Positions 1 through 64,000 of a stretch of 64,000 nt of DNA are shown piece after piece. The stretch comes from a virus. The notes beneath the pieces were generated by a model. It saw only the letters and a program-made list of their open reading frames with translations. It was not told where the DNA came from and searched no databases. Both the position numbers and the translations under genes were made by a program. The stretch is from IMG/VR virus record IMGVR_UViG_3300044640_002737, positions 309,468-373,467 of that record; one strand, given 5' to 3'. The stretch's first letter is position 1. Every line of letters starts with the position of its first letter.

Positions 1-648
1 CTAAAAGAGCTCAGTAAAAATTTAAACTCTGGGAATTGCTACTCCACGCTAAGGGAGGTTTCTAGATTACTTAGAATATTAACAAATTTTAAATCAAAAA
101 ATTCGGTGGAATTAAAATCATTCAATGGGTGGAAACCCGAGGATAGAGATATTATAGCCAATTTTAAATTTAATGCCCTTGACGAACCAACTCAGGAGAA
201 GATATTAAATATAGTAGATAGCTCATTGGAAACATTATATGAATATTCAGAAATATGTATGGATATACTAAAGGATGAGGAATCAAAGATAAAAATATTT
301 GAGGTTGAAACGGAAATAGAAAAGAATTCTACCAAAAAACCAAATTCAGGAATTCTTATAATTAGAAACATGATAAACGATAAAATCATACCTTATCATT
401 GGCAAGGATCATTAACGATGAAAACCGATGATGGAGACAAGGAAATATGTATATTAAAAAGAATATATTTAAAGAATTCCAAATTTTCTCTAAATTATGA
501 ATACATCTATCATGAAATATTGGCTGAGGCTAATCTAGAAAAAAAATCATCTCCGAGTCTATATGTAATTCAGATATATGAAAATTTTGAGGAAAATTCA
601 GAAATATATAGATTAGCAAAAGAAAAATTCATAGAAAAAATATCATAA
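1..648 (+). CDS. Hypothetical protein, 5' end outside the window
   Basis: The reading frame is open from base 1 to the TAA at 646-648, so this is the C-terminal part of a longer protein. A GTG at 106 could start a 180-residue product, but the 35 codons before it are also open and look equally coding, so the true start is probably off the left edge. The sequence is charged, rich in Glu, Lys and Ile, with no signal peptide, membrane segment or motif I recognise. It is the only plus-strand gene in the window and converges on the minus-strand gene at 698-1045, sharing a bidirectional terminator with it. Function unknown. Confidence 0.75.
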   Translation, partial: LKELSKNLNSGNCYSTLREVSRLLRILTNFKSKNSVELKSFNGWKPEDRDIIANFKFNALDEPTQEKILNIVDSSLETLYEYSEICMDILKDEESKIKIFEVETEIEKNSTKKPNSGILIIRNMINDKIIPYHWQGSLTMKTDDGDKEICILKRIYLKNSKFSLNYEYIYHEILAEANLEKKSSPSLYVIQIYENFEENSEIYRLAKEKFIEKIS

Positions 649-652
649 AAAA

Positions 653-682
653 GGCTTCGTTTAAAAACGAAGCCTTTTTTTT
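653..682. terminator. Bidirectional intrinsic terminator between convergent genes
   Basis: A GC-containing stem, GGCTTCGTTT at 653-662 paired with AAACGAAGCC at 665-674, is flanked by an A-run on the left and eight T on the right. It can therefore stop transcription from either side. It lies 4 nt after the stop of the plus-strand gene and 15 nt before the end of the next minus-strand gene. Confidence 0.85.
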
Positions 683-697
683 ATACTTATATTAGAT

Positions 698-1045
698 TTA
701 AAAATCACTAAGATTTTTTATAAATGAATAGCCTGAATTGTTAGCGGATTCACTAGTATCCATATTAAAAACATTTCCAAATTGCTGAGCATCTACTTCA
801 CCTTGCTTTCCGTCCATATCTATTCTATAAGCAGGTACATCTATTTTGGATTTATTACCAAATACAGAATCTGCATATCCAACAAAATCAAAAGCTGGTT
901 CTCTTTTTATTACTGAAAGACCCGTTCTATCACTGGAATCTTTTTGATTGTCCGCTGCGAAAGGTTTATAGGTATCGTCATGTACTTTACCTAAAAATTG
1001 TTTATAATCAAGAACCTCTCTTTTTTCTACGTCCTGTACGTTCAT
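698..1045 (-). CDS. Hypothetical small protein (115 aa)
   Basis: The protein is short, polar, Asp- and Lys-rich, with no membrane segment and no motif I recognise. Its N-terminus has the pattern LDYKQFLGK, similar to the short hydrophobic-aromatic leaders found on several probable internal head proteins in this window, so it may be a minor virion protein; that is inference only. It is the last gene before the shared terminator at 653-682. The 111-nt gap upstream carries a (TTTAT)6 microsatellite, and I see no clear GATATATA promoter there, so it may be read through from the gene at 1157-1819. Confidence 0.6.
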   Translation of the reverse strand: MNVQDVEKREVLDYKQFLGKVHDDTYKPFAADNQKDSSDRTGLSVIKREPAFDFVGYADSVFGNKSKIDVPAYRIDMDGKQGEVDAQQFGNVFNMDTSESANNSGYSFIKNLSDF

Positions 1046-1130
1046 ATTCTATAATTTTATTTTTTACATAAACCGAAACAAACAATACCGAAGGTCATTT
1101 TGGTTATTAAATTGCAAATAGTTTTCATAA

Positions 1131-1160
1131 TTTATTTTATTTTATTTTATTTTATTTTAT
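1131..1160. repeat. Pentanucleotide microsatellite (TTTAT)6
   Basis: Six perfect copies of TTTAT run from 1131 to 1160 and then into TTTTTAG. On the coding (minus) strand this reads as an ATAAA/AAAAT tract. The array overlaps the stop codon of the gene at 1157-1819 and lies in the leader of the gene at 698-1045, where an A-rich leader could also help ribosome binding in a Bacteroidetes-type host. Confidence 0.9.
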
Positions 1161-1819
1161 TTTTTAGCTCCTGCCACAAAACCGTCCCAAATTCCAGATA
1201 ACGTATCCAATACGCCACCGCCACCATTTTCTTTTTTATCAGAAGTTATGTTTCTTGCAGAAGCCGATGTTGGATAAGCTTTAGAAGCTTTTTGTAAAAA
1301 TTCACCCTTAAATGCTTCTTTTTCTTTATCGCTTAATGATGAGATAGTTTTTGCTCCTATAGGTTCATCAGAAAATGCGGACATGAAAAATGCTGTTAAT
1401 TTTTCTTTACCTAATTCACCTTGTAGGGATTCTCTAATAGTTGAGTACATCCATCCGTTAGGTTCCAAACCAAAAGGCTCGATTAGTGAATCCATACCTT
1501 TCCTTTGTATATATTCCTGAACAGCCTGAGCTAGTCTAGGTGCTAGAAATTCTGCATTTGCATTTTCACCAGTTATTAAACCTGGCATTTCTTTAAATTC
1601 TATTGAATCTACTAATTCCTGTATAATAATAGAAAATTTTGAATTTTCCTTAACCCCTATTTTTTCCATTAGCACTGCTGCTAATTTTTGTTTAAGTGTT
1701 TTAATAAATCCAGTTCCTAATGAGGGTATAACCTTACCAAGTATTCCTGAAATATCTATATTCTCATCTAAAGATATAGCATTGCTCTTAAATTGATCTA
1801 GTCTAAGTATTCTCTGCAT
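1157..1819 (-). CDS. Probable internal or minor virion protein (220 aa)
   Basis: I do not recognise a family. The N-terminus (RILRLDQFKSNAISLDE, to residue about 22) resembles the capsid-targeting leaders on other head proteins here: hydrophobic-aromatic residues followed by a Glu that could be a gp21-type cleavage site. The middle is predicted helical, and the C-terminus is a Gly-rich linker followed by an amphipathic or hydrophobic end (VLDTLSGIWDGFVAGAKK). A GATATATAG late-promoter motif at 1838-1846 sits 18 nt before the ATG. Late expression and packaging in the head are inferred, not shown. Confidence 0.6.
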   Translation of the reverse strand: MQRILRLDQFKSNAISLDENIDISGILGKVIPSLGTGFIKTLKQKLAAVLMEKIGVKENSKFSIIIQELVDSIEFKEMPGLITGENANAEFLAPRLAQAVQEYIQRKGMDSLIEPFGLEPNGWMYSTIRESLQGELGKEKLTAFFMSAFSDEPIGAKTISSLSDKEKEAFKGEFLQKASKAYPTSASARNITSDKKENGGGGVLDTLSGIWDGFVAGAKK

Positions 1820-1837
1820 CTTATTTTTTTATTTAAA

Positions 1838-1846
1838 CTATATATC
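1838..1846 (-). promoter_or_regulatory. Candidate late promoter GATATATAG
   Basis: Minus-strand GATATATAG lies 18 nt upstream of the start codon at 1819. It is the same motif, at the same spacing, found before seven other late genes in this window, and resembles the T4 late -10 element TATAAATA. No -35 element is expected for a gp55-type sigma factor. Confidence 0.6.
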
Positions 1847-1870
1847 CAATCAGAAAATAATAAACATTCA

Positions 1871-3280
1871 CTAAGCCAGGGAAAGGAAAAGATCCACCGC
1901 CTTATATCTGTATGCTATTTTGTCCTGCTTTATTTCAGGATTTTTAAGTGCCTCCTTCTTTCTATCCACGATGGACGTCGGTAAAAGAGGACCGAACGTA
2001 TCCTTCAGTATTTTTTTATCCTTCCTCCATTCCAAAGGAAGATGCATAGCGAATCTAACTATATCTAGATTTAGGAAAGGACTTCTGAGCTCCAGCGTAT
2101 GAGCCATTGACATTTTATCGAGTCTTGGTAAATGATAAAAGCTAAGTTCCTCGAATATATCTGATTTTTGTGAATCATACTCATGTATTCTTGAGTATCC
2201 GCCAAATAATTCATCCGATCCGTCACCGCTTATAACAATTCTATAATCGGTATTTTTCTTAATAGCCTCAAATAAATGATACTGCGGGATAACAGATCCT
2301 AAATCTATCGGACTTTCATTCCATTTAGCGTATATAAGAGCATTTTTATCGCTATCCATAGAATAGTCCAGAAAATTAACAGGAGTGCTTAAATGGCTGC
2401 TTAAATCATTAACAAATGGTGTCTCACCATTCTCTATACTAAACCATGTTACATTAGCATTCATCTCCTTAAGTATACCGGCTATGATAGCAGAATCCAA
2501 TCCACCCGAAACTAATATTGATATTGGATAATTTCTAGATACCAATCTATTCTGAACACTTTCGATCATTTTCGACCATAGCCATTCCATATGGGTATCG
2601 TAGTCCGCATCGATAAGTTCTGGAATTGGTAGATTCCAAGATCTATAATATTCATGATAGATATTTTCAAATAACGGAGATCCGATATTATACGAATATA
2701 TCTTATTAGGTAGCAATCTTTTTATATTCGTATATGGTGTCCGATCATCTTTATTATATCCCCATTTTCTAACGGAGCTTATAAATTTATCGTCTATATC
2801 GGAATTGTCCGTATATAATCCCTTCATTTCTGAACAAATCTCACCAAGCTCATTTTTATATAAACATTTCTTACCAAGAGGATCGGTAAAAGTTATTATG
2901 TTTCCTGTCTTAGAATCGTATATAACAATGGCCCAAAACCCATCCCATTTAACTATATACGGAAGATACATTGCAATAAAAAATCCCAGCGTACCACCAC
3001 TTTTAAAATTTCCAAATAAATTGCAGAGGTATTCGGTATCAGATTCAAATAGGCTAGAATCATAATTAAATATTTCACCGTTGAACATGAGATATACTCC
3101 CTCCGACATTTCTATTGGTTGACTCCAGTCATCACCATCCAATGTCTGTATAGGTAATCTATGATGGCACATCGTTACGTTACCTACAGTCTCAATAGAT
3201 TTCTCTATACCTCTATGACTTATTGAATCTAATATTTCTGGATTAGCCTTTGCTCCGGTTGTTAGTAGTATTCCGCACAT
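1871..3280 (-). CDS. asnB: Asparagine synthetase, glutamine-hydrolysing (AsnB type)
   Basis: This class II glutamine amidotransferase fused to an asparagine synthase domain would make asparagine from aspartate, glutamine and ATP in the cytoplasm. Visible features are the nucleophile Cys2 (MCGI), the FNGEIFNY glutaminase motif at about 66-73, the PP-loop SGGLDS at 258-263 and SGDGSDELFGG at 351-361. At 469 residues it is somewhat shorter than cellular AsnB, with a reduced C-terminus, but the catalytic motifs are intact. It follows the P-loop kinase gene by one base, so the two are co-transcribed. Its role in a phage is unclear: it could boost asparagine supply for the very Asn-rich fibre, or amidate another substrate. 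Confidence 0.88.
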   Translation of the reverse strand: MCGILLTTGAKANPEILDSISHRGIEKSIETVGNVTMCHHRLPIQTLDGDDWSQPIEMSEGVYLMFNGEIFNYDSSLFESDTEYLCNLFGNFKSGGTLGFFIAMYLPYIVKWDGFWAIVIYDSKTGNIITFTDPLGKKCLYKNELGEICSEMKGLYTDNSDIDDKFISSVRKWGYNKDDRTPYTNIKRLLPNKIYSYNIGSPLFENIYHEYYRSWNLPIPELIDADYDTHMEWLWSKMIESVQNRLVSRNYPISILVSGGLDSAIIAGILKEMNANVTWFSIENGETPFVNDLSSHLSTPVNFLDYSMDSDKNALIYAKWNESPIDLGSVIPQYHLFEAIKKNTDYRIVISGDGSDELFGGYSRIHEYDSQKSDIFEELSFYHLPRLDKMSMAHTLELRSPFLNLDIVRFAMHLPLEWRKDKKILKDTFGPLLPTSIVDRKKEALKNPEIKQDKIAYRYKAVDLFLSLA

Positions 3281-3281
3281 A

Positions 3282-3851
3282 TTAATTATGTATTATGGTT
3301 TTAAATAAAAGATCAAGAGAAGATGTTGATTCTACATCGAATGCATTCTGAAATGTATGAATCTCAGGATTACATATTTCAATAAGTTTTGTCTTAACAT
3401 AATCGAATGCTATTGATTCAGAATCGCTGCTATCAGCATAATCCCACTGATCTTTATTTCTGTCACCAGTATTTGGATTATTTCCACATATGTGGATTAT
3501 TGTTATTTCTGAAAGTAGTTCATTGTCCCTTATAAATTCAAGCTGTTTAATTACATCATCCTTACTTATTCTATTTTCTGATAATCCCCAGGATAAAACC
3601 GTAAGTATACCTCTGTCATGTATAAAATTACCAATTGATTTGTTGGATAGGTCCTTAGACAGTTGCATTAGCATAAGTTCCTTACCCATAGAGAACGAGT
3701 GAGCTTCCCTATTGTTTTTGCTTTCCAAGTCAAGTAAATTAAAATAAGATCCGAAATTGAATTGGAATCTTTCTATTCCAAATTCATCGGCTATGTGATT
3801 TGACAGGTAGGTTTTACCGGAGTTTCTGACCCCTTCGAATACATAAATCAT
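3282..3851 (-). CDS. P-loop nucleoside/nucleotide kinase-like protein
   Basis: A 189-residue P-loop NTPase with Walker A GVRNSGKT near residues 7-14 and an HDRG motif near 78-81, as in thymidylate/deoxynucleoside kinase-like folds. I cannot fix the substrate. It may phosphorylate a dNMP or deoxynucleoside, or may act with the neighbouring asparagine synthetase, whose start is one base after its stop. The ATG at 3851 is preceded by a separate short intergenic region, so it begins a new unit after the terminator at 3918-3944. Confidence 0.65.
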   Translation of the reverse strand: MIYVFEGVRNSGKTYLSNHIADEFGIERFQFNFGSYFNLLDLESKNNREAHSFSMGKELMLMQLSKDLSNKSIGNFIHDRGILTVLSWGLSENRISKDDVIKQLEFIRDNELLSEITIIHICGNNPNTGDRNKDQWDYADSSDSESIAFDYVKTKLIEICNPEIHTFQNAFDVESTSSLDLLFKTIIHN

Positions 3852-3917
3852 TCTTAAAGTTTAGAAGTTATATGCAATTAAAACAATATGATTTCATATA
3901 TTTTTCTTATAAACACT

Positions 3918-3944
3918 AAAAACGGCCCAATTTGGACCGTTTTT
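3918..3944 (-). terminator. Intrinsic terminator after the internal-protein operon
   Basis: The arms AAAAACGG and CCGTTTTT pair around an imperfect centre (CC/GG with one mismatch). On the minus strand the hairpin ends in TTTTTA. It lies between the end of the 830-aa gene (3964) and the kinase gene start (3851). Confidence 0.75.
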
Positions 3945-3963
3945 ATAAAATTTAATGGGATTG

Positions 3964-6456
3964 TTATAGATTAACGTCCACACATTTAAAAGGTTTAAAT
4001 TGAGGAACCTGTTCAAAGTTAGTAGCATTCATTCTTCTAATATGTGATTTAAGTGAAGGATAAATATCAGCTGCAATATAGAATACGTTTACCCCAAGAA
4101 CTTTTTTATATTTCGAATCGCTATCTTTCAAATATATTAGCGGAGAAAATCCAGAAAGATCCTCACTAGGACTATTCTTACTATCTGCTAAATTTTTTCC
4201 CCATCCCGTACCTATTGAAGATCTTTTAACTAATTTAATATCGCTTCCAACGTAACTTAATATTTCATCCTCAGATAAGCTTTTCTCCATATAGATGGAA
4301 TCCTTAGCTATTCTTTTAGATGTTGCTTCACCAAGCACATGGTCATGTATCCATTTTATACAACTTATGAATTTCTTTCCGTCAAATGATACGGCATTGG
4401 ATAGCATTACCATGAAATCATTTACTGCAGTAAAATCTTCAACACCAAGATCCGGTGATTTTTCAGACTTTTGCAAAGCCATATTGAATGCCTTTGTTAT
4501 ATCACCCTTTAAATTATCAAAATCAATAAAAGGGATTCCTTTATTCTGTATTGATGTCTCCATCATTTCATAGCCTGAAGCAAGATCCGAATTTTCTCTT
4601 ACTTTGATCACAGATTTTATACCATTCCATCTGCTATCGGGTTTAACCATACCAAATGTTTTCCAATTTCTAAGATAATCACTAAGAAAATCAACCGCAT
4701 CATCATTACCCAATCCTTTTAGCTGTCTTGAATCTGCCCATTTGTTCCAGTTGGCAGGATTTTTAAGTGAAGTAGATGATAATTTGATTGGATATACACC
4801 ACCAGAGAAAAAGAAATATGAATAATCATCCTTCGTTTTTTCCACCTTATTTACAGCTTTATTCCAAGCACCGATAAATTGAGGTGTGAATGATGCCTTA
4901 AGGGAACCGTCAGTTTTAAGAAAATCATCAGACTCAACCTTAAGACTATAGTTTTGCCTTAGAGCTTTAGCAAGTTCCTTAACAGTACCACTAGAATTAG
5001 CGGACTTTTTAACTCCAGATCCATCTCCTGATGGTGTTTTTGCCTTGACCTCCTTGTATTGATTACCTAATTCTTTCTCAAATTCAGAATTATTAATTAC
5101 TATCTTACCTTCGTTTATTGGAGACATAAAGGAATCTATACCAACAAATCCGAAACTACCAAAAGCTGACTCGTTCATCTTTATTCTAGCTGAATCTATC
5201 GACTTCTGTATTGCTTTTTTATCTTTTTCCGAAACCCAGTCAGATGCTATTATATCCTCTAATAAATTCTTATCTATCTCACCATTAGCATTCTTATTTC
5301 CTGATAGCTTCTGTATGGTTGTGATAACAGACGTTGTAGCAGGACCATATATTCCATTAGGTCCACCTTTAGATCTGATTAATTTTCCAGCCGAAGGTAT
5401 CCCGTTTGATATAGCATTCTGTATAGCATAAACAAGTCCGCTGCCTTTCATTTTTTTATCAGAGTCTCTATCACCTCTCTTTAAAGGAAATAAAGTTTTA
5501 TTGAATGTCGACTCCTGAGCATCATAATCATCAACAATTTCCTTATCAGCTAATGTGTACTGTGCTTTTGCTCTTGTTAATAAATCTAATGCCACATTTG
5601 TTAACTCTCCGACATCACTATATGTGGTATAAATTTCTTCATCATCCTCTAGTGCTTGTAGGGATCTATTAGCAGTTTGAACTAAAACGTTATTGAATTC
5701 GTCCTGAAATTTATTTACTTGCTTCTCCAGTTCATCCAAAGATTTTTTGTCCTTCTCGCCAAATCCAGATCTGGTTGTATCAAGAACCTTTCTTTTCTCG
5801 TCAAGATCAATGAAAGTTCTTTTCCAGTCCCTACCATATCCATTCTTTTGATTTTTTCCCTCAGCAGATGAAATAAGATTTGTTAACAATTTTTTTAGCT
5901 TCTCTATCCTTCCTCTATATCCAGTAAATATAGATTCATTTATAGAATCACCCAGATATTCGAAAGATTCACTAGTTGCTTTTATTTTTGCTTCATCCTC
6001 AGCCTGCTTAGCGATATTATCAAGACTGCTTTGAAGCTTCATAGGAGCTAATTTAAAGCTTTTTAGAATGACCTCGTCCTTACTCTTAGAAATCTCTGAA
6101 GCTCTATTTAAAGCTTCAGCAAACTTATTTAATGACTGTAAATAGAGTCTTTTAGCCTCAGCATATTTTGAATTTGAAAGTTCATTATCATCGGAATAAT
6201 CAACAAGTTTTGCGGTAAGCTCTTTAACACTAGTTGAATTAGATATGTCCGATAATTTAACTCTCATAACATCAGGATTCCTATCTCTTTTAGGAGCTAG
6301 ATCGAATGTTAATATTTTAAATGTATTAAGAGCATTATCTGCTATTTTATTTAATAATGCATCAACTTTTTCATTTTCCAATATGCCTGAATTATAGCTT
6401 TCAAAAAGCATTGAAGCTACTGGATTATTAATATATGGGTTCTTCTTATTCATCAT
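3964..6456 (-). CDS. Large probable internal head protein with peptidoglycan-binding-like motif (830 aa)
   Basis: Not recognised as a whole. It starts with a short leader ending SMLFE|S (residues 16-20) and also contains SINE|S (171-175), KMNE|S (426-430) and PINE|G (446-450), all matching the [LI]xE|S/A/G cleavage rule of T4-type prohead protease. Residues about 340-402 (SAGKLIRSKGGPNGIYGPATT and onward) resemble a PG_binding_1 fold. The first 330 residues are mostly helical. It is the last gene of the operon 8745-3964, two bases after the preceding gene, and ends at a terminator. A DNA-ejected or cell-wall-penetrating internal protein is possible, but that is inference. Confidence 0.6.
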   Translation of the reverse strand: MMNKKNPYINNPVASMLFESYNSGILENEKVDALLNKIADNALNTFKILTFDLAPKRDRNPDVMRVKLSDISNSTSVKELTAKLVDYSDDNELSNSKYAEAKRLYLQSLNKFAEALNRASEISKSKDEVILKSFKLAPMKLQSSLDNIAKQAEDEAKIKATSESFEYLGDSINESIFTGYRGRIEKLKKLLTNLISSAEGKNQKNGYGRDWKRTFIDLDEKRKVLDTTRSGFGEKDKKSLDELEKQVNKFQDEFNNVLVQTANRSLQALEDDEEIYTTYSDVGELTNVALDLLTRAKAQYTLADKEIVDDYDAQESTFNKTLFPLKRGDRDSDKKMKGSGLVYAIQNAISNGIPSAGKLIRSKGGPNGIYGPATTSVITTIQKLSGNKNANGEIDKNLLEDIIASDWVSEKDKKAIQKSIDSARIKMNESAFGSFGFVGIDSFMSPINEGKIVINNSEFEKELGNQYKEVKAKTPSGDGSGVKKSANSSGTVKELAKALRQNYSLKVESDDFLKTDGSLKASFTPQFIGAWNKAVNKVEKTKDDYSYFFFSGGVYPIKLSSTSLKNPANWNKWADSRQLKGLGNDDAVDFLSDYLRNWKTFGMVKPDSRWNGIKSVIKVRENSDLASGYEMMETSIQNKGIPFIDFDNLKGDITKAFNMALQKSEKSPDLGVEDFTAVNDFMVMLSNAVSFDGKKFISCIKWIHDHVLGEATSKRIAKDSIYMEKSLSEDEILSYVGSDIKLVKRSSIGTGWGKNLADSKNSPSEDLSGFSPLIYLKDSDSKYKKVLGVNVFYIAADIYPSLKSHIRRMNATNFEQVPQFKPFKCVDVNL

Positions 6457-6458
6457 AT

Positions 6459-6713
6459 TTAGTATATATTAGAGGACTCATCCTTTGGTAATTTTTTAAT
6501 CTCTGCAGATAATTCTTTCATAAGTCCAGAAATCTCAGCATATATTAATGCTTGCTTATCTATACTGGAAACTTCAGAATTAACATCCCCCTCTTTTTTA
6601 GAAGCTTTAGCTTCCTTTATATCATCGAATTTTTTTGTTATTTCGAGTTTAATTTCTTGAACTCTACCCTTTCCTTCGATTTCATTCATTTTAAAATCTT
6701 TGAAATTAAGCAT
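6459..6713 (-). CDS. Small probable internal head protein (84 aa)
   Basis: A lysine/glutamate-rich helical protein. Its N-terminus LNFKDFKMNE|I looks like a capsid-targeting leader with a cleavage site at Glu11, comparable to T4 internal proteins that begin MKTYQEFIAEA. Its start overlaps the end of the upstream gene by 8 nt, and its stop is 2 nt before the next start, so it is translationally coupled in the head operon. No catalytic motif. Confidence 0.65.
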   Translation of the reverse strand: MLNFKDFKMNEIEGKGRVQEIKLEITKKFDDIKEAKASKKEGDVNSEVSSIDKQALIYAEISGLMKELSAEIKKLPKDESSNIY

Positions 6714-7596
6714 TCTTTCTAGATATTGTTATTTTAGATCTTAATTCTCTTATATCACTCATGTGCTTCTCTCTGATGTCTTTTAGTTCTTTGGAAGCCT
6801 CCTCTTTTGTTAATTGGCCCTTAGATATCAAAGAGTTTATATTTTCTCTTTCCATATCCATCTGAACATATAGCTCATTTCGGTTCTTTATCAGAAGATT
6901 TGTCAATTCTCTTCTCTCCTTAGGATCCAGAGATTCTATTTCCTTAGTAAATTCACTAAGTGACATGGCTATGTAAAGATCTAGAGTTGCCTCCGATATA
7001 CCAGATTTTGAGGTAGTTTTTTGTTGAGCGGTCTGAGTTTTTTTATAAGAACCCTTTAATAGATCACCATACTTTTCCTTGAATTCATCATCCTTTTTCT
7101 TTGCTTTTAATACAGAATCCTTGTATTTATTATAAAGGTCTCTAGACAATGTCTCGTCAGCAAGATCTTTGGATCTTTTGTACATGTCTTCAGCTATCTC
7201 CGAATCAACTCGTGTCTTATTAACTTCCCAGTATGTTCTAAGTTTAGCATTGTCATTTATTAGGGATTTTACCTTGACCATTATGTGATCTATCTTCTTA
7301 ACATGTGATTTCTTCATATTAGAAAGCAATTCCTGATTTCTTTGTACGTATCTTTCGATTTTCTTATATTCAGCAGGATCCGATTTGGTCTGATCCTTTT
7401 GTAGATCTAGTTTATCCAATTCTATATTAACCTTTTCCCACTCATCAATATACTCTTCCTCGGCAGATCTATATTCAGTTATTAGATTCTCCATCTTATT
7501 TAGGGCACCTCCGAAATTGACACTAAACCAATCTTTAACCTTATCAAAGATATTAGCTTCATTCAGCTCATTCCATTCTTTAAATTTAAGAGTCAT
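6706..7596 (-). CDS. Coiled-coil probable internal/scaffold protein (296 aa)
   Basis: Almost entirely charged helix, with long Lys/Glu heptad-like stretches and no catalytic motif. The N-terminus LKFKEWNELNE|ANIF ends in a strong match to the T4 prohead-protease site (LNE|A at residues 11-14). Position directly after the capsid gene block and before other proteins of the same style suggests a core or internal head protein, like T4 gp22, gp67, gp68 or the IP proteins, but there is no sequence match I can name. Confidence 0.65.
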   Translation of the reverse strand: MTLKFKEWNELNEANIFDKVKDWFSVNFGGALNKMENLITEYRSAEEEYIDEWEKVNIELDKLDLQKDQTKSDPAEYKKIERYVQRNQELLSNMKKSHVKKIDHIMVKVKSLINDNAKLRTYWEVNKTRVDSEIAEDMYKRSKDLADETLSRDLYNKYKDSVLKAKKKDDEFKEKYGDLLKGSYKKTQTAQQKTTSKSGISEATLDLYIAMSLSEFTKEIESLDPKERRELTNLLIKNRNELYVQMDMERENINSLISKGQLTKEEASKELKDIREKHMSDIRELRSKITISRKNA

Positions 7597-7602
7597 TATT
7601 TA

Positions 7603-8745
7603 TTATTTATTTAGTTTTTTCCTAGCTGAATTTATGATATCAACAGTAACTGTATTACCCCCTGAAAATACTTCACTTATGATCTTCTTAGTACCAGAAT
7701 TAGCATCGTTACCATCACTTATAACTTGATTTATCTGATTTGCCATCTTAGTAAAATCTGATTCACCTTTAAGACTGTTAGTTATTTCATTCTCTGTTTT
7801 ACCTAAATTTCTAAATAGTGCTAGAAGATTTGTTTTTGAATCAAGGGATGATGCCAATTCTAAAAGATCCATCTTATATGGATTCACGGATCTAGCACTA
7901 ATTGGTGTTTTTGATTTGCTTATTTTATCAGATAATCTATTTAGCTTTCTCTCAATGGACGATCTAATATCAGCTATATCTTTTTCCAATTCATTCTTTC
8001 TTTGTATAATATCTCTACCTTTTCTGCTGGAGATTTTCTTTTTCTCCTCTCGTGGATCCACTCTTAAATTACCGGTTGATTCATCGTCCGCTTTTTCCTT
8101 TTCTACATCCTCCATTTTTGATTTAAGATCCGAACTTTTTTCCTCATATTCAGCTTTGGCAGTTTTTATCTTATCCTCATAATCTTTAAGAACTGATGAT
8201 TCTTCAGATCTTTCCTTAGCTAATTTATATTCCAATTCAGCAATAGCAATCTCATCCTCAGAATATCCTGCCATAAGATATTCTCTTCTTCTGGCATTAC
8301 CATCAACTAATTTATTAGCAACTTCTTTGGATTTTTTAATTTTAAGTCTCTGAGCCTTTATATAAGCCTCCATTTCTTTAGCTTTAGCTTCTCTTTCTTT
8401 ACCAAGTGCAACGACTTTATCATTCTCTTCGGTTTTACTTAATTCGTCAATCTGTGAATTTATTTTATCAACAGCTAATTCGAATTCATTTCTTTTCTCT
8501 ATTAAATCAAGCTCAAGCTCAAGTATTATCTTTCTAGCCTCGTCCAGCATACTTACTCTGGAAGCTGAACCCAAAAAGAACTTGGATAATGTATTTTTTA
8601 GCGAATTCATAATTTGTCCCTCATTAACAGAATGATATGGATCAGCAGTTTCGAGTGATCTAAGTTCAGCAACTAAATCACTTTCGGTTCTTTCCAGAAA
8701 ATGATCGTATTTTTTATATTCTTCGAATGAAGGTAAATTTTTCAT
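7603..8745 (-). CDS. Coiled-coil probable prohead core protein (380 aa)
   Basis: The protein is mostly coiled coil, with repeated Lys/Glu-rich helices between about residues 60 and 280. The leader NLPSFEEYKKYDHFLE resembles the other aromatic leaders here. It is the first gene after the capsid terminator and has its own late-promoter motif GATATATAG at 8770-8778, 24 nt before the ATG. Role as prohead core or internal protein is inferred from position, composition and leader. Confidence 0.65.
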   Translation of the reverse strand: MKNLPSFEEYKKYDHFLERTESDLVAELRSLETADPYHSVNEGQIMNSLKNTLSKFFLGSASRVSMLDEARKIILELELDLIEKRNEFELAVDKINSQIDELSKTEENDKVVALGKEREAKAKEMEAYIKAQRLKIKKSKEVANKLVDGNARRREYLMAGYSEDEIAIAELEYKLAKERSEESSVLKDYEDKIKTAKAEYEEKSSDLKSKMEDVEKEKADDESTGNLRVDPREEKKKISSRKGRDIIQRKNELEKDIADIRSSIERKLNRLSDKISKSKTPISARSVNPYKMDLLELASSLDSKTNLLALFRNLGKTENEITNSLKGESDFTKMANQINQVISDGNDANSGTKKIISEVFSGGNTVTVDIINSARKKLNK

Positions 8746-8769
8746 ATTGAATTCTTTAATTTTTATAAT

Positions 8770-8778
8770 CTATATATC
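8770..8778 (-). promoter_or_regulatory. Candidate late promoter GATATATAG
   Basis: Minus-strand GATATATAG lies 24 nt before the start at 8745 and just downstream of the capsid-gene terminator. It should re-start transcription for the 8745-3964 operon. Confidence 0.65.
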
Positions 8779-8790
8779 CCAACAATAAAA

Positions 8791-8818
8791 AAAACCCTAG
8801 GACTAATCCTAGGGTTTT
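8791..8818 (-). terminator. Strong intrinsic terminator after the major capsid gene
   Basis: A perfect 12-bp stem, AAAACCCTAGGA at 8791-8802 and TCCTAGGGTTTT at 8807-8818, closes a CTAA loop. On the minus strand it is followed by a T-run. It separates very high capsid expression from the downstream operon. Confidence 0.9.
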
Positions 8819-8838
8819 AATATTTAAGTTGGTTAAGA

Positions 8839-10542
8839 TTATGCTAAACCACCAGCAGGTACGTTAACGTATAATGTTAAGTACATAGTTTCAGGTAAGA
8901 AACCAGCTTCTACTAAAGCATATCTAGATTTAACTGCGATTTTAGGTGACATAGTACCTTCAGAGATAGTCTGAATTGATTCTGCCATCATGTAAGGCAT
9001 GAATTTTAATCCTGGCTCATCATCACCACCTTTTCTACCAATTAATACTCTTGTATCGCTGTAGTTCATGTTCTGATCTACGTAAACTGTCATACCAGCA
9101 AGAGAACCTACAGGGTATAAAGTACCGTTATTTTGAGTAAGTGTATTAGAGAATGGAGCGAAAGTGAACTGAGAAATATCTTGAAGTGCACTTGCAACTG
9201 CAGCATTCGTTACTACGAAATTAGCAGGACCTCTTCTACCTCTATTAGCTACCACGTTAGCACCAGCAAGGATTCTTGAGAATAATCTTCTTTGTAGAGT
9301 TGATAAGTTCTCGTAACCTCCTGTAGCTGGACCAGCTGGGATAGGCATAGATTGTGTAGCATCCGATTTGTTAACATAAGCTGAAGTTGTACCAGCAGCA
9401 CCACCAAGAACTAAGTTCAAGTTAAGGTTTTGGTTTTCAACATTGAAGAATTGGTTATGGTTAGACCAACCTAAAGCGAATGCTCTTGATAAGATGTGTT
9501 TGTTAATTGCTTGAGAAACCTCATTAACCAATGCGTTCTCGATCATTGAGATAACGTCGATACCGAATTGTTTGTTAAGATCTTGGATTTGCTCAGTTGT
9601 AACTGAAGCAGCAACTTGGAAAGTTTCAGCCTCCACGAATTTAGTGAAAGTAGAAAGACCCATTGAGTTGTAGTAAGTAGACTCACCAACTCCTCTTAAC
9701 ATAGGGTTGTAAGTTTTAGTACCATCTACGTAAGGACCTTGCCAATCTGTAGTGTTGTTGAAACCAGCACCAGAGAAACCTTGGATATGATCTTCTAAAG
9801 CTTTAACTAATTGTGCAGAACCTGCAGTAAAAAGAGTTGAAGCTGGAGAACCTCCAGTAACTTGGAAGCTTCCTGAAGCTGTGATAATACCAGCTACGTT
9901 GTAACCATCCGTAATGTTTTCAATCTCGTAGATTGGGAAACCATCGATTCTTGATAAACCTACGAATTTAAGTGTTAATACACCTCCATTAGTAACTGTA
10001 TAAGAAGCACCTACTTGGAATGAACCAGCAGTAGCACCTGTAAGACCTGCAGAAGATCCTTGTGCAACTGGGAATTTAATCATTGTAGGAGCTTTAGCTA
10101 ATGAATCTCCTGAAGTAGCAGATGTAGCACCAGCAAGTTTACCACCTGAGTATACGTAATCTAAGTAAGATAAGATACCAGTTGGTCCTGACATAGGGAT
10201 AACAGGAACGATATCAAAACCTACAGTCTTAGCAGCTACCTGAATAGCTAATGGTAATAATGATGGGAATTTGTCACCAGATCCTTGGTTTGCTGTGTTA
10301 TAGAAACCAGCGTTAGCATTAGAACCTGAGAATGAACCCATTCCTGGGTATGTTGGAGGCGCAACTGCACCCATACCGTTAACAACTCCTAAAGTGTTAT
10401 AAGCACCTGCAGACTCGTTTAATGAATGATAATGACAATATTTAGTCAACCATCCTTTTTTTCCTTCTTCTGTGATACCAGCTTTGCTCTCGATAATCGG
10501 AGACCATGTATCATAGATTTCTTGTTCGTTGATCAATTTCAT
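8839..10542 (-). CDS. gp23: Major capsid protein, T4 gp23 type
   Basis: This 567-residue protein forms the hexamers of the icosahedral head (HK97 fold). Recognisable gp23 features are the block VIPMSGPTGILSYLDY, VEAETFQVAASVTTEQIQDL, the middle-domain segment RGRRGPANFVVTNAAVASAL and the conserved C-terminal SRYALVEAGFLP. Near the N-terminus, SLNE|SAG (cut after Glu43) fits maturation by the gp21-type protease encoded next door, leaving a propeptide of about 43 residues, shorter than the 65 of T4. The leader before the ATG is A-rich with no Shine-Dalgarno. It lies 16 nt after the protease-scaffold gene and ends in a strong terminator. Confidence 0.95.
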   Translation of the reverse strand: MKLINEQEIYDTWSPIIESKAGITEEGKKGWLTKYCHYHSLNESAGAYNTLGVVNGMGAVAPPTYPGMGSFSGSNANAGFYNTANQGSGDKFPSLLPLAIQVAAKTVGFDIVPVIPMSGPTGILSYLDYVYSGGKLAGATSATSGDSLAKAPTMIKFPVAQGSSAGLTGATAGSFQVGASYTVTNGGVLTLKFVGLSRIDGFPIYEIENITDGYNVAGIITASGSFQVTGGSPASTLFTAGSAQLVKALEDHIQGFSGAGFNNTTDWQGPYVDGTKTYNPMLRGVGESTYYNSMGLSTFTKFVEAETFQVAASVTTEQIQDLNKQFGIDVISMIENALVNEVSQAINKHILSRAFALGWSNHNQFFNVENQNLNLNLVLGGAAGTTSAYVNKSDATQSMPIPAGPATGGYENLSTLQRRLFSRILAGANVVANRGRRGPANFVVTNAAVASALQDISQFTFAPFSNTLTQNNGTLYPVGSLAGMTVYVDQNMNYSDTRVLIGRKGGDDEPGLKFMPYMMAESIQTISEGTMSPKIAVKSRYALVEAGFLPETMYLTLYVNVPAGGLA

Positions 10543-10558
10543 GATTTGTTTTTATTTT

Positions 10559-12529
10559 TTATCTTTTTGGAAATTTTTGCTCTAGTGCAGCAGCTATTGA
10601 AGCCATATAATCGCTTGAATAACCTTGAGTTGTTGCACTTGGCACTGTTTCTTCGCTCTCGTTCAATTTTTGAACTCCAACTGTTTTAGTTCCAAGTTGT
10701 CTTGTAGACCAGAAGTTTTTGATTTGGTAAGGAGAATCTAATCTATAGAAGTTACTCTGAGCAACTATTGATTGCTTGTGTCCTTCATTAAGTGATTCCC
10801 AAACTTGTGCAAATTCTTCAGGCATTTCGTCAATAAACTTAAGACCTGTTTTTGTTGTGCTCTCGTTTTCATTAAGAGCTGATTCTTGTGCCTTTTGTGT
10901 GTTGGCTGGCGCTTCAAATGATTTTGAAGCTTCGTTTATATTTGATTCAGTTTTTTGTGTTTTAACTGATTCTACCAAACTATCAATTTTGTCTGAAAGG
11001 TTATCGTAATTACCTGCAAATCCAGATTCGTTTAAACCTGCTGATGCTGATACTGATGCACTTTCCATTAAATCTTGTCCTACTGCTTTCATATCAGAAT
11101 TGTTTAAACTTTCTGCTATATATTCACTGTAAGATATAGATCTTTTAACTTTTTCAGCTAAGTATTCAGAATAATCTAAACCTTTGTTTAGATTTTCAGC
11201 TAAATAGTCTGAATATTGTATATTCTTATTCAAGTTCTCACCTAAATACTCTGCGTATTCGATACCATCATTTAGTTTCTCTGCAACGTATTCAGTATAA
11301 GCAATACCTTTATTTAGGTTTTCTGCTAAATGTTCACTGTAAGAAATACTATTATCTACATTCTCAGCTAAGTATTCAGAATAAGAAATATTTTGATCTA
11401 CTTTTTCAGCTAAATATTTAGAATATTCTATGTTCTTATCTACACTCTCTGCTACATATTCAGAATAAGATATAGATTTGTCAACATTCTCAGCTAAATA
11501 TTTAGAATAAGAAATATTTTTATCCAAATTCTCAGCTAAATACTTAGAATAAGTTATGTTTTGATCTAGATTTTCAGCAACGTATTCTCCATACTTAATT
11601 GCATTATCCAAGTTTTCAGCTAAGTACTCAGAATATTTTTCCAATTTAGCTACTCTTTCTTCTAATGCTGTAACAACATCCTCATTAGATGTTTTTTCAG
11701 ATTCTTGAATTGAGTCTCTCTTTTCGTTAATTTCTGCTATAGCCGATTTCATTGAATCCATTTCTTTCTTCAAGAAAATAGAATATTGATTTAGGTCATC
11801 AGCAGTAACAAATTCTTTATTCTCCATAAGGATTTCTTTATTTTTTTCTGTTTTTGTTACGAGATTGTTGAATTCTTCGTTATTTTCAACTTTATATATC
11901 TTCATTGAAGATTCATTTTTAAGACCGAAAGATTCATTAACACAAGTTAATCCGTTTAGAATTGTATTATTTCTCATTTTATAAACGTCTTCGAAACTAA
12001 ATCCTGCACTTTCGTATACTCTTTCCAATTGTGCATCCTGAAAACCAGGATCAGCAACTAAATCATATGTAAATATTTTCTTGATCTGAACCTTCTTATC
12101 ATTGCCAACCGAACCAGCTGCTCTTGATGATATTGAAAGTGGTACTCCGGCATCAACTAATTTTTTAGCTATAATACCTGCTGGCGTATCTAAAAGTCTA
12201 ACTTTTATTTTAAGTTCTCTCTTATCCTTATCGTATGCAAGATCTTCGATGATATGTGAAATGTTCTTAAGAGAAACGTCGAATTTTTCAGGATGATCTA
12301 ATTCACCAACTAATCTCTTCTGTGCAATTTTGTCTTTAAGATAGTCCAAATGAGGTAAATATTCATTTTCCTCGTATATTCTATTATTATTGTTTTCCTT
12401 TCCGAAAACAGCTGCTATACCTTCCAGAACATAATCATCCTCAGAATCTGTCTTCTTAGATTCAAGTACTCTCTCCTGTCTCTCAAGGATGAAAACTAAA
12501 TCTTCATTAAGCTTTTGGGTTGTTGGCAT
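10559..12529 (-). CDS. gp21: Prohead protease fused to a coiled-coil scaffold (gp21-gp22-like)
   Basis: Residues about 30-175 are a T4 gp21-type (S80) prohead protease: GELDHP with His79, SISSRAAG with Ser134/Ser135, and the YDLVADPGF segment. Instead of ending there, the 656-residue protein continues into a scaffold-like coiled coil. It has thirteen 14-residue repeats (pattern YSxYLAENLDxxIS) at about 299-480, then a low-complexity tail rich in LNES-type sites (LNE|S at about 498-501, INE|A, LNE|G) that the protease could cut. The order protease-scaffold then capsid matches T4 genes 21-22-23, but 21 and 22 are fused here. A late-promoter motif lies at 12556-12563. Confidence 0.85.
   Translation of the reverse strand: MPTTQKLNEDLVFILERQERVLESKKTDSEDDYVLEGIAAVFGKENNNNRIYEENEYLPHLDYLKDKIAQKRLVGELDHPEKFDVSLKNISHIIEDLAYDKDKRELKIKVRLLDTPAGIIAKKLVDAGVPLSISSRAAGSVGNDKKVQIKKIFTYDLVADPGFQDAQLERVYESAGFSFEDVYKMRNNTILNGLTCVNESFGLKNESSMKIYKVENNEEFNNLVTKTEKNKEILMENKEFVTADDLNQYSIFLKKEMDSMKSAIAEINEKRDSIQESEKTSNEDVVTALEERVAKLEKYSEYLAENLDNAIKYGEYVAENLDQNITYSKYLAENLDKNISYSKYLAENVDKSISYSEYVAESVDKNIEYSKYLAEKVDQNISYSEYLAENVDNSISYSEHLAENLNKGIAYTEYVAEKLNDGIEYAEYLGENLNKNIQYSDYLAENLNKGLDYSEYLAEKVKRSISYSEYIAESLNNSDMKAVGQDLMESASVSASAGLNESGFAGNYDNLSDKIDSLVESVKTQKTESNINEASKSFEAPANTQKAQESALNENESTTKTGLKFIDEMPEEFAQVWESLNEGHKQSIVAQSNFYRLDSPYQIKNFWSTRQLGTKTVGVQKLNESEETVPSATTQGYSSDYMASIAAALEQKFPKR
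11090..11635 (-). repeat. Thirteen tandem 42-bp (14-residue) repeats in the scaffold part
   Basis: The coding repeat has the pattern Y-[SGTA]-x-Y-[LVI]-[AG]-E-[NKS]-[LV]-[DNK]-x-x-[IL]-x, two heptads per unit, for about 13 units (residues 299-480 of the protease-scaffold protein). Tyr and Leu/Val/Ile fall at fixed spacing, as expected for a long, regular coiled-coil rod. Units differ by point changes, so the array is old and selected rather than a recent expansion. Confidence 0.85.
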
Positions 12530-12555
12530 TTCTTAATTGTGTTTTTTATGTTATT

Positions 12556-12563
12556 TATATATC
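12556..12563 (-). promoter_or_regulatory. Candidate late promoter GATATATA(AATA)
   Basis: Minus-strand GATATATAAATA contains both the local motif GATATATA and an exact T4 late element TATAAATA. It lies 26 nt upstream of the protease-scaffold ATG at 12529. This is the best single match in the window to a T4-style late promoter, and it drives the head genes. Confidence 0.7.
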
Positions 12564-12597
12564 AATTCAAATTCGAATAATTTTAATACTTTCTCAA

Positions 12598-15189
12598 TTA
12601 TTGATATTTTATTCTACTTTCAACTTCAGTAGCAAATTTTTTAGCTATCTCGAATGCTTCACCATCAGATACTTTAAACTTTCTTACCTTATCACCAAAT
12701 GGTGCAAATTTATTTTTTATCTTAACCTCTATTATATCTCCTCTTGTATCCAATGATGCCTTAGCATATGATACCGCTTTCCAATTTGCTATGTTCATAA
12801 TCTCCTTATCCTTATCAGTAAGGAAGGTATCAACCAGATTAATACCACCAGCAAAACTATTATCCCTTATTACAGTTGAATTCTTCTTATCCTTTATGAT
12901 AACGTCCTTCGGATCAACGGTTATGTAATAATCATCCTTTACTTTCTGATCATCCTGCTTAGGATCCTCATCAGTTAAAGGTTGGGTATTTCTTTTAATT
13001 TCTTCTTCCTCGCTAGGCTTAGGTTTAACTTTATCTGCTTCTTTCTTAAATACATAAACTCCTCTTTTAGGTTCATCTATATCTTCGTTAACTGTATTCG
13101 TCTCAACATCAATCGGTGAATTAACCTTAGCCTTATAATCATCTGCATTTATCATAAAGTTTCTAAATACACCAACTTTGTATTTTCTAAGTTCGGGATC
13201 TGCATATTCTCTCTCGGTAACTACATATACAGCAACCTCTGCTGGAGTACTTGATTGCTCACGACTTAATTCAAGAGTTGTTTTTTCTTTTTTAGAATCA
13301 ATATCCTTATTCTCGTATATTCCCGCTAATCTACCACTGAAATCATCAAAACTAGTTATCACTGTGGATTCATTAATTAGTTCACCCAGAATAGCAGAAT
13401 TGTCATGTTCTTCATTCTTTTTTTCTGCTGATCCTTCTATTTCCTCAGAATAGAATATTTTTTGAAGTTCCTCCGGATTTGAATTTTTAAGTTCATCATT
13501 TGATACTATTCTACCTGATACGTTTACTACATTTTCTTCATTATCCTTGTAGTAAAATTCATAAGTTTCAGGTGCATTCGGATCAACTACTATTAACTGA
13601 TCTCCAGCTGACTGGTAAGCAGTTTCAAATTCGCTCCAGTCACAGATACCTTGAAAATTAAACATAGCAGCAATATCATTTATTCCGTCTACGTGAGATA
13701 TCTTAAAATCAAGATCCTCGTTATCAAAAGTTCTTTGTATAGCTGTACCTATTTGAGCAAGTACACCTTCCTTAGATGATGCCTGGTCATTAACTACATT
13801 GCTATTATCCAATGATATCAAAGTTAAATCATGACTTGCAAGTTCCTTTTGGACTTCCTTAGAGTTAATCTGGGTCATTATGAATATTGACTCGCCATTT
13901 TTATCTCCTATCTTAATAAGTTCCGCAGTTGTTCTAGTTTCGTTACTGAATAGGAAACTTATACCTGTACCTAAAGCTCCACCAGCTGGTTGTGACCAAC
14001 ATACAGTAATAGGAACACCAACCGGAAGATTGGCTGGATTCATTTCATTTTTTGCAAAAGATTCAACTTCACCATATCTTGGTGCCTGGTTATCACTGTA
14101 CCAATTCCATGTAGATCCAACAGCATCTATAATCATAAGTACCTCGCCAACAAAAGGTATTGCTCTACTTCCTAGTTTGCTACCTCCTCTCGTTACTCCT
14201 TTAGCAAAAGCCTTAATAGCACCACCAACTCCAACTTTACCTAAAGTATAAGCTGCCTTAGCACCTTTAAACCCTCTGGTTACCAAAGCTCTTGTATTTT
14301 TTAATGTAGCGATATCTTTAACGCCTCCCCATAGACTTTTAATACCTTTAACTCCACCTGCTCTTATTTTACCCAGAAGAGAAGGAGCAGCGGAAGCTCC
14401 TGCGCTAGCTGCATTAGGAGAAAATCCTTGTATCGTTTTAAGTAAAGCTCTAGCAGCTAATCCGCCTCCAGCAATTTTCAAAGCGCTATAAAGAACAAGT
14501 CCTACTCCACCAGCAGCAGCTATTACTGCAGCATCCTGTACAACCTTACCTATAACATCCTCAGTTTTCTCGTCGTCCTTTATTGGTCCGCCTGGTAGCA
14601 TTTCACTAACATCAATGAGTCTTATCTTAGATTTACCGTCAACATCAATATAGCCCGTCATTCTATAGGCTTTCATTGTTTCCATCATGTTTTCACCGTT
14701 AGCAGGATCCTCTAATAATAAGAAAACCGCTTTATCGTCACCCTTCTTGATATCCGATGCGGTCATTGAATCAACTATCTTACCTTTACTTTTTAAACTA
14801 TTATATGCAAAGTGAAATTTTATAGCTTCTTTATACTCCGCACTATCAGCATCACCCTGCTCATCTTCGAAAACCATTTTTTCTCTAGAAAAATCTTCGA
14901 ATGACAGAACATCAGATTCATTAATATCATTGTATAGTGGTTCTAAGAAGCTGTAGTTTTCTTTCAAATATTCCGAAACAGATCCCTCATATTTACCAAG
15001 ATCGTTAGATTCAGCCACCCATTTTCTAGGATTCTTTTTTAACCATTTTTGAAAATCTGAAGATAATGCCCACCACTGAAAATCTTCGAATGAAGTACTT
15101 TGAGCATTTGGCATATCTAACGGGATTGTCATAAGAGGAAAATTATTTCCTATTTTATATCTAGTTCCTGCTGGTAATAATATTATCAT
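12598..15189 (-). CDS. Large candidate ejected or virion protein with glycine-rich hydrophobic core (863 aa)
   Basis: Not recognised. The N-terminal 200 residues include DINE|SD (residues 88-93), a candidate prohead-protease site, followed by LSFEDF like other leaders here. Residues about 217-250 form a Gly/Ala-rich hydrophobic segment, 270-345 is basic and Gly-rich, and 343-360 is a second hydrophobic helix (IPFVGEVLMIIDAVGST). This pattern resembles pore-forming or membrane-translocating proteins rather than a cytoplasmic enzyme. The C-terminal 250 residues are acidic and polar, with a second INE|S site near 605. It begins 7 nt after the packaged-nucleotidyltransferase candidate. A protein injected with DNA is plausible but unproven. 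Confidence 0.55.
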   Translation of the reverse strand: MIILLPAGTRYKIGNNFPLMTIPLDMPNAQSTSFEDFQWWALSSDFQKWLKKNPRKWVAESNDLGKYEGSVSEYLKENYSFLEPLYNDINESDVLSFEDFSREKMVFEDEQGDADSAEYKEAIKFHFAYNSLKSKGKIVDSMTASDIKKGDDKAVFLLLEDPANGENMMETMKAYRMTGYIDVDGKSKIRLIDVSEMLPGGPIKDDEKTEDVIGKVVQDAAVIAAAGGVGLVLYSALKIAGGGLAARALLKTIQGFSPNAASAGASAAPSLLGKIRAGGVKGIKSLWGGVKDIATLKNTRALVTRGFKGAKAAYTLGKVGVGGAIKAFAKGVTRGGSKLGSRAIPFVGEVLMIIDAVGSTWNWYSDNQAPRYGEVESFAKNEMNPANLPVGVPITVCWSQPAGGALGTGISFLFSNETRTTAELIKIGDKNGESIFIMTQINSKEVQKELASHDLTLISLDNSNVVNDQASSKEGVLAQIGTAIQRTFDNEDLDFKISHVDGINDIAAMFNFQGICDWSEFETAYQSAGDQLIVVDPNAPETYEFYYKDNEENVVNVSGRIVSNDELKNSNPEELQKIFYSEEIEGSAEKKNEEHDNSAILGELINESTVITSFDDFSGRLAGIYENKDIDSKKEKTTLELSREQSSTPAEVAVYVVTEREYADPELRKYKVGVFRNFMINADDYKAKVNSPIDVETNTVNEDIDEPKRGVYVFKKEADKVKPKPSEEEEIKRNTQPLTDEDPKQDDQKVKDDYYITVDPKDVIIKDKKNSTVIRDNSFAGGINLVDTFLTDKDKEIMNIANWKAVSYAKASLDTRGDIIEVKIKNKFAPFGDKVRKFKVSDGEAFEIAKKFATEVESRIKYQ

Positions 15190-15196
15190 AATCTAA

Positions 15197-16012
15197 TTAT
15201 TTTTCAGTGTAAATTTTATCATAAGATTTGGAAATCAAATCTATTAATTTTTCTATATATCCAGAATTTCTAAGCTTTTTAAAAACAAGATTACCGATTG
15301 CCATTTCTCCGCCCTTAGCAAGCTCTTCTTTTCTCATTTTCTGAATTTTTGATTTTAGTTTAGATGCTCTGTTATATAAAGACTTAGCATTTGATGGCAA
15401 AATGTCCGTGGTTATAAGTCTTGTCTGTAATTCCTCTATATCCGAAACTATGGCTGAATATTTTTTCTCCACGTCCATATCGTCAACCTCGGGAAAATTA
15501 TAAACAGGCTTTCTTATCCAATCATTATTTTTTAAAGAAAACAATGCGGATGCCGTATGTGGTTCATGCTGATCCTGCAGATATAGTTCAACATCATAAC
15601 CTCTTATTGTTATGTTATGTCTAAGATTCCATACGAATTTAATACCGTCGATTGCGGATTTTAGTATTTTTGGATTATCATCGTCTATGCCATCCATGTT
15701 AATAAGAACATGAACATCAAGATCAGAAAAATCAGTGTAGTTAAAATTTGCTAATGATCCAGTTAATTGAATGTCCCTTATTGCTCTATCTCCCAGAATA
15801 TCTTCAAATTTTGTATAAAAATCTTCCGCTATCCTAATAAGTTTTCTTCTGACTCTCTGGTCAAAAACCCAGGATATCTCACCAGATTTTGTTTTTTTCT
15901 GAGTCCAAAAAACTGGATTTAGCACATCATGGTAATATGGACTATTCTCCCTTTCATTAAGAGCAATCCCATTATTATTTAAAAAATCATTAAAATCTAA
16001 TACTGTATTCAC
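15197..16012 (-). CDS. Nucleotidyltransferase-fold protein with capsid-targeting-like leader
   Basis: The 271-residue protein has a Pol-beta-type nucleotidyltransferase core: GS at 85-86, SDLDVH with Asp97 and Asp99, and a third acidic residue Glu142 in YDVELYLQ. The active-site triad is intact. The N-terminus VLDFNDFLNNNGIALNE|R (cut after Glu20) looks like the targeting leader of T4 internal proteins, so the enzyme may be packed in the head and injected. Target unknown (protein, tRNA or small molecule). The start is GTG at 16012. The gene lies in the head region with its own late-promoter motif, not with the replication genes. A tRNA or antibiotic-type nucleotidyltransferase is the alternative. 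Confidence 0.7.
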   Translation of the reverse strand: MNTVLDFNDFLNNNGIALNERENSPYYHDVLNPVFWTQKKTKSGEISWVFDQRVRRKLIRIAEDFYTKFEDILGDRAIRDIQLTGSLANFNYTDFSDLDVHVLINMDGIDDDNPKILKSAIDGIKFVWNLRHNITIRGYDVELYLQDQHEPHTASALFSLKNNDWIRKPVYNFPEVDDMDVEKKYSAIVSDIEELQTRLITTDILPSNAKSLYNRASKLKSKIQKMRKEELAKGGEMAIGNLVFKKLRNSGYIEKLIDLISKSYDKIYTEK

Positions 16013-16013
16013 G

Positions 16014-16049
16014 AAAAAAGCTTTCCTCTATATATCAAGGAAAGCTTTT
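16014..16049 (-). terminator. Intrinsic terminator whose loop contains a late promoter
   Basis: The arms AAAAGCTTTCC (16016-16026) and GGAAAGCTTTT (16039-16049) form an 11-bp stem. On the minus strand the downstream arm runs into TTTTTT. It ends transcription of the exonuclease unit. The 12-nt loop carries GATATATAG at 16028-16036. Confidence 0.8.
16028..16036 (-). promoter_or_regulatory. Candidate late promoter in a terminator loop
   Basis: Minus-strand GATATATAG lies 15 nt before the GTG start of the nucleotidyltransferase, inside the loop of the terminator at 16014-16049. Transcripts starting here would begin within the downstream arm and so would not form the hairpin. Confidence 0.6.
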
Positions 16050-16109
16050 AAATGTATTAGCTATTTTATATTATATTACGCAAGCATATTATTTTAAATT
16101 ATCGTTTGT

Positions 16110-16811
16110 CTAGAAACAAATTTTTTCCATTACTGTCATAACTGCTCTAACATCAGCTTCACAGTATGATTCTATTTTTTCGAAATCCTTATCGATCCAG
16201 AAAACATCATTAACCTTAGATCCGTCCATATCACCCTTTGGTGAATCTATACCAAGTGAACAAGTTAAAAGGTCCAGACTCAAGTATTTCTGGTGTGTCC
16301 AGCTTCCGAATGCAAATATATCCGATGTGTCCATATAAGGAACTTCCCATGGTTTCTTATCCCATATCTGAAGATTACCGGAAGGATTTATACCATTATA
16401 GATCATTCTCTTGCCCAAACAAGGCACGTCGAAACCTTTTATGTTATGTCCGCAAAGTTTCCATCCCTTGGCCATAGCGTTATTAAAAACCTTGTTTGCT
16501 TTATTTAATATTTCCCTTTCGTCATTACCAGAGAAGGAAACATATTTTTGATCTCCGTCCTCAGTAAAAGAACCAAATGAAACACAGACAACTCTTGAAA
16601 ATTCCGGCTCCAAGCCTGCTTTCTGTTTATACACCGATTCGTCAGACTCATTGGCTAATGCAGGATAAGCTCCTCTATAATATTCATCTCTCTTTCTCCA
16701 GAGATGATAAAGTCTTGGATTTTCGTCATGTAGGGTTTCTATATTTGGATACAATGCTGCAGTTTCAACATCAAAATATAGGAGATTGTGTATTGCTTCT
16801 TTTCTTAACAT
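16110..16811 (-). CDS. DEDD-type 3'-5' exonuclease (PolB exonuclease-like)
   Basis: A stand-alone proofreading-type exonuclease of 233 residues. It shows Exo I (YFDVET, residues about 13-18), Exo II (GHNIKGFDVPCLG) and Exo III (SYCEADVRAVM) with a Tyr-x3-Asp form (YCEAD), so the DEDD residues are all present. The family resembles the predicted 3'-5' exonucleases related to B-family polymerases (Pfam DNA_pol_B_exo2). No polymerase domain follows. It would degrade or edit DNA 3' ends in the cytoplasm. It ends just upstream of the terminator at 16014-16049. Confidence 0.85.
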   Translation of the reverse strand: MLRKEAIHNLLYFDVETAALYPNIETLHDENPRLYHLWRKRDEYYRGAYPALANESDESVYKQKAGLEPEFSRVVCVSFGSFTEDGDQKYVSFSGNDEREILNKANKVFNNAMAKGWKLCGHNIKGFDVPCLGKRMIYNGINPSGNLQIWDKKPWEVPYMDTSDIFAFGSWTHQKYLSLDLLTCSLGIDSPKGDMDGSKVNDVFWIDKDFEKIESYCEADVRAVMTVMEKICF

Positions 16812-16861
16812 CTTATTTACATTAAGCTGTAAATTTAATATATTATAACGGAATTAAAAAA

Positions 16862-17761
16862 TTATTTTCCTGATATTTTATTAATTACAACGGGAGGTAA
16901 GGATTTTTGATTTTTGATATAATGAATATAGCTATTTTCTCTTTCTGGAGATTCTATTATAATATCGCAGGAAAGACCGAAAGTGGGTATTCTATTTTTT
17001 AAATACGCTGATGGATTAGGTGACAATGATACGCCATCTTCATTAATATCAACGGATTCAGAGTGTATAAAAAATGGAACGTGTTCATCTTTCCATGTGG
17101 AAGAACTCAAAAACATTGCTTCCCTTATACTTAATCCACCATTATTAAAATGATGAGCTAATGTTCTAAAACATATAGGTATTTTAGTTTCATAATATAT
17201 TCCAGTAAGTAAATCGGTCACAGAAAATAAACTTGGTTTTTCGTCATTAGTAACGCATAATTTATTTACTGCATTTTTATCTAGTAATTTTATTCTATTA
17301 CAGAAATTAGACATTGTTTGCTTCCTGTTACCATATGCTGATCCAATTCTAATTATTATCGAAGGATAATCCACACCAATTAAGTCCAGCAGTGCAGAGA
17401 TTGAATTTATCACTCTTATCGTTGATTCCTTAACACCTTCTAATTGACTGCCCATAAAATATTCTTTTCCTATGAAAAAGGATACCCTAATTGAATTCTT
17501 ATTTAATATTAAATTTATGGAATCTATTATGGAGGACAATTTAGGATTTTCCTCGTCGCTGACCGTATTAAAAAAATCCTCGTGGAAATCCATCTCATTA
17601 AGATCCAAACAAATCATATTGGATCCTATAGAAAAGTTTGTATTTGCAAGGTCTAATATAAGGGTTAATATTTCCTCGTGGGATCTAATATAAAAACTTC
17701 CTAGTGCTAGAGCCTTAGGTAAACCTAAATATGAAATATTTGGATTGCTTCCTGATACCAT
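16862..17761 (-). CDS. UV damage endonuclease (UvdE/UvsE) homologue with altered metal site
   Basis: The 299-residue protein follows the UvsE TIM-barrel pattern: IRVSF at 91-95, IIIRIGSAYGNRKQT at 135-149 (family IHIGGAYGNK), CVTNDEKP at 169-176 (family LENDDK), PICFRTLAHHFNN at 195-207 (family FDFHHFYANP) and a final CDIIIES at 265-271. Several metal-binding residues of the family are replaced: the HPNQF His by hydrophobic residues, IHIGG His by Arg138, ENDD Glu by Thr171 and FDFHH Asp by Arg199. HH at 203-204, His233 and Glu270 remain. The fold call is good; nuclease activity is doubtful. It sits between exonuclease and clamp-loader genes. Confidence 0.7.
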   Translation of the reverse strand: MVSGSNPNISYLGLPKALALGSFYIRSHEEILTLILDLANTNFSIGSNMICLDLNEMDFHEDFFNTVSDEENPKLSSIIDSINLILNKNSIRVSFFIGKEYFMGSQLEGVKESTIRVINSISALLDLIGVDYPSIIIRIGSAYGNRKQTMSNFCNRIKLLDKNAVNKLCVTNDEKPSLFSVTDLLTGIYYETKIPICFRTLAHHFNNGGLSIREAMFLSSSTWKDEHVPFFIHSESVDINEDGVSLSPNPSAYLKNRIPTFGLSCDIIIESPERENSYIHYIKNQKSLPPVVINKISGK

Positions 17762-17802
17762 AATCTTTTTATTATTGTACCGTATAAAGCTGTTTTGGTT
17801 CC

Positions 17803-18285
17803 TTATCCACCGGTAGTTTCAAGCCCGAGTTCACTCGCACTATATACCGTTTTTGAATTATATGCTGAAGCAGGTACATCGCTTGCCTTCATTTTAGATA
17901 CAGTTTCCATGTTTCCATGTTCCCCGCCTGGAGCAAATTTTATAGAATCTGATTTTACCTCTATTACTCTCTCAGTTTCTTTACCCTTATTATAAACTTG
18001 TATAAAATACCTATATTGTTTATTATCAGGATTTCTAAATGATCTAACTATCACACCAATTACTTTCTTCTTAGAATCAGAATCTATAGGGCTAGCAATA
18101 ACTATATCACCTATAGTAAATTGTGAACCCTTCACAGTTGTTTCGATATTAGGATCCTGTCCTACAGATACCGATAAATCGCTAAATGGTTTATAGTTTA
18201 TTTTAAGAACCCCATTAGCACCTCCATACCCGTAGCTATCACCAAAGGCAGAATCAAATTCGTATATAGATTTTAAGTGTTTCAT
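17803..18285 (-). CDS. Small probable beta-barrel protein (160 aa)
   Basis: Residues about 54-115 read like an SH3/KOW-type barrel (FTIGDIVIASPI, then KVIGVIVRSF, then RYFIQVYN and RVIEVKSDSIKFAP). The N-terminus MKHLKSIYEFDSAFGDS resembles the leaders of the putative internal head proteins, although no clean LNE site follows. The C-terminal 30 residues are Ser/Thr/Gly-rich. Function unknown; it lies 18 nt after the 178-aa gene and 41 nt before the UvdE-like gene. Confidence 0.55.
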   Translation of the reverse strand: MKHLKSIYEFDSAFGDSYGYGGANGVLKINYKPFSDLSVSVGQDPNIETTVKGSQFTIGDIVIASPIDSDSKKKVIGVIVRSFRNPDNKQYRYFIQVYNKGKETERVIEVKSDSIKFAPGGEHGNMETVSKMKASDVPASAYNSKTVYSASELGLETTGG

Positions 18286-18303
18286 TAGAGTATGTATCCT
18301 TTG

Positions 18304-18840
18304 TTATTGCTGGTTTTTCTGCACCTTCAGTACATCCCTAATTTTTGAAGCCAATTCATAGTGCTCATTTTCCAGAGCTTTCTTTAGCATTTCTTCTAGC
18401 TTACTTTCATCTGAATCCTCACCCGATATACTGGTTATGGAAACTGGTTCCATAGCTAATACTCTCTGTGGGGAATATATAACCTCTAATGTGGAATCTA
18501 TTATCAAATGATCATCGTAATAATCTTCAGGATCATCCATCTCATCCTTTATCTTATTTAGTTCCTCTAGTGACCATTCAGCATTATTCCAAAAAATCAT
18601 CCAGTGACTGTATATAAATTCAGATATATCGTTATCGATTACGTGCTTAAGTAAATTTTTAAGCTCGTTTTTTATATCATTTTTGGTTACCCCAGTCAGA
18701 AAGGGTTTCCTTTTAAGCCCAGGGATTCCTGAAATTCCCTCTCCGACACCTATTTTAAAGCATTTATTAACCTCAAAAATTGTATCCCAGTCCAGACTCA
18801 GAATAACTTTGTCTATTAACTTACTGTTTTTACCCTTCAT
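18304..18840 (-). CDS. Hypothetical protein with a C-terminal UVR-like motif (178 aa)
   Basis: The last 30 residues (SKLEEMLKKALENEHYELASKIRDVL) match the UVR helical-hairpin motif found in UvrB, UvrC, McsA and related proteins, where it mediates protein-protein contact. The first 140 residues, including WMIFWNNAEWSLEELNKIKDEMDDPEDYYDD, are not recognised. It follows the gp62-like gene by 12 nt, where T4 has regA, but it does not look like RegA. A repair- or clamp-loader-associated adaptor is possible. Confidence 0.55.
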   Translation of the reverse strand: MKGKNSKLIDKVILSLDWDTIFEVNKCFKIGVGEGISGIPGLKRKPFLTGVTKNDIKNELKNLLKHVIDNDISEFIYSHWMIFWNNAEWSLEELNKIKDEMDDPEDYYDDHLIIDSTLEVIYSPQRVLAMEPVSITSISGEDSDESKLEEMLKKALENEHYELASKIRDVLKVQKNQQ

Positions 18841-18852
18841 CTCTTATATATC

Positions 18853-19275
18853 TTATTTTTGAATACCTAGCTGATCAGCAACATCGGATATCCATTTATT
18901 ATATCTATCAGGGTAAAAGTTTTTTATATCGGAAAGTTCCCTCTTTGAAACAGAATATTTTTCCCTTATAAAGATCTCTACCTGGTCAAAATTCTTAGTT
19001 TCCTTTATTTTATCTTCAGATGATATCTTTTTTGTTTTTGTGTATATCCAATTAGGTGGTTTCGAATATCTGCCAGACAATGTACTTCTCCACCAATCTA
19101 CTACAGGACCAGGTACTATACGCATTCTATTAAATTGGTTTGCCTGTACCGGAAATTGAATAGCCATAATCCGATTAATCATGAAAAAATTTCTAGACTT
19201 ATCTATTCTACCCACTTGATCCCACGTTTTATTATTGGTGGAAAATATATTCTTTATTATATCAAAAAGCTGCAT
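18853..19275 (-). CDS. gp62: Clamp loader small subunit, gp62-like
   Basis: This 140-residue protein matches the layout of T4 gp62 in its middle: FMINRIMAIQFPVQANQFNRM corresponds to gp62 [21 protein letters not shown], and the downstream WRSTLSGRYSKPPNWIYTK matches the gp62 block ending in KRYGKWAK. The FIREKYSVSKRELSDIK segment matches the gp62 region around KRYQVNTNDAINYK. It would act with the gp44 AAA+ subunit, encoded three genes upstream, to load the sliding clamp. It is shorter than T4 gp62 (187). No clamp (gp45) gene is visible in the window. Confidence 0.65.
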   Translation of the reverse strand: MQLFDIIKNIFSTNNKTWDQVGRIDKSRNFFMINRIMAIQFPVQANQFNRMRIVPGPVVDWWRSTLSGRYSKPPNWIYTKTKKISSEDKIKETKNFDQVEIFIREKYSVSKRELSDIKNFYPDRYNKWISDVADQLGIQK

Positions 19276-19277
19276 AG

Positions 19278-20417
19278 TTAGTCCAGTATATGTTCAAATG
19301 GATCAAAACCTTTAGGTTGGTAACCAGAGGTAATCCACTCGGTTCCCTCTAATATCTTTATCCTGTCTAGTGTTATTGGTTTTCTAAGTAGGGATATACC
19401 TCTTTCTATTTCCAAATTACAACCAGAGGCAACAAAATCAGGTATCATTAACTGATTAAGCCACATAAGTTTAAAATTTCTCTCAATGTTTGCTTTTACT
19501 TTTTTCCTATTATCCGAGCTATCGACAGATTTCGATGATCTTAGAACCATTCCAGCTAGCCAATCCAGAAAATCTGCAGAATCTAGCATCTGTTTAAAAT
19601 CCAAAGATTTCCATTCAGAGGATTTGAATGCCTCATGAACCGATTCAGCTTTCTTAGGAGTAAATCCCATAGTTCTTGTACCGCTAAGAGTTTCCCAGAC
19701 ACTAGGTACTGAATCCCCCTTATCACCAACCAGCACTTTATTCAATATGAAGAAGTCACTATCAATTTCCTCTATTTCAACCTTCTTCAGAAAAACCTTA
19801 AATGATTCTTTTTCAGGCGAAATAGCAGAAGCCATGTTAAATATACTAACACTCTCGTCCCTATTTAGCCAAGATTCTTTCCATCCCTGGGGAACCGATA
19901 GAACATTTTTCTTAGAATTGTTATTCCATACTGCTGTCCATGAGCTGTCAGTATTTCTAGATAACTGATGTAAATCTTTATCACCTGTTATAATAATACA
20001 ATTTTCACCATTACCATTGAAATAATTACTCCAATACATTAAAAGATCGTCACCCTCTGCACCATCAACTCTGGAAAAAATAAATCCCATCTTCTCCATA
20101 TGATCTCCAAAAGATTTCATGAGTTCAAAAAATATAGTCCAATCAGTTTCATCATCTCTGACCCTACCTGATTTATATCCACCATCTTCTATCTCAACGT
20201 CTTTTCTCCAGCTCCTACTATCAGTAGTAAATATCATTCTCCCACCAGTTGGCAAAAGTTTAAGAGAGGAACACAAATCAGTAGAAACTTTCCTGATAAA
20301 AGCACCTTGCTCGCTTTTAGATTTTAATATCTTACCAGGATCAGCTTTCCCGTATCCTCCAAAAACGCCAAACGTCTTATGGAATATGTAATTCCCGTCA
20401 ACCAATATATTAATCAT
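19278..20417 (-). CDS. rnh: 5'-3' exonuclease / RNase H, FEN family (T4 Rnh type)
   Basis: A 379-residue FEN-type nuclease that removes RNA primers and 5' flaps in lagging-strand synthesis. Metal-binding motifs are present: LVDGNY with Asp7, TTDSRSWRKDVE followed by YKSGR, VDGAEGDDLL, ITGDKDLHQL and LVGDKGDSVP, in family order. It overlaps the guanylate kinase gene by 4 nt (ATGA-type overlap) and is followed by the gp62-like gene after 2 nt, so ligase, gp44, kinase, Rnh and gp62 form one replication operon. Confidence 0.88.
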   Translation of the reverse strand: MINILVDGNYIFHKTFGVFGGYGKADPGKILKSKSEQGAFIRKVSTDLCSSLKLLPTGGRMIFTTDSRSWRKDVEIEDGGYKSGRVRDDETDWTIFFELMKSFGDHMEKMGFIFSRVDGAEGDDLLMYWSNYFNGNGENCIIITGDKDLHQLSRNTDSSWTAVWNNNSKKNVLSVPQGWKESWLNRDESVSIFNMASAISPEKESFKVFLKKVEIEEIDSDFFILNKVLVGDKGDSVPSVWETLSGTRTMGFTPKKAESVHEAFKSSEWKSLDFKQMLDSADFLDWLAGMVLRSSKSVDSSDNRKKVKANIERNFKLMWLNQLMIPDFVASGCNLEIERGISLLRKPITLDRIKILEGTEWITSGYQPKGFDPFEHILD

Positions 20418-20959
20418 AGCTTATCCTTTATTTTAATGGAATACTCCACCTTTATTTTCTCCCAAGTTGATTTTATATCAAACAATGGGTCTATAACTCT
20501 AAAATCGAAATCATTAAACTCAGCAAAATCCAGGTCATCGGCATCCAATCTCCTTGAGACATCATCAGCATCTCTTCTTCCGGATAATCTTTCTTTCCTT
20601 ACATCCTCCTGAATATCAAGGTAGATTATGAATGATTCTTTCCTGTCCTCCGGTTCTATCTTCGATATACCTGAAGGGGTCATTATGAAAAGATCAGCAG
20701 TATCAAATTCATCCCGTGAAGTTCCATACACCCATCCATTGAATATCACATACTCATAAAAAAGACCCTTAGCTGCGAATTGATGTGCAGCAGAATCTCT
20801 TGATATGAAATGGTAATCCTTCCCATCAACCTCACCATCTCTTGGAGGTCTCGTGGTGTGTGATACACAATATCTAAATCCCATATCTTCCAATACTTTT
20901 CTAGCATGATCCTTACCAGATCCACCCTTTCCTACCAATATAACTCTTTTCTTCTCCAT
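20414..20959 (-). CDS. gmk: Guanylate kinase-like nucleotide kinase
   Basis: The P-loop is GKGGSGKD (residues about 10-17). The SHTTRPPRDGEVDGKDYHF block is the signature of guanylate kinases, and YGTSRDEF corresponds to the GMP-binding YGT motif. At 181 residues it is close to the bacterial Gmk length, but the LID region is short. It would convert (d)GMP to (d)GDP for DNA synthesis. The gene abuts gp44 directly (0 nt) and overlaps the exonuclease by 4 nt. Confidence 0.82.
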   Translation of the reverse strand: MEKKRVILVGKGGSGKDHARKVLEDMGFRYCVSHTTRPPRDGEVDGKDYHFISRDSAAHQFAAKGLFYEYVIFNGWVYGTSRDEFDTADLFIMTPSGISKIEPEDRKESFIIYLDIQEDVRKERLSGRRDADDVSRRLDADDLDFAEFNDFDFRVIDPLFDIKSTWEKIKVEYSIKIKDKL

Positions 20960-21904
20960 TTACGCAACTAATTTTTGTATCTGAAATACTAGTGAAAGAA
21001 GGGATACCATAGGATCTATGACTTGTATTCTTTGAGCCTGATGCTCAGCAACCAATACCACCACCGCGGGAATTATCTTAATAAGATCCGGCTTATTGTT
21101 TATTATCCAATCAATAAACTCCTCACCTAAGGCTGACATAACCTCGTCAACCTTGCCTTGATATTCTCCCACTATAGCCTGATAATTCTTAACTGGATCC
21201 TTTGAAGTAACAATAAGAGAATATAATTCCTCATAAGACCATCCAAATTCTTTTATCTTTGCAGAATCTACAACAGTAACACCTTCCAGAGTCCATGTTT
21301 GTATTTTGTTTAATGCTGATCTAAAGTCAGGATAATAATTTTTCTGAAATTCCAATATTGAATCTTCGTCAATTGATATATTAAGCTTGGATAATATAAG
21401 ATTAACTCTTTTTCTCCATTCTTGCTTTAATGCATCATCCTCCTCAGTAGTTACCGGGTTGAAATCAATTACTTCAAATCTACTCTGTATAGCATCGGGA
21501 ACCTTATTTATATAGTTACAGGTAGCAACAAATCTTGTATTTGTAGCAAACTTTTCTATAGTTCCTCTAAGTGCTTTATAGAATTGGTCCGATGCACCAT
21601 CGAACTCATCTAAGATTACTATTTTCTTAGATGATTTACCGTCCATTACCGAGATGGTTGAGCAAAAATCAGTTATCTTAACTCTAATAGTTTCAACTGA
21701 GCTCTCATCCGAAACATTTATAAATAGGCTAGGATACGGTGAAGCTAATATTTTAGCTAATGTTGTTTTTCCACAGCCGGGAGGTCCGCTTAATAATACA
21801 TTATGTCCAAGGCCATTCTCAAATATCTTAGAGATTCTGGAAGGCAGAATCATATGTCTTAGTTCTTTCGGTCTAAGTTTTTCTGTCAATAATTCTTTTA
21901 TCAT
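20960..21904 (-). CDS. gp44: Sliding clamp loader large subunit, gp44-like AAA+ ATPase
   Basis: A 314-residue AAA+ protein with Walker A SGPPGCGKT (39-47), Walker B VILDEFDGA, sensor 1 in FVATCNYINKV and the SRF arginine-finger motif (IQSRFEVIDF). This is the order seen in T4 gp44 and cellular RFC small subunits. With gp62 it would open and load the sliding clamp on primer-template DNA. The C-terminal 90 residues form the collar-type helical domain. It sits between DNA ligase and guanylate kinase. Confidence 0.9.
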   Translation of the reverse strand: MIKELLTEKLRPKELRHMILPSRISKIFENGLGHNVLLSGPPGCGKTTLAKILASPYPSLFINVSDESSVETIRVKITDFCSTISVMDGKSSKKIVILDEFDGASDQFYKALRGTIEKFATNTRFVATCNYINKVPDAIQSRFEVIDFNPVTTEEDDALKQEWRKRVNLILSKLNISIDEDSILEFQKNYYPDFRSALNKIQTWTLEGVTVVDSAKIKEFGWSYEELYSLIVTSKDPVKNYQAIVGEYQGKVDEVMSALGEEFIDWIINNKPDLIKIIPAVVVLVAEHQAQRIQVIDPMVSLLSLVFQIQKLVA

Positions 21905-21937
21905 ACTATTTTTATCGCTAATTGGGTAAGTTGTTTC

Positions 21938-23269
21938 TTAAAATTTCGAGGAAAGATCGTCAGATTCATTTTTATCATATCTAACTTCAACAAGTCTAGG
22001 AAGGAATAATGATCTATTATCATGCTTATCCGTTATAACAACATTGTATTGAACAGCAATTATTTTCCCTATATAAGAATCTGGATTGGTGCTAAATAAT
22101 TTAAGATCATCGTCGCTAAATCCTGAACCAACTTTAACATTTAATGTCTTGGATTTATCTGTGCATATAAATCCTCCTATAAGACCCTCTCTTTTTCCTT
22201 CACCAGGATACCATCCACAAATCTCAAGATCACATTCATTAACTTCCTTTATCTTAATCCATGTCTTGGATCTCTTACATTCATAGACCGAATTTGATTT
22301 ACATATAACGCCTTCCCCGCCAAGTGCTACTATATCATTATAGATTTTAGTAACTTCGGAAACAGAATCTAGTTTCCATAATTGTGCTAATTTTACAGGG
22401 GAATCTTCCGGAACATATGATAATATTTTCTCCAGCGTATCTCTTCTGGTTAGGTAATCAATTACACCAGAACCATGGGAAAGAGTTGAGTGCTCTTCAA
22501 AATCAAAAACATTGAATAGGAATCCCTCCTCAATATTACTATTAGCGGTGCCTCTAAGTATTTGAGTAACTTTTCCGCTAACTGATTTTCTATTAAGATC
22601 AGTTAACTCACCATCAAAAAACCAATCACCCATTATTCCGCTATTTATAATAGCTGTTTTTAATGCGAATGTTATAGCAGGGAAATAACAGGAATCCAGT
22701 TCGTTAAATGCTCTAGTGAAATATGAAAATTCGCCATCCTTATATAGAGCTATAACACGGACTCCGTCATATTTTTCTTCACAGTAAACAGAATCCCAAG
22801 AAGCCATTACCTTCTCATCGTCGGTTGCTAGCATTAATGAAGGATCAGGTACTAATTCCTTCCCCACAGCTTTATTGATTAATTTTGCTCCAATCCCAAT
22901 ATTCATTCTTTTGGTAATGATCTTCATCAATATCGTTCTAAGTTCCAGATCCTCCTCCTGATTATCCGAAATCCTGGTAGATATTAATAATTGAGCTCTC
23001 TCCCTTAAAAGATCGTTAGCAGCTGGAGCTTTTTTTAAGTCCTCTACAAGGCTTTTAAAATCGTTCCATAGATTTTCATTAGGTTCGGATAATACAGCGT
23101 TAAATCCTATCCTATGTAGCTTTGTAGTAACAAATGGGTTGAAGCAAACATCAAGAATGTATTCCATTCTATCATTCATTGATTCCCTTATGAGATCTTG
23201 CTTAGATTTTTGAGATCCGTTGCCGGTCATTTTTTCTAAACTACAAAAAATTCTAATTTCCTTTATCAT
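21938..23269 (-). CDS. gp30: ATP-dependent DNA ligase (gp30-like)
   Basis: The nucleotidyltransferase motif I is EEKYDGVR with catalytic Lys166. Motif III-like FFDGEL, motif IV GGEGVICKS and motif V KTWIKIK are all visible, followed by an OB-fold (GSGFSDDDLKLF, KIIAVQYNVV). The first 150 residues are the helical DNA-binding domain typical of T4-type ligases. At 443 residues it is slightly shorter than T4 gp30. It would seal nicks after Rnh and polymerase action. It heads the replication operon and has a TATATTTG promoter-like element at 23286-23293. Confidence 0.92.
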   Translation of the reverse strand: MIKEIRIFCSLEKMTGNGSQKSKQDLIRESMNDRMEYILDVCFNPFVTTKLHRIGFNAVLSEPNENLWNDFKSLVEDLKKAPAANDLLRERAQLLISTRISDNQEEDLELRTILMKIITKRMNIGIGAKLINKAVGKELVPDPSLMLATDDEKVMASWDSVYCEEKYDGVRVIALYKDGEFSYFTRAFNELDSCYFPAITFALKTAIINSGIMGDWFFDGELTDLNRKSVSGKVTQILRGTANSNIEEGFLFNVFDFEEHSTLSHGSGVIDYLTRRDTLEKILSYVPEDSPVKLAQLWKLDSVSEVTKIYNDIVALGGEGVICKSNSVYECKRSKTWIKIKEVNECDLEICGWYPGEGKREGLIGGFICTDKSKTLNVKVGSGFSDDDLKLFSTNPDSYIGKIIAVQYNVVITDKHDNRSLFLPRLVEVRYDKNESDDLSSKF

Positions 23270-23285
23270 CTTATTTATTTTTTCA

Positions 23286-23293
23286 CAAATATA
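23286..23293 (-). promoter_or_regulatory. Candidate host-type promoter (TATATTTG, TAnnTTTG -7 element)
   Basis: Minus-strand TATATTTG matches the Bacteroidetes sigma-A -7 consensus TAnnTTTG. A TTTG lies 16 nt further upstream, somewhat closer than the usual 19 or so. The expected start site leaves a leader of about 10 nt before the ligase ATG at 23269. It would drive the replication operon early. Confidence 0.45.
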
Positions 23294-23317
23294 GAAAAAA
23301 TATACGAATCAAAAAAA

Positions 23318-24286
23318 TTAGAATGTATAAAATTTTGAATTTAAAATATCATTAATATCGACAGCAACAGTTCCTGATTTAGAACAAGCTATGGAAGCAG
23401 CTATATTACAAATCGATAATGATTCCCTGATCCCTATATTACTTACCATGCATAATGATAAAATCGATATAACAGTGTCTCCCGCTCCCGAAACATCATA
23501 TACATCCATTGGATATCCAGGATCATAAACGGATTCATCCTTGTTGATATAGATTAATCCTCTTTCTGATAAGGTTACCAATATTGAATCAATATCATTA
23601 TCGGATATAAATTTCCTAGCATGCTGCTCTATACTAATTAGATCCAAATTAGAACCATTAAATCCAGTCATGTTAGAAAATTCAGATAGATTTGGCTTGA
23701 GTAAGCTACAACCTGAATAACTAGGAATATTTAAAATCTTGGGGTCTGCTATAGCTGGAATACCAGAAATATTACATTTTGATATTATATTAGATATCAT
23801 AGCTGGTGTCAAAAGACCTTTATTATAATCCTCAATTAAAACGCAATCATAATTAATGTACATCTCGTTAAATCTAGAAATTATAATTTCTTCTGTTAAC
23901 GAGTCAATATAATTACGGTTTTCGTCATCGACTCTAAATAATTGATGATTTGATCCTGAAATGTATCTTGATTTTAGTGTTGTTCTTCTGGTAGAATCTT
24001 CAAAAATAAATGAATTGTCGCTGTATTCAGCTACTAGATTTTTTATAGTATTTCCGTGAATATCATCGCCAACCGTAGTAATTATATCAGCATTACCTCC
24101 CATCGATTTTATATTACGTAAAATATTACCAGATCCGCCCAAATAATATTCAGAGCGTATTACATCCAATATAGGGACAGGTGCCTCCGGTGAGATTCTT
24201 GTAACGCTACCATGGACATAATGATCCAGCATCACATCGCCAACAATCAATATTCTAACAGATCTAAATTTATCTAATAAATCCAA
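23318..24286 (-). CDS. PfkB-family sugar kinase, HldA/RfaE domain-I-like heptose-7-phosphate kinase
   Basis: The 322-residue protein follows the N-terminal domain of HldE/RfaE closely: ILIVGDVMLDHYVHGSVTRISPEAPVPILDV near the N-terminus, YYLGGSGNILRNIKSMGG, HQLFRVDDEN, KPNLSEF and the PfkB catalytic motif DVSGAGDTV near the C-terminus. It would phosphorylate heptose-7-phosphate at C1 on the way to ADP-heptose. The nucleotidyltransferase half of HldE is absent. This fits the heptosyltransferase genes at 49940-55845. The start is TTG at 24286. It sits between portal and ligase genes. Another PfkB substrate cannot be excluded. Confidence 0.78.
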   Translation of the reverse strand: MDLLDKFRSVRILIVGDVMLDHYVHGSVTRISPEAPVPILDVIRSEYYLGGSGNILRNIKSMGGNADIITTVGDDIHGNTIKNLVAEYSDNSFIFEDSTRRTTLKSRYISGSNHQLFRVDDENRNYIDSLTEEIIISRFNEMYINYDCVLIEDYNKGLLTPAMISNIISKCNISGIPAIADPKILNIPSYSGCSLLKPNLSEFSNMTGFNGSNLDLISIEQHARKFISDNDIDSILVTLSERGLIYINKDESVYDPGYPMDVYDVSGAGDTVISILSLCMVSNIGIRESLSICNIAASIACSKSGTVAVDINDILNSKFYTF

Positions 24287-24314
24287 AATTTAATGAAGAT
24301 TAAAGATTAATAAT

Positions 24315-25931
24315 TTATAGTGTTACTTCCGGTGCTTCTTCTCCCTCAGCAGGGGCTTCACCCTCAGCAGGTTTTTCACCTCCCGCTTTTTCAGCTAATT
24401 TTTCTTCAGCTTCCTTATACTTCTCGTTCATTCTTATTTGATCCGGATTCATACCAAGGAATCTTTGTATTAAAAAGTTCTTATCAAAATATCCTTTCTC
24501 CTCCTCGCCTATCTTAACTTTGAGCTCGCCAAGACCATTTATAAATTCGGTTCTTTTTGTGTAATTGGTCATCTCGACCATTTCCTCAAATTCGCTATCC
24601 CTATTATAATTAAGTCCTATATTTGCTTTAAAGTTCTTATCTCTGGACAATTCAGGATTATCCAGACACATCTGGATATAGAGTGGCTTCGTTAATATTT
24701 CCTGAAAAATTGATCTAAGTCTTCTCAGAAACTTCTCGAATCTAATTTCATCTCTCTCCAATTGATCTATGCTTGTCTGATAATTCCCAGGAGTGCTGTT
24801 TCTAGACGCAAATCTAGCGTAGGGTATCTTAGAATCCATTTTAAGCTTATTGAAAAAATAAACCACATTTTCCATTACGTTGAAATCAGGACCACTAGGA
24901 TTAAGGGATTCTATTTGTGGACTTTGTCCATCCTTTTCGGGAAATAAATAATTCTTGTAGAATTGAATTTTAGGTTTACCGTTTATTGTTAATTCACCAG
25001 ATGAATCATTGATATTAATGTCCTCCTTGTAGTTTGACATTAATTGACCAAGATTCTGCATTGCTTTTTGCTGTGATTGGGTACCTATAGGTATAATGAA
25101 TTTTAATCTATATGACGAGTTCATTACGTTCCATATAATTCTGGAATTTTCCATTATTCTAAGAATATTATATGATCTAACTAATCTCTCAACATAGCTA
25201 ACTCTAGTTATCATATTTCCTTTAGCATAAGAAATATAAATTACCTGCTCGTTGGTCAACTTCCTGGTCATCTGAGGATTCTTTGGATATTGTATCCAAA
25301 ATTGTTTATGTTCCTCTTCCCCTACCTTTTCGACTATGGGCTGAAGTGAAGTTGGATCCAATTCTTTAAATCCTATCACATTTTTTCCCTTACTGTCATA
25401 TATTATTTCAAATGCAAGAAATCCATCAATTAAAAACTGCTTAAAATATTGCCATCCTAGTATTGTGTTCTGAAACCCAAATACATTATAAATCTTATTA
25501 TAATGTTCTGATATCTTATCCTTTACTTTATCCTTAAGATCCAGATTTACGAACGAAGGCTGAGCAAAATAATTTCTATCATCATATACTATGGCTTCAT
25601 CAGTTATTGTATCTAATATGAACTCTATTTCGCCATTAAGTGAAAATTTTCTAAGATAATTTCTTTTCTCAATATAATCACGGTCAAAATATGCAATATA
25701 TTTTCTTACCTTAGTGTCCTGATAAGATGATGTCCAATAGAAAGCATCATTTTCTGTAAATCCATTACCATCCTGATTATAGAAAAATCCCTCAGTCTTA
25801 CCAATAGCCTGAGAATTTTTTACAACCATATCATCGTACTCCATACCAAATTTTGATATGTTTCCAAGATTCTTTAGTATATTACCTAAAGCTGATTGAT
25901 TCGGTTTTAAAAAGTCTAAAAATCCTGCCAT
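24315..25931 (-). CDS. gp20: Portal vertex protein, gp20 type (copy 2 of a tandem pair)
   Basis: This 538-residue protein would form the dodecameric portal ring for DNA packaging and tail joining. The T4 gp20 core is clear: YLRKFSLNGEIEFILDTITDEAIV, FLIDGFLAFEIIYD, IGFKELDP, VIYISYAKGN, RVSYVERLVRSYNILRIMENSRIIWNVMNSS and the LERDEIRFEKFLRRLRSIFQEILTKPLYIQM block. It is full length and clearly paralogous to the gene immediately upstream at 25936-27534, with nearly the same start (MAGF) and an identical tail (EEAPEVTL). Both look functional. The C-terminus is a low-complexity Glu/Ala/Pro tail. Only 4 nt separate the pair. Confidence 0.9.
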   Translation of the reverse strand: MAGFLDFLKPNQSALGNILKNLGNISKFGMEYDDMVVKNSQAIGKTEGFFYNQDGNGFTENDAFYWTSSYQDTKVRKYIAYFDRDYIEKRNYLRKFSLNGEIEFILDTITDEAIVYDDRNYFAQPSFVNLDLKDKVKDKISEHYNKIYNVFGFQNTILGWQYFKQFLIDGFLAFEIIYDSKGKNVIGFKELDPTSLQPIVEKVGEEEHKQFWIQYPKNPQMTRKLTNEQVIYISYAKGNMITRVSYVERLVRSYNILRIMENSRIIWNVMNSSYRLKFIIPIGTQSQQKAMQNLGQLMSNYKEDININDSSGELTINGKPKIQFYKNYLFPEKDGQSPQIESLNPSGPDFNVMENVVYFFNKLKMDSKIPYARFASRNSTPGNYQTSIDQLERDEIRFEKFLRRLRSIFQEILTKPLYIQMCLDNPELSRDKNFKANIGLNYNRDSEFEEMVEMTNYTKRTEFINGLGELKVKIGEEEKGYFDKNFLIQRFLGMNPDQIRMNEKYKEAEEKLAEKAGGEKPAEGEAPAEGEEAPEVTL

Positions 25932-25935
25932 CTTA

Positions 25936-27534
25936 TTATAGTGTTACTTCCGGAGCTTCCTCTTCTCCGCCCTCTTCTTTTTTACCTTCCTCTTTTTTCT
26001 TCTCTTTTTCTTTTCTTTCCAATGCTTCTTTATTTGCATCAATATCCTGTTTGGATATTCCAAGAAAAGTCTCTATAAGAAATGCACTAGAAAAATATGG
26101 TTTTTCCTCATCACCCATTAATCCAGTCATTGCGACAACTGCTTCCTTCCTTTTATTTATTAAATCCATCTCCTGATTTAACTTGAATGGGTTATCGGAA
26201 ACATAATCCAATCCAAGCTGACTCTTAAACATAAAATCATCGTCAAGTGATTTATGCTTTTTAACCATTTGTATCCATAAAGGTTTTAATAATATCTCCT
26301 GGAATACTGATCTAAGTCTATCTATAAATTTGGCAAATCTAATTTCTTCCTTATCAAGCCCTTCCGCACCATTCGAATATGGTGAAGTTGTTCCGCCGTC
26401 TGGATTATGAAATCTGGAGGGAGGAACTTTAGATTCTAAAATATATTTGTCAAAGAAATATGATAAAGGTTGTGGATCATTAAGATTTGGTCCCTCAGTG
26501 TTTATAGGCTCTATGGTTGGAGTTCCGTTAACACCGGAAGGCATCAAATAGTTTTTATAAAACTGTATTTTAGGTCTACCGTCGACTGTAAGCTCGCCAC
26601 TATCATCATTCAATTGGATATCCTCCTTATAGATGCTCATCAGTTCACCCAGAGTTTGCATACCCTTCTGCTGAGATTTGCTTCCTATTGGAATGGTCAT
26701 CTTAAGTTTAAACGATGCATTCATGACTGACCATATAACCCTAGTATATTCTATAATTCTTAGAATATTATAAGGTCTTATTAATCTCTCTATGTAGCTA
26801 ACTCTTGATATGCTATTTCCCTTTGCATATGAAATGTATATAATCTGCGGATCATATAATACTCTTTTTCTTTTGGGATCCTGAGGATATTGCGTCCATG
26901 TACTAAGATAGCTACCGTCTATTTGTTTCTCAACACTAGGTATAAGTGTAATTGGATCTAGTTCCTTAAATCCGATTATATTTTCACCTTTATTATCATA
27001 TATTATTTCAAATGAGAGAAATCCATCTACTATAAATTGTCTAAAATATTGCCAAGCTGTTATGTCATCAGAAAATCCCCAAACATCGTAAAGTTTTTTA
27101 TACGAGTCATATAAATCATCCTTGATTTTTTCATTAACGTCGCTAAGATCTATGAAATCAGGATATGCAAAGAAATTTGATGGATCGTAAGATATTGCTT
27201 CGTCACATATGGTATCAAGAACCCATTCAACTTCAGGGTTTAATGAGAATTTTCTAAGATAGTCTCTTTTTCCTTTATAATCCTTGTCAAAATATCCTAT
27301 GAATTGTCTGGATGATATATCCTGCTTCGCTAAAGTCCATAGCATGCTTTCATCCTCAACGTTGGACTTATTCTTATTAAGAAAAGCAGCCTCAGTAACA
27401 CCGACAGCCTGTGAATTACGGATGACCATGTCATCGTATTTCATACCAAATGAACTAATTTTTCTTACAGAATCTCTAATTCTCTGTATTACCGGAGTTT
27501 GAGAAGGATCATTATTATCTACAAAACCTGCCAT
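25936..27534 (-). CDS. gp20: Portal vertex protein, gp20 type (copy 1 of a tandem pair)
   Basis: A second full-length (532 aa) gp20 homologue. It shares with its neighbour YDDMV-RNSQA near the N-terminus, YLRKFSLNPEVEWVLDTICDEA, IVDGFLSFEIIYDNKG, IGFKELDP, RVSYIERLIRPYNILRIIEYTRVIWSVMNAS, QLNDDSGELTVDGRPKIQFYKNYL and EEIRFAKFIDRLRSVFQEILLKPLWIQM. Divergence is spread over the whole length, with no frameshift or lost block, so both copies are probably selected. The C-terminus is a Lys/Glu-rich low-complexity tail ending EEAPEVTL. It follows the gp4-adjacent structural gene. A T4-like TATAAATA sits directly before the ATG, too close to be a normal promoter. Confidence 0.9.
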   Translation of the reverse strand: MAGFVDNNDPSQTPVIQRIRDSVRKISSFGMKYDDMVIRNSQAVGVTEAAFLNKNKSNVEDESMLWTLAKQDISSRQFIGYFDKDYKGKRDYLRKFSLNPEVEWVLDTICDEAISYDPSNFFAYPDFIDLSDVNEKIKDDLYDSYKKLYDVWGFSDDITAWQYFRQFIVDGFLSFEIIYDNKGENIIGFKELDPITLIPSVEKQIDGSYLSTWTQYPQDPKRKRVLYDPQIIYISYAKGNSISRVSYIERLIRPYNILRIIEYTRVIWSVMNASFKLKMTIPIGSKSQQKGMQTLGELMSIYKEDIQLNDDSGELTVDGRPKIQFYKNYLMPSGVNGTPTIEPINTEGPNLNDPQPLSYFFDKYILESKVPPSRFHNPDGGTTSPYSNGAEGLDKEEIRFAKFIDRLRSVFQEILLKPLWIQMVKKHKSLDDDFMFKSQLGLDYVSDNPFKLNQEMDLINKRKEAVVAMTGLMGDEEKPYFSSAFLIETFLGISKQDIDANKEALERKEKEKKKEEGKKEEGGEEEAPEVTL

Positions 27535-27571
27535 TTATTTATAAAGTATATGTTTTATTCTAGTCAAAAGA

Positions 27572-28174
27572 TTAAATTAATTTCGATTGATATTCCTTAT
27601 ATATCGTTTGTAAGCTTAACCCCTCTATGTTACTATCAGTAAGATATGGAATTTTAGCCCAATCTTTATTGGATATTATTCTTGGATTTCTTATAAATTT
27701 ATATTTAAAACCGAACAGTGAGAAATTATATCCGGTATTCCTTAGTAGATTTTCTAATATTGGCTTTTTTAAATTAACAGGGGTAATTGCACCTCCTGTC
27801 TGAAATGATAGATAATTGGATTCTACCTGAGAATAGAATTGGTCATAAAAATTTCCTATTATATCTATTCTTATGCGGGGTGGAACTGTTATAATATCTA
27901 TTCCTTCTATAATCGTGCCTGAACTTGGATTCTGGTATACATTTGTACATAATATCAATGGTCTTCTATCTATGAATTTTCTGGTCTCACTTAACCTGGT
28001 ATCAGTTAAGTAATTAAAATTATATATTGTACCCGGTATAAACGGTGGTTTAAATTGTATTATTTCCTTATTAGAAAAGAAGTAATTGTCAGAAAAATAT
28101 AAATCGGTCTCGGTAAATACGTTTTTACCAATTTCAATGGAATCTCTATATTCCAAAACAAGATTAGAATACAT
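27572..28174 (-). CDS. Virion assembly protein adjacent to gp4 (possible gp53 position)
   Basis: A 200-residue protein with beta-rich blocks PFIPGTIYNFNYL, RRPLILCTNVYQ and GIDIITVPPRIRIDIIGNFYD. Such 'PG-x-Y-x-F-x-Y ... PLIL ... G-I-x-x-x-x-x-P' patterns occur in structural proteins of T4-like phages, but I cannot assign a T4 gene with confidence. In T4, gene 4 is followed by baseplate wedge gene 53, and this gene occupies that place. It overlaps gp4 by one base (TAATG), implying translational coupling. Confidence 0.5.
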   Translation of the reverse strand: MYSNLVLEYRDSIEIGKNVFTETDLYFSDNYFFSNKEIIQFKPPFIPGTIYNFNYLTDTRLSETRKFIDRRPLILCTNVYQNPSSGTIIEGIDIITVPPRIRIDIIGNFYDQFYSQVESNYLSFQTGGAITPVNLKKPILENLLRNTGYNFSLFGFKYKFIRNPRIISNKDWAKIPYLTDSNIEGLSLQTIYKEYQSKLI

Positions 28175-28659
28175 TATTTACTTTTAAATAAAAAATTCTC
28201 ATCAACAACACCAAATTTATATCCTCTCTTCTCCGCCCATACTTTGGCAGATTTGAATTTTGCCTGATTTGTTATCCAAATCTGCATATTTCTATTATAT
28301 GATTTAAGTTTTGCTAATGTATTAACCCCCTCATATATGGGTTTCTTCGTTTGATTTTCTGGTTTTATTTCTATTATCCAGTCCTGTTCGGTTTGATCTT
28401 CCCTTTGCACCTTTATATAAAAATCAACATTATACTTGTGATCTTTTTTATCAAGAGGGTTATAATAATCTATAGCAACTGGTTCTGAGCTCCACTTTAA
28501 TATAGAATCATTAGTATCACAGTAGATACAGAATCTATATTCCCACGAAGATCTATAGATGATATTGTGTATATCTCCTATATACTTATCCGGATTTCTT
28601 GGTGCATATTTTCCAGATTTATGATCTCCGTTAGGTTTTACTTTCTTTATATCTACCAT
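28174..28659 (-). CDS. gp4: Head completion protein gp4
   Basis: The 161-residue sequence aligns with T4 gp4 (gp50/65): GKYAPRNPDKYIGDIHNIIYRSSWEYRFCIYCDTNDSILKWSSEPVAIDYYNPLDKKDHKYNVDFYIK in spaced blocks. The family is nuclease-like (TnsA/endonuclease fold); VDFYIK, IEIKPE and a later QIWITNQAKFKSAKVWAEKRGY carry the D-ExK pattern. It finishes the head neck after packaging so that tails can join. It lies between the gp55-like sigma gene and the portal pair. Confidence 0.9.
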   Translation of the reverse strand: MVDIKKVKPNGDHKSGKYAPRNPDKYIGDIHNIIYRSSWEYRFCIYCDTNDSILKWSSEPVAIDYYNPLDKKDHKYNVDFYIKVQREDQTEQDWIIEIKPENQTKKPIYEGVNTLAKLKSYNRNMQIWITNQAKFKSAKVWAEKRGYKFGVVDENFLFKSK

Positions 28660-28665
28660 AATAGA

Positions 28666-29025
28666 TTAAACGTTATACGAATTATCCTCACCAGTTATAT
28701 AGCTGAAAGGTATTGTTTTAGGATTTTTTGGCGGATGTATTTTTTTCCATCCCTTAGCAAATCCATTTTTAGCTATCTGTGTATAATAAGCAAATGGATT
28801 ATTTGATTTCTCTGGGTTAAATCTATTCCAATATTTACAAAGATCCTCCATTGCAAATGCCATACAATCCTCCTTATCTTCCGGATCCTTATATGACATT
28901 TTTTTAGATATTCCGTTTATCATTAACATAAACATATCTATTGTATCGGGTGTAAGTTGACCCTTACTTTTAGATTCTATTACAGCTGCTAAAAGCTCGC
29001 TGTTTTTAACATATTCTTTAGCCAT
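28666..29025 (-). CDS. gp55: Late sigma factor, gp55-like
   Basis: This 119-residue protein aligns with the T4 gp55 core: YVKNSELLAAVIESKSKG (gp55 YVNNKELLQAIIDWK), DTIDMFMLMINGISKKMSYK ([20 protein letters not shown]) and FNPEKSNNPFAYYTQIAKNGFAKGWKK ([27 protein letters not shown]). This is the sigma region-2-like part that recognises the late -10 element. The C-terminal clamp-binding part of T4 gp55 is missing or very short. Its predicted target here is GATATATA. A hairpin terminator at 29081-29114 lies just upstream. Confidence 0.82.
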   Translation of the reverse strand: MAKEYVKNSELLAAVIESKSKGQLTPDTIDMFMLMINGISKKMSYKDPEDKEDCMAFAMEDLCKYWNRFNPEKSNNPFAYYTQIAKNGFAKGWKKIHPPKNPKTIPFSYITGEDNSYNV

Positions 29026-29080
29026 TGTTTGTTATTTGGTTGGTTTATAGTTTTAGTATAAAATAGATAAATGATTTCAT

Positions 29081-29114
29081 AAAAAAAGAATGTAGCTTAT
29101 GAGCTACATTCTTT
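29081..29114 (-). terminator. Intrinsic terminator after the 723-aa gene's frameshifted end
   Basis: A perfect 13-bp stem, AAAGAATGTAGCT (29085-29097) with AGCTACATTCTTT (29102-29114), has a 4-nt loop. The minus-strand 3' side is a run of seven T. It begins only 2 nt after the TAA at 29117-29119 that would end the -1 frame extension of the upstream gene. Confidence 0.88.
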
Positions 29115-29116
29115 AA

Positions 29117-29290
29117 TTATTCTTTATCTTCTTCATCCTCCTCGTTTTCATCAGAGGATTCAATTTCTTTACCGTCAGGAGCTTTACTTAATTTACCATC
29201 CGAAGATTGAACGAAAGTCTCGCCTGGTTTATTTTGATTTTCCCCTTTAGGAGCAAAATAAAAGTTACGACTTACTTTTTTTTTAAATCT
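29117..29290 (-). other. Open extension reached by -1 frameshift at A9G
   Basis: The 723-aa gene ends GAT TTA AAA AAA AAG TAA. Reading one base back at the A9G run (A AAA AAG) enters a frame open for about 50 more codons, ending at TAA 29117-29119. The new tail reads NFYFAPKGENQNKPGETF, then a very acidic end (ESSDENEEDEEDKE). This frame has no start codon of its own, is protein-like and ends directly before a terminator. Programmed frameshifting, transcript slippage or a one-base error in the homopolymer would each explain it. Confidence 0.6.
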
Positions 29291-31443
29291 TCACTAGATT
29301 CTTCGTTCATTGATATATTGTAACCATGTAAGCTATCTAGACCTAATTCTATTTTTTCTTCTGTTTCACCTTTAGGAGCTTTAGTAAATCCGTGCATATC
29401 AGCAAAATTCTTTAGTATATTTTTTTGCTCCTCTATTGAAAGGTCAGATTTATTAAGATTGTTAGATTCTTTAACTTCTTCCTCACCGTCCTCATCAGAT
29501 GATTCAGCATTCTTTTCAGCTGCCTGAGATAATGCTTCCTCAAGGTCACTAATTTCATTTATTAGGAAGTCTGAGGTTTTGCCATTGTCTAATAATACTG
29601 TATATCTTCCTGATGTACCATCCATAGATATAATTTTTCCAGTCTCACCAGACTCTTTAACTTTTATATAAGAACCGATATTGAATTTTTCATCCTCGAA
29701 TAGATCTAAGCTTCCGCTCATATTAATATCAAGCTCTATTTTTTCAATTTCAAGATTTATTTGGTTCCATTTTTCTCTTAGCATAACAAGTTCAGACTCA
29801 AGCATTCTTTTAGCTGTTTTGATCTGATCTGATTCTCCGTACAATGGACTTGATCCTATTAGGGTATTTATTTTATTTAATTCCTCATCAACTTTAGATA
29901 TGTTTGAAATGACTTTCTCTCTATCGTTAATCATAACGGATTTAACCTTGCTCTCACCTTCCAAGAATTCTGTTAAACCTTCTGAGATATCGTATCTAAG
30001 ATAATTTTTAACAACCGAAACTGCTTGTGTTCCAGTTACTTTGTGTATTGAATTCTCATTCATTGAATCATTTATCTTCTGAAGATAAATTTGATCCATC
30101 CATTTGAATAAATTAACACCAACACCTTCATATACATTTGAAGTTAAACTTTTAGCAAAGTCTAATTCTACGATGTTACTATAATTAGTATAAAGATTCA
30201 TTATGTCATTAACCACATCGGATTCATTAACTCCGAAATAAGATCCGGATTCCAATCCAACAATCTTAGCAAGACCACTAGGATCACTAAATTTCAATCT
30301 AGTTTTTCCCATATAAGCAGTTACCTCGTCATTTTCTTCAACCAATCTAACTATGCTTTTTCCTAATTTAATAAAGATACCGTTTTCGTTAACTCTAACA
30401 TGTTTTTTACCGTATGTATAAACTAATGAAAGATATTCTTGTGGCAATGCTGATATTTCTTTATCAGATATTTTTCTTAAACCTTCCTCATTAGCCTCGA
30501 ATATAAATCCACCAAGGTAAAATAGTGATCTACCATTTTCTAATAAAACTGGAGAATATACCCTTGATACGCTAGATTCACCCTGTATAGTTTCAGGTAT
30601 TTCAAGTTTTCTTTTATCCTCAGTTTCATTAACATTAAGATAATTTATTAATCCTCTAACCATTGGATTAAAATTCCATTTTGAAATATTCTTAACAAGT
30701 AGACCATTAGATTTTTTTTCCGATACTAACCAAGCATTCAACGTTTCGTTCAATTCAGAATAGAATGAAGAGTTACCACTATTCTTTAGAGCTTCCAAAA
30801 CTTTAGCTACCTCTATTTCTCTGCTCAATGATTCACATTTCTCCTTAACAGATTCAGCAACTTGTGCTACGTCTTTATCCCATGATAAAGATTTAATATC
30901 ATTTAGGAAATTATGAACTAATGAAAATTCAGGAACTCCTTTATTTTCCAAAAGATTACTGTATTGTTCAACCATAATCTTAGCTTTCGGATAGCTATAA
31001 ATTGAAGATTCCTTAATAGAATTTAATGCTAATCTTATTCCTAGATTATTTACTTCTTGCGATTTAATAAATGACTTAGCGGTAGAATCCAAATCACTTC
31101 CTTCTAATTGCGATAAGCTCTCTAAAAGTGATACGTCTTCTTTTTCTTCTTTCCTAGAGATGTATGATCCTGCATTATTTAAAGATGCATTTTTCAAACC
31201 TCCCCAAGATTCCATAAGAGCTGCAGCATTCTTTTTAGAAAGTTCTGCTTCCTCTTTTCTTATCATATCTAAATGGTTTTGCGTATTTGATACGAAGTCT
31301 GGAGTTATATTATGTTCATTAATAGATTTAACTAGATCGCTCTCCGAAACTGATCCCCCGTTAAGAAAACTTTCACATAGAGTTCTAACCTCAGGTGATT
31401 TAGTTACTTCTTTTAATTTTTTTACTTGGTTTATGAAGTCCAT
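29272..31443 (-). CDS. Large probable virion protein (723 aa, possibly extended to 29117)
   Basis: No family recognised. The sequence is mostly helical, with many possible prohead-protease sites: LCE|S (near 22), LME|S (near 79), ELNE|T, GVNE|S and SMNE|N. Residues about 600-650 (FNIGSYIKVKESGETGKIISMDGTSGRYTVLLDNG) look like a KOW/SH3-type barrel, followed by an acidic tail. A late-promoter motif GATATATAA lies 21 nt before the ATG. It is probably a head component or a packaged protein. The C-terminus may be longer through the A9G site. Confidence 0.6.
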   Translation of the reverse strand: MDFINQVKKLKEVTKSPEVRTLCESFLNGGSVSESDLVKSINEHNITPDFVSNTQNHLDMIRKEEAELSKKNAAALMESWGGLKNASLNNAGSYISRKEEKEDVSLLESLSQLEGSDLDSTAKSFIKSQEVNNLGIRLALNSIKESSIYSYPKAKIMVEQYSNLLENKGVPEFSLVHNFLNDIKSLSWDKDVAQVAESVKEKCESLSREIEVAKVLEALKNSGNSSFYSELNETLNAWLVSEKKSNGLLVKNISKWNFNPMVRGLINYLNVNETEDKRKLEIPETIQGESSVSRVYSPVLLENGRSLFYLGGFIFEANEEGLRKISDKEISALPQEYLSLVYTYGKKHVRVNENGIFIKLGKSIVRLVEENDEVTAYMGKTRLKFSDPSGLAKIVGLESGSYFGVNESDVVNDIMNLYTNYSNIVELDFAKSLTSNVYEGVGVNLFKWMDQIYLQKINDSMNENSIHKVTGTQAVSVVKNYLRYDISEGLTEFLEGESKVKSVMINDREKVISNISKVDEELNKINTLIGSSPLYGESDQIKTAKRMLESELVMLREKWNQINLEIEKIELDINMSGSLDLFEDEKFNIGSYIKVKESGETGKIISMDGTSGRYTVLLDNGKTSDFLINEISDLEEALSQAAEKNAESSDEDGEEEVKESNNLNKSDLSIEEQKNILKNFADMHGFTKAPKGETEEKIELGLDSLHGYNISMNEESSEDLKKK

Positions 31444-31464
31444 GGTTAAATTTTTTTTTACAGT

Positions 31465-31473
31465 TTATATATC
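31465..31473 (-). promoter_or_regulatory. Candidate late promoter GATATATAA
   Basis: Minus-strand GATATATAA lies 21 nt upstream of the ATG at 31443, within the gap after the 161-aa gene. Same motif and spacing as the other late promoters in the window. Confidence 0.65.
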
Positions 31474-31525
31474 CATCAAGGGACAAGAAACTTTTACATT
31501 ATATATTTCATTTTAATAGCGATTT

Positions 31526-32011
31526 TTAGGATCCTATTAATATTTCTAATCTTATCTCTATATCGGTATGTGGATTACAGAAAGTTATACCGCCGTTATT
31601 AAAAGCAGTGCCAGGTTTAGCTAAATTCCACCCCTCGTAAGTTGAATCTGTCGACGAAAGCATCTTTCCACTAAGAACCATTAATTCACCCATATAATTG
31701 GTGACACCTTGATATTCCCACGTTATATATTTCTTAGATTCCACTATATTAGCTGGGAATATCGCTTTTACTGCTATAAGATCAACATAGCCATCGGAAT
31801 TAGCAATATCACCTTGACTTAAAAGAAAACAGCTGGATACTCTTAGTATCGCTCTATTCCTTGCAAATGTATCTACTTTTAATTCGAGGTCATTCATAGG
31901 TAAATATACTGGTGGATTATTGGTCTGCCCGTTATCTAATACTAGATTACCGTTATAGAATCTAAATCCTTCGTCTACCAGATATGGGCAAGTTATTGGT
32001 TGTGTTGCCAT
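31526..32011 (-). CDS. Virion-type protein, paralogue of the next gene (161 aa)
   Basis: A beta-rich protein whose second half, with IVESKKYITWEYQGVTNYMGELMVLSG, EGWNLAKPG and GGITFCNP, matches the neighbour at 32013-32690 (ILFWDYKANVRNIMGSIMILTG, RGWDIDP, GGFIFTNP). The pair therefore shares a C-terminal domain. No enzyme motif. A small head or neck decoration or fibre-like subunit is likely from context, but not established. It starts 1 nt after the paralogue ends. Confidence 0.6.
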   Translation of the reverse strand: MATQPITCPYLVDEGFRFYNGNLVLDNGQTNNPPVYLPMNDLELKVDTFARNRAILRVSSCFLLSQGDIANSDGYVDLIAVKAIFPANIVESKKYITWEYQGVTNYMGELMVLSGKMLSSTDSTYEGWNLAKPGTAFNNGGITFCNPHTDIEIRLEILIGS

Positions 32012-32012
32012 A

Positions 32013-32690
32013 TTAATTAGCTGCTATTACTGTTAGGTTAACACTATAATCCGTTGGATTAGTGAATATAAAACCTCCTTGGGAACTATTAGCATTCCCA
32101 GTATGTCCATATGTTGAAAATGGATCAATGTCCCACCCTCTCCATTGAGAACCATCTTTTACCGCACCGGTTAGGATCATTATACTTCCCATAATATTTC
32201 TGACATTAGCCTTATAATCCCAGAATAAAATTCTATCGTTATCTTCAGCCTCCGGCAGATAATTTGCCTTAGCGATAAACATTGAAACCTCACCTGTAGT
32301 GCCATAAAAAGATCCAGCATCTATATTGACTGATGATCTTGGACCTATTATCATACTCTGTTTCTGATATTCAGAAAAATCCTGCAATGGGTGAAAAAAA
32401 TCAACCAAATCAAGTTTATTTAATGTTTGTGACTGCTTTGTTACTGTGAGAGCTTCTTTTATAAATCTAATCTCACTAGGATCATTAAATCTCTCAAATG
32501 TTGCTTTTACCCTATCAATATCAGAGTAAGTAAGAGCAATATTAGTATATAATGTATCGAATCCTGCAGTAGCACCACCTAGAGGATCGGTAGCAAATTC
32601 TGATGAACCACCTATAAATTCGATTGGTCCGGAAGATGCTGCAGATCCTCCGTCGAAATTATCTATGTTTTGGGTTTCTGTATTTGACAA
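32013..32690 (-). CDS. Virion-type protein, paralogue of the 161-aa gene (225 aa)
   Basis: The C-terminal about 110 residues share a domain with the gene at 31526-32011 (W-x-Y, MG-x-x-M-x-L-x-G, GW, GG-x-x-F-x-NP at matching positions). The N-terminal 60 residues are Gly/Ser-rich and low complexity, perhaps a flexible attachment arm. The start is TTG at 32690. A variant late element GATAAATA lies 20 nt upstream at 32711-32718. Probably a surface or neck component; no family known to me. Confidence 0.58.
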   Translation of the reverse strand: MSNTETQNIDNFDGGSAASSGPIEFIGGSSEFATDPLGGATAGFDTLYTNIALTYSDIDRVKATFERFNDPSEIRFIKEALTVTKQSQTLNKLDLVDFFHPLQDFSEYQKQSMIIGPRSSVNIDAGSFYGTTGEVSMFIAKANYLPEAEDNDRILFWDYKANVRNIMGSIMILTGAVKDGSQWRGWDIDPFSTYGHTGNANSSQGGFIFTNPTDYSVNLTVIAAN

Positions 32691-32710
32691 ATCTTTATAA
32701 TTTTTTTACA

Positions 32711-32718
32711 TATTTATC
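32711..32718 (-). promoter_or_regulatory. Variant late promoter GATAAATA
   Basis: Minus-strand GATAAATA lies 20 nt before the TTG start at 32690. It differs from the local motif GATATATA by one base and shares ATAAATA with the T4 late element. It overlaps the last codons of the upstream membrane protein gene. Confidence 0.4.
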
Positions 32719-33364
32719 TAAGACTGGTTGGATCCACATGACCATCCTTATATATTAGGTCCTTTAATTCAGATCCGCTCCCTCCAGCGTCAATTGACTT
32801 TAAATCTATTTCATTAGAACTATCGACAATGGGTGTTTCCATGATCTCATCAGCCTCTTTAATCTGTACGGAATCCGGTTCGTCTGAATCTACATGAGTA
32901 TAATTAGTTGTTTCTTTAGCTTCTGGTCTTATATAATCAACCAGTGATTTTATGAATCCTAAAGAAACTAAAGGAAGTATAGCACCGCTTATCAGTGACA
33001 AAATTCTTTTTTGATATATTATTTCTTCCTCGACTAAGCCAAATAGCTCGCTCCATTTAGAAAAATCTGAGAGATTCGTATATGCATAATAAGTATTACC
33101 CATAGCTTGCATTAAAGTAAGAATAATAAATAGCATCCAAACTATAGTTTTATTCATTTTATCCAGAGCTATTAGCGATGCCAAAGATGCAGCAGCACCT
33201 ATCTCAAATGCTAACGCCAGAGATATAGCTAACCATTCGGGATTGGATAATCTAAAAAAATCAATAACGTGGATAGTTGATATGATCGAAACTATTAGAT
33301 ATAATGTAACGAAGGTACCAATGATAAACCACTTTATGGTGGATTCTCTTTTATTTTGATTCAT
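32714..33364 (-). CDS. Four-helix membrane protein (216 aa)
   Basis: Four predicted transmembrane segments at residues about 11-32, 44-66, 73-92 and 121-143 are followed by a 70-residue acidic cytoplasmic tail (about 145-216). No family motif recognised. It overlaps the upstream small membrane-anchored gene by 14 nt. A role in the host membrane (holin-like, superinfection exclusion or similar) is possible. The long soluble tail is unlike small holins, and no lysin is visible in the window. Confidence 0.6.
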   Translation of the reverse strand: MNQNKRESTIKWFIIGTFVTLYLIVSIISTIHVIDFFRLSNPEWLAISLALAFEIGAAASLASLIALDKMNKTIVWMLFIILTLMQAMGNTYYAYTNLSDFSKWSELFGLVEEEIIYQKRILSLISGAILPLVSLGFIKSLVDYIRPEAKETTNYTHVDSDEPDSVQIKEADEIMETPIVDSSNEIDLKSIDAGGSGSELKDLIYKDGHVDPTSLR

Positions 33365-33635
33365 TTATCTTTGATTTTATTTCGGATAGTGAAGTTTTTC
33401 CTTTATCAAAATCATCTTCATATATCAGGAAATTAAACATTGTCTGATTCATTTCCTCTTTTATCTCCGTATTAGAAGGAGTAATAATAAGTAACGAATC
33501 AACTACAGCCTTTGTAGATTTTGAATTTTTCTCAAGTCTATCAATGTCGCTATTAACACCACATTGTCTCAATAATACTAATAGTAGTAAAACCATGTTT
33601 ATTGACCAAGAATTGTTTTTAATTTTTTCTAACAT
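33351..33635 (-). CDS. Small membrane-anchored coiled-coil protein (94 aa)
   Basis: One N-terminal hydrophobic segment (residues about 13-25, NMVLLLLVLLRQC) is followed by a charged helical domain. The topology resembles inner-membrane spanin subunits, but there is no sequence match I recognise, and LLRQC is not a good lipobox. It overlaps the four-helix membrane protein gene by 14 nt, so the two are coupled. A late-promoter motif GATATATAA lies 24 nt upstream. Confidence 0.55.
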   Translation of the reverse strand: MLEKIKNNSWSINMVLLLLVLLRQCGVNSDIDRLEKNSKSTKAVVDSLLIITPSNTEIKEEMNQTMFNFLIYEDDFDKGKTSLSEIKSKINESK

Positions 33636-33659
33636 AACTAATTTATTTTAATTTATTCA

Positions 33660-33668
33660 TTATATATC
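33660..33668 (-). promoter_or_regulatory. Candidate late promoter GATATATAA
   Basis: Minus-strand GATATATAA lies 24 nt before the ATG at 33635 and only a few bases after the terminator at 33674-33700, so it restarts transcription after that stop. Confidence 0.65.
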
Positions 33669-33673
33669 CACAT

Positions 33674-33700
33674 AAAAAAAGCTAGCAAATGCTAGCTTTT
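33674..33700 (-). terminator. Intrinsic terminator
   Basis: The stem AAAAGCTAGCA (33677-33687) with TGCTAGCTTTT (33690-33700) is perfect, and the minus-strand 3' side is a run of seven T. It ends the transcript carrying the 173-aa gene. Confidence 0.85.
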
Positions 33701-33723
33701 AAAATCTATATATAAATTCTGGA

Positions 33724-34245
33724 TTATCCCAATGTAACACCCTGCATTGCTGCAGCTAGTTGTTTTTCTAGATCTTTAACCTCAGCTACATCAGATTTAG
33801 CATCTGATAATGCCATATCTAAAGGTTTATAAAGTCTTATGAAAGATTCTGCACTTTCCTTTCCTGTTCCTTTAGATTTAGAAAGAAAATAGTGACTTGC
33901 CTCAAGAGGTAAAGCACCTAGATAGATTACACCGTCTTTGATTCCCTCTTTTTTAATTTTCTGGATAGTTTTATTAACTTGTACAATTCCTAATGCCTCA
34001 GTAGAAGTCCATTCTGCATAATCAGCAATAAATTTATCATACTCAGCAAAAAGTTTATCGTCAAAAGAAACTGCATAAACTTTATTTTTTATTTCCTCCT
34101 TTTTTTCAGAAATAGAATTCTCCAAAGATTTTACCAATTCATTGTCGATATTAAGACTGCTCATGATAGGATCGTTACTAAAATCGATCTCAGTAGATCC
34201 TCCAGGGAATTGATTTTCCATTGCTTCTGATTCTTTCTTGTTCAT
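33724..34245 (-). CDS. Hypothetical protein (173 aa)
   Basis: A soluble, mostly helical, acidic N-terminus and a Lys/Glu-rich middle; the C-terminus LEKQLAAAMQGVTLG is amphipathic. No motif recognised. It follows the nuclease gene at 34290 by 44 nt and ends before a strong terminator. It could belong to either the upstream nucleotide/sigma operon or a separate unit; I see no clear promoter. Confidence 0.5.
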   Translation of the reverse strand: MNKKESEAMENQFPGGSTEIDFSNDPIMSSLNIDNELVKSLENSISEKKEEIKNKVYAVSFDDKLFAEYDKFIADYAEWTSTEALGIVQVNKTIQKIKKEGIKDGVIYLGALPLEASHYFLSKSKGTGKESAESFIRLYKPLDMALSDAKSDVAEVKDLEKQLAAAMQGVTLG

Positions 34246-34289
34246 AATATTATATTTTTATTATTTTAGTTATTATTCTCTATTTGTTT

Positions 34290-35096
34290 CTAATTTAGAT
34301 CAAAAATATCTAAATTATTTTCTCTATTTTGGTTTAAATAAGCTCTTAAGGGTTCTCTTAAATCCTTTGCTGGGAATATTCTGGGAGCATCATCAGGTCC
34401 AATATGACAAAGGAATCCACTCTCGGTTTCTATCCCCAATTCCTCCTCAAGAATTAATCTATACATGCTTATTTGTATGGAATACTCATTATGGTGGTTT
34501 GCATATAGATTAGTAAAAGGTCTTAGTAATTTCTGATATCTCCCCTTAGGGTGGTTATCATCCTTAAATTCACCATTAGTTTTCCAATCACCTATAATAA
34601 GAAATATTTTGTCTCTCTTCTTATCGTAGAAAAGAAATGGTTGGTCTATTGTACCAGCTATTCTCCATTTTTTAGAAAATACTCTAAGTTCCGATTTGAG
34701 AGGTACCATATGCTTTAGTACCTTATCATAGGCAACCATAAATTTATCTATTCTTTTAGCGTATTCGCTACCATCATTAGGATTTATTGGATTTAAACCG
34801 CTCCAAAAATCTTCTATAAACTTATGAACTCTTGTACCTAGGTCATTAGCAACATCAGCCTTATTTTGCCACTCATTAAGAACTACCGATACGTCTACAC
34901 CTCTTTCCTGAGCTTTTCTTTTCGACCAATATGTTTTATCAAAAGCAGTTTTGAAATTCTTTAAAAATGTGGTGACTGAATCAAACTTTATCCCATCATA
35001 TCTATAAACATGGATATCCTCATTGAATATAAATTTGGGATCATTGAAAAATTCTAATTTTTTTTCAAGATCCTCCTTGAATTTATCGGTAACCAT
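34290..35096 (-). CDS. PD-(D/E)XK nuclease, RecB/Cas4-like
   Basis: The 268-residue protein has the RecB-family nuclease motifs in order: GTRVHKFIED with His91, an acidic residue Glu136 in SELRVF, GTIDQP with Asp151, IIGDWKTN with Asp170 and Lys172, and QISMYR with Gln208/Tyr212. This predicts a metal-dependent DNA exonuclease or endonuclease. It might serve recombination, host DNA breakdown or genome processing. It starts 0 nt after the small membrane protein gene and lies in the operon that begins with dCMP deaminase. Confidence 0.8.
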   Translation of the reverse strand: MVTDKFKEDLEKKLEFFNDPKFIFNEDIHVYRYDGIKFDSVTTFLKNFKTAFDKTYWSKRKAQERGVDVSVVLNEWQNKADVANDLGTRVHKFIEDFWSGLNPINPNDGSEYAKRIDKFMVAYDKVLKHMVPLKSELRVFSKKWRIAGTIDQPFLFYDKKRDKIFLIIGDWKTNGEFKDDNHPKGRYQKLLRPFTNLYANHHNEYSIQISMYRLILEEELGIETESGFLCHIGPDDAPRIFPAKDLREPLRAYLNQNRENNLDIFDLN

Positions 35097-35531
35097 TTAA
35101 AATAGTGATATTATCCAATTTAGATTACAAAGTATCGTTACCACTATAGCTATCTCAAGTATAAACCTGATTAACCAAAGCCAGCTCAAATATCTAAATA
35201 AAAACTGATAAACAACAAGATATGACTCCTCATCAGTATCCTTTACTGGTTCGATCCACATTGTAAGTAATTCCTCGAGATTTAAGGCCTTAAGGTAGTC
35301 GTTAATATCCTTAGTTTCACTTATAACAAAGGAAGGTCTTGATTCCTTGGGTAAATCAGTAGCATATAAAACCTCAGGAGGTAAATTTATAACCGTGTAT
35401 ATTCTATTAAAAAAATCAAGTCTTAATTTTCTTCTGCTCCAAAGCTGTGCATTCTCTGATTCCTTCTTAATTATTCTGGAATATTCCCTATAGAGAATTA
35501 TCTCCTTAATTACTTTAATTAATCTTAACAT
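35097..35531 (-). CDS. Small C-terminally membrane-anchored protein (144 aa)
   Basis: The last 35 residues (about 108-144) are hydrophobic and aromatic (QFLFRYLSWLWLIRFILEIAIVVTILCNLNWIISLF in part), giving one or two membrane segments. The first 105 residues are soluble and basic to acidic. No family recognised. It sits between the ECF sigma factor and the nuclease, and abuts the nuclease gene. An anti-sigma or membrane-tether role can be imagined from position, but there is no sequence support. Confidence 0.5.
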   Translation of the reverse strand: MLRLIKVIKEIILYREYSRIIKKESENAQLWSRRKLRLDFFNRIYTVINLPPEVLYATDLPKESRPSFVISETKDINDYLKALNLEELLTMWIEPVKDTDEESYLVVYQFLFRYLSWLWLIRFILEIAIVVTILCNLNWIISLF

Positions 35532-35538
35532 AAAAGCT

Positions 35539-36171
35539 TTATTTTTTATATCCGCTCATAAGCGTAATGTTTCCGTCTATACTTTTTCTAATTTTACATC
35601 TAGCCCTTCTTATTCTGGTAGCTATAGATCTTTTCTTTATGTCGTATTTTTCAGCTATGTCCTTATACTTCATATTATTTATCTCACGATCTATCATTAT
35701 GTCCCTATATAATTCGGGTAGTGCTCTAATCTCATCCAAAACAGATTCGTATATTACATCCAAGCTTTCACCGTCATTAAAAAAGGTATTTGTTGGATCA
35801 TCTTCTATCATATAAATTCCTCCAAGATCACCTATTGTATTTTTGGAAGATAGAAATTCAAGTTCGCTGTCACTGTGATTATAATATCTTTTTCTAGATT
35901 TCATCAGAAGTAATGATTCATTTCTAGCTATATTATAGCACCATGTCGAAAAATTTCCACGCTCACCGTTATACTGTTCAATTTTTGTCCATATCTTTGT
36001 CATGGTGTTTAGAAAAGCATCCTGTGCCAATTCTTGCTCTTTTACAATAAGGAAACAGTGATTGAGTATTCCTGGTCTAAGTCTTTCGAATAATAGGCTA
36101 AATGACGAATCAGTTCTAGCTACTATGAAATCTTCTGCTAATTTTTGGATGTTTTTCTCTTTCTTTTGCAT
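35539..36171 (-). CDS. ECF-type sigma-70 family sigma factor
   Basis: The 210-residue protein has a sigma region 2 (QDAFLNTMTKIWTKIEQYNGERGNFSTWCYNIARNESLLLMKSRKRY) and a region 4 helix-turn-helix (ALPELYRDIMIDREINNMKYKDIAEKYDIKKRSIATRIRRARCKIRK), given here as landmarks around residues 45-90 and 145-195. Regions 1 and 3 are absent, as in ECF sigma factors common in Bacteroidetes. It would direct host RNA polymerase to a phage promoter set, in addition to the gp55-like factor. It starts 4 nt after the dCMP deaminase gene. Confidence 0.85.
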   Translation of the reverse strand: MQKKEKNIQKLAEDFIVARTDSSFSLLFERLRPGILNHCFLIVKEQELAQDAFLNTMTKIWTKIEQYNGERGNFSTWCYNIARNESLLLMKSRKRYYNHSDSELEFLSSKNTIGDLGGIYMIEDDPTNTFFNDGESLDVIYESVLDEIRALPELYRDIMIDREINNMKYKDIAEKYDIKKRSIATRIRRARCKIRKSIDGNITLMSGYKK

Positions 36172-36175
36172 GTTT

Positions 36176-36745
36176 TTATTTGGTCAATTTGATTATTTCT
36201 ATTCCAGCCTCTGCTAAAAAAGCAATTGATTCGGGTTTCCTATATACTTCGGAAAATAAAACCCGTTTTATTCCGGATTGTATTATTAGTTTGGAGCATT
36301 CAAAACATGGTGATAATGTAACATATAGTGTTGAATTATTGGAACTCTGTGTTCCTCTAGCTAACTTTGTTATTGCATTTGCCTCAGCGTGTAAAACATA
36401 TGGTAAGGTATCATTCGTATCGGATTCACATACATTCGGAAACCCTGATGGCGATCCATTATAGCCATCAGAAATAATTGATTTATTTTTAACAATCAGG
36501 CATCCAACCTGCATTCTTTTACAATGTGAATTTTTTGACCAGACTCCGGACATCTCTAAATATATCTCGTCACTTCTATGACTAATTATATCTGATATTT
36601 TACCCACAGTGATCTCGTATGATTCCTGTCCATCTACATTTTTTCTTATCCTCCAATTCGGGATATTTAAAAAATCCTGATCCAAAAAATCCAGGTCACT
36701 TTTGTAATATTGTTGGTAATTATATGGATCTTTACTTGGTATCAA
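36176..36745 (-). CDS. cd: Deoxycytidylate (dCMP) deaminase
   Basis: The zinc-dependent deaminase signature is present: HAEANAI with the catalytic Glu, and PCFECSKLI with two zinc Cys, followed by the conserved KRVLFSEVYR. The DGYNGSPSGF and early C-x-R-x-x-V-G-C block match T4 Cd. It converts dCMP to dUMP, feeding dTMP synthesis. The start is TTG at 36745, the only workable start near the conserved N-terminus. A TATATTTG element lies 22 nt upstream. It heads the operon with ECF sigma and nuclease. Confidence 0.88.
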   Translation of the reverse strand: MIPSKDPYNYQQYYKSDLDFLDQDFLNIPNWRIRKNVDGQESYEITVGKISDIISHRSDEIYLEMSGVWSKNSHCKRMQVGCLIVKNKSIISDGYNGSPSGFPNVCESDTNDTLPYVLHAEANAITKLARGTQSSNNSTLYVTLSPCFECSKLIIQSGIKRVLFSEVYRKPESIAFLAEAGIEIIKLTK

Positions 36746-36767
36746 TTTCTGGTATATTAATTTCTTA

Positions 36768-36775
36768 CAAATATA
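36768..36775 (-). promoter_or_regulatory. Candidate host-type promoter (TATATTTG)
   Basis: Minus-strand TATATTTG matches the Bacteroidetes -7 consensus TAnnTTTG and lies 22 nt before the dCMP deaminase start. The upstream -33 region is T-rich but has no perfect TTTG. Together with the element at 23286-23293 it suggests early expression from host polymerase. Confidence 0.4.
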
Positions 36776-36790
36776 AGAAACTAAATCGAT

Positions 36791-36819
36791 AAAAAAAAAT
36801 AAAAATGATGTTTATTTTT
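36791..36819 (-). terminator. Weak AT-only hairpin with T-run
   Basis: AAAAATAAA (36795-36803) can pair with TTTATTTTT (36811-36819), overlapping the stop of the tape measure gene. The minus-strand 3' side is nine T. With no G-C pairs it is a weak terminator at best. Confidence 0.35.
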
Positions 36820-38392
36820 AGAATTTTCTAGAATCCGGTCTAAATGGTGATTCTAGTGAGGAAACGGTTAACGTACCTTCCAGTGCAGATGCCATTCTTG
36901 CTAAAAGTATCTTTATTTCAGCTCCGTCTGCTGCTGTTAATTGACCTCCGTCCATGGAAGATGCTGCAGCGGATGCATCTGATTTTTCTTTTCCTGTAGT
37001 TGGGCTAGAAGATTCAGTGGATGGAGTGGCTGATGAAACTGTTGTTGATTTTTTATTATCAGTAGCTTGATTTGTTGGTGCGGAAGGAGAATCACCAGGT
37101 GTTCCAGATTTATTCTCTTTTTTTGATAGCTTCACTATATCACTCTTAATGCCACCTGATTCGCCATCACCAGATTTTTTACCCAGTCCCTTAATAGAAC
37201 TTAATAATCCACCAGCTCCGTCTTCACCAGATTTTTTATTTAAACCTTTAAGAGAATTTAACATTCCACCCGGACCACCGCCATCTTTTTTGGATTTAAA
37301 AATATCTGTTATTCCACCTAATCCTAATTCAGAAGCCTTTCCTTTAAGTGCATCCTTATTTTCCTTTAGTAGATCACCACCCTTAGATATTAGATCGGAG
37401 AACTTTGATTTCTTATCACCACTCTCAGCTTCATCCTTATCTTTCTTTCCAAAAATCTTAGAAAATAATCCATCCTTTTTTTCCTTCAGTTTGGCTTTAT
37501 CTTCCTCACTTTTTCCCTTTTTGTCGGTTTTTACTGGAGCTGCTGAAGGGTTCACCAATTCTTCAGCCTTATTATCTACGGGCTTAGATAATTTCTTTAA
37601 ATCCTCTTGCGTAAATTCAGATGTTGCTTTTCCCTGAAGTCCCGCTAGATACGAATTAAGGTCCTCCTCTAGCCAGCCTGGCTCATCCTCATAATATGAG
37701 GGATCCTCAGCAATAAGTTCATTTCTTTTTCTGGATATTTCTTTTTCGCTAGGAGCATCAGATCCTAGTTTTTTTAAAATATCCTGTCTTTCCTTTAAAA
37801 TGTTATTAGGTATAACAGCAGCTCCAGCCTTTATTTTAACTACTTCGGGTCCTTTTTCTCCAACAAGATAATTACCAGTCTTTTTAACATCACCACCCTC
37901 TGCAAAAGCACCTAATATTCCCTTTCCTCCGCCTTTTAATAATCCACCAAGTGATCCTGATATTGTATCCTTAAGAGATCCGATGTCTCCTAATGACCCG
38001 GAAATGCCCTTAAGATCTAATCCTTTAGCTCCACCTACAATTCCCTTTAAATCAAGTCCTTTTAATCCCTGAGTTAATCCTTTAAAGTCCAATGATTTTA
38101 GATCCTTGGTAAGTCCTTTAAAATCAAGTGCTTTAAGATCACCGGAAAGACCCTTAAAATCAAGTCCTCCGATGCTTTTAGTAAGCTCTGAAAATTCACC
38201 CTTCAGACTCTTCAGATCCAATCCCTTTATGCTCTCTGCAACTTTACCAAGATCCTTGGTGCTCTCTGCGCTTTTTTCTTGAGCTGCTACCAATTCGGAA
38301 GTACTAGCAGCATTCTTTTTAATGTCGCCAGAAAGTTTATCCACATTTTTAGTGAGATCAAATATGCTCGATATTAATTTCTGGTCTGCCAT
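36818..38392 (-). CDS. gp29: Probable tape measure protein (524 aa)
   Basis: The N-terminal 60 residues are coiled coil. Residues about 65-125 hold five 12-residue repeats of the type LKxLDFKGLTxD, followed by Gly-rich hydrophobic segments. Then FAEGGDVKKTGNYLVGEKGPEVVKIKAGAAVIPN (spanning about 163-196) is the motif seen in many phage tape measure proteins. The C-terminal half is Lys/Ser/Gly-rich and low complexity. Position supports the call: it follows the frameshifted chaperone pair, as tape measure genes usually do. Length is near T4 gp29 (590 aa). Direct homology to gp29 is not evident to me. Confidence 0.65.
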   Translation of the reverse strand: MADQKLISSIFDLTKNVDKLSGDIKKNAASTSELVAAQEKSAESTKDLGKVAESIKGLDLKSLKGEFSELTKSIGGLDFKGLSGDLKALDFKGLTKDLKSLDFKGLTQGLKGLDLKGIVGGAKGLDLKGISGSLGDIGSLKDTISGSLGGLLKGGGKGILGAFAEGGDVKKTGNYLVGEKGPEVVKIKAGAAVIPNNILKERQDILKKLGSDAPSEKEISRKRNELIAEDPSYYEDEPGWLEEDLNSYLAGLQGKATSEFTQEDLKKLSKPVDNKAEELVNPSAAPVKTDKKGKSEEDKAKLKEKKDGLFSKIFGKKDKDEAESGDKKSKFSDLISKGGDLLKENKDALKGKASELGLGGITDIFKSKKDGGGPGGMLNSLKGLNKKSGEDGAGGLLSSIKGLGKKSGDGESGGIKSDIVKLSKKENKSGTPGDSPSAPTNQATDNKKSTTVSSATPSTESSSPTTGKEKSDASAAASSMDGGQLTAADGAEIKILLARMASALEGTLTVSSLESPFRPDSRKF

Positions 38393-38419
38393 AATTTATT
38401 AATGTATATATTCAATTTT

Positions 38420-38680
38420 TTATTTAGTAAAGCTAAATAATTGAGTAAGTCCTCCGGCTGCTTGATTTTCCGCATTTTCCAGATCTATAGCCGAATTAAG
38501 CTTATCGATCCATATCTGATATTCATAATATGGTATGGATTCTACCCATTCAGGATCTAATCCATGTTCTTTCCATAATCTAAATTTAATATCAAAGAAG
38601 TTCTCCAAAGATATCTGAAATAACGAAAAGAGATCTGAGCCCGCTGGGAAAGTTGATATCAGCGGTGACCTCCTCATCAC
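38420..38680 (-). CDS. Downstream frame of tail assembly chaperone (reached by +1 frameshift)
   Basis: This frame encodes 86 residues if started at a GTG at 38680, but only the last 57 (DIKFRLWKEHGLDPEW, then SIPYYEYQIWIDKLN and the rest) lie beyond the upstream gene. The first 29 codons merely overlap it and read like a shadow. At the upstream stop, GGA GAA CTT CTT TGA T, slipping +1 on CTT T enters exactly this frame at GAT. The product would be a 410-residue fusion. The SIPYYEYQIW region resembles the second domain of tail assembly chaperones. Independent translation from GTG remains possible. Confidence 0.65.
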   Translation of the reverse strand: MMRRSPLISTFPAGSDLFSLFQISLENFFDIKFRLWKEHGLDPEWVESIPYYEYQIWIDKLNSAIDLENAENQAAGGLTQLFSFTK

Positions 38681-39653
38681 CGCATACTGGGCATTTTTGT
38701 TTAACCTCCAAATTAGTGCCTATTCTAATTTTATCGGAAAGTTCATAATATAAGCTGTATTCCTCCTTTGTCCAATAATCAGATTCCCTCATTTTTATCT
38801 TGATTGAATCAATTGTTAGATCCCTCCATTCCTTAAATATAAATGGAGCAATTTTTAAAAATCCTTCGTCTATATCTAATCCTTTTATTCCTGAGTTTAT
38901 TACAAATTCACTGATCTTATTAGAAACCCCTATACTAGGGACAGTCATTTCTATTACCTTATTTATTTTCTTTACATCAAATACAAAGCTTCTAGTTTCT
39001 GAATTATAATATGACATTATCTTGGGATCTATGTCATATGAATTAAGAACACCAGTTCTTAATTCTATCCCGTCATTAAAAGGACATTCCGGGGTTTCCT
39101 TACATTTTTTATTCGTCCTTAATATTATTGAATTCTCCCCCTTCACAAAGGTTAAATCTCTTATGGCCAATATCAGAAAAAACCTATCCTCCTGCTTGAT
39201 GTCCAAATAGCTAACCACTCCCTCACCAGGGAAATCCATTCTAAGGCATCTTTCGAGCACGTAGCTTAACTTTTCTTCTATATCCAATCTATCATCTTCG
39301 TCGATGGTAGAAAAGTGTCTTATCTCTCTTACTTCAGCAGCACGGATAGCTATTCTAGTTCCATCTGGATAAAATAAACCGCTTGAAGGTAATATGGTAA
39401 CTGGTACGTTTTTCCATCCGCTATCGAATGAAGGACCGACCGACTGTGCCTTACCCATAGATGTAACCGGATTTTCAATTTTCTCAGTTTTAATAGGTTC
39501 GCTAGCTTTATTGAATTCCTCAGTAATTGGCTGCTGTAATGTTCTATTTACAGATTCATCACTCTTGTTGTCATCCTCCACTGGATCATCGTAAACGAAT
39601 CCACTAGATAATTCTTTTTCCTTTAATATTTGTTCCGGCGATATGTTGTCCAT
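38592..39653 (-). CDS. gp26: Baseplate/tail assembly chaperone, gp26-like with zinc-ribbon Cys pairs
   Basis: The 353-residue protein contains VTILPSSGLFYPDGTRIAIRAAEVREI and EDDRLDIEEKLSYVLERCLRMDF, then LDIKQEDRFFLILAIRDLTF. I match this to the T4_baseplate (gp26-like) family. It also has four Cys in two groups, KCKETPECPF and KCPVCGDEE near the C-terminus, suggesting a zinc ribbon. The last sense codons, CTT CTT TGA, form a probable +1 frameshift site into the frame at 38420-38680. It lies between the tube proteins and the tape measure. A terminator at 39692-39722 precedes it. Confidence 0.68.
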   Translation of the reverse strand: MDNISPEQILKEKELSSGFVYDDPVEDDNKSDESVNRTLQQPITEEFNKASEPIKTEKIENPVTSMGKAQSVGPSFDSGWKNVPVTILPSSGLFYPDGTRIAIRAAEVREIRHFSTIDEDDRLDIEEKLSYVLERCLRMDFPGEGVVSYLDIKQEDRFFLILAIRDLTFVKGENSIILRTNKKCKETPECPFNDGIELRTGVLNSYDIDPKIMSYYNSETRSFVFDVKKINKVIEMTVPSIGVSNKISEFVINSGIKGLDIDEGFLKIAPFIFKEWRDLTIDSIKIKMRESDYWTKEEYSLYYELSDKIRIGTNLEVKQKCPVCGDEEVTADINFPSGLRSLFVISDIFGELL

Positions 39654-39691
39654 ATTTTATATAATTTTATTTATTATATAACCAAACACAG

Positions 39692-39722
39692 AAAAAGAGG
39701 CCAAAATTTGACCTCTTTTTTT
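39692..39722 (-). terminator. Intrinsic terminator after the tube genes
   Basis: AAAAAGAGG (39692-39700) pairs with CCTCTTTTT (39712-39720), with an inner CAAATTTG that can extend the stem. The minus-strand side ends in T5. It separates the sheath-tube transcript from the chaperone-tape measure transcript. Confidence 0.8.
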
Positions 39723-39743
39723 AAAATATTATAAAAAAAAGTA

Positions 39744-40319
39744 TTATAGGAATAAATCTTCCCAGTAATCACATATCCAGCTAGCATTAATTGTGTATAT
39801 TGCTGGTGTTTCATAATCAAGCTCCATCGGGTTTATTGCCTCACTTAAAAAGCAAGAAGGTATTCTAATTCTTCTGAATACATCACCTCTTTTATTAAAT
39901 ATTGATATACTCATGGATCCAACATAATCAGATTTAAGTCCCATTGCTCCAGTTAATGGATTGTATATTAAATCCGACCACTGTCTAAGTATCTTATATA
40001 CGGTCATTGAATTAGCATCATTTAGATTGACCTCAAATTCCATTGATAATGTCATATCTGTTGTTGATGGTTCACCGCCAGCATATCTTCTGGTAGCAAA
40101 TTTATAATTTTGCTGTATTGGGTCATTAGCAGTTATATCAACAGCTAAACCTGTGATAGATTTAACTTGCTGAGCTAATATACCCTCACCATTGAATGTA
40201 GTTGATGCATCGATTATACCAGCAGGTGGGTTAATAATAACCTCAAACTGGTTAAGATAAACAGGTTCAAAATTGTTTATCGCTGCTCTAGAGTTCGTAA
40301 AATGTGGTAATCCTGCCAT
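39744..40319 (-). CDS. gp19: Tail tube protein, gp19 type (copy 2)
   Basis: The 191-residue protein has the gp19 layout: NQFEVIINPPAGI, EGILAQQVKSITGL, YKFATRRYAGGEPSTTDMTLSMEFEVNLNDANSMTVYKILRQWSDLIYNPLTGAMGLKSDYVGSMSISIFNKRGDVFRRIRIPSCFL in successive blocks, and ends in YWEDLFL. It stacks as hexameric rings inside the sheath. The neighbour at 40336-40890 is a clear paralogue, with the same start (MAGLPHF) and end. Confidence 0.9.
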   Translation of the reverse strand: MAGLPHFTNSRAAINNFEPVYLNQFEVIINPPAGIIDASTTFNGEGILAQQVKSITGLAVDITANDPIQQNYKFATRRYAGGEPSTTDMTLSMEFEVNLNDANSMTVYKILRQWSDLIYNPLTGAMGLKSDYVGSMSISIFNKRGDVFRRIRIPSCFLSEAINPMELDYETPAIYTINASWICDYWEDLFL

Positions 40320-40335
40320 TTATATTTTTTAATTT

Positions 40336-40890
40336 TTATAGGAATAAATCTTCCCAATAATCAACCGCCCACTGAAGATCGTCTATTTTATAAAGATCCG
40401 TTGAGGTATAGTTAAGATTCATCGGACTTATTGGTTTAGTTATAAAAGCATCCTTACATGTGATTCTTCTGTAAACGTCACCTTGCTTATTGAAAATTGA
40501 TATTACTATGGTTCCAACATAATCATTTTTAAGACCCATAGCTCCAGTTAATGGGTTGTATATAAGGTCTGACCATTGTCTTAAAGTCTTAAATACATAC
40601 ATCGAATTGTCATCATTAAGATTGACATTGAAGCTTAAACTTAAATCAAGGTATGTTTGGTCTGGTTTAGCACCAGCATAATTTCTTTTAGCAAACTTAT
40701 ATTTCTGAGTAGCCAATCCAGGGTGTTTATCTAAAGATAAACCACTAACTTTAGTTACATGTTGCAATAAAAGATCACCACCAGCTACTGCAGCTGGTGG
40801 GATTATAGTAACTTCAAATTGATTCAGGTAAACAGGTTCAAATCTGTTTGTTCCTGAAAGTGAATTTTGAAAATGTGGTAATCCTGCCAT
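40336..40890 (-). CDS. gp19: Tail tube protein, gp19 type (copy 1)
   Basis: This 184-residue paralogue of the next gene shares NRFEPVYLNQFEV, YKFAKRNYAGAKP, NLNDDNSMYVFKTLRQWSDLIYNPLTGAMGLKNDYVG, ISIFNKQGDVYRRI and YWEDLFL. One copy probably builds the tube, while the other may be a specialised ring (for example at the baseplate or terminator end) or both may mix. It follows the sheath gene by 30 nt; a variant late element GATAAATA lies at 40900-40907, 9 nt before the ATG. Confidence 0.9.
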   Translation of the reverse strand: MAGLPHFQNSLSGTNRFEPVYLNQFEVTIIPPAAVAGGDLLLQHVTKVSGLSLDKHPGLATQKYKFAKRNYAGAKPDQTYLDLSLSFNVNLNDDNSMYVFKTLRQWSDLIYNPLTGAMGLKNDYVGTIVISIFNKQGDVYRRITCKDAFITKPISPMNLNYTSTDLYKIDDLQWAVDYWEDLFL

Positions 40891-40920
40891 AGTTATTAAT
40901 ATTTATCTTTGGTTGGGATA

Positions 40921-43900
40921 TTATGCAAATTGTATAAATCCTCCTGATGCGATTCCGCCAGTTCTAGTAACAGTGATTCTATTAATGAATTTCTGTATAC
41001 CTCTAGCTGGTTCGATTATGATGTCGATTATTCCCATATTCATATCGATGATTGCAGGGGTATTATTCGAAGCATCCATAACAGTCTGATAAGCATAAAT
41101 ACCTCCACCTGCTCTAACTCCATCTAGGTAGTTATCCACTAATGTTTTTATTTCAAGTCTGATAGAATCGTCATTGAAGTCAAATAGATAATTTGCTAAT
41201 ATTTCCTGTACGTCATTTTCTACGCTGATTAGCAAATCTCTAACGTGAACAAGGTTAAATGCGGAATTAACTTGCTGATATGCAGTTTGGTTACCGAAAA
41301 TAACTACTCCAATACCTCTTCTTTTTATAATTGGGTTAATACCGAATGGTTCAAGATTTCCTCTATCCTCGTCGGTAAAATCATATTCAACACCAACTAT
41401 ATTACCTCCACTGATAACCCCTCTTTTCTGTCCTGCTATAATTGCATAAGGTTCACCGTTTGCAAATTTTCTTAGGAAGTTATTAGAAACGTAAGCAGAA
41501 GGTGGAACCTCCACGTTTCTATTATTTTCTCTTACTGTGATATAAGGAGAATAGAAAGCAGCATACTTAGCTCCTTCGTCCTCACTAGGTAAACTAAATG
41601 TATAAGATGGATTCAAAGATAAATTACCACCATCTACAATATAAGCAGTATTTAATCTTGGATATGGGTTAGCCGCTGTAGGTGCATCAGTAAATCTAGG
41701 ATCCGTACTTGCTCTAAATTGAGCCATTGAAGGAGCGTTTATTAATGCTAATGCCTGTTGTCTAAGCTTAGCCAATCTACTTAATTGGTATTTAGAGTTA
41801 GGTAATATTTGACCAGAGAAAGTATCCACGATGTATCTGAATGATATAACGTCCTTAGCAGCCAGTGTTTTAGCTATATTAGTGTCATACATAACATCCA
41901 ATATTTCAGAAATTCTAGCGTCGCTTCCGTTTGGTCTATGAGATTCGTTCATAGTAAATCCGCTTAGATAACTAAAATCAAAAGATCTTGTAAACTGTGC
42001 AATTGATTTGAATTTCTGAACTCTAATTCCTGTTCCTGATGTATAATAAAGTACAGGTCTAGCTGAGGTAACTCTATAAGTTCCTAATGTTGTTGTCATA
42101 GCAACAGATGTTATCTTTGCTAATCTGCTTTGTCTGTTACCCGTAGCAGGTTCACATATATCAAGATCAGTAGAAACTACCAAATCTCCTACCGAGAATG
42201 GAACGTTACTATTACTATCCAGTGTAACCAAGAATGTGGTAACGTCTATTTTAGTACAATCTACAAATTGGTTAATTGAACCTTCCTGAGAAATTATATC
42301 AAAATCTTGTGTTCCTACTGGAAGACCTATATTATTTGAAGCATATGTGCTAGCAAATGCCGGTATGTTTGTAATTGTTTCGTTAGCTCTTGATACATTA
42401 CTAAATGCTCTGGTATAAACCATATTAAACTGGTCCTTATCAACTGTTGATTCAAAACCTAAGTATCTAAGTGAAGTTCCGTCCGAGCTGGTCCAAGCGA
42501 TATCTCCATCAGTTATTTCAGCATATTTGTTATCCTGGAAAAGAGCAGAAGCATTATATCCGACAAGCACATTTGATGTTCCAGTAGGTGCTCCCGGTCC
42601 TGTAACCCCACTAGGTGTAGCTACGTTGATAATATCAAGATAATCGGAATTACCAAATTGGTAAGCATTAGTATAGAATGAAGGATTACTTCCAGAAGCT
42701 CCCGTATTATATGACGTTAAATTAAAAGTAGGTGTAACCGTTATACCCTGTCCTCTATAGAATGATGTATCTAATGGATGAGTCCAGAAAATTCTAAGTG
42801 CCCCCGAGATATCTCTGGTACCAGTAACTTTAAGTTTAACTAAATCTGCCTCTGCAAATTGGTTAAGTAATGCGCCAGTTAAACCTCCAGTATATCCAGA
42901 AACAACACCCAATATGAATTTCTCGTCATTAGACGATGTTACAGTTAAGAAAGTCTTAAGTGAATTAACATTAGCTGCATTCTGTAAATATCCCGCTGTT
43001 GTTCCGTACGTTCCACTAGTTTGTAGATAGTGTAATCCACCATCATATGCATTAGCATCATAAGGTAAGAATGATTGCTGAACGATACCAGCTGTTGCTC
43101 CAGAATTTCCGGTTAGTGTATATAGCGTACCCACTTTAGATCCAGTAGTATAAACAGTTGCTCCAGTAGCACTATTAAATCCAGTAGCTCCTGTTACTCC
43201 TATTACGTTCTGTGTATAAAGGTAGTCAGAAACAAGAACCTGATCATAACTTAAGAAATTTATTCTTGGAGTAGCTAGATCACTATCACCGGTTAATTCA
43301 TCGATAAGGTGATTACCTACTAAATCTATTTTAGATCCATTAGCACATATGTCATCGAAAGCTTGTTCATCTATTGCACAAAATAACCCTGTTGAAGGAG
43401 TACTGTTATTTATTAATACCTGAATGTATTGAGTAACACCATTAAGATCAACGAAATCAGGTATGATACATCCAGTAACTGAAGTAACTATAGATACATC
43501 AGGTTCAGATAGGAAATTATCAATTCTACTTTTTATAAATCCATTATCAGTAAAGTACGTGCTCCATTTAGGATCTAGAGCTAATGCTTGATAATTTGTC
43601 CAATCACCATATATTGCGATAACGTCTATGAAATAATCAGCCATATAGTCATATGGATGCATAAAACTAGGAACGTTATCTGCACCATACCAATCAATAG
43701 CAAAAATATCATATCCTCTAAGTGGTCTAGACGAATCCGTAGATTTTCTAGTAATTATACTCATAGGTGACTTACCAAGATTTGTTAGATTGAATAGTTT
43801 ACCCTGATCAGCAACACTTAATGTAGCAAGAAAATAATTTGGATCAGCGAACCAAAATCTCTCCTTGTTATAGTATGATGAATATAACCTACTGGTTACT

Positions 43901-44274
43901 TCACCGTTATATTCTTCGGTATCAAGTGAATATGACTGATACGTAACTTCATCAGGATTTGCAGTCTCCTCATCATCATTTAATCTTAAAAGATTTAACG
44001 CGAAAACAGGACCTGTATTTAAACATGTTAGTATGGATCTTTGGAAAAAAGATCCTTTGTTTTCTAATGATCTATCAACATCTCCAAAGATCGATATCAT
44101 TGTAGTAACATCCGGTATATAAACCGGAGTATTAAAAGGACCTTTGTTAGAAAATCCAACAACCAGTCTTATCGTTTGTGATGTTAATATAACATTCTGA
44201 GATGCGTCAAACTCAAGTGTGTAGACTCCAGATGCTCTGAATTGAGAATAGTCTATTTTTACCTTATTTGCCAT
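40921..44274 (-). CDS. gp18: Contractile tail sheath protein, gp18 type, enlarged (1117 aa)
   Basis: The N-terminus ASGVYTLEFDASQNV and VVGFSNKGPFNTPVYIP and the C-terminal third (RNVEVPPSAYVSNNFLRKFANGEPYAIIAGQKRGVI, NPIIKRRGIGVVIFGNQTAYQ, VRDLLISVENDVQEILANYLFDFND) match T4-type sheath proteins, which fold around the tube and contract. T4 gp18 has 659 residues; the extra 450 or so lie mainly in the middle (about residues 250-750), rich in Ser, Thr, Gly and Asn, probably surface-exposed domains. Late-promoter motif GATATATAG at 44304-44312. Confidence 0.9.
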   Translation of the reverse strand: MANKVKIDYSQFRASGVYTLEFDASQNVILTSQTIRLVVGFSNKGPFNTPVYIPDVTTMISIFGDVDRSLENKGSFFQRSILTCLNTGPVFALNLLRLNDDEETANPDEVTYQSYSLDTEEYNGEVTSRLYSSYYNKERFWFADPNYFLATLSVADQGKLFNLTNLGKSPMSIITRKSTDSSRPLRGYDIFAIDWYGADNVPSFMHPYDYMADYFIDVIAIYGDWTNYQALALDPKWSTYFTDNGFIKSRIDNFLSEPDVSIVTSVTGCIIPDFVDLNGVTQYIQVLINNSTPSTGLFCAIDEQAFDDICANGSKIDLVGNHLIDELTGDSDLATPRINFLSYDQVLVSDYLYTQNVIGVTGATGFNSATGATVYTTGSKVGTLYTLTGNSGATAGIVQQSFLPYDANAYDGGLHYLQTSGTYGTTAGYLQNAANVNSLKTFLTVTSSNDEKFILGVVSGYTGGLTGALLNQFAEADLVKLKVTGTRDISGALRIFWTHPLDTSFYRGQGITVTPTFNLTSYNTGASGSNPSFYTNAYQFGNSDYLDIINVATPSGVTGPGAPTGTSNVLVGYNASALFQDNKYAEITDGDIAWTSSDGTSLRYLGFESTVDKDQFNMVYTRAFSNVSRANETITNIPAFASTYASNNIGLPVGTQDFDIISQEGSINQFVDCTKIDVTTFLVTLDSNSNVPFSVGDLVVSTDLDICEPATGNRQSRLAKITSVAMTTTLGTYRVTSARPVLYYTSGTGIRVQKFKSIAQFTRSFDFSYLSGFTMNESHRPNGSDARISEILDVMYDTNIAKTLAAKDVISFRYIVDTFSGQILPNSKYQLSRLAKLRQQALALINAPSMAQFRASTDPRFTDAPTAANPYPRLNTAYIVDGGNLSLNPSYTFSLPSEDEGAKYAAFYSPYITVRENNRNVEVPPSAYVSNNFLRKFANGEPYAIIAGQKRGVISGGNIVGVEYDFTDEDRGNLEPFGINPIIKRRGIGVVIFGNQTAYQQVNSAFNLVHVRDLLISVENDVQEILANYLFDFNDDSIRLEIKTLVDNYLDGVRAGGGIYAYQTVMDASNNTPAIIDMNMGIIDIIIEPARGIQKFINRITVTRTGGIASGGFIQFA

Positions 44275-44303
44275 TATTTATTAAAGATATTTTTGCTTCT
44301 AGA

Positions 44304-44312
44304 CTATATATC
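44304..44312 (-). promoter_or_regulatory. Candidate late promoter GATATATAG
   Basis: Minus-strand GATATATAG lies 29 nt before the sheath ATG at 44274 in the 69-nt gap after the terminase gene. Confidence 0.65.
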
Positions 44313-44343
44313 AAAAACAAAATGGGAATTATGTGTTATACTA

Positions 44344-46164
44344 TTACATCATGCTATTAAAGTCTCCAAACATTTTACCGTCCTTCGTACTTGGACCTCT
44401 TCCGTCTTCTTCTCCAGTTTGTCCATCCTCAAGTTTTTTTATTATGAGATCCTTATATGAATTATCTTCAAGTTCGTCAAATACCTCCCCGACCAATTGG
44501 TTAAAGTCATATCCCTCGAATAATCCGGGAAGATTAACCAGTGTCATTGCAACGTCATCGTGTCCACTCTGGCTAGAATATGTGCCTCTGTTATTTAGAC
44601 CAAAGGTGAAAAGTTCAGGTACCGTCCATTTTTTATCATTTACCAGTATTCTATCGCTTTTTATCAATCCTCTTAGTACCTCGCAATATTTCATTTTATT
44701 TTTCTCGTTGTACTTTATACCAACTTTCATGACTCTAGCAGCTTCTGTGTGCTTGGTAAATAAAAACATCTCATCGAAAAAATCCTCCCTCGCCATCAAT
44801 TTCTCATAAAGCAATTCACCTTTATAATTCATCTCGAGAGCTATTTTAACTCTATCCACAGTAAGGATTTCGCTACATAATAATTGAAGAAGCTTCGTTA
44901 CCTCTTCTAATTTTATCTCATTATCCCTAAACACACCAACCTGGACAAGGCCGAAAAAATCAGCTTCATCTTCAAACTCTTCTATTTTTTCTATTATAAA
45001 CTTAGGAAGAGGCGTTACTTTAAATATATTTATAACAGTAAAGTCACCGCTACCGCCACCGCTTAGATCTATTGATATAACAAATTTTTTCCCCGGCTGA
45101 TTACATTTATCTATATCAAACTTTGGATGCCATAATAGATTCTCGTAATTTACATCACCATAATGAAGAGCACTTAATTCCCTCCATTCATACTCAACCT
45201 CGTTTCTTCTAATCTTTTTTAATTCATCTGAACCTAAAAGTAAACTCGAAGAGCTTAAAAATTGATTACCGTACTCCTGATTAAATAATTCCTCGCTTCC
45301 AAGGTTACCAATCTCCCTCTTTTTCCATTCATCATCCCTGCCTGGAACTTGCCACCAGTCAACTCTGATCGGATTAAAACTATTTTCCCCCGTTATTGCA
45401 CCCTGATAAATGTCATAGAACTTATTCATTCCATTTGGGGTCGATGTTATTATTATTCGGGAAACCTTGGATGATGATACGGTCGGGTAAGTCGATCTAA
45501 AGAAAGCCTCCATAAAATTAGGATTAATATGGGCAAACTCATCCATGTATAGAAAATGTATGGTAAAACCAATACCTGAAGTTTTAGTTGTGGTTTTAGC
45601 TAATACCCTACACCCATTATCAAATCTCATTGTCATAACATTATTGACAACCATACCGGGTTTCATGTAAAAGGGAAGTCCCTTTATAATTGATTTTATC
45701 TTATCCATTAATTCCTCCGCAGTGTCACCGACGTTAGCAAGAATCATCGCATTTTTATCGTGATTGAAAAGTAGATACCAAACTAATATAATCGAGGAAG
45801 TTATAGATTTACCAACCTGTCGGGGTGCTAAGAATATATTAAATCTATTATTCTGGTATTCTCTAAGAACTGATGATTGGTAATCTCTAAGACGTATATA
45901 ATCCAATCCGGTGTCAGTCATTACTTTACAATACTTAGCAAAATAACTAACGTCCTCCGCACATTTTTTCATCTCTAATATTTCATCACCGGTATATTCC
46001 CAAAGAATATTAGATCTCTTCAGTTCAGGATCCTGGTCATGAAAGGGATTGTCAACCTCTTTATAATCCAATCCATCCTCATCGACTCTTCTTAATAATT
46101 CATCAACTCTGGCTGTTGTCCAGTAGGATGTTTCTTGTTGCTCTGCTGCGGGTAAATTACTCAT
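44344..46164 (-). CDS. gp17: Terminase large subunit (gp17)
   Basis: This 606-residue packaging motor has Walker A APRQVGKS at 113-120, Walker B FLYMDE at 204-209, the coupling motif ITSTPNG at 239-245 and the RNase H-type nuclease acids Asp366 (SIDLSGGG), Glu444 (ALEMNYKG) and Asp536/Asp537 (SGHDDVAM). All catalytic residues are intact. It cuts concatemeric DNA and drives it through the portal. It follows the gp16-like gene by 8 nt. Confidence 0.96.
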   Translation of the reverse strand: MSNLPAAEQQETSYWTTARVDELLRRVDEDGLDYKEVDNPFHDQDPELKRSNILWEYTGDEILEMKKCAEDVSYFAKYCKVMTDTGLDYIRLRDYQSSVLREYQNNRFNIFLAPRQVGKSITSSIILVWYLLFNHDKNAMILANVGDTAEELMDKIKSIIKGLPFYMKPGMVVNNVMTMRFDNGCRVLAKTTTKTSGIGFTIHFLYMDEFAHINPNFMEAFFRSTYPTVSSSKVSRIIITSTPNGMNKFYDIYQGAITGENSFNPIRVDWWQVPGRDDEWKKREIGNLGSEELFNQEYGNQFLSSSSLLLGSDELKKIRRNEVEYEWRELSALHYGDVNYENLLWHPKFDIDKCNQPGKKFVISIDLSGGGSGDFTVINIFKVTPLPKFIIEKIEEFEDEADFFGLVQVGVFRDNEIKLEEVTKLLQLLCSEILTVDRVKIALEMNYKGELLYEKLMAREDFFDEMFLFTKHTEAARVMKVGIKYNEKNKMKYCEVLRGLIKSDRILVNDKKWTVPELFTFGLNNRGTYSSQSGHDDVAMTLVNLPGLFEGYDFNQLVGEVFDELEDNSYKDLIIKKLEDGQTGEEDGRGPSTKDGKMFGDFNSMM

Positions 46165-46172
46165 TGATCCAA

Positions 46173-46961
46173 TTATTCTAATATATCGTCCTCAACTGAA
46201 TAATCCTCCATACCAGAATCTAAATCTTCCTGTATACTTCTAGGATTATTAATATCTATTATCTTTTTCTGTCTAGCATTTACCACCGAATTAGGATCGA
46301 CTATCTCGGGAGTTAAATCAACAACCTCAGAGCTATTTATAATATCTCTTAAACCCTCCATTATACCTCTAGTTCCTCTGGATCTAATACCATCGCCATT
46401 ATTCATAGCTGGAGCATAAGATCCATCCGAGGTATATTCTTGGTCCATCACAACACCACTAGAATGTCTTTTTTCGTCCGACTCAATCCTAGTTTTCTTG
46501 TAATTTTGTTCCATCTTCTCGAGATATCCCTGGTAATCCTTGGGCATCTGCATGATTTGGGATTGTAATTGTGCAAGAACTTCGAACAGTCTAGGGTGCA
46601 TGTTACCAAGATCTATTTCCTCTAGTAATTTGGTAATTGCATGTTGAGATGACTTTAGCTGAAACATCATCGCTGATATATTCATGGTGTCCATCTTTTT
46701 TTTAAACTCAACATGGGTAGCATCGTTCTTAGATAAATTATCTAAATAAAAATTGGATATTGAATCTAAAAGAGCCTTTGCCTCCGATAATGCAGTGGAT
46801 TTTTCTGTTGCAAAATCCATAACTTCCGTACTTTTTAATCTTGGCAGATCTTCAGTATCAGCTGCTATATTATCCAATGCTTCCTCCATTATAATGGAAT
46901 CTAAGCTTTCTTTAATTTTTTCTTCCAGAACTTTTTCCGGTTTTGGTTTTCTTCTTGGCAT
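46173..46961 (-). CDS. gp16: Terminase small subunit, gp16-like
   Basis: Central helices (about residues 95-160) match T4 gp16: HPRLFEVLAQLQSQIMQMPKDYQGYLEKMEQ corresponds to gp16 [31 protein letters not shown] in spacing and charge. The 262-residue protein is longer than T4 gp16 (164), with an acidic C-terminal tail. It would recognise DNA and regulate gp17 ATPase and nuclease activity. Position directly before gp17 supports the call. Confidence 0.72.
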   Translation of the reverse strand: MPRRKPKPEKVLEEKIKESLDSIIMEEALDNIAADTEDLPRLKSTEVMDFATEKSTALSEAKALLDSISNFYLDNLSKNDATHVEFKKKMDTMNISAMMFQLKSSQHAITKLLEEIDLGNMHPRLFEVLAQLQSQIMQMPKDYQGYLEKMEQNYKKTRIESDEKRHSSGVVMDQEYTSDGSYAPAMNNGDGIRSRGTRGIMEGLRDIINSSEVVDLTPEIVDPNSVVNARQKKIIDINNPRSIQEDLDSGMEDYSVEDDILE

Positions 46962-46964
46962 AAT

Positions 46965-49454
46965 TTATCTATTTCTAGCAAACTTAGGTGCTTTTAATAA
47001 TGGTTTTGCGTTATCTATTATATGTGCTAATTGTGCATCTCTAACTACATTCTGATTCAGAACTGTAGATTGTGTATCTATATCTATCATATTCTTAAAT
47101 AATCTAATATTAGTTAAGAATATCGGACCAGTAAATATTTTATATGAATTATCATCGGTACCATAGAACGGACTAGCTGTATCGTTATTTATTACAGATG
47201 GAGCATTGAATAATATAGGATCGGTAAACATTCTTACAACCTCGTGAACCTTGTTAAGTTTACTAGTCTGCTCATTAGGATTTACCGGATCATATGACAT
47301 TTCCCATACATTTGCAGAAATCTGCTTATAAACATTGGAGAAGTTTACAACGATTGAATACCAATCACCGTAAACTGGTGTAAATTGGAGAGGTGAGTTT
47401 ATTATTGTATCATTCAATCTTATCACTAAACTACCAGTCTCTAAAAACTGGTTACCTGTATCATCCATTACTCCGGAATGAACTATATCCACTCTGAATC
47501 CTTTTATCGAATCATCCATATCCTGATATAAACCACTAATCAAATTTCGACTTTGTGCTTTTTGCATTCTCCATATTATGGTGCCTTCGGAAAAAACTGT
47601 GGTGTTATTAACAACAGTGAATCTATATTCATCCAAAACTGAGACTACCTGATATCCACCCGAATGATGTTTGTCACCTTTAATAGCTACATATCCATTA
47701 GGATTTGATGCGTATGATTGCCAGCTCTCAAGTCTATGTCTTTTAGGGAATGAATTAAAGTATAATAAATCATCGGTAGAATTCTCTAGGGTCAAGTTTA
47801 TTACAGGATATGGTCTTCTTAATAATTGCTGATTGTCATAGTAATTTCTTATATTAAACCATGTAGTAAATGCTAATTCTGTGGACGAATCGGATTTTGG
47901 TAAGAATTTATATCTAATTGCATTTCTATATCTGTCCGGGTCATACCCGAATTCAGAATCATCATTAAATGATGCAGATAAATCATAATAATTATTAGCA
48001 ACTATGGTCCAGTTATTATTTAGGTCATATTCAATTGTTTGAAGCTCCTTATAGATATATGATCTTATAGGATCTTGAGACAATTGTGTTATTGTGGTTG
48101 CGTATTGCTGTGGTTTGGTAGCTTTAGTTTCCTCGTCTCTAGTTTCAGCTCCAAATAGATCGCTTGTTGTTAAAGATATTCCCTCCAGCTCCTCTTTATA
48201 AGCTGGGTCCTGAAAATACGTATTACTTTTAGGTGTGTATTTTTTAAGCTCAACCTTAAAGTAAACAGGGGAATTCATAAAATCTCTAAAAAGATATGTA
48301 GAATTTATTTCATATATTCTATTTGCAATAGGAAAATAAAGAATATCTCTCTTCCTTGGTTGCGATCCCTTACCAAATATACTCTCGAAATATCTTTTGT
48401 CAATCTGTATTTCAAAAGGTTCTTCAAACTGAAGACCGAATGGGTCAAAGTTCATTTTATTGTCAGGAAACTGATTTTGCGGAACCACTATCTTAACACA
48501 TTTCTCGTCAACTACATTGAATAAAGTATATTCCCTAAGTATAACATCTTTCCCTCGGGCTTGCGGTTGTATTGAATAATAGTTTGCTTCCAGTCCAAAA
48601 ACATTATTAACCATTAAACTAAGATCCTGATATAAATTTAGAGCACGATTAACAGCATATGGATTAAAAGTAAAATTACAGTTTGAAAATACAACCGGCC
48701 TAGATGAAACCTCATTTGTGCAAACTGGTGCTGGTTTATAAATAACAACCTCCGGGGTTGGCCCATAATCTAGGTCCAATTCAAAAGAAACTATAACTAT
48801 AGTAGGATCTATGGGTTCCTCGGTATTATAGATTATAGTCCCGTCATCATTAATTAGAACCGAGGTAAATCTAAATTCGGGATAGAATTTGTTATTGGGA
48901 TCTAATGCTATATCAAAGAGAGAGGAAAATTCATTAGTTAGTCCACCTAAAGCAGTACCTACGTTTGTCCATAAAGACCAGCTTTTACCATCTATACTAT
49001 ATCTAAAATCTATTGATATGTCATTCGCATCTAATATAGATCCTGAGTTATTACTATTCGATGCATCTATTATCCATCCATTAAATTTAGTAACATTCTC
49101 GAAAGGTTTATCCCATGATAACACCCTATAATTACCTATATAGGTGAAGTTTAATGCACTATCTAATTGTTCTATTCTTAGATCATAGTAAGATGAATCC
49201 TCGCACGGTTTGTAAAAGGTTTCCCCGTTTATTGTTACCTGATGATATCCACCACAGCCTATCTGCTGTGATCTAGCCATTGCACCCTCGGGGGTAGAGA
49301 ATATATTATCAGTTGATGAGCTTTTTACTTTGTCTGTATTCTGTAGTCCATCATGATAATTAAATCTCTGATCCGATAGATTATATTGCTCACCACTGGT
49401 ATTGTATACAGGAGTGGTTGGCTTTGGAAACTTATCTTCTGGTACGAAACTCAT
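46965..49454 (-). CDS. Large structural protein with C-terminal lectin-like domain (829 aa)
   Basis: Mostly beta-rich and Asn/Tyr/Asp-rich, typical of tail or neck appendage proteins. It has CGGYHQVTINGETFYKPCED near 67-88 and, towards the C-terminus (about 690-800), YGDWYSIVVNFSN and YKIFTGPIFLTNIRLFKN, which resemble LamG/concanavalin-type lectin folds. The end, VVRDAQLAHIIDNAKPLLKAPKF, is amphipathic. In T4, genes 13-15 (neck and tail terminator) lie before 16-17, but this is much larger. It overlaps nothing and has its own GATATATAC promoter motif. Confidence 0.6.
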   Translation of the reverse strand: MSFVPEDKFPKPTTPVYNTSGEQYNLSDQRFNYHDGLQNTDKVKSSSTDNIFSTPEGAMARSQQIGCGGYHQVTINGETFYKPCEDSSYYDLRIEQLDSALNFTYIGNYRVLSWDKPFENVTKFNGWIIDASNSNNSGSILDANDISIDFRYSIDGKSWSLWTNVGTALGGLTNEFSSLFDIALDPNNKFYPEFRFTSVLINDDGTIIYNTEEPIDPTIVIVSFELDLDYGPTPEVVIYKPAPVCTNEVSSRPVVFSNCNFTFNPYAVNRALNLYQDLSLMVNNVFGLEANYYSIQPQARGKDVILREYTLFNVVDEKCVKIVVPQNQFPDNKMNFDPFGLQFEEPFEIQIDKRYFESIFGKGSQPRKRDILYFPIANRIYEINSTYLFRDFMNSPVYFKVELKKYTPKSNTYFQDPAYKEELEGISLTTSDLFGAETRDEETKATKPQQYATTITQLSQDPIRSYIYKELQTIEYDLNNNWTIVANNYYDLSASFNDDSEFGYDPDRYRNAIRYKFLPKSDSSTELAFTTWFNIRNYYDNQQLLRRPYPVINLTLENSTDDLLYFNSFPKRHRLESWQSYASNPNGYVAIKGDKHHSGGYQVVSVLDEYRFTVVNNTTVFSEGTIIWRMQKAQSRNLISGLYQDMDDSIKGFRVDIVHSGVMDDTGNQFLETGSLVIRLNDTIINSPLQFTPVYGDWYSIVVNFSNVYKQISANVWEMSYDPVNPNEQTSKLNKVHEVVRMFTDPILFNAPSVINNDTASPFYGTDDNSYKIFTGPIFLTNIRLFKNMIDIDTQSTVLNQNVVRDAQLAHIIDNAKPLLKAPKFARNR

Positions 49455-49470
49455 CTTTTTAATTATTTAT

Positions 49471-49479
49471 GTATATATC
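49471..49479 (-). promoter_or_regulatory. Candidate late promoter GATATATAC
   Basis: Minus-strand GATATATAC lies 16 nt before the ATG at 49454 and directly after the terminator at 49481-49517, so it begins the structural-terminase transcript. Confidence 0.65.
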
Positions 49480-49480
49480 T

Positions 49481-49517
49481 AAAAAGAAAATGCTGGACTT
49501 ATGATCCAGCATTTTCT
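49481..49517 (-). terminator. Intrinsic terminator ending the surface-modification operon
   Basis: A perfect 13-bp stem, AGAAAATGCTGGA (49485-49497) with TCCAGCATTTTCT (49505-49517), has a 7-nt loop, and the minus-strand 3' side continues TTTTTA. It is 13 nt after the stop of the DUF6165 gene. Confidence 0.88.
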
Positions 49518-49530
49518 CAATTTCTAATAC

Positions 49531-49902
49531 TTAGTATTTTTCGTATGATTTTTCCTCGGTAAAAATAGAACCATATTTTAAATTTATATACTTTTTAATT
49601 TCTGACCTTTTGTCATTAGTTATATAAACTGATCTAGCCAAAGATATAAATTCCGAGTCAAATATTTTTCTTCTTTCCTTTATTCTTATCCTATCCTCTA
49701 TCTTCCATAATTCCTCGTTGATTAAAACAAGTCCGGAAAAATCTTCGTAATCAATCAAAAGATCGTTAAATACAATCGAATAGAGGTATTCAAACTCACT
49801 GTTTATATTAACAAGTTTATCCCTATCCGATATATTATTTTTCTTAATTTCTAATATTGATAACTTATCAACAATTTCTCCCACAGAAACGTCTATTCGC
49901 AT
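49531..49902 (-). CDS. DUF6165-like small protein (123 aa)
   Basis: The N-terminal block IDVSVGEIVDKLSILEIKKNNISDRDKLVNINSEFEYL is typical of DUF6165 proteins, which often lie beside heptosyltransferases and surface-glycan genes; their function is unknown. The rest is helical, with no catalytic motif. It is the last gene of the operon that begins with the giant fibre, 37 nt after the 959-aa fusion and just before a strong terminator. Confidence 0.65.
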   Translation of the reverse strand: MRIDVSVGEIVDKLSILEIKKNNISDRDKLVNINSEFEYLYSIVFNDLLIDYEDFSGLVLINEELWKIEDRIRIKERRKIFDSEFISLARSVYITNDKRSEIKKYINLKYGSIFTEEKSYEKY

Positions 49903-49939
49903 AAATTAAAAAGTTTTTCTATTTATCATATTTTTAATA

Positions 49940-52819
49940 CTATCTATTATCTATGTATATAAGGACCTCATTATAATACTCTATAAAATGTTCGTTCCAT
50001 AGATCCCATTTTATATCAATACCATCTAATGATAATACCTCATATCGATCGAACTCTATTAATATATTATCCCGGAAATCCCTGAATTTTTCTTTATTTT
50101 CTTTACTCATTAAATGCCATTCGCCGGCAATCTTCTTTATATTTTTTTTAATAAAGTCAAGATTATCTTTCTTAAAAATCTCATATTCACCGCCCTCACA
50201 ATCAGTTTTCATGAAATCTATCCTATTCAGACCGTATAATTTAACGAGCTTATCAAAGGTAATGGATTCCATATGTGTTTCTCCTCCAAATAATTGATCA
50301 TATTCGATAACTCCATTTATATCTGATAATCCCTTATTTATATGAGTAACCGGATTACCTAATGTATTTTTAACTAGTGTAGTAAATTCACTCTCACTAG
50401 GTTCTATACAAAATACATGTTTAGGATTTTTCTTTAATATCGAATATGTGAATGGGCCGACGCTAGAACCAACATCCAATACAATATCGGAATGATCAAC
50501 TTCAAAGAATCTCTCATATATTTTTTGCTCAAATATCTCATTATACATAAGTTTCTTGTGATAATTACCATTAGAACTACCATCGTTCATCCAACCCCAA
50601 TCAAAATTTGGTATGTGATTTTCCCCAATTAATCTATCTATTTCCTTGGTAACCATATTAGAATTAATTTGTTTTGTACACTCAAACATTCTCTCCGAAT
50701 TTTTATGTAATGGACACCAATTCCAATCTCCAGCATCTAGCATTTCCGAATTAAAGCATCCGTGGCAAACATCCTCGTTAATAATTCTATATGTGTCGGA
50801 TGAAGTTTCAGAAAATCTTTCACTAAATCCAGAAATCAAAATGATTGGTAATTTACATGACCAAGCTAGCCAACTTAATCCAGAGCCCAAGCCAATGAAA
50901 AATTCACACTCACACAGATCATTTATTACATCCTGTAGATTTCCGCCTTTAAACACATCAACATTTTTTGGATATGCATTATTCATATATCCGTCTCCCT
51001 CTCTGGAATATATCATGCATTCATAACCAATCGAATTAAGATGATCAATTACCTCTTGCCATCCGTTAGGATTGTTCCAGTATTTGGCCTGAGCAGTTGA
51101 ATGAAATCCTATCCCAACTTTTTTCTTTTTTTTCACGTTAGGTAAATTTAAACGAGGCTTTATTTCCTTATATTCGAGACCGAGTATATCAGTGGCTGTC
51201 TTCTGTAAAGGTTGTTTTCTAAAGTCGTTTGGAACCTTATTATAATCAATATTTCCGTTACTGTCATAATACCATCCAATATTATATTGGGCATATAAAT
51301 TATTTACAGTTTCCCCTGGATTGACAAAAGTAATATTGGGATACTGTTCAATGAATAAGTGATTAATGAACGTAGAAACTATCAATTCGCAATTATGAAT
51401 TTTTCTAAATTCCTCCATGTAAGGTATCCACGCAAGAGTATCACCTAGAGATTTAGATCCAAATGCAATATAAACTCTTCTGTCCCTAAGATCTAATGAA
51501 TTCTTATATATTATTTCACCATTTTCATATACCGTTGTGTCCCATTTGGTATAATATTTTCTGTTTAATTTCGACCAGCTATTAAAATTTAGGAGATCCG
51601 AATGTATAATTTTTCCACCATCAGAGAATTCCACCTTAAATTTATTACTACTACTGCCTCTTAATTCGAAATAGGGCTGACCAACAAAATGTTGTATAAA
51701 CTCGTAGTCATTTTCTATTTTAGGCTGTGGTGTTATTTCTATCTCCATTACCTTCCTATAGAAATCCAATAATGTCCTACCAAAATTAGAATCATCAGGT
51801 ACCTGATATTCAATATCAGATTCAAGCATATCAATAAGTCGTCCCGATATTTCTTTTATATCACCCTCTATCGGAGTGATGTATCCATCATACATGTTAT
51901 AATATTGCGGTAGATTTCTGGCTAATATCTTCATGCCATATCCTATGGCTTCTCTTATAACTAAAGGATTGCATTCCCAGGTAGAATTAAACATCATGGC
52001 GTCACATGCTATCATGAATTCATCAACATCGTCACGCTCCCCCCATATCTTAACATTGCTTGGTAGATTCTTTGTTATATCTCCCCAGTAATTTTCGAAA
52101 TTTGGAGCTAAATTACCTACAAAATGAAAAAATACATCAGGACTAGATGATTCTATGAATCTAGCAATTTCTATTCCCTCTCCCTGATTCTTTCCACTAG
52201 TCCATAATCCAACATTGAGAACGTTTTTCTTATTTCTATCAAATCCCAGTTTTTTGATAGAATTCTTCCTATTTTTTATTCTTATATCTGTTTTATTCTC
52301 ATATGGATATAGATGAAGCTCCTTATATGAGGACTCAGATGCGAATGTTTTTTCCGTATGATGTGGTGAAATTAATGAATATGCATCAGGTTTTAATTTT
52401 TTAAATTCTTTCGGATCAAACCAAATATTATGACAGGTTTCAATCATTCTCCAGCTTCTATCATCGGAATATAACATGTTAATTAAATCAGCAGGGATCT
52501 TATTAAAACTTTCAAATCCCTCTAATATTTCCTCTGAATGAACTAAATCTATATCATTATCCTTAATTATCTGAATTATCTCATATTTTCTTCTAGTATC
52601 GGATGTATCCCCCAGTGTAAAGAAATGATCACTGTCAATCATTTCAAGTATTGAATTTCTTTGGACAACATAGGTATCACTAAATTTGGAGTACTCGACA
52701 ACAAAGATTTCTATCTCATCACTATATTCATTAAGTTTCTGTATTCTCTTCAGTGCGAACTGAGGCATTCCACCGGTTGATAGATGTGGGGTTAAATATA
52801 ATAGTTTAATTCTCTTCAT
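49940..52819 (-). CDS. Three-domain enzyme: GT4-like glycosyltransferase, TibC-type O-heptosyltransferase, FkbM methyltransferase
   Basis: Residues 1-355 are a GT-B glycosyltransferase (TPHLSTGGMPQ near the N-terminus; NVGLWTSGKNQ at 202-212; AMMFNSTWECNPLVIREAIGYG at 274-295). Residues about 370-733 match bacterial autotransporter O-heptosyltransferases (TibC/Aah type): FVGQPYFELRG, SLGDTLAWIPYMEEFRKIHNC at 457-477, YNIGWYYDS, SGLSWLAWSCKLPIILISGFSE and the metal-binding Cys685, Cys688, Cys702 and Cys714. Residues about 775-958 are an FkbM-type methyltransferase (LDVGSSVGPF 781-790, DFMKTDCEGGEYE 868-880). The gene overlaps its upstream neighbour by 14 nt. Substrate inferred: the adjacent fibre, or host surface protein. 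Confidence 0.85.
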   Translation of the reverse strand: MKRIKLLYLTPHLSTGGMPQFALKRIQKLNEYSDEIEIFVVEYSKFSDTYVVQRNSILEMIDSDHFFTLGDTSDTRRKYEIIQIIKDNDIDLVHSEEILEGFESFNKIPADLINMLYSDDRSWRMIETCHNIWFDPKEFKKLKPDAYSLISPHHTEKTFASESSYKELHLYPYENKTDIRIKNRKNSIKKLGFDRNKKNVLNVGLWTSGKNQGEGIEIARFIESSSPDVFFHFVGNLAPNFENYWGDITKNLPSNVKIWGERDDVDEFMIACDAMMFNSTWECNPLVIREAIGYGMKILARNLPQYYNMYDGYITPIEGDIKEISGRLIDMLESDIEYQVPDDSNFGRTLLDFYRKVMEIEITPQPKIENDYEFIQHFVGQPYFELRGSSSNKFKVEFSDGGKIIHSDLLNFNSWSKLNRKYYTKWDTTVYENGEIIYKNSLDLRDRRVYIAFGSKSLGDTLAWIPYMEEFRKIHNCELIVSTFINHLFIEQYPNITFVNPGETVNNLYAQYNIGWYYDSNGNIDYNKVPNDFRKQPLQKTATDILGLEYKEIKPRLNLPNVKKKKKVGIGFHSTAQAKYWNNPNGWQEVIDHLNSIGYECMIYSREGDGYMNNAYPKNVDVFKGGNLQDVINDLCECEFFIGLGSGLSWLAWSCKLPIILISGFSERFSETSSDTYRIINEDVCHGCFNSEMLDAGDWNWCPLHKNSERMFECTKQINSNMVTKEIDRLIGENHIPNFDWGWMNDGSSNGNYHKKLMYNEIFEQKIYERFFEVDHSDIVLDVGSSVGPFTYSILKKNPKHVFCIEPSESEFTTLVKNTLGNPVTHINKGLSDINGVIEYDQLFGGETHMESITFDKLVKLYGLNRIDFMKTDCEGGEYEIFKKDNLDFIKKNIKKIAGEWHLMSKENKEKFRDFRDNILIEFDRYEVLSLDGIDIKWDLWNEHFIEYYNEVLIYIDNR

Positions 52820-53735
52820 ATAAATTAATATTATTGTGTGTTATGGATCTTATTTTTTCAGTTATATCTTCGGTTAATCCGTTATATTCAATTATGACAG
52901 ATATCATGTCATCGCGAGATAATTCAAGATCTATTATATCTCTATCAGCTATTTCGTATATTTTTGTGGTTGAATTAAGGTGGATTTTTAAATCAATATG
53001 ATTTTTAACACCATAGAAATAAATTTTAATAGAATTATTTTCCATAGCATTTTTAGCTATGAAATACCTAAATTCAGAAAATCCCGAATAATTAAAAAGA
53101 TCTACTCCATTATGAAAAAGTATATGGTCATCAACATAACAATCATCCACTTTATACGGCAAATCTGAATTCTCCAGGTAGTTTTTTAGCCAGGTTTCAG
53201 CAATTCCACAAAATTCAATATATTCATTTATATTTAATCCAGATATAAATGATACTAAGTTTTTCCTATCAAATAGCATAAAATGTAGACTTACCCAATG
53301 CTCATGGAAATGATAGAAATTACATTCCGCATCGGATAGTATACCACTCAAAACGGTATCGTCAATTTTTATATCATATATTATATGGTAGAAATATTCA
53401 TAATCATACGTTAATGCATATTCTGATAATTTTTTTACCTGATGGATATTTGCCCATCCGTAATCAGGTAGACATCTATTCATAATTATTTTCTTCCCTT
53501 TACATCGATATTCAGACCAAACCGATACCGATTTAATTGGCCAGTCGATAATCGGATTATCTTTAGTTCTTATATAATAATCGCATAATGAGGAGACCCT
53601 ATTTGGTATATCAATAGGACTATTAAGCATAACATCCAGACCGAGATTTTTTAGTGTTCTTATATTAGATTCTAATACACTAATCTTTTCCTCATTATCG
53701 CAATATGAACTAATCAATATTATTTTATTACCCAT
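52806..53735 (-). CDS. Probable GT-A type glycosyltransferase (309 aa)
   Basis: The N-terminus IILISSYCDNEEKISVLESNIRTLKNLGLDVMLNSPI and the later YEYFYHIIYDIKIDD (about residues 112-126), a DxD-like acidic segment after a beta strand, resemble bacterial glycosyltransferases that act on lipopolysaccharide or capsule. I cannot name the family. The C-terminal 80 residues may be a separate beta domain. It overlaps the downstream fusion gene by 14 nt and follows the GT9 gene by 8 nt. Confidence 0.55.
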   Translation of the reverse strand: MGNKIILISSYCDNEEKISVLESNIRTLKNLGLDVMLNSPIDIPNRVSSLCDYYIRTKDNPIIDWPIKSVSVWSEYRCKGKKIIMNRCLPDYGWANIHQVKKLSEYALTYDYEYFYHIIYDIKIDDTVLSGILSDAECNFYHFHEHWVSLHFMLFDRKNLVSFISGLNINEYIEFCGIAETWLKNYLENSDLPYKVDDCYVDDHILFHNGVDLFNYSGFSEFRYFIAKNAMENNSIKIYFYGVKNHIDLKIHLNSTTKIYEIADRDIIDLELSRDDMISVIIEYNGLTEDITEKIRSITHNNINLYEEN

Positions 53736-53743
53736 CCGGATAC

Positions 53744-54676
53744 TTATTTATTAACAGTGGACATTATTTTATTATAAACACTCATTACGCTTGGATGGCA
53801 TTCGAAAGTTTTCTTTCCCTCCAGACATCCGACCAACGAAGGTATTCCCTGTATCGTGTTCCATTCTCTTACACCATATTTTATATCAGACGCACATTTC
53901 AAATTACATCCACCAGAAACATAATGGTATTTATATTCCTGAGATCCCTTTCTATATGGTGCTCTAAACTTATTATCTATTGAACTGCCTAATTGAATTA
54001 TTTCAGAATCGGTAGTACCTGCTAAATGTAGAAGACCAGAATCCATAGTAACGAAGCATTCACTTTTTTCAATCAGCCACCACGTCTGAGATAATGATGT
54101 TTTGTTCTGTAAATTCATACCCAATTCAATATCAAAATTAAAGGTTGGCTTTTGAACATTGGATCCACCCATTTCGGATGACTCCTTTCCGACAGAAACC
54201 ACACTTATTCCGCCCGCATTCAAAGCTCTGACTAATAGAATCCATTTTTCTCTATCCCATGTTCTGGATTCCCAGTTTTGTACGGGATGTATAAGAACGT
54301 ATCTATCGGGAAGTCCCTGTATTTCTTCAAAATCAGAAGGGAAAAAATCCAAAGTAAGTTCCTCCTGATTTAACATGAATCCAAGGCTAATTGCATGGAA
54401 CTGCCTAATGTCAATAGTATTATGCTTATTGCATATGCCATCGGATTTATAGTTTACATCGAAAGTTCTAAATATTTCGAAATCATCATCCAAATCAAGA
54501 TCACCAGGAAGATATAGAGAATCAACATATGGATTATTTCTAAATATATCTGTATGATGAGTTATTATAGATATTTTTCTACCATATGAGTAATATAGTT
54601 TACGCAAAACTGGCGATACACATAATGTATCGCCAATAGCTCTAGCCTCGCTTATATCTATACAGAGTTTCTTCAT
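53744..54676 (-). CDS. GT9-family heptosyltransferase-like protein (310 aa)
   Basis: A GT-B enzyme of the heptosyltransferase group: RAIGDTLCVSPVLRKLYYSYG near residues 12-32, YVLIHPVQNWESRTWDREKW near 125-145 and TMDSGLLHLAGTTDSEIIQLG near 212-232 (the family D-S-G-x-x-H-x-A motif). The C-terminus has four Cys (GGCNLKC, GCLEG, FECHP), like the metal-binding set of TibC-type enzymes. It would add a heptose or related sugar from an ADP/NDP donor. Confidence 0.75.
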   Translation of the reverse strand: MKKLCIDISEARAIGDTLCVSPVLRKLYYSYGRKISIITHHTDIFRNNPYVDSLYLPGDLDLDDDFEIFRTFDVNYKSDGICNKHNTIDIRQFHAISLGFMLNQEELTLDFFPSDFEEIQGLPDRYVLIHPVQNWESRTWDREKWILLVRALNAGGISVVSVGKESSEMGGSNVQKPTFNFDIELGMNLQNKTSLSQTWWLIEKSECFVTMDSGLLHLAGTTDSEIIQLGSSIDNKFRAPYRKGSQEYKYHYVSGGCNLKCASDIKYGVREWNTIQGIPSLVGCLEGKKTFECHPSVMSVYNKIMSTVNK

Positions 54677-54682
54677 AAGGAA

Positions 54683-54958
54683 TTACATATCCTTCGTAAA
54701 TAATCCAGTCTCAAAATCGAGTTTACCTTTACCGTATTTACCGACTACCTTCTCCTGCAAAGCTTCCTCCCTAGCATATATGTCAGAAGCTTCGTTATGT
54801 AAGGATTCTAATTCGTTGTTTATAGCGGAAAGGTCCTTCTCGTAAAAGGATTTCTGTACACTTAATCTACCCACTTTAATTATATTATCCATCAAAACCT
54901 CTTTCAGATTTTGAATTTCTAAAATTAGATCTTCAGGTAATTTTAATTCATTTTCCAT
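54683..54958 (-). CDS. Small coiled-coil protein (91 aa)
   Basis: Helical and heptad-like from about residue 8 to 75, with a short C-terminus FETGLFTKDM. No catalytic motif. It lies between the two GT9 genes, 6 and 11 nt from them, so it belongs to the operon. It might be an assembly partner of a glycosyltransferase or a chaperone, but there is no family evidence. Confidence 0.55.
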   Translation of the reverse strand: MENELKLPEDLILEIQNLKEVLMDNIIKVGRLSVQKSFYEKDLSAINNELESLHNEASDIYAREEALQEKVVGKYGKGKLDFETGLFTKDM

Positions 54959-54969
54959 ATTTTTTATTT

Positions 54970-55845
54970 TTATTGTTTATTTATGCTATCTATAATATCG
55001 CTAATATTAAAAATGTCATTCATATCGGAATATGGTATTCTACTGATATCCTCAAATAACATATATTTCTGATAGTAATTATTCGATATATCGTGCTTTT
55101 CCGTATGTGGATTAGCAATTATATTATCATGTATATTATAGCCAAAAACTTTGGGATTTGTTCCGATCCAGGCAACTGTTGACGGTAAACCCAGGGAAGA
55201 TGCTATATGCATCGCAGATGAGTCTATAAGAAGTCTTTTTTCTGAAAGGGTCAGCATAATTGCAATGCTTCTAAAATTATCCAATGCAGAAATTGTGTTA
55301 TCATATTGAAATTGATCTTCCCTTCTTATATGTACCACGGAATAATCATCTTTATAGTGCTCTATAATATTCTCAATTATTGGTTGCGGAATATCTCGGG
55401 TCCAGCTATATTTTAGAGGTTGCTCTATGCTTCCACCATTCGGATGTATAGCCATTATAGGCTTATCTAATTTATAAAACTGCTCATAATATTGTCTTTC
55501 AGATTTACTTATAAATAATTCAGGCAGTTCCCCATCATAAGGGACACCACACAAATCGCACCATATCTCGATAAGATGTTTTTTTTCCGTTATAAAATCG
55601 GAGGTTGTGTATGGATCGGTAATAAATACTTTAGCTTCCTTGTTGTTAATAAAATCCCTATAAATTGGACCCGCATTTGCGTGGGTAATAATTCTATTAA
55701 CATTATTATTACCTTTAAAAACATCGGGATATGATGTTACCACTATTATGTTATCTCTAGTATACTGTTTACGTAAAGCTTTTACTACAGCGGTGGACAT
55801 AAAGCTTTTACCCAATCCACCAGAAACCTCCAATATTATATTCAT
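54970..55845 (-). CDS. GT9-like glycosyltransferase (291 aa)
   Basis: The GT-B/GT9 layout is visible: VSGGLGKSFMSTAVVKALRKQY near residues 7-28, IMAIHPNGGSIEQP near 138-151, SVVHIRREDQFQYD near 173-186 and LLIDSSAMHIASSLGLPSTVAWIGTNP near 212-238 (the family DS-x-x-H-x-A motif). The N-terminal Gly-rich loop GGLGKS is like the acceptor-side loop of heptosyltransferases. No membrane segment. It follows the DUF2061 gene by 4 nt. Confidence 0.72.
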   Translation of the reverse strand: MNIILEVSGGLGKSFMSTAVVKALRKQYTRDNIIVVTSYPDVFKGNNNVNRIITHANAGPIYRDFINNKEAKVFITDPYTTSDFITEKKHLIEIWCDLCGVPYDGELPELFISKSERQYYEQFYKLDKPIMAIHPNGGSIEQPLKYSWTRDIPQPIIENIIEHYKDDYSVVHIRREDQFQYDNTISALDNFRSIAIMLTLSEKRLLIDSSAMHIASSLGLPSTVAWIGTNPKVFGYNIHDNIIANPHTEKHDISNNYYQKYMLFEDISRIPYSDMNDIFNISDIIDSINKQ

Positions 55846-55849
55846 GTGC

Positions 55850-56104
55850 TTATTTTTTTGATCCTATCCTGATGAATTTATACCAAATTCTCTCATGCAA
55901 AAAATATATAATAGGCTTGAAAACAATCTCTCCCATACCTAGTAATGATGCTAATTCTACCGAAGCTCCTAACATATATGCAGTAATTACAGTTGTCATC
56001 GTGCCTAATATTCTATAAGAAAGTGTTTTTAATATGTGTCTTATCATATTAGATCTATTTTCTTTTCTATCTGACTTTTTTAGAATTTCCTGATTAGTTT
56101 CCAT
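55850..56104 (-). CDS. DUF2061 membrane protein (84 aa)
   Basis: Residues about 24-78 (HILKTLSYRILGTMTTVITAYMLGASVELASLLGMGEIVFKPIIYFLHERIWYKF, given as landmarks) match DUF2061, a short two-helix membrane family of unknown function. Its TAA/ATG junction overlaps the nucleotidyltransferase gene by one base. In this operon it sits between sulfate/nucleotide enzymes and glycosyltransferases, so it may handle a membrane-linked sugar or help the activated intermediates; this is inference. Confidence 0.75.
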   Translation of the reverse strand: METNQEILKKSDRKENRSNMIRHILKTLSYRILGTMTTVITAYMLGASVELASLLGMGEIVFKPIIYFLHERIWYKFIRIGSKK

Positions 56105-56508
56105 TATAATTTTCCTTCTTTCCTTAATTCCTCTCTAACCGCAGTTGCTGATATATTGGCTATTTCAGTTGGTGGGATATGTTCGATTATATCGTAACCA
56201 ACACCTCTACCAAATTCAACTGAGCATATATCTGGAATTATTATGATCTTTGCTAGCCTTTCACTAACTAGATCTCTAATCTCGGAATGTATATTAAGCA
56301 TAACTTCGTTGGGAGTCCAAGGATTTTTTTCATCTGGCTCAATATCTCTGATTGCAATTAATACCTTCTTACCATCGTTTATAGCTTGTTGAAACATAGC
56401 TTTGTGACCTGGATGAAGTGGTTGCCATCTACCAATAAACATAGCATATTGACTATCTTTAGGCTGCAGTGATGATTTTACATGGACTTTTTTTGACCAA
56501 TTTTCCAT
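56104..56508 (-). CDS. HxGH-type nucleotidyltransferase (134 aa)
   Basis: A small nucleotidyltransferase of the cytidylyl/NMN-adenylyl type: FIGRWQPLHPGHKAMFQQA near residues 24-42 carries the HxGH motif, and ISATAVREELRKEG at the C-terminus is the ISxTxxR motif. Substrate unknown. It is not a plain ATP sulfurylase: the QTRNPxHRxH-type motif is absent. Its start lies 31 nt inside the APS kinase gene, so the two are coupled. It might activate a sugar phosphate to an NDP-sugar for the transferases downstream. Confidence 0.72.
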   Translation of the reverse strand: MENWSKKVHVKSSLQPKDSQYAMFIGRWQPLHPGHKAMFQQAINDGKKVLIAIRDIEPDEKNPWTPNEVMLNIHSEIRDLVSERLAKIIIIPDICSVEFGRGVGYDIIEHIPPTEIANISATAVREELRKEGKL

Positions 56509-56927
56509 AATATTTGTTTTAGTGATTCAGTTTCTGATATTCCAGTAGTGTCAATATCAGTAAAATCTTCAGTAGGTTTTTGATATTCTGCTACATGAAA
56601 AGATTCTCTTCCCCTTATTTCAGAAGTATGTATATAAAATTCGACAGCTCCATTTTCGCATTTTAGACTGTCTCTAAGATCTTTATACGGGCTAACCAAT
56701 GATATTATTATATTGTTATTAACGTCCTGCCTAGATAAGTATTTAGCTATCGAATGAGCTGTCTCTATGTTCTTTCTTCTTCCCGCTTCAGAATAATCCT
56801 TATTATTCAGTATTTCCCTCAGATCGTCACCATCTATAACGAAAGATTTATCCAAAGAATTTTTTAAATGATTAGCGAGGGTTGTTTTTCCTGAATGAGG
56901 TTGACCGGTTAGTATATAAATTGCCAT
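56478..56927 (-). CDS. cysC: APS kinase-like (CysC family)
   Basis: The 149-residue P-loop kinase has Walker A GQPHSGKTTLA (8-18), IDGDDLREILN, YSEAGRRKNIETAHSIAKYL and the SPYKDLRD motif, in the CysC order. It would phosphorylate adenylyl sulfate to PAPS, the donor for the sulfotransferase encoded just upstream. It is slightly short at the C-terminus. No ATP sulfurylase is visible here, so APS would have to come from the host. It overlaps the next gene by 31 nt. Confidence 0.82.
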   Translation of the reverse strand: MAIYILTGQPHSGKTTLANHLKNSLDKSFVIDGDDLREILNNKDYSEAGRRKNIETAHSIAKYLSRQDVNNNIIISLVSPYKDLRDSLKCENGAVEFYIHTSEIRGRESFHVAEYQKPTEDFTDIDTTGISETESLKQILWKIGQKKSM

Positions 56928-56956
56928 TATTATAAAAATTAATTATCGATTATTTA

Positions 56957-57775
56957 TTACACATATTCAAAATAATCATAGAACCATCCATAGGTATTCT
57001 TGATTGCCTGAGAAAGCTCAAATCCTAATATCTCCTCATAATCATCAGGTAGTCTTTTAAATTCGGTTCTTAATTTATGATCACCGTATATTCCATGAAT
57101 TAAATCATTTTCATGTGTTACCTGCTCGATTGTTTTAAAATTATGTCCTGGATAATAGTCAATCCCTATATAGTCGTAGAATCTTTTAACCTCTGATTCT
57201 GGATCGCTCATAAGGTCCTCGTATCTAATAAAAAGTATATTTTTATCTATTCCCTGATCTATTATATCTCTCAATCTATCAACAGAAACACCAACAGGTA
57301 CACCATCAGCCCAAATATCTATTCTTTTTCTGAGAGTTGTACCGACCAATTCCGGAACATTCTGCACATGATTCTCGCGATGTGGGTTTTTTCTAAAATT
57401 CTTCTCCATTGATGAATATACGGATCTAAGATCCCTAACCATACAGACAACCTTGGGTTCGTGCTGGAGCATATTAAGAAGTCCGTAATTTACTCCCCAT
57501 TCCCTACTTTTTTCGAGTACAAATGGTTTGTCCGTTATGTCATTAAAATATCCCTGAATTCCTGCCATACAATATCCTATGAAAGCTTTCTTCATGACCT
57601 CCGGATCCTGAGCTAAAACAGCTTGCGAATTATTATAAGCGTTCTTGGAGGAAAGCACCATGTCAGCAAGTCCCGAAGTGGGAGTGCAATAGAAATCAGG
57701 ATTTTGTGCAATTATATTTTGCCAAAGTGTTGATCCAGATCTAGGTAATGATGAGTTGAATATTATTTTTTTCAT
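56957..57775 (-). CDS. PAPS-dependent sulfotransferase
   Basis: The N-terminus IIFNSSLPRSGSTLWQNII holds the 5'-phosphosulfate loop (PRSGSTL), and VCMVRDLRSVYSSMEKNF holds the 3'-phosphate site (R-x7-S) of cytosolic-type sulfotransferases. RYEDLMSDPESEVKRFYDYIGI is also family-typical. It would transfer sulfate from PAPS to a hydroxyl or amine of a sugar or protein. I chose ATG at 57775; a TTG at 57778 would add one residue. The start codon lies inside an inverted repeat. It is the first gene after the giant fibre. Confidence 0.85.
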   Translation of the reverse strand: MKKIIFNSSLPRSGSTLWQNIIAQNPDFYCTPTSGLADMVLSSKNAYNNSQAVLAQDPEVMKKAFIGYCMAGIQGYFNDITDKPFVLEKSREWGVNYGLLNMLQHEPKVVCMVRDLRSVYSSMEKNFRKNPHRENHVQNVPELVGTTLRKRIDIWADGVPVGVSVDRLRDIIDQGIDKNILFIRYEDLMSDPESEVKRFYDYIGIDYYPGHNFKTIEQVTHENDLIHGIYGDHKLRTEFKRLPDDYEEILGFELSQAIKNTYGWFYDYFEYV

Positions 57776-57820
57776 CAATCGAGATGTTTTTATTATTATA
57801 CTGCGATTGATGAAAAAAAT
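57765..57820. promoter_or_regulatory. Inverted repeat covering the sulfotransferase start
   Basis: Two perfect 17-nt inverted arms (57765-57781 and 57804-57820, core CGATTGATG followed by A7) flank a 22-nt spacer. In the minus-strand transcript the downstream arm contains the ATG of the sulfotransferase, so folding would hide its start; there is no T-run after the arm, so it is not a classic terminator. It may hold down translation after the fibre gene. Confidence 0.55.
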
Positions 57821-57830
57821 TTCAAATTAT

Positions 57831-60800
57831 TTATTCTGATTGCGGGGTTTCAGTTCTTTTGGGTTGTGGTGTTTCAGCGCCTTTCCAGAATTTAGTATTC
57901 TTATCTTTCCTTGTACCTATAACAAGTACATCATATTCTATATCAAGATTTGCCTTAATTGTTATCTTTGAATACGTGTCGTCTATAACACCATAAGCAA
58001 TTCCAAATCCATTTTTAGGTGTTATCCAAACTTGAGCGTCTTTATTTAGATATTTGAAATAATCTGGTAAGTCAATTATTGCTTCCCCGTTAACAACTAC
58101 AATATTAAATCTATAAATATTATCCCCTGCTGTTGGTGATTCAACAAAAGAGTGATTTAATCTCAATTCATCACTTAATTTAGGGTTTGGGTGGTCAATA
58201 CTAAAAGTACCACCACCAGTTTTAACAATATATTGGACAAATGTTGCGTTATTTTGATTAGCAGTAAGATTACTTCCTAACATATGCACATTATAGCAAC
58301 CTGCTGTATCATTATTAAAACCACCTCCTATGGAGCTATAACATGAACCACTTCGAATTTTATGATATCTTCCGCCCCCGATAAAAGAATGGCAAGCACC
58401 CTGATATATTGCATTCTGCCTTCCACCAGCGATCGAACTAAGACAAGCATAACCAGTGATAATATTTCCATATCCACCTCCAATAAATGATCTTATGGCA
58501 TCACCATCAATGGCATTATCCTGTCCTCCAACAACTGAGGAGCATCCTGTGTTTTTAGTTACAAAGTTGCCCTTTCCTCCTCCGATAAATTTATGGCTAG
58601 CAGAACCAATCTGATTTGAAGCTCCCCCTCCGATTGCTGAATAACCAGCGTCCACGGAATTTTGATATCCTCCTGAAATCACAGCAGCTATACCACAACT
58701 ACCTATCTCATTTCCACATCCACCACCAATTGTTGCAAGATCTGAATCACCTGCAGCACTATTGGTATTACCTCCACCGATAGTTGCCCTACGACTAGCT
58801 ATGGAATTATCAAATCCACCACCAATAGTTGAGCAAGCACCAGTTATAAGGTTACATAACCCTCCCGAAATGGTAGCTCTTGGAATACAAACTCTGTTAA
58901 GACAACCACCACCAATTGTTGAATAACAGGAGCTAATATAGTTAACAAGGCCTCCACCGATTACTGAATTACAGGATAGGTTAGTTGTTCGATTATAGCA
59001 ACCTCCACTGATTACTGAAAAAGCAGCTCCTGAAGAATTGCATCTACCGCTTAGGGCTGCACTGTAATTTGCAGTTGCCTGGTTATTCGCACCACATCTA
59101 ATTGATGAACAAATACCGCCACCTAATACAATAACTGCAGCTGCACCACCACTACTAGTACCTGAAGTACCATTAGTACCTGATGTTCCTGGGCTACCTG
59201 GACTACCTGGACTACCGTTAGTACCTGAAGTTCCATTAGTACCTGAGGTTCCGTTAGTACCGTTAGTACCAGATGTTCCTGGGCTACCTGGACTACCTGG
59301 ACTACCGTTAGTACCTGAAGTTCCATTAGTTCCATTAGTTCCCGATGTTCCAGATGCACCATCTACACCATTGATACCTGATGTTCCATTAGTACCTGAA
59401 GTTCCATTAGTACCTGAAGTTCCATTAGTACCTGAAGTTCCATTAGTACCTGATGTCCCATTGGTTCCTGAAGTTCCATTAGTACCGTTAGTACCTGATG
59501 TCCCATTAGTTCCTGAAGTTCCATTAGTACCGTTAGTACCTGATGTCCCATTAGTTCCTGAAGTTCCATTAGTTCCGTTAGTACCCGATGTTCCGTTAGT
59601 ACCCGATGTTCCGTTAGTACCCGATGTTCCGTTAGTACCATTAGTACCTGATGTTCCATTAGTACCGTTTAATCCGCTTACACCCGATGTTCCATTAGTA
59701 CCTGAAGATCCATTAGTACCGTTAGTACCTGAAGTTCCGTTAGCACCTGAAGTTCCATTGGTTCCGTTGGTTCCTGAAGTTCCATTAGTTCCGTTGGTTC
59801 CTGAGGTTCCATTAGTTCCTGAAGTTCCGTTAGTACCTGAAGTTCCATTGGTTCCATTGGTTCCCGAAGTTCCGTTAGTACCTGAAGTTCCATTGGTTCC
59901 ATTGGTTCCCGAAGTTCCGTTAGTACCCGAGGTTCCATTAGTTCCATTGGTTCCTGAAGTTCCATTGGTTCCTGAAGTTCCATTAGTTCCGTTGGTTCCT
60001 GAAGTTCCATTAGTTCCGTTGGTTCCTGAGGTTCCATTAGTTCCTGAAGTTCCGTTAGTACCTGAAGTTCCATTGGTTCCATTGGTTCCTGAAGTTCCAT
60101 TAGTACCTGATGTTCCATTGGTTCCTGAAGTTCCATTGGTTCCGTTAGTTCCTGAAGTTCCATTGGTTCCTGAAGTTCCATTAGTACCTGAAGTTCCATT
60201 AGTACCTGAAGTTCCATTAGTTCCGTTGGTTCCTGATGTTCCATTAGTACCGTTAGTACCTGATGTTCCATTAGTTCCTGAGGATCCATTAGTACCCGAT
60301 GTTCCGTTGGTTCCATTAGTACCTGATGTTCCATTAGTTCCTGAGGATCCATTAGTACCCGATGTTCCGTTGGTTCCATTAGTACCTGATGTTCCATTGG
60401 TTCCTGAGGATCCATTGGTTCCTGAGGATCCATTAGTACCAGATGTTCCATTAGTACCGTTAGTACCTGATGTTCCATTGGTTCCTGAGGATCCATTAGT
60501 ACCAGATGTTCCATTAGTACCGTTAGTACCTGATGTTCCATTGGTTCCTGAGGATCCATTAGTACCTGATGTTCCGTTGGTTCCATTAGTTCCTGATGTT
60601 CCATTAGTACCTGATGTTCCATTAGTACCGTTAGTACCTGAGGATCCATTAGTACCTGATGTTCCATTGGTTCCTGATGTTCCGTCAGTACCATTGGTTC
60701 CTGATGTTCCATTGGTTCCTGATGTTCCATTAGTACCTGATGTTCCATTAGTACCGTTAGTACCTGATGTTCCATTGGTTCCTGATGTTCCGTTAGTACC

Positions 60801-63800
60801 TGAGGATCCATTAGTACCTGATGTTCCATTGGTACCGTTAGTACCCGATGTTCCGTTAGTTCCTGATGTTCCGTTAGTACCTGATGTTCCGTTAGTACCT
60901 GAGGTTCCGTTAGTACCGTTAGTACCTGAAGTTCCATTGGCTCCTGATGTTCCGTCAGTACCGTTAGTACCTGAGGATCCATTAGTACCTGAGGTTCCGT
61001 TAGTACCTGATGTTCCGTCAGTACCGTTAGTACCCGATGTTCCATTGGTTCCTGAGGATCCATTAGTACCTGAGGTTCCGTTAGTACCGTTAGTACCTGA
61101 TGTTCCATTGGTTCCTGAGGATCCATTAGTACCTGATGTTCCGTTAGTACCTGATGTTCCATTGGTTCCTGAAGTTCCGTCAGTACCTGAAGTACCATTG
61201 GTTCCATTGGTTCCATTGGTTCCTGATGTTCCGTTGGTTCCATTAGTACCTGAAGTTCCATCAGTACCTGAAGTTCCGCCACCAACAACTAATGATCCGG
61301 TAATCCAAGTACCTGAACTCTCACCGTGTATGTCTTGCGATGTTGGATTAGAGGTGTAAGCAGTAACCTCGATATAATCAGTAGAACCATTAAAATATAC
61401 TATAATATCAATTTCTTGACCGTACCCTTCAGTAGTAACAAGTGGAAATTGTTGAATCGCAACTTGTGTACTACCATTTTTTCTAAGTTGGATATTATTT
61501 TGCCCTGATACTGTTGACGCAGGATACCACCATACCGAAACTTGAATAATATAATACCCTTCAATGTTTGGTTGGAATTTATTGGATGTTATCCAACCAT
61601 TAGGGTCAAACTCATCAACAAATGTTACAACTTGGTCACTTCCATTTGTTATTGTTTGAATGGTACCTCCTTTAACTCCTTTAGCAACGTAATTAGATGC
61701 TGTTAAATTACCTCCATCAGTCCCTGAAGTTCCGTCAGTACCTGAGGTACCATTGGTTCCGTTTGTTCCTGATGTTCCATTGGTTCCTGATGTTCCATTG
61801 GTTCCTGATGTTCCATTGGTTCCGTTTGTACCTGACGTACCATTAGTTCCTGACGTACCATCCGTTCCACTAGTTCCGTTAGTACCTGAAGTTCCATTAG
61901 TTCCGTTAGTACCTGATGTTCCATTAGTACCGTTAGTACCTGAAGTTCCATTAGTTCCCGATGTTCCGTCAGTACCGTTAGTACCTGAAGTTCCGTTTGA
62001 TCCCGATGATCCGTTAGTACCTGAAGTTCCTGATGTACCAGCGATTTGACCAACTGATGTTATTATATATGAATAGTTAGCATTACCTTCAGTATAAAAT
62101 ACAACACTACGACTTGTCGAATCTAAATTATTAAGATAAAGTCTTATCGCCATTCTATCAGTTGTGGATATTGATGTTGTAGGTAATACTATATCAACCT
62201 CAAGTAATCCCGGATTAGTTGGGTCAACATAAGGCAATGCACTAACATTAGAAGTTATTGTAGGTCCCATTAAAGACCCCGATGAATCAGCCAATTGGAT
62301 TTCAACATACCCTTCAACATCAGCGTTTACCGCAGGTAGTAAATAATATAACTTAAATCTTTGTACACCACCAGGTATTATTGAAAATCCTAATTCAGGT
62401 GTCATAAAATCTTGAACTAAAGCACCAGTTTGACTACCTGTTAAATTTGTAGTTACCGTTACTTGACCCGTAGATGTTGGATTTAAACTTAATTCTTTGT
62501 AACCTGAAACGTCCGAATTAATACTTTCATTGAAAAAATATATTTGACCTGATGATATTCCATCTACGCCGCTAGTTCCAGCTGTTCCTGATGTTCCGTT
62601 AGTACCTGAAGATCCGTTAGTACCTGATGTTCCATTAGTTCCATCAGTTCCCGATGTACCGTTAGTACCACTTGTTCCATCGGTACCACTTGTTCCATCG
62701 GTACCACTTGTTCCATCAGTACCACTTGTTCCATCAGTACCACTTGTTCCATCAGTACCACTTGTTCCATCAGTACCACTTGTTCCATCAGTACCACTTG
62801 TTCCATCAGTTCCTGAGGTTCCATCAGTTCCTGAGGTTCCAGATGTTCCATCAGTTCCTGAGGTTCCATCAGTACCACTTGTTCCAGAAGTTCCATTAGT
62901 ACCACTTGTTCCAGAAGTTCCATCGGTACCACTTGTTCCATCGGTACCTGAAGTTCCATCAGTACCACTTGTTCCAGAAGTTCCATCAGTACCACTTGTT
63001 CCAGAAGTTCCATCAGTACCACTTGTTCCGCTTGTTCCATCAGTACCTGATGTTCCAGAAGTTCCATTGGTACCACTTGTTCCATCAGTACCACTTGTTC
63101 CAGAAGTTCCATCGGTACCACTTGTTCCGCTTGTTCCATCAGTACCACTTGTTCCATCAGTACCACTTGTTCCATCAGTACCACTTGTTCCAGAAGTTCC
63201 ATCGGTACCACTTGTTCCGCTTGTTCCGTCAGTACCACTTGTTCCAGAAGTTCCATCAGTACCTGAAGTTCCGCTTGTTCCATCAGTACCTGAAGTTCCA
63301 TCAGTACCACTTGTTCCAGAAGTTCCATCAGTACCACTTGTTCCAGAAGTTCCATCGGTACCACTTGTTCCGCTTGTTCCATCGGTACCTGAAGTTCCAT
63401 CAGTACCTGAAGTTCCATCAGTACCTGAAGTTCCATCAGTACCACTTGTTCCAGAAGTTCCATCAGTACCTGAAGTTCCGCTTGTTCCGTCAGTGCCTGA
63501 GGTTCCGCTTGTTCCATCGGTTCCGCTTGTTCCATCGGTACCACTTGTTCCAGAAGTTCCATCAGTACCACTTGTTCCATCAGTACCACTTGTTCCATCA
63601 GTACCACTTGTTCCATCAGTACCTGAAGTTCCATCAGTACCGCTTGTTCCAGAGGTTCCGTCAGTACCACTTGTTCCCGAAGTTCCGTCGGTTCCACTTG
63701 TTCCATCAGTACCACTTGTTCCATCAGTTCCACTTGTTCCATCAGTTCCACTTGTTCCATCAGTTCCTGAGGTTCCATCAGTTCCTGAGGTTCCAGATGT

Positions 63801-64000
63801 TCCATCAGTTCCTGAGGTTCCACTTGTTCCATCGGTACCAGAAGTCCCATCGGTTCCACTTGTTCCATCAGTACCACTTGTTCCATCAGTACCACTTGTT
63901 CCATCAGTTCCACTTGTTCCATCAGTTCCACTTGTTCCATCAGTTCCTGAGGTTCCATCAGTTCCTGAGGTTCCAGATGTTCCATCAGTTCCTGAGGTTC
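57831..64000 (-). CDS. Giant collagen-like phage fibre protein, 5' end outside the window
   Basis: The frame is open from the window edge to the stop at 57831, at least 2056 codons. From the N-terminal side it contains: a Gly-Thr-Asp/Ser collagen-like block (about 64000-62566); a beta domain (about 62565-62049); a second collagen-like block (about 62042-61718); a C1q-like domain (about 61717-61283: GYYIIQVSVWWYP, QLRKNGS, DYIEVTAYT); a long Gly-Thr-Asn/Ser block (about 61282-59152); YadA-like head repeats of the type STIGGGxxN (about 59140-58255); and a conserved C-terminal domain (FSIDHPNPK, HSFVESPTAGDNIY, IIDLPDYFKYLNKD, VIGTRKD). The first ATG in frame, at 62405, is internal. It probably forms a trimeric host-binding fibre. 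Confidence 0.85.
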   Translation of the reverse strand, partial: TSGTDGTSGTSGTDGTSGTDGTSGTDGTSGTDGTSGTDGTSGTDGTSGTDGTSGTDGTSGTSGTDGTSGTSGTDGTSGTDGTSGTDGTSGTDGTSGTDGTSGTDGTSGTSGTDGTSGTSGTDGTSGTDGTSGTDGTSGTDGTSGTDGTSGTSGTDGTSGTDGTSGTSGTDGTSGTSGTDGTSGTSGTDGTSGTDGTSGTDGTSGTDGTSGTSGTDGTSGTSGTDGTSGTSGTDGTSGTDGTSGTSGTDGTSGTSGTDGTSGTSGTDGTSGTSGTDGTSGTDGTSGTDGTSGTSGTDGTSGTSGTDGTSGTNGTSGTSGTDGTSGTSGTDGTSGTSGTDGTSGTSGTDGTSGTDGTSGTDGTSGTSGTNGTSGTSGTDGTSGTDGTSGTSGTDGTSGTDGTSGTDGTSGTDGTSGTDGTSGTDGTSGTDGTSGTDGTSGTDGTSGTNGTSGTDGTNGTSGTNGSSGTNGTSGTAGTSGVDGISSGQIYFFNESINSDVSGYKELSLNPTSTGQVTVTTNLTGSQTGALVQDFMTPELGFSIIPGGVQRFKLYYLLPAVNADVEGYVEIQLADSSGSLMGPTITSNVSALPYVDPTNPGLLEVDIVLPTTSISTTDRMAIRLYLNNLDSTSRSVVFYTEGNANYSYIITSVGQIAGTSGTSGTNGSSGSNGTSGTNGTDGTSGTNGTSGTNGTNGTSGTNGTNGTSGTNGTSGTDGTSGTNGTSGTNGTNGTSGTNGTSGTNGTSGTNGTNGTSGTDGTSGTDGGNLTASNYVAKGVKGGTIQTITNGSDQVVTFVDEFDPNGWITSNKFQPNIEGYYIIQVSVWWYPASTVSGQNNIQLRKNGSTQVAIQQFPLVTTEGYGQEIDIIVYFNGSTDYIEVTAYTSNPTSQDIHGESSGTWITGSLVVGGGTSGTDGTSGTNGTNGTSGTNGTNGTNGTSGTDGTSGTNGTSGTNGTSGTNGSSGTNGTSGTNGTNGTSGTNGSSGTNGTSGTNGTDGTSGTNGTSGTNGSSGTNGTDGTSGANGTSGTNGTNGTSGTNGTSGTNGTSGTNGTSGTNGTNGTSGTNGSSGTNGTSGTNGTSGTNGTNGTSGTNGTSGTNGTSGTNGTDGTSGTNGTSGTNGSSGTNGTNGTSGTNGTSGTNGTNGTSGTNGSSGTNGTSGTNGTNGTSGTNGSSGTNGTSGTNGTNGTSGTNGSSGTNGSSGTNGTSGTNGTNGTSGTNGSSGTNGTSGTNGTNGTSGTNGSSGTNGTSGTNGTNGTSGTNGTNGTSGTNGTSGTNGTSGTNGTSGTNGTNGTSGTNGTSGTNGTSGTNGTNGTSGTNGTSGTNGTSGTNGTNGTSGTNGTNGTSGTNGTSGTNGTNGTSGTNGTSGTNGTNGTSGTNGTSGTNGTNGTSGTNGTSGTNGTSGTNGTNGTSGTNGTNGTSGANGTSGTNGTNGSSGTNGTSGVSGLNGTNGTSGTNGTNGTSGTNGTSGTNGTSGTNGTNGTSGTNGTSGTNGTNGTSGTNGTSGTNGTNGTSGTNGTSGTNGTSGTNGTSGTNGTSGTNGTSGINGVDGASGTSGTNGTNGTSGTNGSPGSPGSPGTSGTNGTNGTSGTNGTSGTNGSPGSPGSPGTSGTNGTSGTSSGGAAAVIVLGGGICSSIRCGANNQATANYSAALSGRCNSSGAAFSVISGGCYNRTTNLSCNSVIGGGLVNYISSCYSTIGGGCLNRVCIPRATISGGLCNLITGACSTIGGGFDNSIASRRATIGGGNTNSAAGDSDLATIGGGCGNEIGSCGIAAVISGGYQNSVDAGYSAIGGGASNQIGSASHKFIGGGKGNFVTKNTGCSSVVGGQDNAIDGDAIRSFIGGGYGNIITGYACLSSIAGGRQNAIYQGACHSFIGGGRYHKIRSGSCYSSIGGGFNNDTAGCYNVHMLGSNLTANQNNATFVQYIVKTGGGTFSIDHPNPKLSDELRLNHSFVESPTAGDNIYRFNIVVVNGEAIIDLPDYFKYLNKDAQVWITPKNGFGIAYGVIDDTYSKITIKANLDIEYDVLVIGTRKDKNTKFWKGAETPQPKRTETPQSE
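58255..59140 (-). repeat. YadA-like head repeats in the fibre
   Basis: Repeats of about 24 residues carry the pattern [ST]-x-[IV]-[SG]-GG-x-x-N-x-I, for example SVIGGGLVN, STIGGGCLN, ATISGGLCN, STIGGGFDN and SSIGGGFNN. They are Cys-rich, unusual for exposed repeats, and resemble trimeric autotransporter head domains that form left-handed beta-rolls. Confidence 0.75.
59152..61282 (-). repeat. Collagen-like triplet array (Gly-Thr-Asn/Ser), block 3
   Basis: The coding strand is a run of 9-bp units for G-T-x. Larger identical units are visible, for example a 63-bp (21-residue) unit repeated in tandem near 60451-60576. A short GSPGSPGSPG stretch occurs twice near 59185-59305. Gly at every third position with Thr at X predicts a collagen-like triple helix. 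Confidence 0.85.
61718..62042 (-). repeat. Collagen-like triplet array, block 2
   Basis: About 108 residues of G-T-S/N/D triplets between the two globular domains of the fibre. Same composition as block 3. Confidence 0.85.
62566..64000 (-). repeat. Collagen-like triplet array (Gly-Thr-Asp/Ser), block 1, continuing off the window
   Basis: At least 475 residues of G-T-D-G-T-S triplets, richer in Asp than block 3, built of 9-bp and 18-bp units. The frame is consistent to the window edge, with no stop or indel, which the unbroken neighbouring frame also shows. Confidence 0.85.

Follow-up and report, generated by a model that had tools for sequence, protein, structure and literature searches.

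Gene content and order of the operon

The window analyzed here is a 64-kb stretch at the end of a 373-kb, apparently circular genome of a freshwater, T4-like jumbo phage of bacteria. In its structural region, beside the neck and terminase genes, lies an operon whose gene content and order can be read directly: all genes occupy the minus strand, as do all features described below, and follow one another in the order given in an earlier note on this DNA, the spacing between neighbors ranging from -31 to +52 nt. The single terminator claimed there was also recovered, as a 15-bp hairpin and a T run behind the last gene (49484..49518; -20.9 kcal/mol, z -5.8) that a simple terminator scan did not pick up.

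The operon stands behind a giant fiber gene, recognized from its open reading frame and composition, of which the window holds the C-terminal 2055 aa (57831..63998). The gene is cut by the contig end and crosses the junction, its N-terminal 692 aa lying at the other end of the contig (3-2078, minus strand); merging the two ends over their 307 identical bases yields a joined reading frame of about 2646 aa. The window portion comprises a (GTS/GTN/GTD)n shaft, IGGGxxN head-like repeats and a C-terminal tip. The shaft counts 517 Gly-X-Y triplets of the Gly-Thr/Ser-Ser/Asn/Asp type, with a longest run of 244, and these long repeats qualify the fiber as collagen-like. It is nearly proline-free (6 Pro in the 517 triplets); stable collagen triple helices are normally rich in proline or hydroxyproline. 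The Thr/Ser-rich region described earlier is a collagen-like shaft, which had been overlooked. As for the YadA-like head repeats, IGGGxxN repeats are visible by eye, but the fiber C-terminus gave no Pfam match that would place it in a YadA-like family.

Pfam and NCBIfam matches bear out the identities proposed for six of the smaller genes. Nearest the fiber are a sulfotransferase (56957..57778; PF13469 60.5 bits, PF00685 50 bits) and an APS-kinase-like protein (56478..56927; PF01583 48 bits, TIGR00455 48 bits, below its cut-off of 138.7). The nucleotidyltransferase (NTase) that follows (56104..56508; PF01467 27 bits) matches the NadM/NMNAT profile, and NadM is the best fold for its AlphaFold model (pLDDT 87); the idea that it is a minimal ATP sulfurylase was dropped because profile and model both indicate an NMNAT-like fold. 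ATP sulfurylases of the PF01747 type, the type searched for, were found neither in the jumbo-phage genome nor in nine related records. Next come a small DUF2061 membrane protein (55850..56104; PF09834 58 bits), on which a literature search returned nothing useful, and, farther along, the heptosyltransferase-like GT9b (53744..54676; PF01075 51 bits, RfaQ/WaaF-type models below their cut-offs). A DUF6165 protein closes the operon (49531..49902; PF19662 34 bits, cut-off 27).

The first GT9 gene, GT9a (54970..55845), has no Pfam match of its own, but PF01075 is matched by 9 of the 35 members of its family, and the top folds for its AlphaFold model (pLDDT 94) are 3tov, WaaF, WaaC and TibC, all GT9 heptosyltransferases; family profile and predicted fold together support the GT9 assignment. 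Between the two GT9 genes, an open reading frame encodes a 91-aa coiled-coil-like protein (54683..54958), whose sole match is a sub-threshold PHROG of unknown function. The 309-aa product of 52806..53735 had been called GT-A-like, a label that finds no backing in Pfam, NCBIfam or PHROGs, where it matches no family; its close relatives occur only within the same phage species.

The largest enzyme of the operon is a 959-aa fusion (49940..52819) in which all three predicted domains were matched in Pfam/NCBIfam: GT4 (aa 184-336, 34 bits), the TibC-type family TIGR04414 (aa 402-729, 273 bits) and FkbM (aa 780-884, 46.5 bits). The operon thereby contains three GT9-type enzymes, the central one being the TibC-like domain.

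The TibC-like domain and a possible supply of heptose

The TibC-like domain (50633..51616) passes the curated TIGR04414 cut-off of 200 bits, and TibC is its only solved relative (4rap, E 9e-66). It resembles the bacterial autotransporter heptosyltransferases, or BAHT enzymes (TibC, AAH; PMC4358343), in its GT9-type fold, being 43% identical to TibC across 312 positions, and in directly observed residue conservation: the catalytic Asp-110 is kept as D460, the phosphate- and sugar-binding Thr-226, Lys-230 and Trp-305 as T575, K579 and W650, and the iron-finger Cys-339/342/358/370 as C685, C688, C702 and C714. Where the beta-hairpin thumb of TibC has its hydrophobic tip (Phe-265, Val-266), Y611 and M612 align, near alignment gaps.

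The phage domain differs in being phage-borne, in its fusion to GT4 and FkbM, and in adjoining a collagen-like fiber, whereas the partner of BAHT is an autotransporter. It also carries V631 in place of Arg-286, a position that is non-Arg in 46 of the 48 viral rows of the alignment. In TibC, Arg-286 reads the adenine of ADP-heptose and is needed for activity, so the donor nucleotide of the phage enzyme is uncertain, and for the same reason we call the domain BAHT-like rather than filing it as BAHT. Judged by sequence, the locus fits best as a variant of the TibC (BAHT) kind that is carried by a virus and paired with a collagen-like protein.

A heptose supply is suggested by genes outside the operon. 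The HldA-like PfkB kinase reported at 23318..24286 was confirmed as heptose-7-phosphate kinase-like (TIGR02198 301 bits, though below the equivalog cut-off of 345; PF00294 95 bits). Similarly, the genome encodes GmhA-like (188 bits, cut-off 209) and HldC-like (107 bits, cut-off 181.5) proteins, and a search of it for GmhB found none, so three of the four steps of the ADP-D,D-heptose pathway (GmhA, HldA, GmhB, HldC) are represented, all below equivalog cut-offs. In other TibC clades, a heptose-type NTase and kinase lie directly behind TibC. The proposal of heptose-derived sugars as donor is plausible but unproven: the three supply genes speak for it, and the loss of Arg-286 in nearly all viral copies speaks against it.

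Recurrence of the pairing with collagen-like fibers

A search for the same fiber-BAHT pairing in other phages, proposed in the earlier note, revealed TibC-like genes near collagen-like fibers in many divergent contigs. Among records picked solely by a (GTN GTS)2 DNA pattern, TIGR04414 was observed in 25 of 50 phage contigs, compared with 2 of 47 picked by GPQ collagen (Fisher 2e-7); the association persisted after removal of near-duplicates (20/45 vs 2/47, 5e-6) and in records of 20-70 kb (13/31 vs 1/35, 1e-4), in tests that were not environment-matched and that removed near-duplicates alone. TibC lies within 10 kb of the repeats in 13 of 20 cases, against 6.2 expected under uniform placement (P 3e-4). 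The recurring partner is thus the G-T/S-S/N/D collagen-like shaft, and the earlier emphasis on a YadA-like head as the glycosylation target is probably wrong.

The partner also seems to vary with the residue at position 286. G[TS]x collagen was present at none of the 19 loci of Arg-type copies, compared with 24 of the 50 loci of non-Arg copies, and the cellular Arg-type relatives examined adjoin AIDA-repeat adhesins. In a Polaromonas genome, a viral-type TibC copy lies 8 nt from a convergent lipoprotein gene with GTS/GTA repeats. TIGR04414 exceeds its cut-off in 2 of 401 genomes of the Polaromonas family, namely the seed and one beside an AIDA protein, so the Polaromonas pair is a single cellular case.

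The block of sulfotransferase, APS kinase, NTase, DUF2061 and GT9a likewise recurs in dozens of phages near fibers, which suggests that the glycan is probably sulfated. The operon in relatives without an adjacent fiber, which would have spoken against the original reading, is for the most part not what was found: a fiber-like gene with head repeats is present in 48 of 60 distinct loci of this block and lies no more than two genes away in 29 of those. The tip domain occurs in 17 of the 60, and fiber likeness upstream of the sulfotransferase is mostly based on head repeats, so we do not claim one orthologous fiber across these loci. In the cultured Pelagibacter phage HTVC111P, the genes for the fiber and the GT9a homologue overlap. 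Another cultured relative, Microcystis phage Mel-JY01, has a TibC-like protein.

Probable fiber glycosylation and competing readings

The virus probably sugar-coats its own fiber, a claim of the earlier note that the comparative evidence of fiber-adjacent loci and TibC-like genes near collagen-like fibers supports well, though short of proof. We regard a full scheme for such an operon as fairly likely; which substrate and donor it uses, in what order the steps run and what the phage gains are what we infer from sequence. The TibC-like domain would transfer the first sugar, most likely of heptose type, onto Thr/Ser of the shaft before or during fiber assembly. Extending the glycan would fall to the GT4 part of the fusion and to both GT9 enzymes, FkbM would O-methylate it, and the sulfotransferase would sulfate it with PAPS coming partly from the APS kinase, while the GmhA-, HldA- and HldC-like enzymes would aid NDP-heptose supply. 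The resulting coat may stabilize, protect or disguise the fiber. A more specific version, which we advance only tentatively and consider somewhat doubtful, holds that the phage clade of TibC-like enzymes changed donor nucleotide and substrate and coats long, proline-free (GT[SND])n shafts on Thr/Ser, a sulfated, methylated glycan replacing proline/hydroxyproline in triple-helix stabilization.

The earlier note alternatively allowed that host surface glycans are altered, which is less likely than fiber glycosylation. According to this reading, which we judge unlikely, the operon changes the LPS/O-antigen or capsule of the infected host, either to exclude superinfection or to mask receptors, and it lies behind the fiber only because the region is a hypervariable host-recognition island. 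GT9, GT4, FkbM and sulfotransferases are indeed typical of surface-polysaccharide loci, and a study of pelagimyophages interprets the glycosyltransferases and rfaE of this genome region in that way (PMC7029224). Those host-recognition clusters resemble the present locus in having glycosyltransferases beside tail-fiber genes in T4-like phages but are mostly GT8, and were interpreted as modifying the host O-chain (PMC7029224). Against a host-surface role stand the membership of the central enzyme in a protein O-glycosyltransferase family and the setting among structural genes. Furthermore, the TibC association with one repeat type rather than with collagen-like fibers generally, the AIDA versus collagen partners, and the Polaromonas pairing with a GTS-repeat lipoprotein favor fiber glycosylation over modification of host LPS.

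It is quite improbable that the operon glycosylates another virion or secreted protein, such as the head-repeat tip or mucin-like Thr-rich proteins, instead of the adjacent shaft. Some TibC loci carry Thr-rich, non-collagen fibers, the same jumbo-phage genome encodes a Thr-rich laminin-G protein, and around 26 of the 50 non-Arg copies the neighboring DNA examined, in part short, lacks G[TS]x collagen; however, the GT-repeat association came from records chosen by the repeat alone, and the Polaromonas partner consists almost wholly of GT/GS triplets. Finally, it is very unlikely that TibC and collagen occur together only through lineage, as functionally unlinked traits of one group of large freshwater phages: most records are metagenomic large phages and the tests drop only near-duplicates, but the pairing is seen in several TibC sub-clades that differ in how the genes are ordered and oriented, TibC-repeat distances within contigs are shorter than uniform placement predicts, and the pairing recurs in Polaromonas.

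Glycosyltransferases in phage host-recognition islands have been interpreted as host-LPS modifiers, to which dedicated protein O-glycosylation of giant collagen-like fibers offers a specific, testable alternative. If this holds, it could account for the ability of phages to make proline-free collagen-like shafts of great length and hint at the way in which phage fibers are shielded or tuned. The TibC family would then reach beyond bacterial adhesins into viruses, and could become a source of enzymes that may add sugars to simple GTS/GTN repeats. Our literature searches turned up no publication that connects TibC-like enzymes with phage fibers. The glycosylation of phage particles proposed here has a counterpart in mycobacteriophages, whose virions are reported to be glycosylated (Freeman et al. 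2023, as cited in PMC10955285); the text consulted describes no TibC-like enzyme or collagen-like fiber there. Similarly, mimivirus L230 hydroxylates Lys and glucosylates the hydroxylysine of viral collagen-like proteins (PMC9614988). This viral enzyme thus attaches sugar to collagen-like proteins of the virus that are poor in proline, but it acts through lysine in a eukaryotic virus and is, by its description, unrelated to TibC.

The phage and its proposed glycosylation operon

The window (positions 309468-373467) forms the right end of a 373,467-bp virus record. The virus is a T4-like jumbo phage, because the nearest relatives of its large terminase belong to uncultured 460-640 kb phages, Sphingomonas phage PAU and Prevotella Lak phages, and because tail sheath, tail tube and neck/head-closure genes come after that terminase gene. 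A UvdE-type UV endonuclease and a UVR-motif protein (16862-17761 and 18304-18840) adjoin its replication genes. Five further metagenome contigs carry the operon locus with 100% protein identity, which rules out an assembly artefact as the origin of the operon.

The gene order and spacing agree with an earlier note, as do the families it named according to profile searches; family members and structure prediction confirm GT9a as a GT9 enzyme, and folding of the hairpin upholds the terminator. Two labels found no support: "GT-A-like" for 52806-53735 in family searches, and "YadA-like" as a family assignment for the fibre C-terminal region in a Pfam search.

The giant fibre and the TibC-like enzyme

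The best reading of our findings is that the collagen-like fibre of the phage is the target of its own operon, which would decorate it with a methylated and sulfated glycan. From this we infer that the sugars may stabilise a proline-free triple helix. The two contig ends are identical over 307 bases within the fibre repeats, and no stop codon interrupts the ORF at the junction; the joined ORF encodes 2646 aa, a length that could change if the assembly collapsed repeats. Its Thr/Ser-rich region is a collagen-like shaft of 517 Gly-X-Y triplets, with Thr/Ser at X in 505, Ser/Asn/Asp at Y in 510, and only 6 prolines. The nearest precedent for sugar on collagen-like viral proteins in the literature consulted is mimivirus L230, which acts on low-proline viral collagens (PMC9614988); virion glycosylation in mycobacteriophages is reported in work cited by PMC10955285.

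A small fibre protein with an Mtd_N (major tropism determinant N-terminal) domain is encoded immediately upstream of the giant fibre gene (phage region L081:2135-2923, minus strand). Elsewhere, a 610-aa protein (phage region L107:2535-4367, minus; G000:C1 about 51.5-53.4 kb) has two laminin-G/ConA-like domains (PF13385, 112 bits) linked by a mucin-like Thr-run, making it a further candidate glycoprotein.

Within the 959-aa fusion, residues 402-729 match TIGR04414 (273 bits; cut-off 200) and E. coli TibC (PDB 4rap; E 9e-66, 43% identity over 312 positions). This stretch retains the catalytic Asp, all four Cys of the iron finger, the Trp in contact with the sugar, and the Thr and Lys that bind the beta-phosphate. 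TibC Arg-286 touches the adenine of ADP-heptose, and its Ala mutant has activity abolished or largely diminished (PMC4358343). In the phage this position is Val; the alignment, ungapped around the site, has V/L/I/A/T in 46/48 viral rows and Arg in 18/22 rows from cellular records, counting E. coli TibC. In the tree, non-Arg copies, mostly viral, and Arg copies, mostly cellular, fall on opposite sides (95/82 support), with 3/4 non-Arg "cellular" rows on the viral side. Two such contigs, L082 and L083, could be phage sequences that were binned with bacteria; the neighbourhood in L084, from a Polaromonas MAG, looks chromosomal by eye.

The missing Arg-286 counts against a simple ADP-heptose reading. 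Four steps lead from sedoheptulose-7-phosphate to NDP-heptose, and the phage genome has candidates for three of them, the GmhA-, HldA- and HldC-like genes, each under its equivalog cut-off; GmhB was not found in this genome. In other clades (contigs L027 and L055), a heptose-type NTase and kinase lie directly behind TibC. We put the chance that the transferred sugar is heptose-type, as the earlier note proposed, somewhat above even, with ADP as one possible carrier. The GmhA-like gene overlaps its upstream same-strand neighbour, which encodes a 235-aa protein (phage region L106:8149-8856), by 47 bases (L106:8149-8195).

Association with collagen-like repeats

The main rival is that the operon glycosyltransferases modify the host O-chain, the interpretation given in PMC7029224 to glycosyltransferases in phage fibre regions. 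Glycosylation of the fibre itself is consistent with the neighbourhoods of TibC-like genes, which among the first 80 relatives adjoin collagen-like genes or lie close to them in many divergent settings, often with convergent transcription. As an independent test, records were picked by DNA pattern alone, (GTN GTS)2 repeats versus GPQ collagen. Among matches listed, with environments unmatched, TIGR04414 occurred in 25/50 and 2/47 records, respectively; again among matches listed, the difference held without near-duplicates (p 5e-6) and in 20-70 kb contigs only (13/31 versus 1/35, p 1e-4), and TibC lay <=10 kb from repeats in 13/20 versus 6.2 expected under uniform placement (P 3e-4). Given these two limits, the link is a strong association rather than proof.

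Taken from the enzyme side, G[TS]x collagen was found at 24/50 loci of non-Arg copies versus 0/19 loci of Arg-type copies, and all four cellular Arg-type neighbourhoods examined had AIDA matches, strong for L102 (689 bits) and L349 (85 bits) and weak for the other two. In the Polaromonas contig (L084:9896-11339), a gap of 8 nt separates a viral-type TibC-like gene from a convergent gene whose small product has GTS/GTA triplets and a lipobox-like signal. This pair was possibly acquired horizontally; TIGR04414 exceeds its cut-off in only 2/401 genomes of the Polaromonas family. Together with the pattern association, these sequence comparisons suggest that enzyme type tracks substrate type. In contig L011, very Thr/Ser-rich TPTNT-type non-collagen proteins (12977-14977 and 5098-6867, minus) beside a TibC-like gene are possible alternative substrates.

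The putative sulfation block

The operon sulfotransferase has many phage relatives, and the block sulfotransferase, APS kinase, NTase, DUF2061 and GT9a recurs across phage loci. Of 82 loci scanned, 80 of them sulfotransferase loci, 74 carried GT9a, 57 APS kinase, 46 the NTase and DUF2061, and 30 TibC-like genes. Among 60 distinct loci, 48 contained a head-repeat fibre-like gene, which at 29 of them lay no more than two genes away. The annotated tail-fibre gene of cultured Pelagibacter phage HTVC111P overlaps by one base the gene behind it, which encodes a GT9a homologue (26% identity). A family search of the phage genome and nine related records found no classical ATP sulfurylase, and APS would therefore be host-supplied. 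The NTase is NMNAT-like. The APS-kinase-like and NMNAT-like genes (56104-56927 and relatives) each cover one half of phrog_10255, a hint that a phage protein with both domains exists.

Follow-up and report, generated by a model that had tools for sequence, protein, structure and literature searches.

What a phage does with a single polypeptide in which two glycosyltransferases and a methyltransferase are joined, and on which acceptor such an enzyme would act, is the question raised by a gene in the 64-kb window analyzed here (the whole stretch of DNA under study, which is the end of a 373,467-base virus record and also carries terminase, tail-sheath, and head-closure genes). The original prediction, which read the gene product as a fusion of GT4, TibC-type, and FkbM domains, was confirmed with regard to architecture: the ORF, its coordinates, and its length were exact, and the Pfam and NCBIfam profiles defined three non-overlapping domains, each above its curated cut-off (Table 1). 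The N-terminal part matched PF00534 (Glycos_transf_1) at aa 184-336 (33.8 bits; cut-off, 26.4), the middle part matched TIGR04414 (hepto_Aah_TibC) at aa 402-729 (273 bits; equivalog cut-off, 200), and the C-terminal part matched TIGR01444 (FkbM) at aa 780-884 (46.5 bits; cut-off, 37.7) and PF05050 (34.8; cut-off, 22.7). Expected catalytic motifs were recognized in all three domains: GT4 residues His-130, Lys-210, and the EX7E pair Glu-282/Glu-290 in domain 1, the residues described below in domain 2, and the SAM motif DVGSSVG together with DCEGGE in domain 3.

Table 1. Coordinates of the features discussed, numbered from the first base of the window
Feature	Position	Strand	Basis
Three-domain enzyme, 959 aa	49940..52819	-	ORF list, family profiles, structure model
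Domain 1, aa 1-361, GT4-type GT-B glycosyltransferase, EX7E pair Glu-282/Glu-290	51737..52819	-	PF00534, fold match, conservation
Domain 2, aa 371-737, TibC-type glycosyltransferase	50609..51709	-	TIGR04414, TibC 4rb4 Z 37.2, residue mapping
Domain 3, aa 741-959, FkbM-family methyltransferase	49940..50599	-	TIGR01444, PF05050
Codon of Val-631, which replaces TibC Arg-286 (adenine contact)	50927..50929	-	Alignment; PMC4358343
DUF6165 protein, next gene downstream of the enzyme	49531..49902	-	PF19662, 34.1 vs cut-off 27
Protein without family match, 309 aa, overlapping the enzyme gene start	52806..53735	-	Pfam, NCBIfam: no match
Second glycosyltransferase, GT9 (heptosyltransferase-like) fold	53744..54676	-	PF01075, 51.2 bits vs cut-off 22
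Possible sulfation cassette: DUF2061, adenylyltransferase-like, APS-kinase-like, sulfotransferase	55850..57778	-	PF09834, PF01467, PF01583, PF13469 over cut-off
Candidate acceptor, very long Gly-Thr/Ser-x repeat protein	57831..64000	-	ORF list, reading-frame check

The nearest solved structure in the sequence search was that of TibC (4rap; E, 9e-66). An AlphaFold2 model of the enzyme, built from 28 relatives, had a mean pLDDT of 85 and a pTM of 0.52, and because of the latter value the relative placement of the domains is uncertain. In this model, aa 371-737 superposed on TibC residues 21-393 with a Z of 37.2 and an rmsd of 2.7 (357 residues, 36% identity), and consisted of an N-terminal β-barrel, a catalytic GT-B core, a thumb (Tyr-611/Met-612), and an iron finger with Cys-685, 688, 702, and 714. 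The complete GT-B enzyme predicted before this part was also found: aa 1-361 matched the GT4 structures HepE, BshA, PimA, and WaaG (Z about 26), sharing their fold and the EX7E pair; since identities were 11-18%, these structures do not indicate the donor or the acceptor. An FkbM structure was not among the matches of this fold search, by which aa 741-959 were barely probed; the FkbM domain is indicated by its two profiles and two motifs, and differs from the known FkbM methyltransferases in being fused to glycosyltransferases.

In TibC, Asp-110 acts as the base, the phosphate is bound by Thr-226 and Lys-230, and Trp-305 contacts O4 of the heptose; Cys-339, 342, 358, and 370 are the iron ligands, and Phe-265, Val-266, and Phe-368 form the ring contact (PMC4358343). 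The first four residues aligned with Asp-460, Thr-575, Lys-579, and Trp-650 of the phage enzyme. The GDTLAWIPY block and the four cysteines were located where they had been predicted, and aligned with the Asp-110 loop and the iron ligands of TibC, respectively; these cysteines and Asp-460 were invariant in 28 aligned relatives. By alignment, the ring-contact positions hold Tyr-611, Met-612, and Phe-712. The sole loss among five sugar-site residues was that of Arg-286, replaced by Val-631. In TibC, this arginine makes a contact with adenine N1, described as weak, to which ADP specificity is ascribed, and activity of the alanine mutant was lost or largely diminished (PMC4358343). ADP-heptose therefore cannot be assumed to be the donor; of the proposal that the enzyme adds a heptose, the TibC-type core with its catalytic residues stood, while the heptose itself is not established.

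Among other sugar genes, the record had one resembling GDP-mannose dehydratase (391 bits vs a cut-off of 415), one resembling GDP-fucose synthase (241 vs 500), and a gene for UDP-galactopyranose mutase (359.5 vs 303.75). These genes, the first of the GDP-mannose 4,6-dehydratase type, lie in a second sugar cluster (L361 4754-10036; about 14.7-20 kb of the record), which also encodes a stand-alone FkbM methyltransferase and has several glycosyltransferase-like genes. A phage-encoded ADP-heptose pathway was considered and rejected: the sole match was an rfaE_dom_II-like protein below the cut-off, with isomerase, kinase, and phosphatase outside the search. This stand-alone heptose-1-phosphate adenylyltransferase-like protein (L360 7233-7646; 107 bits, cut-off 181.5) likewise resembles glycerol-3-phosphate cytidylyltransferase.

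The three-part fusion was not confined to this record. In IMG/VR, 212 stretches encoded relatives of the enzyme, and removal of near-copies left 66 non-redundant viral TibC-type proteins. GT4-TibC-FkbM was found in at least 16 complete proteins of this set and GT4-TibC in 21, the rest having TibC alone, TibC-FkbM, or other N-terminal parts; alternative partner domains in relatives were Gly_transf_sug, GT25-like, and Methyltransf_23. Six relatives scored as GT4-FkbM-TibC-FkbM, possibly an artefact of fragmentary matches, and were counted as GT4-TibC-FkbM only. Recurrence of the three-part fusion in many viral contigs (50-65% identity) means that it is not due to chance. Furthermore, the homologous GT4 was a gene of its own immediately upstream in about ten further phage contigs, sometimes overlapping (3558-4535 and 4526-5731 in L334), and the fusion thus represents a gene module that has been joined, not an oddity. 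A unique fusion was ruled out by this common and modular architecture. The view of TibC-type enzymes as mainly single-domain modifiers of bacterial autotransporters did not extend to the present case, in which the enzyme is phage-borne, fusion is common among relatives, and partners are swapped. A deep-branching TibC-like branch was also seen in the same kind of phage (L351, L352, and L354; 771-783 aa), with Met at the Arg-286 position and an N-terminal part that matched the GT4 profile weakly.

The enzyme gene belongs to a cluster (49531-57778) encoding ten proteins: the DUF6165 protein, the fusion enzyme, the 309-aa protein without family match, the GT9 protein, the products of two genes that are small or of no recognized family, and the four proteins of the possible sulfation cassette. 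By Pfam, no autotransporter family was present among these ten. The GT9 protein reached no NCBIfam heptosyltransferase cut-off. In the possible sulfation cassette, by which the phage glycan may be sulfated, the APS-kinase-like protein was below the NCBIfam cut-off, and the adenylyltransferase-like protein resembles NMN-adenylyltransferase. A 123-aa ORF similar to the DUF6165 protein comes after the TibC-containing gene in another locus (L339).

Directly upstream of the cluster, on the same strand, is the gene for the repeat protein. Its ORF was listed as 57831-62405 (1524 aa), and the frame is stop-free up to the window and contig end; the protein is hence longer. The 1524-aa part contained 273 triplets in long runs (X = Thr in 245 and Ser in 20). 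Across the whole record, the GTSGTN pattern occurred near both contig ends and at one site at 29 kb, and nowhere else. The opposite contig end (L341 3-2078) starts within another repeat ORF on the same strand; in the simplest reading, the two would be parts of a single gene interrupted by the contig ends, and the record may be circular and broken within the repeats. ORF 62564-63985 is an out-of-frame reading of the GXY repeats; together with ORF 59371-61359, it exemplifies the wrong-frame or antisense readings that are a pitfall for automatic annotation.

The association between such repeats and TibC-type enzymes was not limited to this locus. Ser/Thr-rich triplet repeats were found in all 23 TibC-carrying phage records, which had been selected by TibC, and the reversed pattern in none. 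Among contigs selected by terminase, repeats were present in 11 of 17 with TibC vs 2 of 10 without, and among 14 complete or near-complete phage genomes in 2/3 vs 0/11; the pooled values (13/20 vs 2/21) gave a one-sided Fisher p of 2.7e-4, with relatedness of the phages ignored. Triplet repeats were absent from the TibC-positive G026, G029, G030, G034, G045, and LR756504, although several of these contigs end near the gene. A repeat ORF was found in the fetched flanks of 44 of the 66 non-redundant viral loci vs 6 of 69 bacterial loci, and all six of the latter belong to the phage-like clade described below. Proximity between fibre and glycosyltransferase genes may also come from their shared location in variable host-interaction regions.

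In a tree of 69 rows (IQ-TREE quick search), bacterial autotransporter-type enzymes including TibC formed a 12-row clade (support, 99). The phage enzyme was outside it, within a clade of 52 rows that came mainly from phages (support, 93). There it belonged to a set of 14 phage rows (96), itself part of a set of 39 rows (98) wholly without Arg-286. Methylococcaceae and Polaromonas formed a six-row group (99) nested in the phage clade. Arginine was absent from the Arg-286 position in 90 of 91 viral domains of a query-led search, and kept in 94 of 105 bacterial rows; another phage branch, with GT4 as its own gene, retains it. The idea that the loss goes with the repeat partner was discarded, the terminase-based sample including Arg-286-keeping phage homologues in repeat-bearing genomes; the loss is a subclade trait.

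At bacterial loci L088 and L090-L095, a phage-like single-domain TibC homologue adjoins a GTSG-repeat ORF. The pairs span 4917-7119 (L090), 4899-7119 (L091), 4933-7089 (L092), 4850-7089 (L094), 5839-7909 (L093), and 5983-7426 (L088). On the methanotroph and Polaromonas chromosomes, the neighbor with GTSG/GTAG repeats is secreted or lipoprotein-like, a bacterial system of its own. In those genomes, of 2.6-5 Mb, GTSG-type repeats were limited to a few places (the places listed exclude those of L092). Four genomes whose enzymes belong to the autotransporter clade gave 0-4 pattern matches and no GTS-type tract, and at two loci with such enzymes (L099 and L102) the adjoining long ORF had AIDA-like repeats.

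From the observed domains, residues, phylogeny, and co-occurrence, we infer an acceptor, a donor, an order of steps, an oligomer, and a purpose as follows. On balance, and only just, we consider it probable that this is a virion-glycosylation enzyme of the phage, whose TibC-type domain would O-glycosylate Thr/Ser of the phage's own fibre-like repeat protein, with extension by the GT4 domain and methylation by the FkbM domain. The first sugar would be transferred from a nucleotide sugar to the Thr/Ser hydroxyls of Gly-Thr/Ser-x triplets in the long protein encoded beside the cluster; by analogy with TibC, Asp-460 would serve as the base, with Thr-575 and Lys-579 as the phosphate ligands. Candidate donors are ADP-heptose or the nucleotide sugars that the phage may help to make by its GDP-mannose-, GDP-fucose-, and UDP-Gal-mutase-type genes. 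In a plausible order (add, extend, methylate), the fused GT4 domain would then attach a second sugar, and O-methylation of the glycan would fall to the FkbM domain; the adjoining GT9 and sulfation genes may contribute further modifications. As in TibC, the iron finger and thumb could form a ring oligomer around the repetitive substrate, a shape well fitted to so long a repeat protein. The dense sugar coat would give rigidity or protection to a collagen-like, proline-poor stalk, or else adjust host recognition.

That the enzyme works like TibC, as a protein O-glycosyltransferase with the same fold and chemistry, is likely. A true ADP-heptose-dependent O-heptosyltransferase of an autotransporter-like β-helix protein, with subsequent extension by GT4 and methylation by FkbM, would fit the TIGR04414 equivalog match, TibC as the closest structure, the kept base, phosphate, and heptose-O4 residues, and the adenylyltransferase-like protein, itself below its cut-off. 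This reading is nevertheless quite improbable: the adenine-reading arginine is valine here and lost throughout the subclade, the domain lies outside the autotransporter clade, and 0 of 10 scanned cluster proteins was an autotransporter. Since adenine contact, clade, and autotransporter partner all came out negative, we did not class the enzyme as a bacterial autotransporter heptosyltransferase. An autotransporter acceptor, as originally suggested, is probably not involved, in view of the empty cluster scan, the repeat-protein neighbor, and the co-occurrence with Gly-Thr/Ser repeats. Use of ADP-heptose on the phage repeat protein, with the Arg-286 loss offset elsewhere in the pocket, is a sub-case of the virion-glycosylation explanation, with which its probability overlaps. 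The other sugar-site residues are all kept, the adenine contact has been described as weak (PMC4358343), and the proteobacterial relatives adjoin GTSG proteins; however, the phage sugar genes point at least equally to GDP-/UDP-sugars and the complete heptose pathway was not found in a search extending to neither isomerase, kinase, nor phosphatase, leaving this sub-case rather doubtful.

LPS and capsule are common targets of GT9, GT4, and FkbM enzymes, and the cluster contains sulfotransferase and GT9 genes, so that a host surface glycan or host protein might be modified (e.g., to block superinfection) and the proximity of the fibre gene be incidental. We consider this unlikely, because the repeat-protein partner recurs in phages and bacteria, and only protein acceptors are known for the TibC-type core with its barrel and iron finger (PMC4358343). 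Large aquatic phages carry glycosyltransferases of unknown target, for which DNA glycosylation has been discussed (PMC12619734). TibC-type enzymes have protein acceptors, and the homologues on bacterial chromosomes adjoin secreted repeat proteins. Phage glycosyltransferases often glycosylate phage DNA, but for these two reasons glycosylation of the phage DNA by this enzyme is very improbable indeed.

Compared with known systems, the TibC/AAH family (BAHT; TIGR04414; PDB 4rap and 4rb4; PMC4358343) resembles the phage enzyme in the whole-domain fold including the β-barrel, the catalytic Asp, phosphate Lys/Thr, Trp, the four iron Cys, and, perhaps, the hydrophobic thumb positions. The phage enzyme differs in lacking Arg-286, in its separate phage clade, in fusion to GT4 and FkbM, and in being phage-borne with a Gly-Thr/Ser repeat protein as partner; the TibC acceptor known in E. 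coli is a β-helix and not a triplet repeat. Microcystis phage Mel-JY01 encodes a protein (CDS 4750-8430) with a GT4-containing N-terminus and a TibC-type C-terminus (46% identity), and has Ser/Thr triplet repeats in the same genome, although this protein ends with the TibC domain. Synechococcus phage DSL-LC02 has the FkbM part in common, beside tail-fibre and collagen-like genes, but is without a TibC domain, and the strict repeat pattern gave no match. Phage glycosyltransferases are known to modify phage structural proteins, as in capsid and tail tube glycosylation of mycobacteriophages (cited in PMC12619734); their acceptors are different, and in the text read no TibC-type enzyme is described. 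Collagen-like genes of freshwater phages lie in a variable, possibly host-recognition island (PMC10202952). Descriptions of phage TibC homologues were not found in the open-access literature, which is not proof of their absence.

More broadly, and tentatively, phage and nested methanotroph TibC-like enzymes might form a distinct protein O-glycosyltransferase subfamily that uses a non-heptose or non-ADP donor to hyperglycosylate collagen-like Gly-Thr/Ser-x repeats in viral fibres, the fusion starting, extending, and methylating the glycan, possibly in a substrate-threaded ring; in its entirety, this proposal is possible rather than probable. Proline-poor Gly-Thr/Ser triplet repeats were abundant in the large environmental phages studied here, and the stabilization or diversification of such fibres was not accounted for in the open-access papers found. 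A testable answer is offered by a widespread glycosylation enzyme, often part of a fusion, whose gene lies beside those of the fibres; the isolated phage Mel-JY01 and the cultured methanotroph Methylobacter luteus are practical systems for such tests. If true, the TibC family would extend from bacterial adhesins to virions.
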